Source: Butyrivibrio sp. (GTDB lineage: Bacteria; Bacillota; Clostridia; Lachnospirales; Lachnospiraceae). From it: DNA of 41,354 nt. The stretch is from NCBI RefSeq assembly GCF_017940685.1, contig NZ_JAGAYD010000127.1, positions 1 through 41,354 of the forward strand, given 5' to 3'. The position numbers were made by a program, and so were the translations under genes. Positions 1 through 41,354 of this stretch are shown piece by piece (the first letter of the stretch is position 1; each line of letters begins with the position of its first letter). The notes beneath the pieces were generated by a model that worked only from the letters and a program-made list of their open reading frames with translations, had not been told where the DNA came from and made no database searches.

Positions 1-74
1 GACGGTTCTGTTGTCTGCTCCGCTGTCGGTGCCCCAAAGGGGGCGCTGACAGCGGAGCAGACAACAGAACCGTC
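1..74. repeat. Large perfect palindrome downstream of the FNT channel gene
   Basis: Arms 1-27 and 48-74 are perfect 27-bp reverse complements. The 20 bases between them continue the stem through G:U wobbles and a CCCC/GGGG helix, leaving a loop of about four bases. The second arm is followed by CCC. The palindrome lies just past the stop of the minus-strand gene at 88-870, so it could end that transcript, but any T-run would lie outside the window. The GACGGTTCTG...CAGAACCGTC ends resemble dispersed REP-like palindromes I have seen in clostridial genomes, some linked to RAYT transposases. That family assignment is from memory, not from a search. Confidence 0.8.
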
Positions 75-87
75 CCCGTGTCTTGTT

Positions 88-870
88 TTAGTTCTTGAGA
101 TATGCTGCGAAATAGGTGGCGCCTACACAAAGGCTGCCGCCTATTATATTGCCTATAGTTACAGGAATGAGGTTGGTTACCAAAAATCCAAAGATTGAGA
201 GGCCTTCAGCTGGAATGCCATAAACACCGGAAGCTATCATGCCTGCAGGAATGAAGTACATGTTGGCGACGCAGTGCTCGAATCCGCCAATGATAAAGAG
301 CATTACAGGAAACCAAAGGGTAAGGACCTTACCGGCGGCTTCTTCTGCAGCAAAGGAACACCAGACAGCCATGCACACCAGGATATTACACAGGATTCCC
401 TTTAAAAGGCCGTCCATAAAGGAGATATTTGATTTGGCAACTGCAGTGGCTACAACAGCCTGCGCAAGCTTTCCATCTGCAAAGGCGTAGGTGTGGGAGA
501 AATTGGCAAGAAGAGCAATGATAAGTCCCCCTACCATGTTTCCCAGGTAGACAATGCCAAGGTTACGAGCCATTCCTTTTATAGTAGCTTTTCCTGATAA
601 AACAGGAACTATGATAAGGCAGTTGCCGGTAAAGAGCTCAGCTCCGCCAATAATTACCATAAAAAGTCCGATGGGAAAAACAATGGAACTTATGAGTCTT
701 CCTGTTGACGGATCAGGCGCACAGACAGATGCTATCTGGCTTCCAAGGCCGCCCAAGGCAATAAATGCTCCTGCCATGATCCCCAAGATAAAAGTCTTTC
801 CAAAAGAAAGTTTAGTCTTGGCTGTACCTGCTGTTTCATAAGCTGCTGCAATCTGAGCTGGTGATTTCAT
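88..870 (-). CDS. Formate/nitrite transporter (FNT) family channel
   Basis: 260 residues, the usual FNT length, with six hydrophobic segments. The protein should be a pentameric inner-membrane channel for formate, nitrite or a related small anion. Family signatures are visible: the GNMVGG segment, the LLKGILCNILVCMAVW segment, and GFEHCVANMYFIPAG, which carries the central-pore histidine of FNT channels. The start ATG (868-870) is preceded on the minus strand by AGGAGG (881-886) within a G-rich run. It is the only minus-strand gene here, divergent from the NHLM operon, and seems to be a stand-alone unit ended by the palindrome at 1-74. The substrate (FocA, NirC or another subtype) cannot be told from sequence alone. 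In a fermentative anaerobe, formate export is the likeliest role. Confidence 0.93.
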   Translation of the reverse strand: MKSPAQIAAAYETAGTAKTKLSFGKTFILGIMAGAFIALGGLGSQIASVCAPDPSTGRLISSIVFPIGLFMVIIGGAELFTGNCLIIVPVLSGKATIKGMARNLGIVYLGNMVGGLIIALLANFSHTYAFADGKLAQAVVATAVAKSNISFMDGLLKGILCNILVCMAVWCSFAAEEAAGKVLTLWFPVMLFIIGGFEHCVANMYFIPAGMIASGVYGIPAEGLSIFGFLVTNLIPVTIGNIIGGSLCVGATYFAAYLKN

Positions 871-916
871 ATAAATACCCCCTCCTGATAAAAATCATAT
901 ACCCCATATACATAAT

Positions 917-945
917 ATAGTATCCCTCAAGACTTAAAAACACAA
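917..945 (-). promoter_or_regulatory. Candidate sigma-A promoter for the FNT gene
   Basis: On the minus strand, TTGTGT (940-945) and TACTAT (917-922) are separated by 17 bases, about 45 bases upstream of the start codon. Both boxes are imperfect (TTG present in the -35; four of six matches in the -10), so this is a weak visual match. Confidence 0.35.
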
Positions 946-955
946 GATATAGTTT

Positions 956-985
956 TTGCTATCGCGTTAATATTTAATGTATAAT
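956..985 (+). promoter_or_regulatory. Candidate sigma-A promoter for the NHLM exporter operon
   Basis: TTGCTA (956-961) and a perfect TATAAT (980-985) are 18 bases apart and lie 37 bases upstream of the ATG at 1023. It is the best promoter match before the 1023-8466 gene run, and it is divergent from the FNT promoter. Confidence 0.6.
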
Positions 986-1022
986 TGAATAAAAGTCTAA
1001 ACGACAGGGGACTATTAATCAT

Positions 1023-3185
1023 ATGAATAAAGTAGTTTCTAATGGTGTAGCAAAAGTACCGGTAGTTATGCAGATGGAAGCCTTGGAGTGCGGAGCTGCG
1101 TGCCTTTCAATGATACTTGCCTATTATGGAAGGTGGGTCGCTCTTGAGCAAATGAGGCTTGATTGCGGCGTTTCAAGGGATGGCTCCAATGCCAAGAACA
1201 TCCTTAAAGCTGCCAGAAAATATGGCCTTGCAGCAAACGGATACAGGCTTGAACTTGATGCCCTCAGAGAAAAGGGCATGTTCCCTTGTATTATTCACTG
1301 GGACTACAATCACTTTATTGTGCTGTGTGGATTTAAGGGCAATAAGGCCTATGTAAATGACCCCTCAAGGGGAAATGTGGCAATGCCGATAGAGGACTTT
1401 GCCAAGGGCTTTACCGGGATCGCTCTTATGTTTGATACTACTGAAGAATTTGAACAGGGTGGAAAGAGAAAGAGCGTGCTTGAATTCGCCGGAAAAAGAC
1501 TTAAGGATGCCAGGACTGCAGTTATCTTCACTGTGGCCATGACAATCTTTTCATATGTATTTAGCGTAGTTAATCCATTTATGTCTGAGTACTTTATGGA
1601 TAACCTTCTTACGAAAAAAGCAAGCGAAAGCGCTCAGCCTTTCCTGATCCTTCTTGGGTGTCTTGCCCTTGTGCAGATCATCGTATCCTGGATATCTGCA
1701 GTTCATTCACTTCGAATTGACGGAAAACTGGCTATAAACGGTAGTACTTCCTTTATGTGGAAAGTACTAAGGCTCCCTATGGAGTTCTTTTCCCAGAGAA
1801 TGTCTGGTGACCTGATGATGCGTCAGACCACCAACGAGGAAATCGCCAGTGCCATCGTTAATACCTTTGCACCTCTGTGCCTGAATACAGCAATGATGCT
1901 GTTTTACCTGGTGGTTCTTATCAGGTATTCGATCCCTCTTACGGTTCTTGGTGTGACCACGGTTTTGATAAACCTTATCCTCTCCAAGATAATTTCAGAC
2001 CACAGGATAAACGTTACCCGTGGGCTTCTCATAGACAGCGGTAAGCTTCAGACCACAACTCTTTCAGGCATCAGCATGATCGAGACTATAAAGGCAAGTG
2101 GCGCTGAAAACGGATTCTATGAGAATTGGGTGGAGTTAAAGGCCAAGGTTGATGAAAAAGAAGTTCAGTTCATGAGGGAAAATACTTACCTTGGGGCTCT
2201 GCCAAATATGATAAGCAAGCTGGCCAACTACGGAATCACCTTCGCCGGCGTATTCCTTGCAATGAACGGACATTTCACCATCGGTATGATCACAGCCTTC
2301 CAGGGAATCCTTACATCCTTCATGGAACCTGCAACCACTCTTACAAACGCCGGGCAGACCCTGCTTGAGATGCGCACAGAGATGGAGCGAGTTGAGGACG
2401 TTATGGAGTACCCGACTGACGAGTACGCCGACAGAGAGGACGACGACAGCCACGAGTTCAAGAAGCTTTCAGGAAACGTTGAGATCAAGAACGTTACCTT
2501 TGGATATTCGATCCTGGACGAGCCATTTATCAAGGACTTCTCCATGAACCTTACAACTGGTAAAAGAGTGGCCATCGTAGGCGGAAGCGGATGCGGCAAA
2601 TCCACCATGAGTAAGCTTATTTCAGGACTGTACAAGCCCTGGAGCGGAGAGATCTTATTTGATGGGAAGAGCATTTCAGAGATCGACAGAAGTACCTTTA
2701 CGGGCTCAGTTGCAGTTGTTGACCAGGATATCATCCTCTTTGAGGACACCATAGAAAACAATATCAAGATGTGGGATGAATCCATTGAGGACTTCGAGGT
2801 GATACTGGCGGCTAGAGATGCCCAGATCCACGACGACATCATCGCCAAGCCTTCAGGATATCAGTACAGGCTCTCCGAGGGCGGAAAAGACCTATCGGGT
2901 GGCCAGAGACAGCGCCTTGAGATCGCAAGAGTCCTTGCTATGGATCCTTCAATCATCATCCTTGATGAGGCAACCAGTGCTCTTGATGCCAAGACAGAGT
3001 ACGAAGTTGTAAAGGCCATCAAGGACAGAGGTATAACACTTATCATCATCGCCCACAGGCTCTCAACAATAAGAGACAGCGATGAGATCATCGTTCTTGA
3101 TAAGGGAGAGATCGTGGAGAGAGGAACCCACGATGAGCTCCTTAAGCAGGGAGGATACTACACTGCACTGGTAACAAATGACTAA
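1023..3185 (+). CDS. NHLM-type peptidase-containing ABC exporter (C39 peptidase, membrane domain, ATPase)
   Basis: 720 residues in three parts. Residues ~12-130 form a C39 peptidase, which removes double-glycine leaders from exported peptides; the triad appears intact as Cys23 (ECGAAC), His97 (NHFIVL) and Asp113 (NDPS). Residues ~165-440 are the transmembrane domain. Residues ~490-715 are an ABC ATPase with Walker A GGSGCGKST, signature LSGGQRQR, Walker B ILDEATSALD and the H-loop histidine. The N-terminal KVPVVMQMEALECGAA pattern matches what I know of the NHLM bacteriocin exporter family (TIGR03796-like). The partner exporter follows 18 bases later. Substrates should be ribosomal peptides with nitrile-hydratase-like or Nif11-like leaders, but no precursor gene is visible nearby. 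Assignment to the peptidase-containing exporter class is firm; the NHLM subtype is probable. Confidence 0.9.
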   Translation: MNKVVSNGVAKVPVVMQMEALECGAACLSMILAYYGRWVALEQMRLDCGVSRDGSNAKNILKAARKYGLAANGYRLELDALREKGMFPCIIHWDYNHFIVLCGFKGNKAYVNDPSRGNVAMPIEDFAKGFTGIALMFDTTEEFEQGGKRKSVLEFAGKRLKDARTAVIFTVAMTIFSYVFSVVNPFMSEYFMDNLLTKKASESAQPFLILLGCLALVQIIVSWISAVHSLRIDGKLAINGSTSFMWKVLRLPMEFFSQRMSGDLMMRQTTNEEIASAIVNTFAPLCLNTAMMLFYLVVLIRYSIPLTVLGVTTVLINLILSKIISDHRINVTRGLLIDSGKLQTTTLSGISMIETIKASGAENGFYENWVELKAKVDEKEVQFMRENTYLGALPNMISKLANYGITFAGVFLAMNGHFTIGMITAFQGILTSFMEPATTLTNAGQTLLEMRTEMERVEDVMEYPTDEYADREDDDSHEFKKLSGNVEIKNVTFGYSILDEPFIKDFSMNLTTGKRVAIVGGSGCGKSTMSKLISGLYKPWSGEILFDGKSISEIDRSTFTGSVAVVDQDIILFEDTIENNIKMWDESIEDFEVILAARDAQIHDDIIAKPSGYQYRLSEGGKDLSGGQRQRLEIARVLAMDPSIIILDEATSALDAKTEYEVVKAIKDRGITLIIIAHRLSTIRDSDEIIVLDKGEIVERGTHDELLKQGGYYTALVTND

Positions 3186-3203
3186 CTACTTACACTTAGG
3201 AGC

Positions 3204-5381
3204 ATGCAATTGGGCTGGTTTGACGAACAAATAAGACAAAGAAAAAGAATGGATGACGAACTTTTCAGGGATTCCTATGACAATATTGCTCATAGGGTGC
3301 TTGGAGAGCCTGTTAAGCGAAAAGATCTAAAGACCAATATCAAAAACGCCATTGACGAGATCTTTTACTACTACAACTATCCAAGGATCGAAGTGCCTCA
3401 CGGCATTTCAGAGCCTTTGGATCAGATTGAGTATGCAGCCAATAGCGTAGGTATGATGAAGGCAAATATTAAACTTGAGGGCAAGTGGTTTACTGACTGC
3501 TTTGGACCAATTATCTGCTTCTTTAAAGAGGATAATATGCCAATAGCTCTTTTCCCTCAGGGGTTTGGCAAATACTTCTACTATGACCCTGATACCGGGA
3601 AAAAGACCAGGGTAGGCAAGAAACAGACCCTTCTTTTTAAGGACGAAGCAGTGGCCTTCTATGAGCCTCTTCCCCTTAAGCCACTTGGGATCCCTGATCT
3701 TATTGGCTTTATGAAGAGACGCCTTACGGCTTTTGATTACCTGTCGGTTGCAGTTCTCTCACTGGCGCTTGTTCTGGTTACCATGATCCTGCCATATGCT
3801 TCTCAGATGCTGACAGGCACAGTCCTTGATACCAAAGACTACGGGCTTTTCTGGGCCCTTGTTGTTACCATCATAGTGACGATCTTCTTTACCAGTGCCT
3901 TTGATGCCCTCAACAATGCAGTTATCGCAAGGATAAAGTGGAAGGTTACAATACCTGTTGAGCAGGCTGTAATGCAAAGGATCCTTACTCTGCCAGCTCC
4001 ATTTTTCAGGAAGTACTCAGCCGGTGAACTTTCCAGCAGGTCAAGCAGTGTCAACGAAATCTGTGAGATCATTATAGAAGATTTCTTTTCACTGGGCTTT
4101 TCATCGATCTTTTCGCTGGTTTATATGGTGCAGATCTTTAAGTTTGCGCCAAAGCTGGTTGTTCCATCCCTGGTGATCATGCTTCTTACGGTGCTGTTTT
4201 CAACCATATCCATCCTGATGCAGGTTGGAATCTCCAAAAGGCGCATGGAGCTCCTTGCCAAGGAGAGCGGTCTTACCTTTGCCATCATTAACGGCATTCA
4301 GAAGATCAAGCTTGCAGGAGCAGAGAAAAGAATCTTTGCAAAGTGGGCCAATCAGTACGCAGAAGGGGCTGCCCTTCAGTATAACCCGCCATTTTTCCTT
4401 AAGATAAGCGGCGTTATCAATACTGCTATTTCCCTTATTGGAACAGTAGTGCTTTATGGACTGGCCATAAATTCAGGGGTTTCCACTTCAGAATACTTTG
4501 CTTTTAACATTGCCTATGCAACTATGTTTGCAGCTTTTTCAGAGCTGTCCATGGCATCTCTTTCAGTTGCCAAGATAAAGCCGGTTCTTGATATGGCAGA
4601 GCCAATCCTTAAGGCAGAACCTGAAAAGACCTTAAGAAAAGACATCGCCACAAGAATAAGCGGCGGAATTGAGATGAACGGTGTCTACTTCAGATACAAC
4701 GAGCAGGCTCCATATATCCTTGAGAATTTCTCATTGAAGATCAAAGCCGGCGAGTACGTTGCCATTGTAGGTAAGACAGGATGCGGTAAGTCCACTTTAG
4801 TAAGGCTTCTTCTTGGATTTGAAAAGCCTGAAAAGGGTGCAGTTTTCTATGACGGAAAAGACCTTGAGAGGATCGATCTTAAGTCTCTTCGCCGCAAGAT
4901 CGGTTCAGTAATTCAGGATGGAAAGCTCTTTTACGGAGACATATTCCACAACATCGCCATTGCCTCTGAAAAGCTCACTCAGGATGAGGCCTGGGAAGCA
5001 GCAGAACTTGCAGGTATCGCAGATGATATTAAGGCAATGCCTATGGGCATGCACACCATAATTGCAGAGGGACAGGGAGGTATCTCCGGTGGTCAGAAGC
5101 AGAGGATCCTCATTGCCAGGGCTGTTGCAAGTAAGCCCAAGATCCTCATATTTGACGAAGCTACCAGCGCCCTTGATAATATAACCCAGAGACAGATTTC
5201 TGAAGCCCTTGATGGCCTTAAGTGCACAAGGATCGTAATTGCCCACAGACTCTCAACTATCAAAAACTGCGACAGGATCCTTGTTATGGACGGCGGAAAG
5301 ATAGTGGAACAGGGCACCTATGACGAGCTTATTGCAAATAAGGGCTATTTTAGCGAATTAGTAGAAAGGCAGCAATTGTAA
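3204..5381 (+). CDS. NHLM-type ABC exporter, second subunit (membrane domain plus ATPase, no peptidase)
   Basis: 725 residues. The ~160-residue N-terminal region has no C39 motif. A transmembrane domain follows (~175-450), then an ATPase with Walker A GKTGCGKST, signature ISGGQKQR and Walker B ILIFDEATSALD. The N-terminal stretch with FDEQIRQRKRMDDE followed by a cytosolic domain fits the second ATP-binding protein of NHLM systems (TIGR03797-like), which probably forms a heterodimer with the product of the gene before it. The start is uncertain: the ATG at 3204 lies only one base after AGGAG (3198-3202), whereas the in-frame TTG at 3210 has an ideal 7-base spacing and may be the true start, removing two residues. 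The next gene begins 4 bases after the stop, so these genes are very likely co-transcribed. Confidence 0.88.
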   Translation: MQLGWFDEQIRQRKRMDDELFRDSYDNIAHRVLGEPVKRKDLKTNIKNAIDEIFYYYNYPRIEVPHGISEPLDQIEYAANSVGMMKANIKLEGKWFTDCFGPIICFFKEDNMPIALFPQGFGKYFYYDPDTGKKTRVGKKQTLLFKDEAVAFYEPLPLKPLGIPDLIGFMKRRLTAFDYLSVAVLSLALVLVTMILPYASQMLTGTVLDTKDYGLFWALVVTIIVTIFFTSAFDALNNAVIARIKWKVTIPVEQAVMQRILTLPAPFFRKYSAGELSSRSSSVNEICEIIIEDFFSLGFSSIFSLVYMVQIFKFAPKLVVPSLVIMLLTVLFSTISILMQVGISKRRMELLAKESGLTFAIINGIQKIKLAGAEKRIFAKWANQYAEGAALQYNPPFFLKISGVINTAISLIGTVVLYGLAINSGVSTSEYFAFNIAYATMFAAFSELSMASLSVAKIKPVLDMAEPILKAEPEKTLRKDIATRISGGIEMNGVYFRYNEQAPYILENFSLKIKAGEYVAIVGKTGCGKSTLVRLLLGFEKPEKGAVFYDGKDLERIDLKSLRRKIGSVIQDGKLFYGDIFHNIAIASEKLTQDEAWEAAELAGIADDIKAMPMGMHTIIAEGQGGISGGQKQRILIARAVASKPKILIFDEATSALDNITQRQISEALDGLKCTRIVIAHRLSTIKNCDRILVMDGGKIVEQGTYDELIANKGYFSELVERQQL

Positions 5382-5385
5382 GAAT

Positions 5386-6330
5386 ATGATAAGTTATAAA
5401 TGTCCAAACTGCAGCGCCGAGATGGTGGTGCATTCATCCGGGGACCTGGTATGTCCCTACTGCGGAGCAAAAGAGAATTTCTCTGACGCAGAACTTGCTG
5501 GTTATAAGGCCTTCAGGATCCACATGCTTGAGTATCTGAAAGCCTGTGCTGACGCAGATCCTGATCCTGACAAGACAGACAGGATGTGGGATAGGGCTGA
5601 GCACCTTTCCCTTAAGTCAAAAGATGGAGAAGACGTGGTTATAAGTTACCTCTACAAGGCAAAAGAGGGACAGGTGACATCTTACTTTACCAGGTATAAT
5701 GTCATTTACCACTTCCCAAAAACTTTCAATAACCACACTGATATCACGGATGAAAGGGCTCTTCATGGAAACCTGACATCCAGGGCGATAAATGGCCTTT
5801 CCAAGCTCAATTATCCGCAGGCGGATCTTAAGCACCTTGAAAAGTGCTTTCCTCAGTACCAGGGCACAATTGACCTTGATGATAAGAGCCTGCTTCTGAT
5901 ATTTAAAAAGCCGGAGGAGTTTTATCCCCTTGAGCTTTTTGGAGCTCTTTCAAAAGAGCATGTGGCCTGGATAATATCAAGACTTGAAAATATCTGCTGC
6001 GTTCTTGAATACAGCGGACTTGTTCACGGTGACATAAAGCCTGACAGCATCTGCATCAACCCAAGAACTCACGAAGCCATGCTCTTTGGGGCCTGGTGGG
6101 ATATATCCGAGAAAAAGAAATCTCTTTTGCCAGGAGCAAATAAAGACCTTGTAGATCTTCGGAAAACTGCTAAGATGATACTTGGCTATGATGCTGATCT
6201 AAAAAAGGACAGCTTTGAGAGATTTCTTTCTGAAAAGCCAACTCATGACGCCTACAAGGATTTTGAGAATTGGGATAAAGTGATTGAAGACGCCTTTGGG
6301 GGAAGACGTTTTACAAAAATGAATTTTTAA
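5386..6330 (+). CDS. Zinc-ribbon protein with degenerate protein-kinase-like domain
   Basis: 314 residues. The N-terminus has a classic zinc ribbon (CPNC at 5-8, CPYC at ~23-26). The rest resembles the C-terminal half of a protein kinase: GLVHGDIKPDSICIN matches the catalytic loop (HGD in place of HRD, with Asp kept). The metal-binding DFG region is unclear, reading LFGAWWDI where IDFG is expected. No convincing nucleotide-binding lysine or glycine-rich loop is visible. It could be a weak kinase, a pseudokinase or a scaffold. The gene sits 4 bases after the exporter stop and 22 bases before the vWA gene, so it is probably in their operon. I do not recognise a named family; a kinase-like plus vWA pairing is reminiscent of TerY-type phosphorylation modules, but the other members of those are absent. 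Confidence 0.6.
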   Translation: MISYKCPNCSAEMVVHSSGDLVCPYCGAKENFSDAELAGYKAFRIHMLEYLKACADADPDPDKTDRMWDRAEHLSLKSKDGEDVVISYLYKAKEGQVTSYFTRYNVIYHFPKTFNNHTDITDERALHGNLTSRAINGLSKLNYPQADLKHLEKCFPQYQGTIDLDDKSLLLIFKKPEEFYPLELFGALSKEHVAWIISRLENICCVLEYSGLVHGDIKPDSICINPRTHEAMLFGAWWDISEKKKSLLPGANKDLVDLRKTAKMILGYDADLKKDSFERFLSEKPTHDAYKDFENWDKVIEDAFGGRRFTKMNF

Positions 6331-6352
6331 GTTTATGGAGGAGTAATTACAA

Positions 6353-7246
6353 ATGGGATACGGAAGTTATACAAGTGCAGACTGGTCTAAACTTAGGGAC
6401 TCAGCAGGAATTTCAGAAAAATCAACTGCTTCCCAGATCTTTAAGAAGCAGGGAATGGAGGAGAAGTTCAACCCTAAGTTTGTAAATATGCGTGAAGCAA
6501 TGGATTCTGAGGATCACCCAAATTCAACACCTATCATCATCGGCCTTGATGTTACAGGTTCCATGGGATATCTGTCTGAGGAGATCGCCAAGAACTCCCT
6601 TCATGAGACAATGATGAAGCTCTATTCAACCAAGCCTGTGGATGATCCACAGCTTCTTTTTGCTGCCATCGGGGATGTTTCTGACAGGGCACCTCTTCAG
6701 GTTACTCAGTTTGAGTCAGACATCCGTATAGCAGAGCAGCTCCTTGATCTCTGGCTTGAGGGAAGGGGCGGAGACTCACCTGAGGACTTTGAGCTTTTGT
6801 GGTACTTTGCTGCAAAGCACACCAAGATCGATTCCTATGAAAAGAGAGGCAAGAAGGGATTTCTTTTCACCATTGGAGACGCAGACTGCCATCCAGAGGT
6901 AAGGGGAGCTGATATTGCAAACATCTTCGGAGATGACCCTGAGAGATTCACATCAAGAAAGCTTGCTGATATGGCAGGTGAGAAGTACGAGATCTTCCAC
7001 ATCGACCTTTCTGGAAACTTCACAAAGCCCTTCCACTTTAATGGAACTATCCCTGGAAGGATCATTACATTAAGTAAGCAGGACGTATCTGTAATTCCTG
7101 AAGTCATCATCACAGTAATGCAGATGGTTAACGGCATGAGCCTTGAAGACGCTGTAGCGCAGTGGAGCAGCTACGCTCAGCCTGTAGTTAGAAACGCAGT
7201 TGAAGGTCTTGTTCTTAAGACCAAGAAAAAAGGATTCTTCTTTTAA
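6353..7246 (+). CDS. von Willebrand factor A (vWA) domain protein
   Basis: 297 residues, essentially one vWA domain. The metal-ion-dependent adhesion site is intact: DVTGSM at 66-71 supplies the DxTxS element and GRGGDSPED at 137-145 the later Thr/Asp loop. There is no signal peptide or membrane segment, so it should be cytosolic. Proteins of this kind bind partner proteins through a divalent metal and often work with kinases or AAA ATPases. A strong GGAGG ribosome site precedes the ATG. Its stop overlaps the start of the PurA-like gene (TAATG at 7244-7248), which implies translational coupling and roughly matched amounts of the two products. Function with these neighbours is unknown. Confidence 0.85.
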   Translation: MGYGSYTSADWSKLRDSAGISEKSTASQIFKKQGMEEKFNPKFVNMREAMDSEDHPNSTPIIIGLDVTGSMGYLSEEIAKNSLHETMMKLYSTKPVDDPQLLFAAIGDVSDRAPLQVTQFESDIRIAEQLLDLWLEGRGGDSPEDFELLWYFAAKHTKIDSYEKRGKKGFLFTIGDADCHPEVRGADIANIFGDDPERFTSRKLADMAGEKYEIFHIDLSGNFTKPFHFNGTIPGRIITLSKQDVSVIPEVIITVMQMVNGMSLEDAVAQWSSYAQPVVRNAVEGLVLKTKKKGFFF

Positions 7247-8466
7247 TGCCCACAAAATTTTTCGTGGTTATTGGTAAAAACTTCGGTGATGAGGGTAAGG
7301 GGCGAGTGACCCATATACTTTCAGACAGACCTGGTAAGAGCCTTGTGATCCGCCATAACGGCGGCGCTCAGTCAGGTCACACCGTAGTCATAGCTTCCGA
7401 TACGGACACAGATGATAAACTGCCACTTGAAGGCCCACATGAAAAGAGATTTATCTTTCACGAGGTCGGATCTGGCAGTTTTTGTGGTGCTGACACTTTG
7501 TGGATAGATACTTTTTTTCCGGACCTTTTTAAACTGAGGGATGAGTATGATTCTTTTTGTGAGGTATCAGGGCAGGCTCCAAGGATATACGCACTTCCTG
7601 ACACCAATGTGACTATAGTCTGCGATGTTCTCTTTAACATGGCCCTTGAATCCTCAAGGGGCAGTAAGCGCCATGGCAGCTGCGGAATGGGTATCTATGA
7701 GGCGTTTCTTAGAGCTGGGCAGGGCTTTGGGCTTACCATAAAAGAGGTCAAGACATTAAGCGAAAAAGACCTGGCAGAGAAGCTTATACATATCAGAAAC
7801 TATTATTACAGGCCAAGGATCGGGGAAATCTTTGGCGATGTGGGGGATTCCCAGTATCTTAAGGACATTCTTGACAATGTGGTCCTTAGAAATGCAGCCG
7901 CTGTGATGAAGAGAAATTCTGAGCTTGTGGAAATAGTATCAGGAGATGTGAGAACTTTTCTCAATAAGTATGACAATGTCATATTTGAAACAGGGCAGGG
8001 CCTGCTTCTTGATGCTGAGAATAAAAAATATGCTCCAAACGTCACAGGTTCAAGGACTGGACTTACTAATCCAGGAGCTTTTCTTGATGGCCTTGGCCTT
8101 GCCATAGATGAGGTGGTCTATGTGACAAGAAGCTACGTCACAAGACACGGAGCGGGAGAACTTTCCTTTGAGTGCGAAAGGCAGGAGCTTGGAGATGTGG
8201 AGGCTGATTCCACCAATGTGACCAATACATGGCAGGGATCCTTTAGATATGCGCCACATGCCTCTGTATATGACTTTATTGACCCTGTGATATCAGATCT
8301 TAAGCAGCTAAGTTACAGACCTAAGGTCACCTTAGTGGTAACCCACCTTTCGGAAACTGGCGGCAAAGTTGTTTTTCAGGACAGAGAAAGCGACATGACT
8401 GTCAAGGAACTTGGCATGATCAAGGAAGTTTCCATGGTGTTTGATGGTTTTTGGGAACTATCCTGA
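7246..8466 (+). CDS. Divergent adenylosuccinate synthetase (PurA) paralogue
   Basis: 406 residues, slightly short for PurA (~425-430). PurA joins IMP and aspartate at the cost of GTP. Here the N-terminal GDEGKG loop (14-19, with Asp15 matching E. coli Asp13) and GGAQSGHT (39-46, with His45 matching E. coli His41) keep the catalytic pair. FETGQGLLLD and YVTRHGAGEL match the IMP-site and C-terminal loops. Several positions differ: canonical GGHNAGHT has become GGAQSGHT, the TGRGIGP segment reads HGSCGMGI, and the TKLD motif that reads guanine reads THLSE (366-370). The last change suggests nucleotide use other than GTP. Co-translation with a vWA gene rather than purine genes also argues against a housekeeping role. 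Phage PurZ is another divergent relative, but PurZ loses the Asp retained here. Confidence 0.82.
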   Translation: MPTKFFVVIGKNFGDEGKGRVTHILSDRPGKSLVIRHNGGAQSGHTVVIASDTDTDDKLPLEGPHEKRFIFHEVGSGSFCGADTLWIDTFFPDLFKLRDEYDSFCEVSGQAPRIYALPDTNVTIVCDVLFNMALESSRGSKRHGSCGMGIYEAFLRAGQGFGLTIKEVKTLSEKDLAEKLIHIRNYYYRPRIGEIFGDVGDSQYLKDILDNVVLRNAAAVMKRNSELVEIVSGDVRTFLNKYDNVIFETGQGLLLDAENKKYAPNVTGSRTGLTNPGAFLDGLGLAIDEVVYVTRSYVTRHGAGELSFECERQELGDVEADSTNVTNTWQGSFRYAPHASVYDFIDPVISDLKQLSYRPKVTLVVTHLSETGGKVVFQDRESDMTVKELGMIKEVSMVFDGFWELS

Positions 8467-8486
8467 TGAGTTCACAAAAAGTTTCT

Positions 8487-8515
8487 TTGATTTTATGTAT
8501 AAAATGGCATAGAAT
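8487..8515 (+). promoter_or_regulatory. Candidate promoter for the MacAB-like operon
   Basis: TTGATT (8487-8492) and TAGAAT (8510-8515) are separated by 17 bases in the 100-base gap before the ABC ATPase gene. It marks a likely new transcription unit after the PurA-like gene. Confidence 0.55.
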
Positions 8516-8567
8516 ATAGGGAAGTTGTGTGCAATGTATTTGGTAATTTGTTGTTTTGAGGAATGTT

Positions 8568-9272
8568 ATGAAAAAACTGGTAGAAATAAAGGATGTAAGT
8601 AAGATCTACAATCCTGGGGAAAACGAGGTCAGAGCCCTTAATCATGTTTCTCTGACCATCGGAGAAGGGGAATTCGTAGCAATTATCGGACAGTCTGGTT
8701 CCGGTAAGTCTACTCTTATGAATATGCTTGGCTGTCTTGATACGCCAACTTCTGGCAAGTATTATCTGCACGGACAGGATGTATCACATATGACAGACGA
8801 TGAGCAGTCTGAAGTCAGAAACAGAGAAATTGGCTTTATTTTCCAGGGCTTTAACTTAATACCGTCACTGACAGCTCTTGAGAACGTTGAGCTTCCTCTT
8901 ATATATAGAGGAGTTGGTAAAAAAGAGAGGGAGAGGCTTGCAAATGCCGCCCTTAACAGTGTAGGCCTTGAAAAGCGTAAGACCCACAAGCCCAACGAGA
9001 TGTCCGGAGGTCAGCAGCAGAGAGTTGCCATAGCAAGGGCCATAGCCCAGGCTCCGCCAATACTTTTGGCTGACGAGCCCACAGGTAACCTGGATACTGC
9101 ATCTACAAAAGAAATCATCAGGATCATCAAAAGGCTCTACTTTGAGGGCAGAACAGTTATCATAATCACCCATGATCCCGGCATTGCAGCACAGGCCAAG
9201 AGGATCATTACTATATCAGATGGAAAGATAACCAGCGATATTATGAACCCCGATTATAAAGATGAGATTTAA
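8568..9272 (+). CDS. MacB/LolD-type ABC transporter ATPase
   Basis: 234 residues, a complete stand-alone ABC ATPase. Walker A GQSGSGKST, Q-loop QGFNLIPSLTALENV, signature MSGGQQQR, Walker B ILLADEPTGNLD and H-loop ITHD are all present; the NVELPL and DEPTGNLD forms are typical of the MacB/LolD/FtsE group. I place the start at ATG 8568, which has GAGG 6 bases upstream; a TTG 12 bases earlier is in frame but has no ribosome site. With the adaptor and permease genes that follow, it should drive a tripartite-like efflux or export pump (peptides, antibiotics or other amphiphiles). In a Gram-positive cell there is no outer-membrane partner. Confidence 0.93.
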   Translation: MKKLVEIKDVSKIYNPGENEVRALNHVSLTIGEGEFVAIIGQSGSGKSTLMNMLGCLDTPTSGKYYLHGQDVSHMTDDEQSEVRNREIGFIFQGFNLIPSLTALENVELPLIYRGVGKKERERLANAALNSVGLEKRKTHKPNEMSGGQQQRVAIARAIAQAPPILLADEPTGNLDTASTKEIIRIIKRLYFEGRTVIIITHDPGIAAQAKRIITISDGKITSDIMNPDYKDEI

Positions 9273-9312
9273 TGGGGCTTGAGGGCAATAGGTCCAAAGT
9301 ATGGAGGATGTT

Positions 9313-10989
9313 ATGGAAGAGAACAAGAACTTAGAGGAGAAGGTAGTAACCACGGAAACTTCTTCGACTGATGAAACAGTTAAAGCTAAAGAAGCAGAAA
9401 AGAATGAGCCTATTGTGGATACTGCTTCTGAGCAGAATGTGATTAAAGAGACAACCGGTTCAAATGTAGAAATCTACGATGAGGACGACAGCGTTGATCT
9501 TTCAGATTCAACAAAAAAGAAGAAAAGGAAGTTCAAGAAGAGATATATTCTTTTTGGAATATTGGCTCTTGGAGTTGTCGGCTTTATCATTGGAAGGATC
9601 AATGCCAGCAAGAATTCAATTGTAACAGTTGAGACTCATGAAGTTGCACTTGGAAACATTGAGAATATCCTTTCAATCTCAGGTACTGTTGAGAGTGCTG
9701 AGAACAAGAACTACTTCACAGAGATCACAGCTCCCCTTGATACAGTCAACGTCAAGGTTGGAGATAAGGTTAAGGCTGGAGATGTTCTTTGTACTTATGA
9801 TGCAGATAACCTTGAGATCCAAAAGAAGGGCGCAGAGCTTGCAATTCAGCAGGCAAAGGGCAATTACAGCGCACTGTACAGCCCTGTTGGATCAGCAGAC
9901 AGGAAGTATGCAGAGGGCATGACTGCTCAACAGATCAACGACAGGCTCGATGCAATAACTGCAGAGATCAAGGCTCTTCAGGATAAGATCACAGAAAAGA
10001 CAAACAGAGTTAATCAGACTATAAAAGATATACGCAAAGCTCAGAGCGATGTCAACCAGAACGGAATAAGTGATTCTGCAGAAGGCCTCTTTGAAAACGG
10101 AAGTGACAGTTATATTTATAGAAATGAGAGTGGAAATAAGAATGACGAAGGTCAATACACAGAACCTACAGAGCAAGACAGACAGATGAGTCTTGCTATG
10201 TCTCAGACACTGCTTGATGTTCAGTATGCACTTGAGACAGATGCAGAGATCAAGAGCTGGAACGATCAGATCACTACTTTAAAGGAAGAGCAGTCACACC
10301 TTTCAAGCGCCAAGGCAGCCCAGGTAAATCCAGGTTCAGCTTCAGCATCCAAGGCTTCAATGGAAGCTACTGAGCTTACACAGGAAGATACTCTTTCTAA
10401 GATCGAGGCAGCCAAGGAAGGCATCAAGGCTGACTTTAACGGCGTTATCACAGCTATGCCTGCTACAGTTGTTGAAGGAGCTACAGTGGCAAGCGGCTCA
10501 CAGCTCTTTACTATAGCCAACCTTGACGATGTACAGGTTTCTATTTCGGTATCAAAGAGTGACCTTCCTAAGGTTTCAGTTGGTGAGAAGGTAGATATCA
10601 CAATTAACGGCAAACAGTATCAGGGAGAGGTTACCAAGGTTTCAGGTACTGCAACCAAGAATGCCAACGGCGTTGCAGTAGTAGCAACCACCATCAAAGT
10701 TACCAATCCTGATTCAGATATCATCCTTGGAGTAGAAGCGAACAACAAGATCCATGCTCAGAAGGCTGATGATACAATAGTTCTTCCTTACGAGCTGATC
10801 CAGACAGATTCTACTGGAGATTTCGTATATGTTCTTGAGAACGGCGTTGTAACAAGAAAAGACGTTACAATCGGTATCTCAACCAGCACAGATGCTCAGA
10901 TCATAGAAGGTCTTTCAGTTGGAGACCAGGTTATTTCTTCAGATGTATCTCTCCTTACAGAGGGAATGGCAGTAGTAGCGGCACAGTAA
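9313..10989 (+). CDS. MacA-like membrane-fusion (HlyD/RND adaptor) protein
   Basis: 558 residues, longer than the usual ~370-400. Residues ~1-75 are acidic, low-complexity and lack a signal peptide. A lysine-rich stretch (~70-77) precedes one transmembrane segment (YILFGILALGVVGFIIG), so the C-terminal part faces outward. There follow a lipoyl-like half (PLDTVNVKVGDKVKAGDVL), a long coiled-coil hairpin (~190-340, with an insertion rich in Asn and Ser), the second lipoyl half (GVITAMPATVVEGATV), and beta-barrel and membrane-proximal domains ending in GLSVGDQVISSD. Start ATG 9313 has GGAGG at 9303-9307; an ATG at 9301 is in frame but lies upstream of that site. It should link the ATPase/permease pair to substrate in the cell-wall space. 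Confidence 0.88.
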   Translation: MEENKNLEEKVVTTETSSTDETVKAKEAEKNEPIVDTASEQNVIKETTGSNVEIYDEDDSVDLSDSTKKKKRKFKKRYILFGILALGVVGFIIGRINASKNSIVTVETHEVALGNIENILSISGTVESAENKNYFTEITAPLDTVNVKVGDKVKAGDVLCTYDADNLEIQKKGAELAIQQAKGNYSALYSPVGSADRKYAEGMTAQQINDRLDAITAEIKALQDKITEKTNRVNQTIKDIRKAQSDVNQNGISDSAEGLFENGSDSYIYRNESGNKNDEGQYTEPTEQDRQMSLAMSQTLLDVQYALETDAEIKSWNDQITTLKEEQSHLSSAKAAQVNPGSASASKASMEATELTQEDTLSKIEAAKEGIKADFNGVITAMPATVVEGATVASGSQLFTIANLDDVQVSISVSKSDLPKVSVGEKVDITINGKQYQGEVTKVSGTATKNANGVAVVATTIKVTNPDSDIILGVEANNKIHAQKADDTIVLPYELIQTDSTGDFVYVLENGVVTRKDVTIGISTSTDAQIIEGLSVGDQVISSDVSLLTEGMAVVAAQ

Positions 10990-10990
10990 A

Positions 10991-12199
10991 ATGGGAAAAT
11001 TCGGCGAGTATTTAAAAAGCGCAATCAAACAGATCCTTGGTAATGGCTACAGGACAGCTATGACCATGCTTGGAATAGTCATAGGAATTGCTGCGGTTAT
11101 CGCGGTTGTGGCTCTTGGTAACGGAATGAGTGCATATGTTACCAACTCCCTAAACGACCTTGCTGGTAACTACGGCATATTTATCATGGATACCAGTAAG
11201 ACCTCTGAACGCTTTAACCAGGACGACATAGATCTTGTACAGGAGTATCTTCCTGATATCAAGGGAATGTCCCCGAACATAGAGAGCTACGCCAAGGTCA
11301 AAGGCAGGAAGGAAACTTTTGAGTGCTATATAAACGGCGGAACCCAGGCTTTTGAGTACGCTTTCAGCAATGGAATAGTTAAGGGAAGTTACTTCACTTC
11401 CCAGCAGGTAGAGACAGGTTCAAGGGTATGCGTAATGCTCCTTGATGATGCAAAAAAGATCTTTGGAACTGAGGACGCTGTGGGCAGAGAGGTTGACATT
11501 ACCGCCAATGGCAAGACTGCAACCTACACTGTAGTTGGTCTTCGTGACCACATGAACGATATGTATCAGTTCATTATGGAAGGCCAGGATTACTTCGCTC
11601 AGATAGAGGTTCCTTACACCGCCATGGGTGCTGACTTTGACATGAAGACCGATGAGTTTACCCAGCTCATCCTCTTTGATGATCAGTCCACATTGGATGA
11701 ATCTGTTACCAAGGCAAAAGAGATCCTGACCAACAAGCACGGTCTTCGTGGTACCACAGCTCTTTCCGGTTACAGTATGGCAGACTTTTCTGATCAGCTT
11801 GATAAGATCCTTGGCTACGCTCAGGATTTCCTTTTACTTGTATCAGTAATATCCCTGATCGTTGGTGGTATCGGTGTTATGAACATCATGCTGGTATCAG
11901 TAACAGAAAGAACCAGGGAGATTGGTATACGAAAGTCCATCGGAGCCAGCACTGGAGCTATCCTGACCCAGTTCCTTGCTGAATCAGCCATCCTGACACT
12001 TCTTGGAGGAATAGTCGGTATCATTCTGGGAATCATCCTGGCCGTTGTCATCTGCTCCGCCATAGGCTTTGATGTTATCATCACACCTACATCAGTTCTT
12101 GGCGCAGCTCTATTTTCCATCCTTATCGGTCTGTTTTTCGGAATCTACCCTGCCAGAAAAGCAGCCCTCATGAAACCAATCGACGCACTGAGACTATAA
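10991..12199 (+). CDS. MacB-like ABC transporter permease (FtsX fold)
   Basis: 402 residues with the MacB layout: an N-terminal transmembrane helix (MTMLGIVIGIAAVIAVVALG), a large extracellular MacB_PCD domain (~50-270), then three helices of the FtsX domain including the diagnostic GGIGVMNIMLVSVTERTREIGIRKSIGA, which couples to the ATPase. The C-terminus FGIYPARKAALMKPIDALR is the family hallmark. The ATPase is a separate gene, as is common in Firmicutes. It starts one base after the adaptor stop with no clear ribosome site of its own, so translation is probably coupled. Substrate is unknown. Confidence 0.93.
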   Translation: MGKFGEYLKSAIKQILGNGYRTAMTMLGIVIGIAAVIAVVALGNGMSAYVTNSLNDLAGNYGIFIMDTSKTSERFNQDDIDLVQEYLPDIKGMSPNIESYAKVKGRKETFECYINGGTQAFEYAFSNGIVKGSYFTSQQVETGSRVCVMLLDDAKKIFGTEDAVGREVDITANGKTATYTVVGLRDHMNDMYQFIMEGQDYFAQIEVPYTAMGADFDMKTDEFTQLILFDDQSTLDESVTKAKEILTNKHGLRGTTALSGYSMADFSDQLDKILGYAQDFLLLVSVISLIVGGIGVMNIMLVSVTERTREIGIRKSIGASTGAILTQFLAESAILTLLGGIVGIILGIILAVVICSAIGFDVIITPTSVLGAALFSILIGLFFGIYPARKAALMKPIDALRL

Positions 12200-12214
12200 T
12201 GAGATGCCATTGTG

Positions 12215-12223
12215 TGGTATAAT
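12215..12223 (+). promoter_or_regulatory. Candidate extended -10 promoter for the DUF5717-like operon
   Basis: TGGTATAAT is a perfect -10 with the extended TGn element, 32 bases upstream of the GTG at 12255. No good -35 is seen at 17 bases, as is common for extended -10 promoters. Confidence 0.5.
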
Positions 12224-12254
12224 ATTGTAGATTAATTGTTTTTTGGGGTGTGTC

Positions 12255-15200
12255 GTGAGAGAGATTATAGATCAGCTTCTACAGGGAAAATATGTTTATA
12301 CGCAGAGAAATTTGGATTTTTCTACTGCCCGTATAGAGATAGGTCTTGGACCCGGTGAGGCAGCTACTGGTTCTTTTACGATTTTTGGACCTGAGAATGC
12401 TCTGTTAGAGGGCAAGGTGACTTCATCTGATCTTAGGATGGAGGTCATTACGCCAGAGGTTTCAGGTTCTCCTTATGAAGTATCCTACAGATTTAATGCC
12501 CTTGGAATGTCACATGGTGACGTTCTTAAGGGGGATTTTCGCATAATATCTAATCAGGGAGAGTATGTTCTTCCCTTCGTTGTCACTGTAAGGTCGCAGG
12601 TTGTTGCAAGTAGCCTTGGTGATATCAAAAATCTATTTCATTTTGCAAATTTAGCCAAGACAGATTGGGATGAGGCGGTAAACCTCTTTTATTCTGCTGA
12701 CTTCATATCGGTACTTAAGGGCAATGACGCCCAGTACGAGAGCCTCTACAGGGGCCTTTCTGAAAATCCTGACAACGAGCAGAACGTTGAGGAGTTCCTT
12801 ATTTCCATCAACAAGAAACAGCCTGTGTCTTTCGTTATAGACCAGGAGTCTTTGCAGATAGACTTTACCGGCCTTAATGGCGACCACGGCATTATCATAA
12901 CCAAGAACGGATGGGGATATACTCATTTGTTTGCAGATGTAGATGGTGATTTTATTAGCCTCGACAGATATGAGATCGGAGAGGATGACTTTACCGGCGC
13001 AACAGCCAGGGTCAAAATGCACCTTATTTATGAGAAGCTCCATGAGGGCAACAATTACGGCCGCATCCGCTTCTACAATAACTTTACAGAGGTCATATTC
13101 CCTGTAACTGTGGCAGTTCACTTATCTGATAATCACTTGACCGGGGACTATCAGGAGATGAAGAGGCTCACAGTAGACCTTGTGAGAGTCTATGAGAACT
13201 TCAGCTGCAAAAAGATAACTTCAAGGGCGTGGCTTTCTGAGACAGGCAAGATCATCTCCAAGATGAACGCCATCGACGACAAGAACCTGGAAGTAAGGCT
13301 CTATACCGCCCAGTATTACATAACAGCAGGCAGAGTCAATGAGGGCAAGTGGATCCTTGATCAGGCGGAAAAAGAGGCCCTGGATACCGATGGTGATACT
13401 CTTTACAGCTACTATCTGTACCTGTCCACACTTTGCAGCAGAGAGGATGCTTACATAAACGACATCGCTGAAAGGCTTGAGGGGATATTCAGGCGAAACC
13501 CTGATAACTGGCGCATTGCATGGCTTCTTTTATATATTTCAGAGGAGTACACCACAAGTACGTCCCGCAAATGGATGATGCTTGAAGAGCAGTTCTCCTA
13601 TGGCTGCAGAAGTCCGATCCTGTACTTGGAGGCCATGAATCTTTTAAATGATTCGCCTTCAATACTTACACATCTTGATAACTATGAGCTTTTTGTCCTT
13701 GAGTACGGGGCTAAAAAGCAGATCATATCTCTTAACCTCATAGACCAGATAGTATATCTGTCCATGAGAGTAAGAAACTTTGACATGAGGCTATTTAGGA
13801 TCTTAAAGGCCTGCTATGAGATAAGGGAAAACAGCGATGTGCTTGAGGCAATCGTATCTCTCCTTATCAAGGGCGGCAAGACAGCACCCTTTGCCTTTGA
13901 GTGGTACCAGAAGGGCGTTGAGAGTGAGCTTCGCATAACAAGACTCTATGAGTACTACATGATGAGCATCTACACCGATGAAAACGGGCTTTTGCCTTGC
14001 GACATCAACAAGATGGTCCTTATGTACTTCTCATATCAGAGTGACCTTGAATACGACAAAAATGCAATACTTTACAGATACATCCATGAGCACAAAGAGG
14101 ACTATCCTGAGCTCTATGATTCCTATGTTCCACAGATAGAGAAGTTCCTTATGGCCCAGCTTGACAAGGGCAGGGTTACCAGGGATCTTGGCTATCTTTA
14201 CAAGAACATGCTCACAAGGCAGATGGTTGATGCAGCCAATGCCTCCAAGGTTTTGTCAGTTCTTTATACCTCAGAGATCAGGGTTTCGGATCCAAGGGTA
14301 AACGGCGTCTGTGTTGTGTATGACAAGTGCGAGGGCGCCATGAGATTCCCTGTCATCGACGGAGTCTGCTACGTGCCACTATATGGCAGTGATTACACAG
14401 TTCTTTTAACTGACCACGATGACAACAGGTATGCGGGAAGTATCCCTTACACCAACACCAAGCTGATGCTTCCGGGTAAGCTCGCTTCCTATGCGATCCC
14501 TTATATCCAGAAGGGAAAAGAGAACCTGGATCTGTTTTTGTGTGATCTTGGAAAGAACGCTTACACCATCGACATGGACAATGTGGGCAGATACAGAGAT
14601 CTTGCCGCTTCTGAGCTTGTAAGAAAGAGCTTCAGGAACGAGATATCAGGAAACCTCATCAGGTACTACTACGACAACGATTTTACAAGGCAGCTTTCAG
14701 AGTATCTTGTAAACATTGACCCTACGGACCTTGACAGCCAGAAGAGGGCGGAGATCCTTGAGATCATGGTAATGTCAGGCCTCTACGACAATGCCATGGA
14801 GTGGGTCAAGACCTTTGGATGCTTCTCAATAGATGCAAGGGTAATACTTAAGCTATGCGTAAGACTCCTTGACAAGGGCACCCTGGAGCCAGGGGAAAAA
14901 GAGCTTGAGATAGCAGGGTATGCCTTCAGATCAGGCAAGTACGATGAGCAGCTCCTTAATTTCCTCATTGCTCACTACAACGGAACCCTTAAGGAAATGA
15001 GGGATATCTGGAGGGCGGCAGAGTCCTTTGGACTTGATACCTATGCCCTTTCGGAGAGGATCATCATTCAGGGGCTTTACAGTGGCTCCTATATTGGCGA
15101 GAAGATGGAAGTCTTCAAAAACTACGTAAAGAGCGGTGGAGTAGCTGACGTTGAGATGGCCTTCCTGTCCCAGAGTTCCTATGACAGCTTTGTAAAGGGA

Positions 15201-15845
15201 ACAGTGACAGACAGGTTTGTCTTTGACAGGATTGAGAAGCTCTCCCTTGAAAACATGCCACTTTCTGAGGTGTGCGAGCTTGCATACCTGCGCTACTATG
15301 CTACAGACAGGAAATCGGAAGAAGAGGTCAACGAGGAGGTTGCGGCAAGGTTCCTTCGCCGCCTTCTTTCAAAGGACGTGTACTTTTCTTTCTTCCAGGA
15401 ATATTCTGGCATTTTGCCAGATATGGTGCAGTTTATAGACAAGACTATGCTGGAGTACAGGACCCGTCCTGATGCAAACTGCAAGGTGCACTACAGACTT
15501 GATAACGACGAAGGCAATGAGTACAAGGTGGTTACCATGCGCCAGATGTACGATGGTATCTACGTTTCAGATTTTGTTCTGTTCTTTGGCGAGCAGATGC
15601 AGTACTACATCACTGAGCAAAGCGGCGAGGAGGAGATCCTTACTGAGAGCGGAACCATTCAAAAGAGTGACATCATTGGCGGTCAGCTCCCTGGAAGGTT
15701 TAGCCTTATCAACGACATTATGATCGGGGAGACGCTGCAGGACTACGATACAGTGGACAACCTTATTGGCGAGTACTACAAGAAAAAGTTTATTTGCGAC
15801 AAGCTCTTTTCCGAGATGGATATGGAAGACAGCAAGGAAGGATGA
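12255..15845 (+). CDS. Large DUF5717-like helical-repeat protein of Lachnospiraceae
   Basis: 1196 residues from the GTG at 12255, chosen because GGGGTG precedes it and the product then begins VREIIDQLLQGK, as I recall for DUF5717 proteins. Residues ~15-290 are beta-rich in two similar blocks (first ~20-125, second ~190-285), resembling paired beta-sandwich modules. The remainder to ~1000 is mostly helical and TPR-like (for example KNLEVRLYTAQYYITAGRVN). The C-terminal ~150 residues are again beta-rich. There is no signal peptide or membrane helix, so the protein is probably cytosolic. It is the first of four closely packed genes. No enzymatic motif is visible. DUF numbering is from memory; the function of the family is not known to me. 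Confidence 0.72.
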   Translation: MREIIDQLLQGKYVYTQRNLDFSTARIEIGLGPGEAATGSFTIFGPENALLEGKVTSSDLRMEVITPEVSGSPYEVSYRFNALGMSHGDVLKGDFRIISNQGEYVLPFVVTVRSQVVASSLGDIKNLFHFANLAKTDWDEAVNLFYSADFISVLKGNDAQYESLYRGLSENPDNEQNVEEFLISINKKQPVSFVIDQESLQIDFTGLNGDHGIIITKNGWGYTHLFADVDGDFISLDRYEIGEDDFTGATARVKMHLIYEKLHEGNNYGRIRFYNNFTEVIFPVTVAVHLSDNHLTGDYQEMKRLTVDLVRVYENFSCKKITSRAWLSETGKIISKMNAIDDKNLEVRLYTAQYYITAGRVNEGKWILDQAEKEALDTDGDTLYSYYLYLSTLCSREDAYINDIAERLEGIFRRNPDNWRIAWLLLYISEEYTTSTSRKWMMLEEQFSYGCRSPILYLEAMNLLNDSPSILTHLDNYELFVLEYGAKKQIISLNLIDQIVYLSMRVRNFDMRLFRILKACYEIRENSDVLEAIVSLLIKGGKTAPFAFEWYQKGVESELRITRLYEYYMMSIYTDENGLLPCDINKMVLMYFSYQSDLEYDKNAILYRYIHEHKEDYPELYDSYVPQIEKFLMAQLDKGRVTRDLGYLYKNMLTRQMVDAANASKVLSVLYTSEIRVSDPRVNGVCVVYDKCEGAMRFPVIDGVCYVPLYGSDYTVLLTDHDDNRYAGSIPYTNTKLMLPGKLASYAIPYIQKGKENLDLFLCDLGKNAYTIDMDNVGRYRDLAASELVRKSFRNEISGNLIRYYYDNDFTRQLSEYLVNIDPTDLDSQKRAEILEIMVMSGLYDNAMEWVKTFGCFSIDARVILKLCVRLLDKGTLEPGEKELEIAGYAFRSGKYDEQLLNFLIAHYNGTLKEMRDIWRAAESFGLDTYALSERIIIQGLYSGSYIGEKMEVFKNYVKSGGVADVEMAFLSQSSYDSFVKGTVTDRFVFDRIEKLSLENMPLSEVCELAYLRYYATDRKSEEEVNEEVAARFLRRLLSKDVYFSFFQEYSGILPDMVQFIDKTMLEYRTRPDANCKVHYRLDNDEGNEYKVVTMRQMYDGIYVSDFVLFFGEQMQYYITEQSGEEEILTESGTIQKSDIIGGQLPGRFSLINDIMIGETLQDYDTVDNLIGEYYKKKFICDKLFSEMDMEDSKEG

Positions 15846-15851
15846 TAGACA

Positions 15852-17150
15852 ATGCTTTTTGGTAATTCTGACTCAAGGCGATTTGTCCTGGGGTATGATC
15901 TGGGTGAAAAGGTATCTCAGATCAGCTACCTGGCGTCAGATGCAGATATGCCTGAAACTCTGTCAGTTCTGGCAGGGAGTGAACTTTATAATATCCCTAC
16001 TGTCCTGTGTAAAAGAAAGGACGTCAATCAGTGGTTTTACGGCAAGGAAGCTGTAAGACACATTGAGGACGGCGATGGCACCAGGGTGGACGGGCTTATT
16101 GCTGCCGCCAAGGAAGGTAAGCCTGTAGTGGTTGGAGAGACAGAGTACGACCCCATAGCACTTCTTACACTGTTTGTGAAAAGAAGCTTATCCCTCCTTT
16201 CACTTGAGGTTTCCATGGACAACGTGGACGCCATAATGTTTACAACAAGAAGCCTTGATCACCGCATGGTACAGGTACTTAACGCAGTGACAGCGGCTCT
16301 TGAGCTTAAGACTTCAAATATCTTTTATCAGAGCCACGAGGAGAGTTTTTACAACTACATGCTCTACCAGCCGGATGACCTGGCCCGTCACACAGTCCTT
16401 GCCTGCGACTATGATCTTGAGGAGCTCTCCGTGTTTAAGATGACACTTAACACCAACACCAAGCCTGTTGTTGCGACGATAAACGTTGAGAATTTTGATG
16501 ACCTTATGCTTCCAACTGGTTTTCCTAAGGATGCAGCTCTTTTCCACAAGACCTGTGAGAGACTTGATGACGAGTTTCTGACCATCATGCAGAAGGTCTG
16601 CGAGGAAAAGATAATCTCAACGGTATTCCTTCTTGGAGATGGCTTCCATGAGAAGTGGACCAAGAGGTCCCTTGAGTTTTTGTGCAGGACAAGGCGCGTG
16701 TTCCAGGGCAACAATCTCTTTAGCAAGGGCGCAAGCATTGCAGCAAGAGAGAGGGTGGCTCCCACAGAAAATGGCAGCAGGTTTGTATTTCTTGGAGAGG
16801 ACAAGCTTAAGGCCAATCTTGGAATGAAGCTTTTAAAGTGTGGAACCGAGGTTTATCATGCACTTTTAGATGCAGGTGTCAATTGGTACGAGGCAGAGAC
16901 AGGTCTTGATATCATCATGGACCCCAGCGGAATACTTAATATCGAGGTTACGCCGCTTACCGGCGGCCGCCCAAAGATTGTTCAGCTCTATCTTGACGGC
17001 CTTGTGAAAAGACCTGCAGGCACCACGAGACTTCACATATCCATGAGCATGAGCAGTGTAAATGAAGTTAACGTCAAGGTGACAGACAAGGGCTTTGGAG
17101 AATTGTTCCCGGCTACTGGCAAGGTGTGGGAGCAGACTATAGAGGTATAG
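15852..17150 (+). CDS. DUF5716-like protein with actin/Hsp70-type ATPase fold
   Basis: 432 residues. The N-terminal VLGYDLGEKVSQISYL resembles the phosphate-1 loop of the actin/Hsp70/FtsA superfamily (GIDLGTTxS). The segment VFLLGDGFHEKWTKRSLEFL followed by GNNLFSKGASIAARE resembles the adenosine motif (LxGGF...GAxxxA). Together they suggest an actin-fold nucleotide-binding protein, though several glycines are replaced and activity is unproven. It starts 6 bases after the DUF5717-like gene behind AAGGAAGGATG and is followed 4 bases later by the next gene. I recall DUF5716 and DUF5717 proteins occurring together in Lachnospiraceae. It could be the ATP-dependent engine of an envelope or cytoskeletal assembly formed with its neighbours. 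Confidence 0.68.
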   Translation: MLFGNSDSRRFVLGYDLGEKVSQISYLASDADMPETLSVLAGSELYNIPTVLCKRKDVNQWFYGKEAVRHIEDGDGTRVDGLIAAAKEGKPVVVGETEYDPIALLTLFVKRSLSLLSLEVSMDNVDAIMFTTRSLDHRMVQVLNAVTAALELKTSNIFYQSHEESFYNYMLYQPDDLARHTVLACDYDLEELSVFKMTLNTNTKPVVATINVENFDDLMLPTGFPKDAALFHKTCERLDDEFLTIMQKVCEEKIISTVFLLGDGFHEKWTKRSLEFLCRTRRVFQGNNLFSKGASIAARERVAPTENGSRFVFLGEDKLKANLGMKLLKCGTEVYHALLDAGVNWYEAETGLDIIMDPSGILNIEVTPLTGGRPKIVQLYLDGLVKRPAGTTRLHISMSMSSVNEVNVKVTDKGFGELFPATGKVWEQTIEV

Positions 17151-17154
17151 ACCA

Positions 17155-17997
17155 ATGAGTAAACCGATTTTGTGCATAGGAAGCTATGCTGAAAATCCAT
17201 ATCACATAGAGAAGATAGGCAGAAACGTCTATTGCATCGAGGAGCTGTGCTACTGCATAGTCAAAAACGCATTTCTCCTTGATGAGGAGAGCTTTGGCAG
17301 TTCGCTCTTTGACTGGATCGAGGAGGAGTGCAGCCTTGTTAAGCTCTCAGACGAACTAAGGAGCATGTACGCAAAGAAGTGCTCCATGGCTGCTCTTGCA
17401 GGAACTATCCTTGATTATGTTGGCTACAACACCAGAAAGGAAGTGGACAAGACTGAGGAGATTCTTCGTGGAAATGCCGGAATGGACGTTTACCAGAAAA
17501 AGCTAGCAAGGGCAAACTTCCTTCTTAAGAATGGAAGATATGCCATGGCTTTCAGGGAGTACGAGTTCCTTCTTGCCAACACTCCTTCAATTGACAGGCA
17601 GCTTCGAGGAAGGATCGAGCACAACGAAGGTGTCATGTATGCAAGGCTCTTTTTGTTTGACAAGGCAGCAAAAATGTTCCTTAAGGCCTATGAAGACAGC
17701 GGAGATAAGGAGTCTTACTACCAGTACTTATCTGCTGTCAGGATGGATCTTTCAAACAAGGAGTATGTTTCTTTTATAGCTGATAATGACGAGGCCTACG
17801 AGGCTTCCATGGAAATAGAAAAGAGAATGAAGGAAGCTGAAGATCTCTATGCTTCCAGCGATGAAAACCACAGGCTCGGTACTCTTTCTGTCTACAAGGC
17901 AGAGGGCAAGATGCACGAGTACTACGAGCAGGTGAGCGAGATAACTGACAAGATGAAGCAGACATACAGAGAGCTTGTAAAAGACAGGGTGAAATAA
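17155..17997 (+). CDS. Helical (TPR-like) protein of the DUF5716/5717 operon
   Basis: 280 residues, not recognised by name. The N-terminal ~50 residues include a short Cys-rich stretch (YCIEELCYCIVKNAF). The central region (~115-200) looks like TPR pairs (FLLKNGRYAMAFREYEFLL; FLFDKAAKMFLKAYE), and the C-terminus is a charged helix. No membrane segment or signal peptide is present, so it should act in the cytoplasm as an adaptor between the actin-fold protein and the membrane protein encoded on either side. It starts 4 bases after the previous stop, and its stop is immediately followed by the next ATG (17998). Confidence 0.75.
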   Translation: MSKPILCIGSYAENPYHIEKIGRNVYCIEELCYCIVKNAFLLDEESFGSSLFDWIEEECSLVKLSDELRSMYAKKCSMAALAGTILDYVGYNTRKEVDKTEEILRGNAGMDVYQKKLARANFLLKNGRYAMAFREYEFLLANTPSIDRQLRGRIEHNEGVMYARLFLFDKAAKMFLKAYEDSGDKESYYQYLSAVRMDLSNKEYVSFIADNDEAYEASMEIEKRMKEAEDLYASSDENHRLGTLSVYKAEGKMHEYYEQVSEITDKMKQTYRELVKDRVK

Positions 17998-19191
17998 ATG
18001 GGCTTTTTAGACATCTTTTCAAACAATCACAGAGACGAGGACTGGGCGGAGCAGACAAGGCTCCAGGACTGGAACGACATTGTCTACACCAGAAAAGACG
18101 TGGACATGGACGACCCCGTCCAGAGAAGAGAGTACATAGGCAGCTGCCTTCTTCAGATGCAGGAGGCTGCCAGGGAACTTGACGCCCTGGAGTTTGAATA
18201 CAACGATGTCACAAGCCACCTTCGTGACATGGAGGAGATCGATGCTCTGCCACCGGAGCAGAGGGCTGAGATTGATGAGTGCGCCCAGAAGATTGTAGAC
18301 TCTCAGGTAGCCAAGGAGAAGTTTGGCAAAAGAAAAAGCAAGATGACCGATGCTGAATTTGAACGCATGGAGAGACTCCAAAAGGATGCAAGGTCAGGAG
18401 CTGGTAAGCTCGCTGAGGCTGAGAGCTATCAAAAGAAGATCCGAAACGACTTAAAGCGCCTTGACAGTGAGCATGAAGCTTACATGTTCCAGGAAGAGGA
18501 GCTTCTTGGAACCATAGAAAATACAAAGAGACTGATAATTGCAATTGGTGTAGCACTTGTGGTGATACTGATATTTCTTTTGTCACTGCAGTTTGCCCTT
18601 GGGCTTAACGTGGTATATGGCTACATGGTGACGATCCTGTTGTCTGCCATTGCCATTACGGTTTTGTATGTTCAGAATTCCAATGCAGCAGTTGAACTTA
18701 AAACAGTGACAAAGTCCATCTCAAGGCTTATAATGCTTCAAAACCAGGTTAAGATAAGATACGTAAACAACACCAACCTTATTGATTACCTGTGTATCAA
18801 ATACGGCGTAAACTCTTCAAAAGAACTGACAGATCTGTACGAGCGCTACGAGCAGGAAGTAAAAGAAAGGGCTAAGTTCGAGGATGCAAGAAAGCTTCTT
18901 GATTCCAACGAAAAAGACCTTATCTACATGCTGCGCCACTACAGAGTCAAGGACCCTGATATCTGGATCCACCAGGTTGAGGCTCTTTTAAATCACAACG
19001 AAGAGGTAGAGATAAGGCACAGCCTCAATGTCCGCAGGCAGTCCCTTAGAAAGCGCATGGAGTACAACAGGGATGTGGTTGCTGGAAATGCCAAGCTTGA
19101 GATCGAGGATATGGCTAGGCAGTATCCCAAGTACACCCAGGAAATTCTTGATATGGTTTCAAAATATGAGGACAAGTACCCTAATGTTTGA
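17998..19191 (+). CDS. Coiled-coil protein with two central membrane helices
   Basis: 397 residues, not recognised by name. A long acidic and basic coiled coil (~40-175) leads into two adjacent transmembrane helices (~180-200 and ~204-225: IIAIGVALVVILIFLLSLQF and a segment ending AIAITVLYV), then a second coiled coil (~230-397). Both ends would be cytoplasmic, giving a hairpin membrane anchor with two coiled-coil arms. As the last gene of the 12255-19191 operon, it is the likely membrane anchor for the DUF5716/DUF5717 complex. Fold prediction is by eye only. Confidence 0.75.
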   Translation: MGFLDIFSNNHRDEDWAEQTRLQDWNDIVYTRKDVDMDDPVQRREYIGSCLLQMQEAARELDALEFEYNDVTSHLRDMEEIDALPPEQRAEIDECAQKIVDSQVAKEKFGKRKSKMTDAEFERMERLQKDARSGAGKLAEAESYQKKIRNDLKRLDSEHEAYMFQEEELLGTIENTKRLIIAIGVALVVILIFLLSLQFALGLNVVYGYMVTILLSAIAITVLYVQNSNAAVELKTVTKSISRLIMLQNQVKIRYVNNTNLIDYLCIKYGVNSSKELTDLYERYEQEVKERAKFEDARKLLDSNEKDLIYMLRHYRVKDPDIWIHQVEALLNHNEEVEIRHSLNVRRQSLRKRMEYNRDVVAGNAKLEIEDMARQYPKYTQEILDMVSKYEDKYPNV

Positions 19192-19200
19192 TATAGTATT

Positions 19201-19284
19201 GGGTAAAAGTCCGGCTCGGTGGTTTAAAAATCGCAAAATATTGTGCATTTTTGCCATGCAGGCCACCGAGCCGGACTTTTACCC
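19201..19284. repeat. Perfect 22-bp inverted repeat between operons
   Basis: Arms 19201-19222 and 19263-19284 are exact reverse complements (GGGTAAAAGTCCGGCTCGGTGG and its complement). The 40-base loop contains a weaker inner AAAAAT/ATTTTT helix. It begins 10 bases after the stop of the operon before it and ends about 46 bases before purB. There is no T-run after the second arm, so it is not a textbook terminator, though the stem could slow polymerase or protect the 3' end. A REP-like mobile palindrome is the alternative. Confidence 0.8.
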
Positions 19285-19330
19285 CTATATACATATGTGA
19301 ATATATTCAAGAAAGAGGAGATTGTGAAAA

Positions 19331-20764
19331 ATGAGTACAGACCGCTATGTAAGCCCATTGTCAGAGAGGTATGCAAGTAAGGAGATGCAGTATATTTTTT
19401 CTCCTGATATGAAATTCAGGACCTGGAGGAGACTTTGGATCGCCCTTGCAGAGATAGAGCAGGAACTTGGACTTCCTATTACAGATGAGCAGATTGAAGA
19501 ACTCAAGGCTCACAAGGACGACATCAACTACGATGTTGCCAAGGCCAGGGAGAAGGAAGTTCGCCACGATGTAATGAGCCATGTTTACGCTTATGGAACC
19601 CAGTGCCCTAAGGCTAAGGGAATCATCCATCTTGGCGCAACAAGCTGCTACGTTGGTGACAATACAGATATCATCGTGATGACAGAGGCTCTTAAGCTTG
19701 TTCGTAAAAAGCTCATCAATGTCATTGCTTCTCTTTCTAAATTTGCTGAAGAGTACAAGGATCAGCCGACTCTTGGATTTACACATTTCCAGCCCGCACA
19801 GCCTACAACAGTTGGAAAAAGAGCGTGTCTGTGGCTTCAGGACTTTACCATGGATCTTGAGGATCTTGACTACGTCCTTGATAACATGAAGCTCCTTGGA
19901 TCCAAGGGAACAACAGGAACTCAGGCTTCCTTCCTTGAGCTCTTTGACGGAGACCTATCTAAGGTTGATAAGCTTGATCCAATGCTTGCAGAAAAGATGG
20001 GCTTTAAGGGATGCATGGCAGTTTCAGGACAGACCTACAGCCGCAAGGTGGACATGAAGGTTATCAACGTCCTTGCAGGCATCTGCTCATCAGCAACCAA
20101 GATGGCTCAGGACATCAGACTTCTTCAGCATCTCAAAGAGGTTGAGGAGCCATTTGAAAAGAGCCAGATCGGTTCTTCAGCTATGGCATATAAGAGAAAT
20201 CCTATGAGAAGTGAGAGGATCTGCTCACTTTCAAGATATGTCATCATAGATACACTTAACCCTGCTATCACAGAGGTTTCCCAGTGGTTTGAGAGAACTC
20301 TTGATGATTCAGCCAATAAGCGCCTTTCAATCCCTGAGGGATTCCTTGCTACAGACGGCGTTTTAGACCTTTGCCTAAACGTTGTTGACGGACTTGTGGT
20401 TTATCCTAAGGTTATTGAAAAGCACATGCTTTCTGAGCTTCCATTCATGGCAACTGAGAACATCATGATGGATGCAGTTAAGGCAGGGGGCGACAGACAG
20501 GAGCTCCATGAAAAGATCAGAGAGCTCTCTATGGAAGCTGGCAAGACTGTCAAGGTAGAAGGTAAGGACAACAACCTTCTTGAGCTTATTGCAGAGGACC
20601 CTGCATTTCCACTTACCCTTGAGGAGCTCAAGGCATCAATGGATCCTAAAAAGTACGTTGGATGCTCTGCTCACCAGGTAGAGAAGTTCCTTTCAGAAGT
20701 GGTGGGGCCTATCCTTGATGCTAACAAGGAAGACCTTGGAATGTCAGCAGAGATAAACGTGTAA
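19331..20764 (+). CDS. purB: Adenylosuccinate lyase
   Basis: 477 residues, normal length for the Bacillus/eukaryote-type PurB. It splits SAICAR to AICAR and adenylosuccinate to AMP, each releasing fumarate, in purine synthesis. Superfamily signatures are intact: [11 protein letters not shown] near the N-terminus, [30 protein letters not shown], and the mobile loop with catalytic Ser in [19 protein letters not shown] good AAGAGGAG site precedes the ATG. It sits alone between inverted repeats rather than with pur genes. A divergent PurA-like gene lies 11 kb upstream in the window; nothing shows the two work together. Confidence 0.97.
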
Positions 20765-20780
20765 GATATAGGGATTCAAA

Positions 20781-20819
20781 GTCAGACAGATTTCATGCTT
20801 GCATGATAATCTGCCTGAC
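20781..20819 (+). repeat. Imperfect hairpin after purB
   Basis: GTCAGACAGATT (20781-20792) and AATCTGCCTGAC (20808-20819) pair with one mismatch, and TCATGC/GCATGA extends the stem inside, leaving a very small loop. No T-run follows, so it is a weak terminator at best. It may be an mRNA 3'-end stabiliser or part of the metF leader. Confidence 0.55.
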
Positions 20820-20848
20820 CTTGAAGACCGAACGAACATGAGGAAGTA

Positions 20849-20908
20849 GCACGATAGTGCGGATTCCGAATGGGCGAGGATTGCGCGAGCATAAGCGGAG
20901 CAATCCGC
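20849..20908 (+). promoter_or_regulatory. Structured metF leader with competing helices
   Basis: GCAC/GTGC (20849-20852 with 20857-20860) forms a small hairpin. Beyond it, GCAATCCGC (20900-20908) can pair either with GCGGATT (20859-20865, via AATCCGC) or with GGATTGC (20878-20884, via GCAATCC), so the two larger helices exclude each other. The region ends about 18 bases before the AAAGGAG site of metF. I cannot match it to SAM-I, SAM-II or THF riboswitch consensus elements by eye. Confidence 0.4.
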
Positions 20909-20937
20909 ATATCTTACAAAATAAAAGGAGTGACAGC

Positions 20938-21801
20938 ATGAAGATTACTGATATATTCAAAAATAAAGAAGTGACCCTGTCCTTTGAGGTATTTCCTCCA
21001 AAGACTGACGCCGGATATGCTGCAGTTGAGCAGGCAGCAGCTGAGATAGCAGCTCTTAAACCTGATTTCATGAGCGTAACCTATGGCGCAGGCGGCGGAA
21101 CCAGCAAGAACACAGCTGCCATTTCTTCAGACCTTCAGGACAAGTATGGCGTAACTGTTTTATCACACTTAACCTGTGTATCCTCCACCAAGGATACAGT
21201 AAAGGCCATGATCTCTGAGTACAAGGAGAGGGGCATTGAAAACATCATGGCGCTTCGCGGCGATATCCCAAAAGAGGGCCGCATATGCTATGACTACGAC
21301 CATGCTACAGAGCTTATCTACGACATTAAGTCCATAGATGAGAGCTTCTGCATCGGCGGAGCCTGCTATCCAGAGGGCCACGTTGAGTGTGCTCGCCAGT
21401 CTGAGGACATTCAGCATTTAAAAGAGAAGGTTGATGCAGGATGCGATTTCCTTACAACCCAGATGTTTTTTGACAACTCAACTCTCTATCAGTTCCTGTA
21501 CAGAATAAGAGAAAAGGGCATTGAAGTACCTGTTCTTCCAGGCATCATGCCAATAACCAATGCCAAACAGGTTTCAAGGAGCGTTGCTCTTTCAGGCTCT
21601 ACCATTCCTCAGAAGATGAAGATCATGGTGGACCGTTTTGCTGACGACCCAGAGAAGATGAAGGAAGCAGGCATCATCTACGCCAGCGACCAGATCATCG
21701 ATCTTATCTCTAACGGTGTAAGCCACATCCACGTTTACTCCATGAACAAGCCTGACATCGCTGCAGGCATCATGAGAAACCTGGCAACCATAATCAGATA
21801 A
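20938..21801 (+). CDS. metF: Methylenetetrahydrofolate reductase
   Basis: 287 residues, typical for bacterial MetF. It is a flavoprotein that reduces 5,10-methylene-THF to 5-methyl-THF for methionine synthesis, and in anaerobes also serves one-carbon metabolism. Visible signatures are LSFEVFPPKTD at the N-terminus, SVTYGAGGGTS, LTCVSSTKDTV, the NIMALRGDIP strand, and DFLTTQMFFDNSTLYQF followed by PVLPGIMPI. ATG 20938 has AAAGGAG with ideal spacing; an in-frame GTG at 20857 would add 27 residues of non-family sequence read through the leader structure and is rejected. A terminator follows. No clear promoter is seen, so it may be read from the purB side or from within its leader. Confidence 0.96.
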   Translation: MKITDIFKNKEVTLSFEVFPPKTDAGYAAVEQAAAEIAALKPDFMSVTYGAGGGTSKNTAAISSDLQDKYGVTVLSHLTCVSSTKDTVKAMISEYKERGIENIMALRGDIPKEGRICYDYDHATELIYDIKSIDESFCIGGACYPEGHVECARQSEDIQHLKEKVDAGCDFLTTQMFFDNSTLYQFLYRIREKGIEVPVLPGIMPITNAKQVSRSVALSGSTIPQKMKIMVDRFADDPEKMKEAGIIYASDQIIDLISNGVSHIHVYSMNKPDIAAGIMRNLATIIR

Positions 21802-21816
21802 AACCAATGAAGTGGT

Positions 21817-21851
21817 AGGAGTCGGCAGATCATCTGACTCCTGCCGTTTTT
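21817..21851 (+). terminator. Intrinsic terminator after metF
   Basis: CGGCAG (21823-21828) pairs with CTGCCG (21841-21846), directly followed by TTTTT (21847-21851). An alternative helix AGGAGTC (21817-21823) with GACTCCT (21836-21842) overlaps it. It lies 16 bases after the metF stop. Confidence 0.75.
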
Positions 21852-21879
21852 AAAAGACTCTAAAAAATGGAGAAATACT

Positions 21880-22884
21880 ATGGAAGTAACAAGTGCTAAT
21901 AATAACATCACCGAAGAGGAGTTTACCTACTCCCAGGAGGTTTTAAAAAAGCTCTCTGACTATTTTGAAAAGAAAGTGGTTGGTCAGTCACAGCTTAAGT
22001 TTTCCCTGGTGGGAGCCATTGTGGCAGATGGCCACATCCTTATTGAGTCAGTTCCTGGTCTTGCCAAGACAACTGCAGCCAAGGCTATTTCTGATGCTGT
22101 TGATGGCAAGTTTGCAAGGATCCAGTGTACTCCGGACCTTCTTCCTGGAGATATCATTGGAACACAGATCTACAACCAGGCTACAGGCAAGTTTGAGAAC
22201 ATACTTGGACCTGTCTTTGCAAACTTCGTTCTTCTTGATGAGGTCAACAGGTCAAGTGCCAAGACTCAGTCAGCCATGCTGGAAGCCATGCAGGAGAAGC
22301 AGGTAACTATCGGCGGAAAGAGCTATCACATGCCTGAGGATATCTTCATCGTTATCGCAACTCAAAACCCAATTGAGCAGGAGGGAACCTATCCTCTTTC
22401 AGAGGCACAGACCGACAGATTCCTTATAAAGGAAGTCATCACCTATCCAACAGCTGGGGATGAAGTAGAGATCTTAAACAGGATCGAGTCCGGAGCAATT
22501 TCAAAGGTTGATCCTCCAGTGCTTACCATCAAAGATGTCGACAGGCTTCAGGATATCGCAGAGAGAGTCTATGTTGATGACGCCATCAAGTGGTATATCT
22601 CAAGCATAGTTGTGGCATCAAGAAGAGCTAATCAGATACAGGGAATGGAACTTGCCAAGTACATCAGGATCGGAGCAAGCCCAAGAGCTTCCATATCTTT
22701 CCTTAAGATGGCCAAGGCAGCAGCTCTTATCCAGGGCAGAACTTATGTAACTCCTGAGGACGTCAAGCAGGTCAGCCACCAGGTACTTAGGCACCGTATA
22801 GGTCTTAACTATCTGGCAGTAGCTGACAACGTGCCTGTAGAGGCAGTTATAGACGCCCTTGTTAATTCTGTGAAGGCACCATAA
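21880..22884 (+). CDS. MoxR-family AAA+ ATPase
   Basis: 334 residues, typical of MoxR proteins, chaperone-like AAA+ ATPases that work with vWA proteins. Walker A is SVPGLAKT, Walker B FVLLDEVNRS, sensor 1 IATQNPIEQEG, and the arginine-finger region AQTDRF, followed by the AAA_lid domain with ASPRASI. A GGAG site precedes the ATG. It is the first gene of a Bat-like operon (MoxR, DUF58, small membrane protein, two vWA proteins, TPR protein), and its last base overlaps the DUF58 start. Such operons are linked in other bacteria to envelope stress, metal insertion or oxidative tolerance; the precise role here is unknown. Confidence 0.95.
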   Translation: MEVTSANNNITEEEFTYSQEVLKKLSDYFEKKVVGQSQLKFSLVGAIVADGHILIESVPGLAKTTAAKAISDAVDGKFARIQCTPDLLPGDIIGTQIYNQATGKFENILGPVFANFVLLDEVNRSSAKTQSAMLEAMQEKQVTIGGKSYHMPEDIFIVIATQNPIEQEGTYPLSEAQTDRFLIKEVITYPTAGDEVEILNRIESGAISKVDPPVLTIKDVDRLQDIAERVYVDDAIKWYISSIVVASRRANQIQGMELAKYIRIGASPRASISFLKMAKAAALIQGRTYVTPEDVKQVSHQVLRHRIGLNYLAVADNVPVEAVIDALVNSVKAP

Positions 22885-23765
22885 TGAAGATCGATTACGA
22901 GTATCTGTCAAAAATAAGAAGGGCAGTAGCCCTTTATACAAAGAGAAAGACGTCAAATATCCTTGACGGTGATTTCCACTCTGTTCACAGAGGCCGCAGT
23001 ATGGAGTTTGATGATCTTAAGGAATATACCTATGGGGATGATGTCCACGACATCGACTGGAAGAGTTCATCCCGCATGGGCTCTATTCTTGTGCGCAGAT
23101 ATGAGACATCCCGCCGCCACAACGTGATGTTCATCTGCGACAGAGGCCTTAAGATGCTTGGAGACACCACTTCTGGTGAGAGCAAGGCGGAGCTTATGAT
23201 GATGACCTTTGGAACCCTTGCTTATATAGTGGGCAGGAACGGCGCTGATTTTGCTCTGTCCTATTCAGGAAGCACCCACGCCACCACCAGTATCTTCAAG
23301 TCAGGAACGGACCACCTGGAGAGCCTTCTTTATGACTATGAAAAGAGTGTGGACTCTGACAGCACTGTTTCCCTGACGGACACCATAAAAGAAGTCCTTA
23401 ACACAGTCCATAAGAGGATGATCATTTTTATCCTCACAGACATAGAGGGACTTAGCGAGCTTGACCCAGGCATAGTCAGGAGTATCACTGACAATAATGA
23501 CCTCATGATCATAAACATTGAAGATGCCTTTCTTACTGGAGACCAGGTCTTTGACAGTGACCTTAAGGTCTACGAGAGATTCTTTTTATCCCACTCAAAG
23601 GCTCTCCATGAGGAAGAAGTAAGACAGAGACAGGAGATAATTGATGGAGTGTCCCATACCTGCAAACAGCTGCGGGCAGCCATGACAACAATCTCCAAAC
23701 AGGAAGATATTATTGAGAGCGTGATCGCGCTCCTTGAAAGGTATAGAAATGGTTACTACGGTTAA
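22884..23765 (+). CDS. DUF58 domain protein (MoxR partner)
   Basis: 293 residues. The DUF58 core is clear: RGRSMEFDDLKEYTYGDDV, HDIDWKSSSRMGSILVRRYE and then a vWA-like strand NVMFICDRG. It lacks the two N-terminal membrane helices seen in many DUF58 proteins, so it is cytosolic. It overlaps the end of the MoxR gene by one base (TAATG), so translation is coupled. In Bat operons this protein is thought to bridge the MoxR ATPase and the membrane vWA proteins. Confidence 0.92.
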   Translation: MKIDYEYLSKIRRAVALYTKRKTSNILDGDFHSVHRGRSMEFDDLKEYTYGDDVHDIDWKSSSRMGSILVRRYETSRRHNVMFICDRGLKMLGDTTSGESKAELMMMTFGTLAYIVGRNGADFALSYSGSTHATTSIFKSGTDHLESLLYDYEKSVDSDSTVSLTDTIKEVLNTVHKRMIIFILTDIEGLSELDPGIVRSITDNNDLMIINIEDAFLTGDQVFDSDLKVYERFFLSHSKALHEEEVRQRQEIIDGVSHTCKQLRAAMTTISKQEDIIESVIALLERYRNGYYG

Positions 23766-24246
23766 ACTTCAGGCGCCATTTGAATACAGCTGGATCGTCA
23801 CACTAGCCACCATCGTTCTTGGAATTATCGCTGCGGTGATCCTTGTGTATGTGGTAAAAAAGCTTTTGGACCTTAGGGAAAAAGCTACCGCCAAACGGCC
23901 AAGATATCACAAGATACACCTTACCCCTGAAAACCTTGCCAAGATGAAAAAGGACTACATCGGAAGGGTTTCTGTGCTGCTTAATGGCTATCTGTCAGGG
24001 AAGCTGTCAAAGAGAGATGGCTACCAGAAGCTGAGCGGTATCATCAGGAGCTTTGTCCATGAGGTAACCGGCATAAATGTTGAGTCCTTTACTGTCAAGG
24101 AAGTTAAGGCTCTTGGCATAAGAAAGCTGGACGAACTTATGGAAGAGTACTACGTTCCTGAGTTTGCCGAGGATGAGAAGGCTGAGAACAAAGATTTTGC
24201 TGCTTCCTGCAGAGTAGCAATGGGAGTGATAAATTCATGGAGCTGA
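23749..24246 (+). CDS. Single-pass membrane protein of the Bat-like operon
   Basis: 165 residues from ATG 23749, supported by GAAAGG seven bases upstream; a start at 23734 is in frame but has no ribosome site. One N-terminal transmembrane helix (IVTLATIVLGIIAAVILVYVVKKLL) is followed by a basic cytoplasmic domain. It takes the place occupied by DUF4381-type proteins in other MoxR operons, though I see no firm signature of that family. It overlaps the DUF58 gene by 17 bases and the next vWA gene by 10 bases. Confidence 0.82.
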   Translation: MVTTVKLQAPFEYSWIVTLATIVLGIIAAVILVYVVKKLLDLREKATAKRPRYHKIHLTPENLAKMKKDYIGRVSVLLNGYLSGKLSKRDGYQKLSGIIRSFVHEVTGINVESFTVKEVKALGIRKLDELMEEYYVPEFAEDEKAENKDFAASCRVAMGVINSWS

Positions 24247-25352
24247 TGCTGATGTATAAAGAGGTTGTCATAGTAGGCGTATGTGCCCTGTTGGCAGCTC
24301 TTTTGATAATCTATTTGGTTCATAAGAAGAGGACTGAGAGCTTTGAGGGTGGTCTAAAGGCAGCCAACACCGCTAGGATCAGAAATTCCAAGCTCTATAA
24401 GTCCTTAAATACCAGGTACAGGATCCTGCTTTCCATTTTTATGGCAGGAATGGTCCTTGCGTCTGTGGCAGCTCTTTTCCTGGCTGCCAGGCCATACAAG
24501 ACCGACGATGTGGTAAGCGGTGTTAAGAAAAGAGATATCATACTGTGTCTTGACGTTTCCTACTCGCTCTACGACCTTAACGCTGAGATCGTTGACTACT
24601 ACAAGGGCGTTGTGGCGGGCCTTGACGGAGACAGGTTTGGAATAAATATCTTCAACACCTCATCTGTAACTTACGTGCCTCTGACTGATGACTACGACTA
24701 CATCCTGGACAGATTGGATGAGCTGGATGTTTATTTTGCCATGCAAAAAGAGTACTTCGAGGAGTATTACACTGTCTATGACAGCTTTACATACATGCCT
24801 GATGACAAGTATGCAAGGTACGCTGAGCTTCAGGATAAGCTTGATTACTTCGAGGCAGGGACACTGTATGAGAACTGGTACAGAGGATCTTCCCTTATCG
24901 GAGAAGGCCTTGGCACCGCTCTTTACTCTTTTCCATACCTGGGCAATTCCGAGAGGACAAGAGTTATCATCATGAGCACCGACAATGAGAATAACTCTTT
25001 CGTCAGAGAGGTTCTCAACTTAAAGGAAGCAGCTAATTACTGCAAAAAGAACAAGGTCACTGTCTTTGGCATCTTCCCATCGGAAGAGAAGTTCTATCTG
25101 CCAGAGGAGTACGACTATTCATCCTGCCTTGCTGGCTTTAAGGAGGCAGTCGAGACAACAGGGGGCAAGTTCTACATAAGGACCAGGTCCCAGACTGTTG
25201 AAGAGATCGTCAAGGATATCCAGAAGCAGGAGGCCATGCTTGTTAAGGTTGTTATGACAAGACAAACAATCGACCTTCCAAGGGTTCCATTTATCATAAT
25301 GCTGGGGTGCCTCGTTGCTGGGTGCCTTGCGGGATTGGTATTACAAAAATGA
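24237..25352 (+). CDS. Membrane vWA protein, BatA-like
   Basis: 371 residues. Three hydrophobic helices (~4-22, ~60-85 and ~347-369) flank an outward-facing vWA domain. The MIDAS motif is intact (DVSYS around residue 103), with GSSLIGEGLG as the second loop and MSTDNEN as the third. There is a ~50-residue insertion rich in Tyr and acidic residues (~150-205) between the first MIDAS loop and the second. It overlaps the gene before it and ends with ATGA shared with the next vWA gene (25349-25352). It resembles BatA/BatB proteins, which act in pairs. Confidence 0.9.
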   Translation: MELMLMYKEVVIVGVCALLAALLIIYLVHKKRTESFEGGLKAANTARIRNSKLYKSLNTRYRILLSIFMAGMVLASVAALFLAARPYKTDDVVSGVKKRDIILCLDVSYSLYDLNAEIVDYYKGVVAGLDGDRFGINIFNTSSVTYVPLTDDYDYILDRLDELDVYFAMQKEYFEEYYTVYDSFTYMPDDKYARYAELQDKLDYFEAGTLYENWYRGSSLIGEGLGTALYSFPYLGNSERTRVIIMSTDNENNSFVREVLNLKEAANYCKKNKVTVFGIFPSEEKFYLPEEYDYSSCLAGFKEAVETTGGKFYIRTRSQTVEEIVKDIQKQEAMLVKVVMTRQTIDLPRVPFIIMLGCLVAGCLAGLVLQK

Positions 25353-26314
25353 GCATTAAACCTATACTTCCAATTGGAGTGCTGCTCCTTGTTATAGCTG
25401 CACTATTTGGCGTTACAGCACTTCTTATTATCAGGAATAAATTTAATACAAAAGAAAAGATAACGTCCCTCCTTAGGATGAGCGCTATCTACGTGCTGAT
25501 CCTGGTCATTGGCCTTCGCCCTGTGATCCCTGAAACTCAGTATGAGTTTGCAACCAAGAACCTGGATGTTTTGTTTATCGTGGACAATACCATCAGTATG
25601 TGGGCTCAGGACTACAACGGCAAAAGGGAGAGGATGAGCGGCGTTATAAAGGACGCAAACTCCATCATCAATGAGCTTGCAGGCAGTAACTTTGGCCTTG
25701 TGACCTTTGATGACACTGCTCATGTGTTGTCGCCTTTTACCCAGGATATGCAGTACATCAAGGATCTGTTTGACACTTTCAAATCTCCTGACAGCGACTA
25801 CGCCAAGGGAAGCAATCTGTCTATTCCCTATCAGGACATTGACGCACTGCTACGTTCTTCAGCAAGAAAAGAGAACCGCAAGACCATTGTGTTTTTCATA
25901 AGCGATGGTGAGATCACCAATGGAAAAGAGCTTGTGGACTACTCGGAGCTTGCCCAGTACATCGATGCTGGTGCTGTGCTTGGATATGGAAGTGAAAATG
26001 GCGGCAAAATGAAAGAGGACTTTGGCTATGGGTATATCTACGACTATAGCACCCACAAGGATGCCATCTCCAGGATTGATGAGGAGAACCTTAATAAGAT
26101 CGCCACGGACTTGGGTCTACAGTACCTTAACATGAACAGCGGCAGTTCCGCCCTTGACGGCGCTGTTGAGATCATAAAAGAGAGCAGCAAGACCATCATT
26201 GAATCAGGAAACGGTGCAGAGATAGAAAGAGATATCTATTTCTTCTTTGCGTATCCGCTGATCTTTATGCTGGTGCTTGAGATCGTGCTATTTGTAAGAA
26301 GAGGGAGGCTGTGA
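25349..26314 (+). CDS. Membrane vWA protein, BatB-like
   Basis: 321 residues. Two N-terminal transmembrane helices (~8-28 and ~40-60) and one C-terminal helix (DIYFFFAYPLIFMLVLEIVLF) surround a vWA domain with MIDAS DNTIS, GSNLSIPYQD and FFISDGEIT. The ATG at 25349 overlaps the previous stop (ATGA); an earlier in-frame start at 25307 lies inside the previous gene and is not preferred. It is the second vWA protein of the operon, probably forming a membrane complex with the first. Confidence 0.9.
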   Translation: MSIKPILPIGVLLLVIAALFGVTALLIIRNKFNTKEKITSLLRMSAIYVLILVIGLRPVIPETQYEFATKNLDVLFIVDNTISMWAQDYNGKRERMSGVIKDANSIINELAGSNFGLVTFDDTAHVLSPFTQDMQYIKDLFDTFKSPDSDYAKGSNLSIPYQDIDALLRSSARKENRKTIVFFISDGEITNGKELVDYSELAQYIDAGAVLGYGSENGGKMKEDFGYGYIYDYSTHKDAISRIDEENLNKIATDLGLQYLNMNSGSSALDGAVEIIKESSKTIIESGNGAEIERDIYFFFAYPLIFMLVLEIVLFVRRGRL

Positions 26315-26316
26315 TA

Positions 26317-27123
26317 ATGAAAAAGATTCCTCTGAGAGTAATATTTGCGGCGGTTTGCGGGCTGTTTTTGCTGGCCGTTACGGTGGTGATGGCAAGGCGC
26401 CTTATAATAAACCACAGTTTTGTAAGTGCCTATGAACAAGGGGATTATCAGGTTGATAAAGTGAAATCTCTTTTGACCATGAATTTCCCTGAGAGCTATG
26501 TGCCACTTTACAACCTGGGAAATGCATCCTACAAGCTTGGGGACTACAACTCAGCCATATCCTATTACACCAAGGCCCTTGAGATGTATCCTCCTGAGGC
26601 TAAGGAGTGCGACATCAGGGTTAACCTGGCGCTTTCTCTTTGCGATACCATAGACTTTTATCACCTGGATTCACAGGACAAGATAGACACAGCTCTTTTC
26701 ATCCTGTACAAGGCAAGAGACGTGCTGACAGAAAAGGGGTGCGCTGCAGAGGCAGAAGGAGAGAAGGGCCATGACCCTGAGGCTCAGCAGCTTAAAGAAG
26801 ACATCGATGAGATGATCAAAAAGCTCCAGAACCCTGACCAGAACGGCTCTAATGGGCAGCAGGAGCAAAACAGCTCATCTGATGATAGCGATAGTAGCTC
26901 CGGCGGCGGCTCAGGCCCTTCCGAGAGAGAAAAGAAAGTCCAGGGCGAACTTGAAGGCAAGAAGAAGGACGCTATGGAGGACCGCAAGGACCAGCAGGGC
27001 ACACTAGAAAAGTACTCCGACTTTATCGGCGGCGATGAGGAAGGCGGCGGAAACGGCGATCAGAGTAGTGATGGCTCCGGCGATGGTGAAGGGGGCTCCG
27101 GCCAGCAGGTTAACCCCTGGTGA
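26317..27123 (+). CDS. TPR protein with disordered tail, BatC/BatE-like
   Basis: 268 residues. One N-terminal membrane helix (VIFAAVCGLFLLAVTVVMA) precedes TPR units (YVPLYNLGNASYKLGDYNSA, ISYYTKALEMYPPEA). From ~165 the protein is low-complexity: Gln/Asn/Ser-rich, then charged, then Gly-rich, ending GSGQQVNPW. A GAGGGAGG site at 26301-26308 supports ATG 26317 over the GTG at 26311. The Gly/Asp-rich tail is common in BatC-type proteins and may reach through the wall or bind a partner. It is the last gene of the operon. Confidence 0.88.
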   Translation: MKKIPLRVIFAAVCGLFLLAVTVVMARRLIINHSFVSAYEQGDYQVDKVKSLLTMNFPESYVPLYNLGNASYKLGDYNSAISYYTKALEMYPPEAKECDIRVNLALSLCDTIDFYHLDSQDKIDTALFILYKARDVLTEKGCAAEAEGEKGHDPEAQQLKEDIDEMIKKLQNPDQNGSNGQQEQNSSSDDSDSSSGGGSGPSEREKKVQGELEGKKKDAMEDRKDQQGTLEKYSDFIGGDEEGGGNGDQSSDGSGDGEGGSGQQVNPW

Positions 27124-27145
27124 TGGGGACTAAACCGTAGGTTTA

Positions 27146-27173
27146 TTGTACTATCTTCCGAAAAATATATAAT
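27146..27173 (+). promoter_or_regulatory. Candidate promoter for the structured leader and downstream genes
   Basis: TTGTAC (27146-27151) and a perfect TATAAT (27168-27173) are 16 bases apart. Transcription would begin near 27180, which coincides with the first base of the inverted repeat at 27179. Confidence 0.5.
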
Positions 27174-27178
27174 TAGCT

Positions 27179-27287
27179 CATAAGACAAGAAACAAAAGAA
27201 TAACAGATTGAAATTTATAACAGGTTGAACATATTGAATGGCAATAGCGGCGCTATCACTATGTCCAACCTGTTTCTTTGTCTTATG
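27179..27287 (+). other. Long three-part hairpin in the 5' leader of the 27324 gene
   Basis: The outer arms CATAAGACAAGAAAC (27179-27193) and GTTTCTTTGTCTTATG (27272-27287) pair with one bulge. Inside, ACAGGTTGAACATA (27220-27233) and TATGTCCAACCTGT (27260-27273) pair with one mismatch, though the last two bases of the latter are shared with the outer arm. At the centre ATAGC/GCTAT (27244-27248 with 27252-27256) closes a three-base loop. A ~26-base A-rich single strand (27194-27219) forms an asymmetric bulge. It could be a cis-regulatory RNA, a small RNA or a mobile palindrome remnant; there is no T-run after it to make it a simple terminator. Confidence 0.55.
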
Positions 27288-27323
27288 AACCTTGAAAATA
27301 ACATATTTACGGAGGGTAAGTAC

Positions 27324-27836
27324 ATGAAAAAGATTGTAAAAACCTACACAGAAATAAAGCTAGAAGACGGAAAGGGACTTGATAAGTTCTACGTTGATCC
27401 CATGACCAAAACTTACCAGTATGAACATGCGCTCCTTACCATAGTTTCAGACCTCTTTAAGGAAACAGAAACCTCATCTCTTTTGCCTGACAGGCTAAAG
27501 CTCTTCTTCAATGAACTTCCAATCAGAAAGGAAGTTCAGGAGGAGGCAAGAAAGCAGAAGGAGGCCATGGGGCAGGCTTCTGATGGGAAGGAACCCTGCC
27601 ATAAGAAAACCCGTGACAGCGTCATGGAAGATGTGAGGGCTCTGGTAGAAAGAGACGTTGTGGGAAACGTAGACTTTCCCATGATGCACCAGTGCAGAGC
27701 CCAGGTAAGGGCCCTTCCAAGACAGGACGGATCTCACACTTTTCTTTTTACAGATGGTGTGTACAGCTTCTCAGTAAGGCTGGACTTTGGAGCGAAACCC
27801 AAGGGCCAGAAGCCAAAGAAAGTCGTTGTGATATAA
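27324..27836 (+). CDS. Unrecognised 170-residue protein
   Basis: 170 residues from ATG 27324, which has a strong GGAGGG 8 bases upstream; in-frame starts up to 27225 run through the leader hairpin and are rejected. It is soluble, with no signal peptide or membrane helix. The N-terminal half is mixed alpha/beta (YVDPMTKTYQYEHALLTIVS), the middle is a charged helix (~70-105), and the C-terminus has a beta hairpin (HTFLFTDGVYSFSVRLDFG) and a Lys-rich tail. No motif identifies it. The receiver-like gene follows 21 bases later behind its own GAGAGGGGG site, so the two are probably one transcript. Confidence 0.75.
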   Translation: MKKIVKTYTEIKLEDGKGLDKFYVDPMTKTYQYEHALLTIVSDLFKETETSSLLPDRLKLFFNELPIRKEVQEEARKQKEAMGQASDGKEPCHKKTRDSVMEDVRALVERDVVGNVDFPMMHQCRAQVRALPRQDGSHTFLFTDGVYSFSVRLDFGAKPKGQKPKKVVVI

Positions 27837-27857
27837 TCCAGAGAGGGGGTAAACAAA

Positions 27858-28247
27858 ATGAGAGTACTAAACATCGAAGATACACCAACTAAACACAGAG
27901 CCATAAGGGATGTGCTTGAGAGCTGCAGGATAACTGACATTGATTGCGAACGCAACCTTGCAGATGGCGTTGCAAGATATAAAGAGGCCCTGGCAGCAGG
28001 CAATCCCTATGACCTGCTCATCACAGACATGTGGTACCCACCCGAGAAGGGCGTTGGGGAAGATCGGTGCGGCGACAAGCTGGTTGAGATGGCCATCAGG
28101 GAGCACTGGGATGTGCCGATCCTTGTGTGTTCAAACCAAAACTACAACTACCCAGAAATCCTGGGGACGCTGTTCTATTCAGAAAATGTAGATTGGGAAG
28201 GGCAGCTGCGGGGATATGTTGAGCAGATAAAGAAGGAAAAGAGCTAA
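27858..28247 (+). CDS. Stand-alone receiver-like (REC) domain protein
   Basis: 129 residues, one domain. It follows the receiver pattern: acidic pair Glu7-Asp8 after the first strand, LLITDMWYP with the likely phospho-acceptor Asp57, and PILVCSNQN with Ser92 at the Thr/Ser switch position. The conserved Lys of the last strand is not seen (FYSENVDW occupies that place), and the loop after Asp57 carries an unusual acidic insertion (EKGVGEDRCGDK). There is no output domain and no histidine kinase nearby. It may be an atypical or unphosphorylated receiver that works by protein contact. The next gene starts 1 base after its stop. Confidence 0.7.
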   Translation: MRVLNIEDTPTKHRAIRDVLESCRITDIDCERNLADGVARYKEALAAGNPYDLLITDMWYPPEKGVGEDRCGDKLVEMAIREHWDVPILVCSNQNYNYPEILGTLFYSENVDWEGQLRGYVEQIKKEKS

Positions 28248-28248
28248 A

Positions 28249-29289
28249 ATGATTATAAGTGAGGATGAAAAGAGTCTTATAGAAATGTTTAGGGCGTCAG
28301 ATGATGTTCAGAGAGTAATGATTCTGACCTATGTTAGAAATCTGGCGCCTAAAAATGAACATGATATTATTGAAAGGCCCACTGAGAACTCAGGCAAGCA
28401 ATATGATGACAATCTAAAAAACAAGAAAATGCTCTGTAAGAGATTGCGGAGACTTGCGAGACTGGACAGAATAAGACTTGATGAGTCGGAACATACATCT
28501 GCGCTTAACCGGCATCTTTCTAAGTACTTTGACTATCTTGGCGTAGATAAACTGGAGTATGTCAAAAAATATCTTGAGCATATTCAGCCTTTTATGATAA
28601 AGGAGGTTAAAAGCCAGGAGAAATTCGACAATGCAATATATGTTCTTGATGAGTATTACAGGATAGCTGTGTACATCAAGGCAGATGCCACTCGCGGAGA
28701 AGAAATGATCATCTCTTTCCACGAGAACAATAAAAATGGCATTGCCAAAAGAGAACCAGTAAGAAAGAGTACCAGTGAAGTGTATGTATTTCCTGAGACT
28801 ATTAGCGCTCACGTTTCCGGTACTGATCTGTATGATATCAATCTCTTTATTACAAGAGGAGTGACAAGTCTGCCCATTAGCGTGTCTGCAAGGCGGTGCG
28901 ACGACGAGGGATTTTGGGTGAGGCTTGGTGATATTGAGAGAGCACTGGTGGAAACTGCCAATAGCTACTTACAGGATCTATATACGGCAGATCTGGACTA
29001 TTCGGAGGTTGAGCCCTTTTACTCCCTTCAGCAGATATCGTTTACTTCATATGGCACAGATGTCTTTTCCAGCATATCGCTGCTGATTGACAGCCTTCTG
29101 CTTCAGATGAGTCCCATAAGCAAGCAGGTCGCAGATTCTGCACTTTGTATATACTGCAGTACAATTGAACTACCTGATAAGTCCAGAAAAGAACTGATTG
29201 AAACCATGAAGGAGAGATATAAGGTAAACTCTGTCAGGATACTGCCAGAGATATTGAAGAGGGTTGAGATGAATCTTGGACAGTGTTAA
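28249..29289 (+). CDS. Unrecognised 346-residue protein beside the receiver-like gene
   Basis: 346 residues, soluble, no signal peptide. The N-terminal ~110 residues are helical and basic, with a short KRLRRLARLDRIRLDE stretch. The middle (~120-200) is beta-rich. The C-terminal part is helical with a hydrophobic segment (DVFSSISLLIDSLLLQM) too short and polar to be a clear membrane anchor. No family is recognised. It starts one base after the receiver-like gene, which suggests coupling; it could be that receiver's effector or partner. A promoter for the next gene lies just after its stop. Confidence 0.75.
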   Translation: MIISEDEKSLIEMFRASDDVQRVMILTYVRNLAPKNEHDIIERPTENSGKQYDDNLKNKKMLCKRLRRLARLDRIRLDESEHTSALNRHLSKYFDYLGVDKLEYVKKYLEHIQPFMIKEVKSQEKFDNAIYVLDEYYRIAVYIKADATRGEEMIISFHENNKNGIAKREPVRKSTSEVYVFPETISAHVSGTDLYDINLFITRGVTSLPISVSARRCDDEGFWVRLGDIERALVETANSYLQDLYTADLDYSEVEPFYSLQQISFTSYGTDVFSSISLLIDSLLLQMSPISKQVADSALCIYCSTIELPDKSRKELIETMKERYKVNSVRILPEILKRVEMNLGQC

Positions 29290-29322
29290 ACCAATGAAAT
29301 GATATATTTAGGGAAAATAGCG

Positions 29323-29331
29323 TGATATAAT
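29323..29331 (+). promoter_or_regulatory. Candidate extended -10 promoter for the GGDEF gene
   Basis: TGATATAAT is a perfect -10 with the TGn extension, 35 bases upstream of ATG 29366. No good -35 box is seen. Confidence 0.5.
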
Positions 29332-29365
29332 TGATATATCGATTATTTTCATATTGAGGGGGTCT

Positions 29366-30346
29366 ATGGATAGCTATTTGACTGGGGCTAAAAAGGCTTC
29401 GATTGGCAATGCTATAAAAAGCCTCTATCAGCTTATCGTTTTAGTTGAAGAGGGGAGTTTATCATGCCATTTGGTTGACTGTAACAAAGAACTTGATACT
29501 CTTAATGCTTCAAACGTCAGAGTCTATGACGATTTGTTTTCCTCGTTATATAAGAATACTCATCCGGAAGACAGGAATAGTCTGTTATTGCTTAGTAATA
29601 TCGATGATCTTAATAAAGCTCTTTCTGGGGAGGTTTACATATCTTGTGAGTGCCGCATCAGGCATACTGATCTGGGATATTATTGGTCAAGGATAACAAT
29701 ATGTAATGCTAAGGTGGAAGATAGTCCAACAGGCCACGAATATCTGATCTTATTAGAGGATGTCCATACTCAGAAGAATGTTCTTTTAGCTGATCGTAAC
29801 GAACTTCTTAAAACTATCAGTACGCTGGAAGATAAGTACAACAAGCTCTTTATCGAGAACATGACTGATGCCCAGACTGGCTGCTATAACAGAAAAGGCC
29901 TTAAGTATTCTGAGAATATTGCACTTCAGGATACCCGTGATAACAACAAGGATATCTTTGTATGTGTCCTGGACCTTAACGGTCTTAAGTACATGAATGA
30001 TACCTTTGGACACAGCGCAGGAGATACCGCCATAGCAACAGTTGCTGATGCACTCCAAAAAGCTGCTCCCAAGGGCTCAAGCATAATCAGGACTGGCGGA
30101 GATGAGTTCCTGGTTTTCTGTCCACTGGAAAAGGACAGTACTGAATATGAAAGCTTTGGAACTGTTCTTGAGTCAGAGCTTAATGATTATAACGCTAGTC
30201 ACGACAATCCCTTTGAAGTATCTGCAAGCTATGGATATGTCTTTTTACCACTAAAAGAGGGAATGGATACACTGGATGAATACATTGAGGTTGCTGATGA
30301 GAAGATGTATCGGATGAAAGAGGAAACGGATCCGCATAAGAGGTAG
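29366..30346 (+). CDS. GGDEF-domain diguanylate cyclase with PAS-like sensor
   Basis: 326 residues. The N-terminal ~120 residues resemble a PAS domain (ISCECRIRHTDLGYYWSRIT is the typical last strands), then a linking coiled coil (~135-160) and a GGDEF domain (~165-325). The active-site motif is intact (IRTGGDEFLVF, motif near 243-247), as is the NGLKYMNDTFGHSAGD metal/nucleotide segment. The inhibitory RxxD site that normally precedes GGDEF by five residues is absent, so product inhibition is unlikely at that site. No membrane helix. It should make cyclic di-GMP from two GTP in response to a cytosolic cue. ATG 29366 with the GAGGGGG site is preferred over the TTG at 29354. Confidence 0.9.
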   Translation: MDSYLTGAKKASIGNAIKSLYQLIVLVEEGSLSCHLVDCNKELDTLNASNVRVYDDLFSSLYKNTHPEDRNSLLLLSNIDDLNKALSGEVYISCECRIRHTDLGYYWSRITICNAKVEDSPTGHEYLILLEDVHTQKNVLLADRNELLKTISTLEDKYNKLFIENMTDAQTGCYNRKGLKYSENIALQDTRDNNKDIFVCVLDLNGLKYMNDTFGHSAGDTAIATVADALQKAAPKGSSIIRTGGDEFLVFCPLEKDSTEYESFGTVLESELNDYNASHDNPFEVSASYGYVFLPLKEGMDTLDEYIEVADEKMYRMKEETDPHKR

Positions 30347-30409
30347 ATGTATCATTAAATCATCTTTAAAGCATTACATACACTGAACGATGACAACTGG
30401 AGTATTCTT

Positions 30410-31687
30410 ATGAATTTTGATGTTTTTGATGATATTGAATTTGATAGGAAAGATCAGCTTCTTAGAAATTGTAAGGCTGCGGAGCGATATATTATAGTAT
30501 CGCCTTTTATTTCTGTAGCGCATGCAAGAGCCGCTCTTGAAATACTGTGCAAAGGGATGATAAAGGAACATGCTGTGAAGCAGATTATACCATCGGGAGA
30601 TGGTAAGCCAGGGAATCCAAACCTGGCAACAATGATAGCTACTTGTGTTAAAAATGGAATAATTACAAAGACTGAAGATGCCGCAGTGATCAGAAAGAAT
30701 GGCAATGATGCTCTGCATATCAATAAAGGATCGCAAAAGATACAAGTGGTAAATGAAAAGAGCGTAAAGAAAGCCATGGACTCAGTGGAGGCTCTTTTTC
30801 ATGTTTTTCAGGATGTGTTTCATACTCATACAGATATTGATTTTGATAAGTTGAAGGTTCCATTTGGCTTTTTTGAAATTGTGCGTGCAGTGCCAAAAGC
30901 CCCTAATGAAGTTATTTTTGGTGAATTTAATTATTTTGTGAAAGATCCACAAGAAAACTATTATTATCTCCAGATATATCACAGAAACAGTGAAGAGGAG
31001 ATAGGAAATACTCTTGGTGAAAGGGGAATGCTGGCTGGTAATAGAATTAAAGGAAACAAAGGTAGAACGAGTTATCTTTTGGATGTTTACTATCCAAGTA
31101 ATTTACTTGCAGAGTCTGATAGGGAGTACATAGCATATTCTGTATATAACGATTCGTGCTTGCTTTCAGAGATGCAAGGAGGTCAATTAACAGACAAACA
31201 GGTAGTTATGATAGCTTTGGATATTACCAATGCTCTTTTGGAATTAGAGTCAATTGGTGAGGGAATTCATTTAAGAAATCTCCAGCCTGGAAATGTTATC
31301 ATTACGCCAAATGCTGACGGTTACATGGCAGGAGTAGTCAATATGGAAACTGCCAAGATCACTGGGTACGAAGCAACTGTAATTGGAAGCATGAGAGAAC
31401 TAATTACACAAAATCCATATATGCCCAGAGAACTAAGAAATTTCGCTGAAAATGGACCACTTGATATAAACTGGGAAAAAGTTGACGTGTATTCTCTTGG
31501 TAAAATAATGGTTTATTGCAAGGACCCGTCACTGGTTAAGGAAGAAATAGACGATTCAGTGCTATATGATATTTTCCCCGATGAAATAGCAGACATTCTT
31601 TATGACATATTTACAAGCTCAATTAACATGATATACAGTCCCATGGAGTTAAAGGAGAAACTGCAGGATGTTGTTGACCAGTATTAA
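30410..31687 (+). CDS. DUF4145/HEPN-like domain fused to a pseudokinase
   Basis: 425 residues. Residues ~15-135 form a helical domain resembling DUF4145, part of the HEPN group: AHARAALEILCKG, then VIRKNGNDALH with Arg95, Gly98-Asn99 and His103. Residues ~160-420 resemble a protein kinase, but the key residues are changed. The catalytic loop reads LRNLQPGN (288-295), so the HRD Asp is Asn290. The DFG Asp is Asn311 (VVNMETA). The beta-3 Lys position looks like Gln (YYLQIY). The Asn of the loop (295) remains. This is best read as a pseudokinase. A GGAG site lies 8 bases before the ATG. Its 3' end overlaps the next, apparently active, kinase gene by 20 bases, suggesting the two proteins form a pair. 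Confidence 0.75.
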   Translation: MNFDVFDDIEFDRKDQLLRNCKAAERYIIVSPFISVAHARAALEILCKGMIKEHAVKQIIPSGDGKPGNPNLATMIATCVKNGIITKTEDAAVIRKNGNDALHINKGSQKIQVVNEKSVKKAMDSVEALFHVFQDVFHTHTDIDFDKLKVPFGFFEIVRAVPKAPNEVIFGEFNYFVKDPQENYYYLQIYHRNSEEEIGNTLGERGMLAGNRIKGNKGRTSYLLDVYYPSNLLAESDREYIAYSVYNDSCLLSEMQGGQLTDKQVVMIALDITNALLELESIGEGIHLRNLQPGNVIITPNADGYMAGVVNMETAKITGYEATVIGSMRELITQNPYMPRELRNFAENGPLDINWEKVDVYSLGKIMVYCKDPSLVKEEIDDSVLYDIFPDEIADILYDIFTSSINMIYSPMELKEKLQDVVDQY

Positions 31688-32537
31688 CACTGGAAAAGAG
31701 TATAACGTAGAGGGACCAATTTATAGTAATGAGCTCTCAAATATTTGGTGCGGAAAGACAAAAACTAGTGAAAACAAAGAACTATTTGTCAAAATACTAA
31801 ATTATGGGAAAATTGAAGACTCTAAAGTGGCCAATAGCCTATTGGAAGTGAGCAAAGAAGAAGCAAAGACACTAGAGAAGGTCTCTAAATGTACGAAGAG
31901 AACTCCAAGAGTTTTTGATTCTTGGGATAATCGCAAAGAAAAGCAATTTGTGATCGTCATGGATATGGTGCCGGGATGCTCTCTAAGACAGTGGATGAAT
32001 AAACATAATAAAGAAACATTAACTGGGAAGGATGTTTTTGTTCGCAAGTGCATCATAATCCAGATCTGCGAGATAATGAGAGATATCAATCGAAAGTATT
32101 CTTCCTTTGTACACAGAGACCTTAAGCCAGAGAATATTTTCATCAATTTTAATGCCAAGACAAAAAGATGGGATGTATACATTATTGATTTTGGATGTGC
32201 AAATCTAAACCACATCAGAAATGTTGGTACAACAAATTATCAGGCACCAGAGCAGCTCGGACAAAAAGCCTTTAGTGTCAGTATTACTAATAGGACAGAT
32301 ATTTTTGCAATAGGGCAGATTTTTTATGAGATGCTGTTTGGTTATGCACCAAGAATCGGGTTTGAGTATCAGTATAGAGCCAGAGAAAATAAATGGTGTC
32401 AGATTCCGCAACCTCCGGAATATCTTATGGGGATTACGGGGATGGACAAGTTACTGGCGCTAATAGAGAAAATGACTAGCTTGGATTTAAGGGAAAGACC
32501 AGGATACGAAACAATAATTCCTAGATTAAAGAATTGA
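31668..32537 (+). CDS. Serine/threonine protein kinase (apparently active)
   Basis: 289 residues, the catalytic domain only, with no membrane segment or PASTA repeats. Kinase landmarks are complete: Lys42 (LFVKIL), a Glu-rich C-helix (EEAKTLEKV), the hinge MDMVPGCSLRQWM, the catalytic loop VHRDLKPENI with Asp151, the DFG motif IIDFGCAN with Asp174, the activation-segment end GTTNYQAPEQ, and IFAIGQIFYEML of the F-helix. It lacks a clear GxGxxG loop (GPIYSNELSNIW stands there). It begins inside the pseudokinase gene (20-base overlap). Likely targets are neighbours in this operon, such as the pseudokinase, the helicase or the NACHT protein; this is inference. Confidence 0.92.
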   Translation: MLLTSINTGKEYNVEGPIYSNELSNIWCGKTKTSENKELFVKILNYGKIEDSKVANSLLEVSKEEAKTLEKVSKCTKRTPRVFDSWDNRKEKQFVIVMDMVPGCSLRQWMNKHNKETLTGKDVFVRKCIIIQICEIMRDINRKYSSFVHRDLKPENIFINFNAKTKRWDVYIIDFGCANLNHIRNVGTTNYQAPEQLGQKAFSVSITNRTDIFAIGQIFYEMLFGYAPRIGFEYQYRARENKWCQIPQPPEYLMGITGMDKLLALIEKMTSLDLRERPGYETIIPRLKN

Positions 32538-32550
32538 AGGTGGAATAAAT

Positions 32551-32694
32551 ATGGCGGATATAATTCAGGATCTGTTTACTAGTCAGGAGTGGGCATTATT
32601 AGAGTATTTCAATAATGATGATTTGGAACATATAAAGGATTTTCCAGTACATCTGGATGCGGATCCAGAGAGGATGGAAAATGATGATAAATAA
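32551..32694 (+). CDS. 47-residue acidic protein
   Basis: ATG 32551 to TAA 32692-32694, 47 residues, beginning MADIIQDLFTSQEWALLEYF and ending in an acidic tail (PERMENDDK). Support is a good GAAGGTGG site 7 bases upstream, position 13 bases after the kinase stop, and an overlap of its 3' end with the start of the next gene at 32681, a typical coupling arrangement. No family is recognised. Its size and charge suit a small adaptor, kinase substrate or inhibitor. Confidence 0.65.
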   Translation: MADIIQDLFTSQEWALLEYFNNDDLEHIKDFPVHLDADPERMENDDK

Positions 32695-33067
32695 TTATAG
32701 TATTAAGCTACATCCGCGCAATTATAAAGAGTTAGATGGAAGACTGATTTTTTATTTCCGCGAAAAGATGGTAAAAAGTGAAGACTTTGAGGCCATATTA
32801 CACGAAATAAGATCTGCCAAAACGCTTGTTATAACTTCTTTTAAGAAGAATGAATTTTCAGAGAGATACTATGCCTTGTACATAGGAAGATATGTATTGT
32901 ATTTTGATCGTAGCGACAACAATAACTTCCGATGTACTAAGGTCCTTTTTGGAAAAAAGCCGCTGAAAAAAAAGAGAATCTATATAAGACAAAGATTTTT
33001 ACTATTATTCCGGCGGGGGGAGTCTTTGCCATTTTTAACGGGCAGATGTATCCCAAAAATCTATTAA
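32681..33067 (+). CDS. N-terminal part of the helicase, in a shifted frame
   Basis: 128 residues from ATG 32681 (GAGAGGATGG upstream); an ORF start at 32657 is in frame but lies before that site. Up to about residue 91 it reads as a normal alpha/beta protein (LVITSFKKNEFSERYYALYIG). After the two A-runs at 32953-32973 this frame turns into implausible basic sequence (LKKKRIYIRQRFLLLFRRG) and stops. The frame one base back is open from 32941 through the helicase ATG at 33046 and reads sensibly there (KTKIFTIIPAGGVFAIFNG). So this is most likely the N-terminal domain of the helicase, joined by a -1 frameshift or separated by a recent mutation. Confidence 0.7.
   Translation: MMINNYSIKLHPRNYKELDGRLIFYFREKMVKSEDFEAILHEIRSAKTLVITSFKKNEFSERYYALYIGRYVLYFDRSDNNNFRCTKVLFGKKPLKKKRIYIRQRFLLLFRRGESLPFLTGRCIPKIY
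32951..32974 (+). other. Candidate -1 frameshift site: two tandem A_AAA_AAG heptamers
   Basis: In the frame of the gene starting at 32681, codons GGA AAA AAG (32951-32959) and AAA AAA AAG (32966-32974) each contain the heptamer A_AAA_AAG, the slippery sequence known from dnaX and from IS elements. A -1 slip at either one moves ribosomes into the helicase frame, which has no stop from 32941 to 36016. The 8-A tract could also cause transcript slippage or be a single-base insertion. Confidence 0.6.
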
Positions 33068-36018
33068 CTGAACATGAAGCCTGGCAGATGGACTCCGATC
33101 TGATAAATGATCTTCAGGATTCTATGGAGAGTTATTTTGATTCAGATGAGGATGAGCCTGAACAGGAGAAAAAGGAAGATTCAGTAAAGGTATCTGAGAG
33201 GTTTAAAAGAAACATTCTTAAGCCTTTTCAGGATTATACTGCAAAAGAACAGTGGGTTGAAGACAATAACCAGGCCCAGGGTGAAGGAGTTTCTTTTTTT
33301 AAGCGAGAATTTAGAAAAGCAGGGGCAAAAGGTCCTAGTTATGCGTTCTATTCCATAGATACTGAAGCAGACCCAGAAAAAGGCATGTTTCAGATTGGAG
33401 AACAGGCAACAATAATAAGTGAAATTGAATCAGAGATTGTGAAGATAAACGGTGTTATCACTGACATTGACTGTGAGAGTGAAGACGCTGTAATTTTCAT
33501 GATCTCTTTATTTCGTCAGGAAGATGATAGTGCAATTCCTCAGGAAGGAAAAATAGCTAAAGCGGTAAGTCAGGTACAGACTTCTGTCAGAACTCGCGTC
33601 ATTAGAAATATGGAGCGCGGAAAACTCGAATCAAAGTACATGTACAAAGACTTTGAAGACTTTTCTGTAAAGGGATATGAAGAGGCGCAGTCTGATTTAA
33701 AGGATTATCTGATATCAAAAATGGCAGATGATTGTCCACCAAATCAGATGCAGCTGGAGGCTATCATAAAGGGAATACTGACAGAGGACGTGCTGCTGGT
33801 TCTGGGACCTCCGGGAACAGGAAAGACTACTGTTATTAGCTATTGGGTTGAGTATTTCATCAAGAAGGGACAGAGAGTCTTAATATCCTCACAGAATAAT
33901 GCTGCAGTAGATAATGTTTTGGCTCGATTTGGGACAATTGCTGAGACAGTAAGACTAGGAAGAGAAGAAAAGGTCCAGGAGAATTGCCAGGATTATCTTC
34001 CTGAAAAAAAGATTGCTTCTATGGAGAAGTACTTTAATGACAACCACAGTAGAGTCATTGATGACATTAAGCATAATCAAAATGAGTTAGAGAACTACAA
34101 AACGAGACTTCAAGAATATCAAGATAAGTTGAATGAACTGAGCAAACTCTCGGATGACATAAAAAGGCAAAACGAGAAAGTTCGATCAGTACTTCGTAAT
34201 ATTGCCAATCACTATGAAGTGATCAAGGCACTTGAGAAGGATATCGATAATATTCGTTGGGCAAGAGCACATAAGGAAATTTTCCTGGAGGTATATGAGA
34301 CCAAGAGTTTTTTGTGGAGAATATTAAATAGGAGGTATGCAAAGCGAGTAAAAGGCGATCTGTTAAAGTCTGAAGCTGATCTGAATAATAAACGTAAAAT
34401 CTATGCTGAAACAGTGAATGCTTATAATACTTCCGTCGGATTTGTCAAAACAGAAATAGAGAAGATCAACGAGACAGATTCTGCTAAAAATTTCTTTGAA
34501 AAGTTACATGAGGTTGAAGAAAATACGCAAGAGGCGGTGCAGGAAGCATTTCTTCCGGATCTTAAGGGAGAATCAGCTGCGCTGTTCAGGAAACCAGATT
34601 TTTCTTCAAAGCCACGTGAGAATTATTCTGTAATACGTGAACAGCAAAACCATGTGAAAAATGTCATTGTATCGATCAAGCTGGCTGAAAATGCCTTAAA
34701 ATCATGGAATGATCTTGTCAATAATAATAGAAATGATATTTTCCAAGATGCCCTCCTTGAAACGTGTCAAATTGTTGGAGCTACATGCATTGGCATTAAT
34801 TCAAATAAGAAATTTGCCAATGTTAAATTTGATGTAGCTATCGTGGATGAATCTGGGCAGATACAGATTCATAATGCACTTATTCCTATGACAAGAGCAA
34901 GGAAAAATCTGCTTCTTGGAGACTATAAACAAATCCCTCCTTGTGCAAATGATGATGTAGTTGCCGCTTGTAAAGCTGATGATATAGATACAAAACTGCT
35001 TAACATGAGCTTCTTTGAATTCCTGTTTGAGTCGATGAGAAAGAAGACTATTCAGCAGCTTGAAGCTGAAGGTAGGGATAAGAGCGAGTTATTGCGTCCC
35101 GTATTATCTGACTACCAAAGAGTACCACATAAGAAATTTGAACCGGATGTGGTAGAGGATATGATTGAGAGGGTTACAAATGACCCTAAAAAACTGGTTA
35201 ATCTTAATAGTCAGTTCAGAATGCCAGGCAATATTTCAGATATTATCTCGGAATGGTTTTATGAAAGAAATTATCATTCCAGCTACAACATGGAGAACTT
35301 TGAAATATTGGTGCCAGGTACTGATAAACCTTTGGTTGTGATTTCTACAAGTAATGCAGCAGGACGAGAAGAGAGTCAACCAGAAACAAAGATGGGATAT
35401 CACAACCATTATGAGGCAAAAATGATTGCTGATATTGTCGAAAAAGCCATTAATCTTCAGCCTGATGGGGCACGTGAAAAATTTGTGAATGAAATTGAAA
35501 ATAAGATAGGCATTATATCTGCCTATGGCGCGCAGGTCAGACTTATCAGAGAATATCTAAGAAAAAAGAAACTTGGAATAGGAGAAAACCAGATAAGAAG
35601 TATGGTGGCTTCTCTTGACAGTTTTCAAGGGCAGGAAAGACCGCTTATTCTGTATAGCCTTACAAGGAGTACCAACTATAAGAAGCCGGATATGGGCAGG
35701 GTTGGTTTCATGAAAGAGCTTCGGCGTCTCAATGTTGCGTTTACAAGATGTAAGAAGCAGCTCGTTATCATTGGAGACATTGATTACCTTTCTGAGTGTA
35801 TGAACATGGAGAAGGTTCCTGAAGGTGAGAACGAGTGGCCATGCTCTGGTCAGCAGGAAAATCAAATGATAAGTCAGGAGATGATAGATCAGTGCGCTGA
35901 ATGCCCTGCTGTATGTGAACGTAAATTTGCCAGATTTATGAGACTACTTATGCAGCATGTTCATGACGGAGCTGGAGATTTTATTCAATCTGAAGATTAT
36001 TTGAAAAAGGATGCGTAA
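33046..36018 (+). CDS. Upf1/Dna2-like superfamily 1 helicase
   Basis: 990 residues from the internal ATG 33046; the natural product probably also includes the 32681 segment. Helicase motifs are intact: Walker A GPPGTGKT (254-261), motif Ia QNNAAVDNV, Walker B VAIVDESGQ (DE at 601-602), motif III LLGDYKQIPP, NSQFRMPGNIS, SAYGAQVRLI, motif V SFQGQERPLI (~860) and motif VI LNVAFTRCKKQ (~895). A ~250-residue coiled-coil-rich insertion separates motif Ia from Walker B, as in Upf1-like enzymes. Before Walker A lies a beta-rich domain (~110-190). The C-terminus has a Cys cluster (Cys950, 953, 957) that could bind metal. It should move on RNA or single-stranded DNA using ATP. No nuclease motif is seen. 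The next gene starts right after its stop. Confidence 0.92.
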   Translation: MYPKNLLTEHEAWQMDSDLINDLQDSMESYFDSDEDEPEQEKKEDSVKVSERFKRNILKPFQDYTAKEQWVEDNNQAQGEGVSFFKREFRKAGAKGPSYAFYSIDTEADPEKGMFQIGEQATIISEIESEIVKINGVITDIDCESEDAVIFMISLFRQEDDSAIPQEGKIAKAVSQVQTSVRTRVIRNMERGKLESKYMYKDFEDFSVKGYEEAQSDLKDYLISKMADDCPPNQMQLEAIIKGILTEDVLLVLGPPGTGKTTVISYWVEYFIKKGQRVLISSQNNAAVDNVLARFGTIAETVRLGREEKVQENCQDYLPEKKIASMEKYFNDNHSRVIDDIKHNQNELENYKTRLQEYQDKLNELSKLSDDIKRQNEKVRSVLRNIANHYEVIKALEKDIDNIRWARAHKEIFLEVYETKSFLWRILNRRYAKRVKGDLLKSEADLNNKRKIYAETVNAYNTSVGFVKTEIEKINETDSAKNFFEKLHEVEENTQEAVQEAFLPDLKGESAALFRKPDFSSKPRENYSVIREQQNHVKNVIVSIKLAENALKSWNDLVNNNRNDIFQDALLETCQIVGATCIGINSNKKFANVKFDVAIVDESGQIQIHNALIPMTRARKNLLLGDYKQIPPCANDDVVAACKADDIDTKLLNMSFFEFLFESMRKKTIQQLEAEGRDKSELLRPVLSDYQRVPHKKFEPDVVEDMIERVTNDPKKLVNLNSQFRMPGNISDIISEWFYERNYHSSYNMENFEILVPGTDKPLVVISTSNAAGREESQPETKMGYHNHYEAKMIADIVEKAINLQPDGAREKFVNEIENKIGIISAYGAQVRLIREYLRKKKLGIGENQIRSMVASLDSFQGQERPLILYSLTRSTNYKKPDMGRVGFMKELRRLNVAFTRCKKQLVIIGDIDYLSECMNMEKVPEGENEWPCSGQQENQMISQEMIDQCAECPAVCERKFARFMRLLMQHVHDGAGDFIQSEDYLKKDA

Positions 36019-37026
36019 ATGAAGAGTACAGCAAAGGAAATTCGGGAAGAATCAAAAGCTCTTTTTTTAGAGCGGTTTGGAGGAAATACACCACTTAAGC
36101 TAGTGTATTTTCATACTTTTCTGTGTCCAGTGGCATTTGCAGAGGCAATGGTCAAAGAGCACATTATAGAGGATTACGATGCTTTAGAGTTATTGGTTTT
36201 GCGCTTGTATAACGCTGGGTTCAGAACGACAAAGGAAATGGCATCGCTTTCAGGTATGAAAGAGGTGATGATTGAAAGAGCGTTAATTAATGAAATCAAT
36301 GTATATCATCATATAGATCCTGAGATAGATGATCTGACAGATATGGGTAAAAAAACATTTATTGAAAATGAAATTAGTAATTCAGTAAATCATATTTTAT
36401 ACACAACACCAAGACGACTTCAGATTGAAGCTGTGACAGGAACGGTGGTTCCTGCTTACCTTGAAGAGAATAATATCAAGTTTTTAAAAACTGTGTTGGA
36501 AGAAAAGGCTGATGGTGTTGTCCCCAGAGAATCCGTAAGATTTGATGAAGAGCTCAAGCGGGAAATAAACGATCGTTTGGCTGAATACAAGCATATGGAT
36601 ATATTAAATGAAGGAGATACTATCGTAGGAATTGAATCTATAAATACTAATCAGCTGTATTACAGGTGGGCATATCTTGCTAAGTTTGAAGGAATGAAGT
36701 ATCCAATGATTGTTATGCAAGGGAAAAAGACAGTTGGAAAGGTTAATTCTGAATCCATAAAAAAGAGAGAATATGGGAAAAGAGTGGCAGTTCCATTAGC
36801 TATTTCCAGGAGTGACAGTAGTTTGCTTGAACAAAATGGAATGAGCTTTGATGACGTTCTGATAAGGGATGATTATTCCTTTGATTATCTGTTGGAAAAG
36901 ATTGAGAACTTTAAATTCCATGAAGAGCAGGATGATATTTCTCTTGAAAACGAAAATGCAGTTTATGAAGATGAGAGAATAATGGAGACTATAGATGAGT
37001 CAGAATTTAAGCCTGAAGAAGAGTGA
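36019..37026 (+). CDS. Unrecognised island protein with possible helix-turn-helix region
   Basis: 335 residues, soluble. Residues ~55-100 (LLVLRLYNAGFRTTKEMASLSGMKEVMIERAL) look like a winged helix-turn-helix: helix, turn with FRTTKEMASLSG, then recognition-type helix. The middle (~120-160) is rich in Asn and hydrophobic residues. The C-terminal half is beta/alpha (YYRWAYLAKFEGMKYPMIVM), and the last ~40 residues are strongly acidic. The ATG abuts the helicase stop, so translation is likely coupled and the protein may load the helicase or recognise its target. No catalytic motif is visible. The 3' end overlaps the next gene by 32 bases. Confidence 0.72.
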   Translation: MKSTAKEIREESKALFLERFGGNTPLKLVYFHTFLCPVAFAEAMVKEHIIEDYDALELLVLRLYNAGFRTTKEMASLSGMKEVMIERALINEINVYHHIDPEIDDLTDMGKKTFIENEISNSVNHILYTTPRRLQIEAVTGTVVPAYLEENNIKFLKTVLEEKADGVVPRESVRFDEELKREINDRLAEYKHMDILNEGDTIVGIESINTNQLYYRWAYLAKFEGMKYPMIVMQGKKTVGKVNSESIKKREYGKRVAVPLAISRSDSSLLEQNGMSFDDVLIRDDYSFDYLLEKIENFKFHEEQDDISLENENAVYEDERIMETIDESEFKPEEE

Positions 37027-37642
37027 AGAACCTTTAATAACCAGAACCTGGACGTGTGAATGTGGATGTGAAAATCCAACGTATCTGAAAGCATGCAAGA
37101 ATTGTTCCAGCACTGTGCCAGATTCTTTAAAGGAAACAATATTCAAAGAGGAAATTGAATATCAGAATAAAATACATGCATATGAAGAAAAGCAGAGAAA
37201 GGAAGTATTTATACTTTTTGGATTGCTTGCTGTATTCTTCTTGCATGAGCTTATTTTTGCATTTATAGCTTTTTTATTAAAAGTAATTTTATTTCTATTT
37301 GTGGTACTGGCGATTGCCATGGGAGCTCTTAGTGTTTTTGTCATGGTTAAAGGTGTTGTAAAGAGAACAGCCATGGAGCAAATGGGGTATGGAATTTATG
37401 CTGCATATTTGGTATTCATGGTTTTGACGTCAATCATTATTAAGGTAACCAACACTTGGGATATGGTACTTGGAATTGCGATGACAGTATGTACCGGAGG
37501 CTTTGCCTTATCTTCCCTGATCGAAGCGATAAAGAACAAAAGACTGGGAATTGCCATAACTTTGTTTATTACGGCATTGATAACATTTGGTATAGGCTAC
37601 TGGATGTATAAATCAGGCGCTTTATTGATTCTACATAACTAA
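36995..37642 (+). CDS. Zinc-ribbon protein with C-terminal membrane helices
   Basis: 215 residues. The N-terminus has a RanBP2-like or ribbon zinc finger: Trp19, then Cys21, Cys23, Cys25, Asn27, Cys34 and Cys37 (ACKNC). A charged helix (~50-68) is followed by four or five hydrophobic segments between ~70 and 213 (LLAVFFLHELIFAFIAFLL, ILFLFVVLAIAMGALSVFVM and others). This suits a membrane-anchored partner that could locate the island proteins or act as an effector by disturbing the membrane. ATG 36995 has GGAG seven bases upstream, inside the gene before it. No specific family is recognised. Confidence 0.75.
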   Translation: MSQNLSLKKSEEPLITRTWTCECGCENPTYLKACKNCSSTVPDSLKETIFKEEIEYQNKIHAYEEKQRKEVFILFGLLAVFFLHELIFAFIAFLLKVILFLFVVLAIAMGALSVFVMVKGVVKRTAMEQMGYGIYAAYLVFMVLTSIIIKVTNTWDMVLGIAMTVCTGGFALSSLIEAIKNKRLGIAITLFITALITFGIGYWMYKSGALLILHN

Positions 37643-37661
37643 GTGTGTTGAGGTGTAAGAT

Positions 37662-40600
37662 ATGGAAAAGCATGAAAAGCAGGAACTGCCAGCAAATATC
37701 TATAAGATGTACGATGCTTATGAGAATGAAACAAGCACCACCAGAAAAATGGAGCTGATCCTTGATGTATTTAAGCAGACCGTGCAGTTTTTTGGATGCT
37801 TGTTTTTGAGTGAATACTTGTGGGATGAAGAAAAGGTCAATTCCACAGTAAACGGATACATTAGACAGATGGGCAGACCAGCACTTGGTACTTGGGACGG
37901 GCTGGTGCGCAGTTATGCAAAAGAATTCTGCAGGAAAAAGAAATCATGGTTTCAGGGATTTTGGGACTGTTACAAAAGTGTTAGTGAGAAAAAAGTTAGT
38001 TGTGTTTATGTGGGCCGTTTTAGAGAAGAGAACAGTGAAAAAGGCAACGTTTTTCAAGAACTGATAATGCTAAGAAATCAAATAGCACACGGGGCACAGT
38101 ATCCAAACAGTGAAGAGGCCTCAGCAATTTTGAAGGTTTATGCACCTTATGTAGAAGCTATTTTGCATGCCTTTGTTCCGTTTTTCACTAGATATAAAGT
38201 CGCAAAATGTATCAATATTGATACATATGATGAGGAGTTGGATGAAGATTGCTATATTGCAACCTTCGATATCTTTAATTATTCAATAAAAGAAAATGAT
38301 AATTATGTTGTTAAGTGGCCTACGGACACGCAGGAACTTGGAGACGATCCTTCTGAGTTTTTTAAAGACCAAGAGGCCAGGAGCCCAGAGGAGGAGGGGG
38401 TCCAGTTCTACCTTCTTGATATGGAAAACACTCAGAGAATTTTGAAATTCTCTGAAATTCTTGTGGAAATACTTGAGAGTGACATCCATGAAGAATATAT
38501 GATTTATGATGGATATGGAAATAGTGATGTTACATATGTTGGGGTAAGAGAACGCCGTAAATTGAAATTGTACCTTCAGGCAATTAATGCAAAATTTACT
38601 AGCCGTGGAATCAGGCAGCATTGGATGCATCATGATTTCAACATGGATGGATTCAGACAGTATATTAATGAGCTTTCCCAAATTGCTATAGATAATCATA
38701 AGGAAAGTTTAAAATACGTGCCGGATTTGTATGTCCCAAGAGCTTGCGATGAAACTATAAAAGAGTTTTTAAACTCTGATAAGACAACTATTTTGATTAA
38801 GGCTGAAGCTGGTGTTGGAAAAACATGTTTTTTGTGTCACACCGCTGAAATGCTTATGAGTGATCGTGAAAGATATGCGGTTTACTTTTATCAGGGAGAA
38901 ACCCTGACTGAGGTTAATAGAGAAGACATTCTCTTTAGAAGGTTAGAACAGGAATGCCTTGAAAAAGGTGATTTTTTATCTTCTGAGAACTTCTTGAGTT
39001 TTATGGCGGAGCATAATGAGGAAAACATCCAGCTTGTCATGATAGTTGATGCTGTTAACGAGGCTTATGACACTGAAAGAGTTCTGAAGGAAATTGATGC
39101 AATAACAAGTCGCGGAAAAGATTATCCCTGGCTAAAAATAATCGTCAGCATCAGAGGAATAAGTTATGATCTGCTCCAAAAGCATACGGTGAATAAAGGT
39201 AAAAAATTCCAATTTATGACTAGCCGTGACAGGTTCTTCTCTGTTGTTGAGGATGGGGAACCCAAATATTATCTTGGAATTGACAGATGGAATCTGCTTC
39301 AGGTTGAAGAGGCCTATGATAGGTATAGGAGCAAAAGTAAGAGGAAGCTTAGCATTCCCAAATTCAGGATGCTTGATAATGAACTTAAACAAGTTCTTTC
39401 AAGTCCGCTTTCAATGAGGGTTTTCTTTGACCTGACAGAGCTGGTAAAAGGTATTAGTATCCATTCTGATTCAGATCTGTTTGCTGCATTCGATAAGGAA
39501 ATTAGTAAGGGAGATGAGGTCATCTCCAATAATCCTGATTTTGTTACTAGTACTCTTAAAAACAGTATTGTGGAAGCGATGCTGGAAGAGAAAAGTAACG
39601 CCATCGATTCTGATCGTATTGAAAAGATTAGCGATGGCCTTATTAAGAAAGCCGATGATGACTACAGATTTGTTATCCTTACTCCATTAGAGAGATTATT
39701 GGATGCAGGTATTGTTTGCGAAAAGGAGTCATTGATTGATAATACCTCATTTAGAAGTATTTCTTTTGTGTATCAGAAGTACCTTGAATACCTGATCTGT
39801 AGAAGAATTGATAAAGAAAAACCATTAGAACAGGTAGCAGATGAGCTTATAGAAACTATTGGATGGGAAGAACTTCCAGAGGCATTTTTAGCATATTGTT
39901 CTGCACTTGATAGATATAAGAACTGCGCGGAAGTTGTGGACTTGGTAGTAGGTAAGCTCAGAGACAAGAAACAGAATCTTGATGCCTTCAAAACTGTCCT
40001 TATTCCCTACTGTGTCAGACGATTTATTGAAAAAGAATCGGAAGATGACAATGACATGATGACTCAGTTGATGAAAGTGCTTGAAAAGTATGAAGTTGTG
40101 GAATGGGGCGTTGACATCGTTGAGTCCTTCAGACATATGGTTAAGTCTGACCTGGCAAATAAATTTGCTGATGTTATTTTGGAATGCGAAGCTATAAACA
40201 ATGAATTAAGGAGCAGAGTTCTTTTCCATAAATCTATGATATGCCAGAACAGGTCTCAGTATCAGGAGTCCATCAGTCTTCTTGAAAGCGCCAAAGATGG
40301 AGAACTGAATGAGGCACTGAACAATCAGATAATTGTTCAGCTTGCTAAGAACCAGAGAAAGAATGGTTCAGTTCAGGAAGCAGAGACTCTTTTGGAAAAG
40401 ATGATCAGTGATAGCTCAGAAGACACGCCTTTTTATCCATATGCGCTGATCCAAAGGGGACTTTGCAGCGTTGAAAGAAATAAATATGATACGGCGTTAG
40501 ATGATTATGAGAAGGCATTAGCAATTTCCAGAACTCAACATGATTATCACACTGTGGCTTATAACCTGCTTGGTATCTCCCATGTCTACAAACAGAGAGG

Positions 40601-40958
40601 CGATAGCGAGAATGTGAGAAAATCTCTCATGGAGGTTTATGAGCTCTCAAGTCGCTATGGCTATTTAGATCTTTTATCTGATTGTCTTCATGCCCTGGCT
40701 GGACTATATGTGGATGAAGGCAAGTACGAGGATGCTGAAAAGTATACGGATCAGACTATAGCTCTGTGGGAGAGCTCAGGTCATTACGAGGGACTTTCTA
40801 TCATGTATATCATGCGTGGAATCGTGCTGACCAAGAAGGGAAAGAATAAATATAGTGATGACATAAAAGCTGCGGTTGACAGGGCAGAAGAACTGCATGA
40901 ATTTATCAAAAATGACGCAGTGGAGAGAGAGTATCAGAAGTACAAAAGTATGCTATAA
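37662..40958 (+). CDS. HEPN-NACHT-TPR STAND protein
   Basis: 1098 residues. Residues ~1-180 are a helical HEPN-like domain with the RNase signature RNQIAH (Arg138 to His143, an RX4H motif whose Arg is followed by Asn, as expected) and an upstream GRPALGTW segment seen in related domains. A linker (~190-360) leads to a NACHT/STAND NTPase: Walker A AEAGVGKT (381-388), Walker B LVMIVDAVNE (458-467) in the NACHT-type DAxNE form, then a winged-helix region. Residues ~840-1090 are TPR-like repeats (ALIQRGLCSVERNKYDTALD). This is the plan of bacterial NLR-like immune sensors: the repeats sense, NTP binding drives oligomerisation, and HEPN cuts RNA. It is 19 bases after the zinc-ribbon gene behind GTTGAGGTG. 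A defence role is inferred. Confidence 0.85.
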   Translation: MEKHEKQELPANIYKMYDAYENETSTTRKMELILDVFKQTVQFFGCLFLSEYLWDEEKVNSTVNGYIRQMGRPALGTWDGLVRSYAKEFCRKKKSWFQGFWDCYKSVSEKKVSCVYVGRFREENSEKGNVFQELIMLRNQIAHGAQYPNSEEASAILKVYAPYVEAILHAFVPFFTRYKVAKCINIDTYDEELDEDCYIATFDIFNYSIKENDNYVVKWPTDTQELGDDPSEFFKDQEARSPEEEGVQFYLLDMENTQRILKFSEILVEILESDIHEEYMIYDGYGNSDVTYVGVRERRKLKLYLQAINAKFTSRGIRQHWMHHDFNMDGFRQYINELSQIAIDNHKESLKYVPDLYVPRACDETIKEFLNSDKTTILIKAEAGVGKTCFLCHTAEMLMSDRERYAVYFYQGETLTEVNREDILFRRLEQECLEKGDFLSSENFLSFMAEHNEENIQLVMIVDAVNEAYDTERVLKEIDAITSRGKDYPWLKIIVSIRGISYDLLQKHTVNKGKKFQFMTSRDRFFSVVEDGEPKYYLGIDRWNLLQVEEAYDRYRSKSKRKLSIPKFRMLDNELKQVLSSPLSMRVFFDLTELVKGISIHSDSDLFAAFDKEISKGDEVISNNPDFVTSTLKNSIVEAMLEEKSNAIDSDRIEKISDGLIKKADDDYRFVILTPLERLLDAGIVCEKESLIDNTSFRSISFVYQKYLEYLICRRIDKEKPLEQVADELIETIGWEELPEAFLAYCSALDRYKNCAEVVDLVVGKLRDKKQNLDAFKTVLIPYCVRRFIEKESEDDNDMMTQLMKVLEKYEVVEWGVDIVESFRHMVKSDLANKFADVILECEAINNELRSRVLFHKSMICQNRSQYQESISLLESAKDGELNEALNNQIIVQLAKNQRKNGSVQEAETLLEKMISDSSEDTPFYPYALIQRGLCSVERNKYDTALDDYEKALAISRTQHDYHTVAYNLLGISHVYKQRGDSENVRKSLMEVYELSSRYGYLDLLSDCLHALAGLYVDEGKYEDAEKYTDQTIALWESSGHYEGLSIMYIMRGIVLTKKGKNKYSDDIKAAVDRAEELHEFIKNDAVEREYQKYKSML

Positions 40959-40990
40959 ACAAAATATTAACTGAGAGGGTAAAGATTATT

Positions 40991-41272
40991 ATGGGCGATC
41001 CAATTAAAAGTTATGTTTCCAGATATGTTATACCTTTTTATTTCGATAATAGTAGCAATGACTATTCAAGAATTCAGGATAGTCTTTGCGATAAATCTTA
41101 TTTAAGTAAATTAAAGGAAGATAAGGTCAATATTGCATTGCCTTCAGACGGAGAGTGGATTAAGGCAGGCTTTTGGGAGAATTATAGGTATAAAGATAGT
41201 AATAAAACTAAAGAAAGGCTCTTCGTTAGTTTGTGTGGGTATATAAAACGCTATAACCCTTGTAAATATTGA
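40991..41272 (+). CDS. Short unrecognised protein, possibly a truncated gene
   Basis: 93 residues starting MGDPIKSYVSRYVIPFYFDN, with a GAGAGGG site 13 bases before the ATG. It reads like the N-terminus of a larger conflict-system protein: the first ~75 residues look well folded, then the sequence ends in YIKRYNPCKY immediately before an inverted repeat and what may be a transposase start. The downstream part of the original gene may have been displaced by an insertion. It could equally be a complete small protein. It lies 32 bases after the NACHT gene, so it probably shares its transcript. Confidence 0.55.
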   Translation: MGDPIKSYVSRYVIPFYFDNSSNDYSRIQDSLCDKSYLSKLKEDKVNIALPSDGEWIKAGFWENYRYKDSNKTKERLFVSLCGYIKRYNPCKY

Positions 41273-41276
41273 AAAA

Positions 41277-41342
41277 GCATACATTTTCCTGTACGATTTT
41301 TTTTGCGGAAAAAATCTATAGTACAGAGAGGTAAATGTATGC
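41277..41342 (+). repeat. Imperfect inverted repeat covering a ribosome site and start codon
   Basis: GCATACATTTTCCTGTAC (41277-41294) pairs with GTACAGAGAGGTAAATGTATGC (41321-41342) with a few bulged bases. Inside, GATTTTTT (41295-41302) pairs perfectly with AAAAAATC (41309-41316). The right arm contains AGAGAGG (41325-41331) and ATG 41339, so in RNA read from upstream it would hide the ribosome site. This is a known way for insertion sequences to prevent expression by read-through. Confidence 0.6.
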
Positions 41343-41354
41343 TCACCAAAAAGA
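41339..41354 (+). CDS. Possible start of a transposase gene (cut by the window end)
   Basis: ATG 41339 begins MLTKK and is preceded at 7 bases by AGAGAGG. Only five codons are visible. The start resembles the N-terminus of IS1182-family transposases as I remember them from Lachnospiraceae, and the preceding inverted repeat fits an insertion sequence, but five residues cannot prove it. Confidence 0.25.

Follow-up and report, generated by a model that had tools for sequence, protein, structure and literature searches.

Gene content of the conserved unit

The window, that is, the whole stretch of 41,354 nucleotides from Butyrivibrio sp. that was analysed, carries a compact group of genes, each of which was recovered on the forward strand at the coordinates given by the initial annotation. 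The packing is indeed head to tail, ranging from overlaps of 32 bases to gaps of 32 bases; the previously quoted 63 bases separate the first gene, psk, from a GGDEF gene upstream of it. The conserved unit spans positions 30410-37642 and comprises psk, kin, an ORF of 47 codons, and genes for a helicase, a winged-helix protein and a zinc-ribbon membrane protein.

The psk product (30410..31687) consists of a helical N-terminal DUF4145 domain (HEPN clan) and a C-terminal pseudokinase. Its designation as a pseudokinase holds: HRN replaces HRD and the DFG Asp is missing, so that the catalytic Asps are absent. The HEPN part of the same designation corresponds to a DUF4145 match just under the Pfam cut-off (E 3e-4) and to the motif R..GN...H (R95, N99 and H103). 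DUF4145 passes the cut-off in only two of the seven psk proteins considered below (L015 and L016), falls below it in L025 as well, and is not reported for L017, L029 and L030; the motif His is present in all seven and the Arg in five, with Lys instead in the other two. The predicted structure of psk is of low confidence, and the fold-search matches covered the kinase part, with a HEPN fold not among them, which does not count against such a fold. The adjacent gene, kin (31668..32537), encodes a Ser/Thr kinase (Pfam Pkinase, E 2e-24) with intact HRD and DFG Asps, which justifies its earlier description as active-looking; Asp151, singled out for mutation, lies in HRDLKPEN, which starts at residue 149, and both catalytic Asps are kept in all seven loci.

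Between kin and the helicase gene lies the ORF for the acidic 47-residue protein (32551..32694). A small ORF of 38-51 codons occupies this position in six of the seven loci (it is absent in L030), and the sequences are alike only weakly between loci, the L016 version not being acidic. Downstream of the helicase gene, mkob (36019..37026) encodes a MarR-type winged helix (residues 49-122), which substantiates the tentative wHTH assignment, and a second domain for which no fold match was found (best Foldseek E 0.21; all matches listed cover about residues 49-122). The next gene, znTM (36995..37642), specifies an N-terminal zinc ribbon (WTCECGCEN...CKNC) followed by five hydrophobic segments in the hydropathy profile, as expected of the zinc-ribbon membrane protein proposed earlier, and the ribbon Cys residues are invariant in the four aligned sequences. 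Using tblastn, znTM matched L015, L016 and L029 (E 2e-6 to 2e-5) and gave no match in L017. A zinc-ribbon membrane gene directly follows mkob in 5/7 loci and is absent from the other two; in L030, its place is taken by Hsp70 and AAA genes, and the MkoB-like protein of L025 has five hydrophobic segments fused onto its own end. Four relatives encode an additional, second small membrane protein.

The helicase gene and its frame junction

The helicase core is encoded by a 990-codon ORF with its own start (33046..36018), matches Pfam AAA_11 and AAA_12 (E 1e-35 and 6e-39) and retains the motifs GPPGTGKT (254), DESGQ (601), NSQFRM (721) and SFQGQE (859) of an Upf1-like SF1 helicase. A preceding ORF in frame 2 (32657..33067), with a start near 32681 by comparison with L029, corresponds to the N-terminal domain: it matches L029 in tblastn (E 7e-8), aligning to helicase residues 1-109, and is recognized by an HMM built from the helicases of the six relatives (E 5e-5). 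In a three-sequence comparison, the two ORFs align to consecutive stretches of a single 1041-aa ORF from the same genus (E 1e-10 and 7e-11). Judging from this alignment, they together make up a single helicase gene, which is intact in the same-genus relative, in agreement with the initial reading of a helicase in two frames.

The junction between the frames, which is in the -1 direction, coincides with two in-frame A_AAA_AAG heptamers (32953..32974, at 32953 and 32968), and the -1 frame is open from 32941. Elsewhere, 38.8 kb of coding sequence contains eight copies of this heptamer. RNA folding yields a z of -2.72 for the 101-base junction that includes the site, and z values of 0.26 and -1.25 for two downstream stretches. 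Runs of A are sites where indels also arise, and the junction would reflect either programmed frameshifting or a homopolymer indel. By eye, the N-terminal helicase domain of L016 also lies in another frame; given that the heptamer is absent there and that the coverage of L016 is 2.3, this case lends no support to frameshifting.

Recurrence of the core and the neighbouring NACHT gene

The initial annotation had suggested a search for the same gene order elsewhere, and psk, kin, helicase and winged-helix genes are found in that order in six other genomes, yielding seven loci from four families and five genera. The order was recovered with two different seeds, neither of them psk or kin. The helicase seed retrieved the full set in three of five other matching genomes (L015, L016 and L017), and the MkoB-like seed or profile retrieved the full order in another three of five (L025, L029 and L030); the remaining MkoB-like matches are G1393, with a kinase and a helicase and without psk, and G609, a remnant. 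In the helicase tree, the seven loci form one group (98/98). From this recurrence, the clustering of the core genes is more than chance as far as gene order can tell. No helicase or MkoB-like relative was confirmed in viral contigs, nor any relative in a first scan of genome contigs with the window helicase; phage records gave only four partial helicase matches, and the plasmid search returned no match to mkob or to the L025 psk.

The distribution of the core bears on whether it serves immunity at all. It could instead be a housekeeping or stress-response complex for RNA or DNA quality control, in which a kinase regulates a Upf1/Sen1-like helicase that works with a partner binding DNA and an anchor in the membrane. 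The PDB matches of the helicase are consistent with such a role (DNA2, SMUBP2 and UPF1, with SEN1 also matched), as are the chaperone genes adjoining the L030 core. UPF1, IGHMBP2 and DNA2 share the SF1 core and motifs with the window helicase but differ in the N-terminal domain and operon, and we do not claim the same role for them. However, the spread of the core is very patchy, with occurrences in 2/392 genomes of the order (the window's own and a remnant), 4/80 genomes of the genus and 2/398 genomes of the phylum, the latter two counts including the window's own genome. Together with the broken remnant in G609, this is the behaviour of accessory genes, and we consider the quality-control explanation unlikely.

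Downstream of znTM, positions 37662..40958 encode a NACHT-type STAND NTPase with TPR, previously listed as a HEPN-NACHT-TPR protein. The NTPase and TPR parts are recovered (Pfam NPHP3_N, E 5e-6, above the cut-off; TPR_12, E 6e-12), whereas the NACHT family itself remains below the cut-off (E 0.01), and no HEPN model appears among the 25 Pfam families listed out of 30, the HEPN call being based solely on the N-terminal motif RNQIAH (138-143). The two residues highlighted in this protein are in place, His143 within that motif and Lys387 within the Walker A sequence AEAGVGKT (381-388). The protein resembles Avs and other bacterial NACHT defence proteins in its STAND NTPase, C-terminal TPR and N-terminal HEPN-like motif; the PADLOC Avs2 match (E 2e-15) is in two stretches, the best covering residues 372-499 of 1098, over the NTPase part, and no close relative was found.

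Should this gene belong with the rest, as the initial annotation had it, all eight or nine genes would form one system with the NACHT-HEPN protein as its RNA-cutting output. The shared strand, the gaps of 19 and 32 bases after znTM and the lack of a listed terminator-like site between znTM and the NACHT gene are in line with this arrangement. Yet none of the stretches examined around the other six loci, including the same-genus one, contains a match to the NACHT gene (the L017 stretch ends with its contig just past the membrane genes), and the gene has no relative in 79 other genomes of the genus, 328 other genomes of the family, viral contigs or plasmids. Because of these missing matches, we place it outside the conserved unit on comparative grounds, and a single system of this extent appears improbable; of the original proposal, the psk-kin-helicase-wHTH order stands, and the inclusion of the NACHT gene does not. 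Somewhat better than even is the likelihood that two systems lie side by side, a Mokosh-like core and an Avs-like NACHT gene with a partner gene, given that the core is complete without the NACHT gene in other genomes and that the Avs2 match is strongest in the NTPase part. This reading overlaps with the explanation of the core that we favour below.

The gene after the NACHT gene (40991..41216) was correctly noted as short or truncated: its sequence is genuine to about 41216, and the reading frame then runs into a repeat (41217..41354). These 138 bases recur without a mismatch at the end of contig C91 in this genome; the window contig stops inside the repeat, which is the end of a probably mobile element. 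The cut-off gene has no Pfam or plasmid match, and a short-pattern search for its far side gave 16 loose matches versus 11 for a reversed control, nothing usable. The interrupted gene, the helicase in two frames and the decayed remnant in G609 all raise the possibility that the window copy is a cluster in decay, and the interrupted helicase frame means that this copy may be partly inactive. Nevertheless, the remaining core genes are unbroken and keep their motifs, the helicase core ORF has a start of its own, and the frames meet at two slippery heptamers, with the shift in the direction that programmed frameshifting requires; decay is a possible but rather doubtful account.

Relationship to Mokosh and a possible mode of action

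The core resembles Mokosh type I in its Ser/Thr kinase, Upf1-like SF1 helicase and protein similar to the N-terminal region of MkoB, which follow one another in the same order. The helicase matches PADLOC MkoA with E 2e-92, and kin matches the kinase part of MkoA (6e-18), although it is outscored there by mad6 (4e-30) and PD-T4-6 (2e-24). The mkob product, encoded directly downstream of the helicase gene as MkoB is in Mokosh type I, matches the N-terminal region of MkoB only (PADLOC E 2e-7; profile-profile probability 93.4, E 2.6e-7 over 84 columns), and its relatives also match PADLOC MkoB; this likeness is mainly that of a common type of winged helix. Among 14 control genomes, the 1607-position MkoA model matches in 11 and the MkoB model in nine, and, therefore, gene position and order carry the weight of the link to Mokosh.

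Several features set the locus apart. In plasmid Mokosh loci, the order is the same but kinase and helicase are fused (MkoA proteins L036 and L038), whereas the window and all six relatives encode them separately; the window helicase groups apart from two canonical MkoA proteins in the helicase tree, and the HEPN-pseudokinase gene and the zinc-ribbon membrane gene(s) are extra. Table 1 of PMC10952713 includes a PLD-like domain and a NERD nuclease domain among the Mokosh type I features. No Pfam PLD match was found in the mkob product at E up to 1. The domain is present in L036 (E 1e-9) and missing from L038 despite a strong MkoB match, indicating that it is not universal in Mokosh type I. Neither the complete Pfam lists of psk and kin nor the 25 of 30 helicase families listed include NERD, with DUF4145 found instead.

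The pairing of a putative nuclease domain with two kinases, one inactive and one active, is reminiscent of PglW of type 2 BREX, described as NERD with both kinases, and of DndF, whose N-terminal modules include HEPN, NERD and tandem inactive-active kinases (PMC12839542 and PMC10853773); the former paper mentions pseudokinase, HEPN, helicase and phage defense. The gene kin matches NCBIfam PglW (7e-6), and the L015 psk matches PglW across the kinase region (E 4e-9). Unlike in type 2 BREX, the domain here is DUF4145/HEPN rather than NERD, the kinases are encoded by two genes rather than joined in one protein, and PglX, PglZ and BrxC are not among the PADLOC families listed for ten window proteins (25 of 34 for kin).

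The description of the locus as an undescribed system therefore needs qualification, and the interpretation that came with it is partly supported: the kinase, helicase and winged-helix genes match Mokosh type I in order, and the unfused form, the HEPN-pseudokinase, the membrane proteins and the lack of a detected PLD depart from it. We read the ordered trio as already known from Mokosh and its unfused form with HEPN-pseudokinase and membrane genes as new. Our literature search found no publication joining Mokosh, transmembrane, kinase and winged helix and no experimental paper on the Mokosh mechanism; preprints and most subscription papers lay outside its coverage, and the gene set may be described there.

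Sequence comparison shows separate genes for a HEPN-pseudokinase, an apparently active kinase, a helicase, an MkoB-like protein and a zinc-ribbon membrane protein that are kept together and in order, and we put at about even the chance that the locus is a Mokosh type I-like immune system in an unfused version. In such a system, the helicase and the winged-helix protein would bind foreign or abnormal nucleic acid, and binding would alter a complex whose pseudokinase either holds the kinase back or switches it on; phosphorylation would then release the output. Most likely, the zinc-ribbon membrane protein would damage the membrane, joined in four relatives by the second small membrane protein, and HEPN cleavage of RNA may be a further output or a reserve. 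The NACHT gene would be an extra defence gene, separately acquired. Mokosh is said to degrade viral transcripts, on the basis of earlier work cited in PMC11291487, which would favour a nuclease over a membrane output. With a fairly low probability, the locus could represent a distinct kinase-gated immune class and a sister of Mokosh. Its output would be exerted on the membrane instead of by a nuclease, through zinc-ribbon membrane proteins or membrane segments joined to the MkoB-like protein; the HEPN-pseudokinase and the kinase, encoded separately, would form a trigger lock; and helicase production would depend here on -1 frameshifting at the tandem A_AAA_AAG, giving full-length and N-terminally shorter forms.

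As an unfused variant of Mokosh, the locus would be a natural, taken-apart version of that system, in which every domain has a gene to itself and a different neighbour stands in for the PLD, so that the sensing helicase, the kinase pair and the output could be tested singly. More broadly, the comparison suggests that kinase, helicase and winged-helix protein form a core that is reused with different additions, be they PLD, membrane, Hsp70/AAA or PP2C/vWA parts.

The core gene set and its spread

The eight or nine genes at 30410-41272 of the window, which spans the complete contig C244 (41,354 bases), are present, closely spaced and on one strand in an ORF check, and the residues singled out by the initial annotation (His143, Lys387 and kinase Asp151) are correct. 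The order of four of these genes is found elsewhere: the DUF4145/HEPN-like pseudokinase (30410-31687), the Ser/Thr kinase (31668-32537), the Upf1-like SF1 helicase (32657-36018) and a winged-helix, MkoB-like protein (36019-37026) recur in this order in six other loci (L015, L016, L017, L025, L029 and L030; L020, L021 and L022 duplicate L016, L017 and L015, respectively, and were left out of the count). Together, the seven loci represent four families and five genera. The helicase seed matched six of 391 genomes of the class at E 1e-25, the window genome included; among these matches, the operon is found in three (L015, L016 and L017), and a related helicase in a different gene setting in two (L018 and L019). 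With the MkoB-like seed, two of 392 genomes of the order were matched, namely, the window genome and G609, which carries a broken remnant. This decayed locus (L006, 8963-9700) has pseudokinase and MkoB-like fragments run together, the middle of the operon being absent. A four-row MkoB-like profile matched two of 398 genomes of the phylum (the window genome and G1093, which carries L025) and four of 80 genomes of the genus (the window genome, G1441 with L029, G1406 with L030 and, weakly, at E 1e-4, G1393 with L031). The window helicase had no match beyond the window genome among 299 genomes of the family at E 1e-60.

In a 14-row helicase tree, the seven core loci form one group (support 98/98), within which the window and L029 pair at 100/99; two rows of canonical MkoA are excluded from this group, outside which several branches are long and of unsure placement. 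The interval between the kinase and helicase genes holds a small ORF of 38-51 codons in six of the seven loci, supported mainly by its position because the sequences are weakly alike and the L016 version is not acidic. L016 also encodes an additional stand-alone DUF4145 part of the pseudokinase (5748-6170; pseudokinase profile E 9e-24) immediately upstream of the pseudokinase gene.

The helicase, described initially as lying in two frames, indeed occupies two ORFs (32657-33067 and 33046-36018), but both are parts of one gene, matching consecutive stretches of a single 1041-aa ORF in L029 from the same genus (E 7e-8 for the first part by tblastn; E 1e-10 and 7e-11 for the two parts in a three-sequence comparison, which located the switch in a lysine-rich stretch). 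Intact copies exist, since the helicase is a single ORF including the N-terminal domain in five relatives (L015, L017, L025, L029 and L030); in L016, a low-coverage assembly, this domain likewise lies in another frame. The frames may be joined by -1 programmed frameshifting: two A_AAA_AAG heptamers (32953 and 32968) stand at the junction and the frame changes in the required direction, although an indel in a run of A would give the same appearance and RNA folding at the junction favours neither reading.

Relationship to Mokosh

PADLOC matched the window helicase to MkoA (E 2e-92), the kinase to MkoA (6e-18, ranked below mad6 and PD-T4-6) and the winged-helix protein to MkoB (2e-7), and proteins of the relatives give agreeing Mokosh matches. 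No single match proves membership, because the 1607-position MkoA model and the MkoB model also matched in 11 and 9, respectively, of 14 well-known control genomes. The weight of the link is carried by gene order and by a profile-profile match of the MkoB-like protein to MkoB (E 2.6e-7) that covers only 84 columns, all within the winged helix. The three matches stand in the order of Mokosh type I. Plasmid Mokosh loci from Pseudanabaena (L036) and Agrobacterium (L038) share this order, but with kinase and helicase fused, followed by MkoB, whereas on an Azospirillum plasmid (L035) the kinase, helicase and MkoB-like ORFs are likewise separate. Given that the window set lacks the fusion, PLD and NERD seen in or listed for type I, it is best regarded as a Mokosh-like variant that extends the known kind rather than a plain member. 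The initially proposed undescribed system does differ from plain Mokosh type I, but is less isolated than first assumed. As described in passages of PMC12839542 and PMC10853773, PglW combines NERD with one inactive and one active kinase, and the N-terminal modules of DndF include HEPN, NERD and tandem inactive-active kinases; in the window, such a combination is distributed over separate genes, with a HEPN-like domain.

In a more distant set, L031 (8294-16023), genes for a PP2C, a kinase and an SF1 helicase stand in a row with one whose product matches MkoB weakly (E 2e-4); a further gene there looks vWA-like by eye. In L018 (2969-12233, G838) and L019 (5398-13222, G907), an MkoA-like SF1 helicase (PADLOC MkoA E 3e-116 in L018) lies inside a type III CRISPR-like locus that also encodes CARF-HEPN proteins, a short Cas10 and a protein resembling Csm4 (E 1e-5), together with a protein of 382 aa for which no match was found; no further Cas genes were found among the L018 genes scanned.

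Genes flanking the core

The HEPN-NACHT-TPR gene (37662-40958), initially counted as part of the system, adjoins the core in the window alone among the seven loci (the L017 contig stops just past the membrane genes, before the corresponding place), which argues against its membership. The short or truncated last gene is genuine up to 41216; from 41217 onward, the sequence is a repeat, whose 138 bases in the window recur unchanged at one end of contig C91 of the same genome, and looks like the end of a putative mobile element where the assembly stops.

Just upstream of the pseudokinase, 27225-30346 encodes a GGDEF protein with a weak PAS match, two proteins that match no Pfam family and a protein that looks receiver-like by eye; tblastn with the three proteins encoded after 27836 gave no match in the fetched stretches of the relatives. 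Separate from the cluster, 1023-8466 holds an odd gene set. Of its two ABC transporters, the first has a C39 peptidase domain and the second was recognised by eye, as were a vWA-like protein and a zinc-ribbon protein bearing the kinase-like motif HGDIKPDSI. These are followed by an adenylosuccinate synthetase homologue (E 1e-27) and an ABC/MacB-type set (by eye).

Membrane proteins and possible outputs

Zinc-ribbon membrane proteins (36995-37642 in the window) follow the core in five of the seven loci (the window, L015, L016, L017, by alignment only, and L029), four of which, the window being the exception, have a second small membrane ORF. The MkoB-like protein of L025 (733 aa) ends in five hydrophobic segments. 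In L030 (3369-8997), from the same genus as the window, three genes follow the MkoB-like gene, coding for an Hsp70, a TPR-tandem-AAA protein and a protein of 570 aa that has no Pfam match. Immediately after the membrane genes, L015 (genome G975) encodes a member of a CorA-like effector family (13612-14958; PADLOC CorA E 2e-62).

From likeness and patchy spread, we infer an immune role of the core. The observed part of the model comprises gene order, domain types, motif states and spread. The helicase and the winged-helix protein would contact nucleic acid, and the pseudokinase-kinase pair would set the trigger. The membrane proteins may be the main output, because they occupy the place of the PLD at the end of classical MkoB and because in L025 the MkoB-like protein itself carries the membrane part; HEPN would provide a second output. 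According to PMC11291487, Mokosh degrades viral transcripts, which counts against a membrane output and would place RNA cleavage, not membrane damage, first. The core gene set is real and conserved, and its parts are separable for study.
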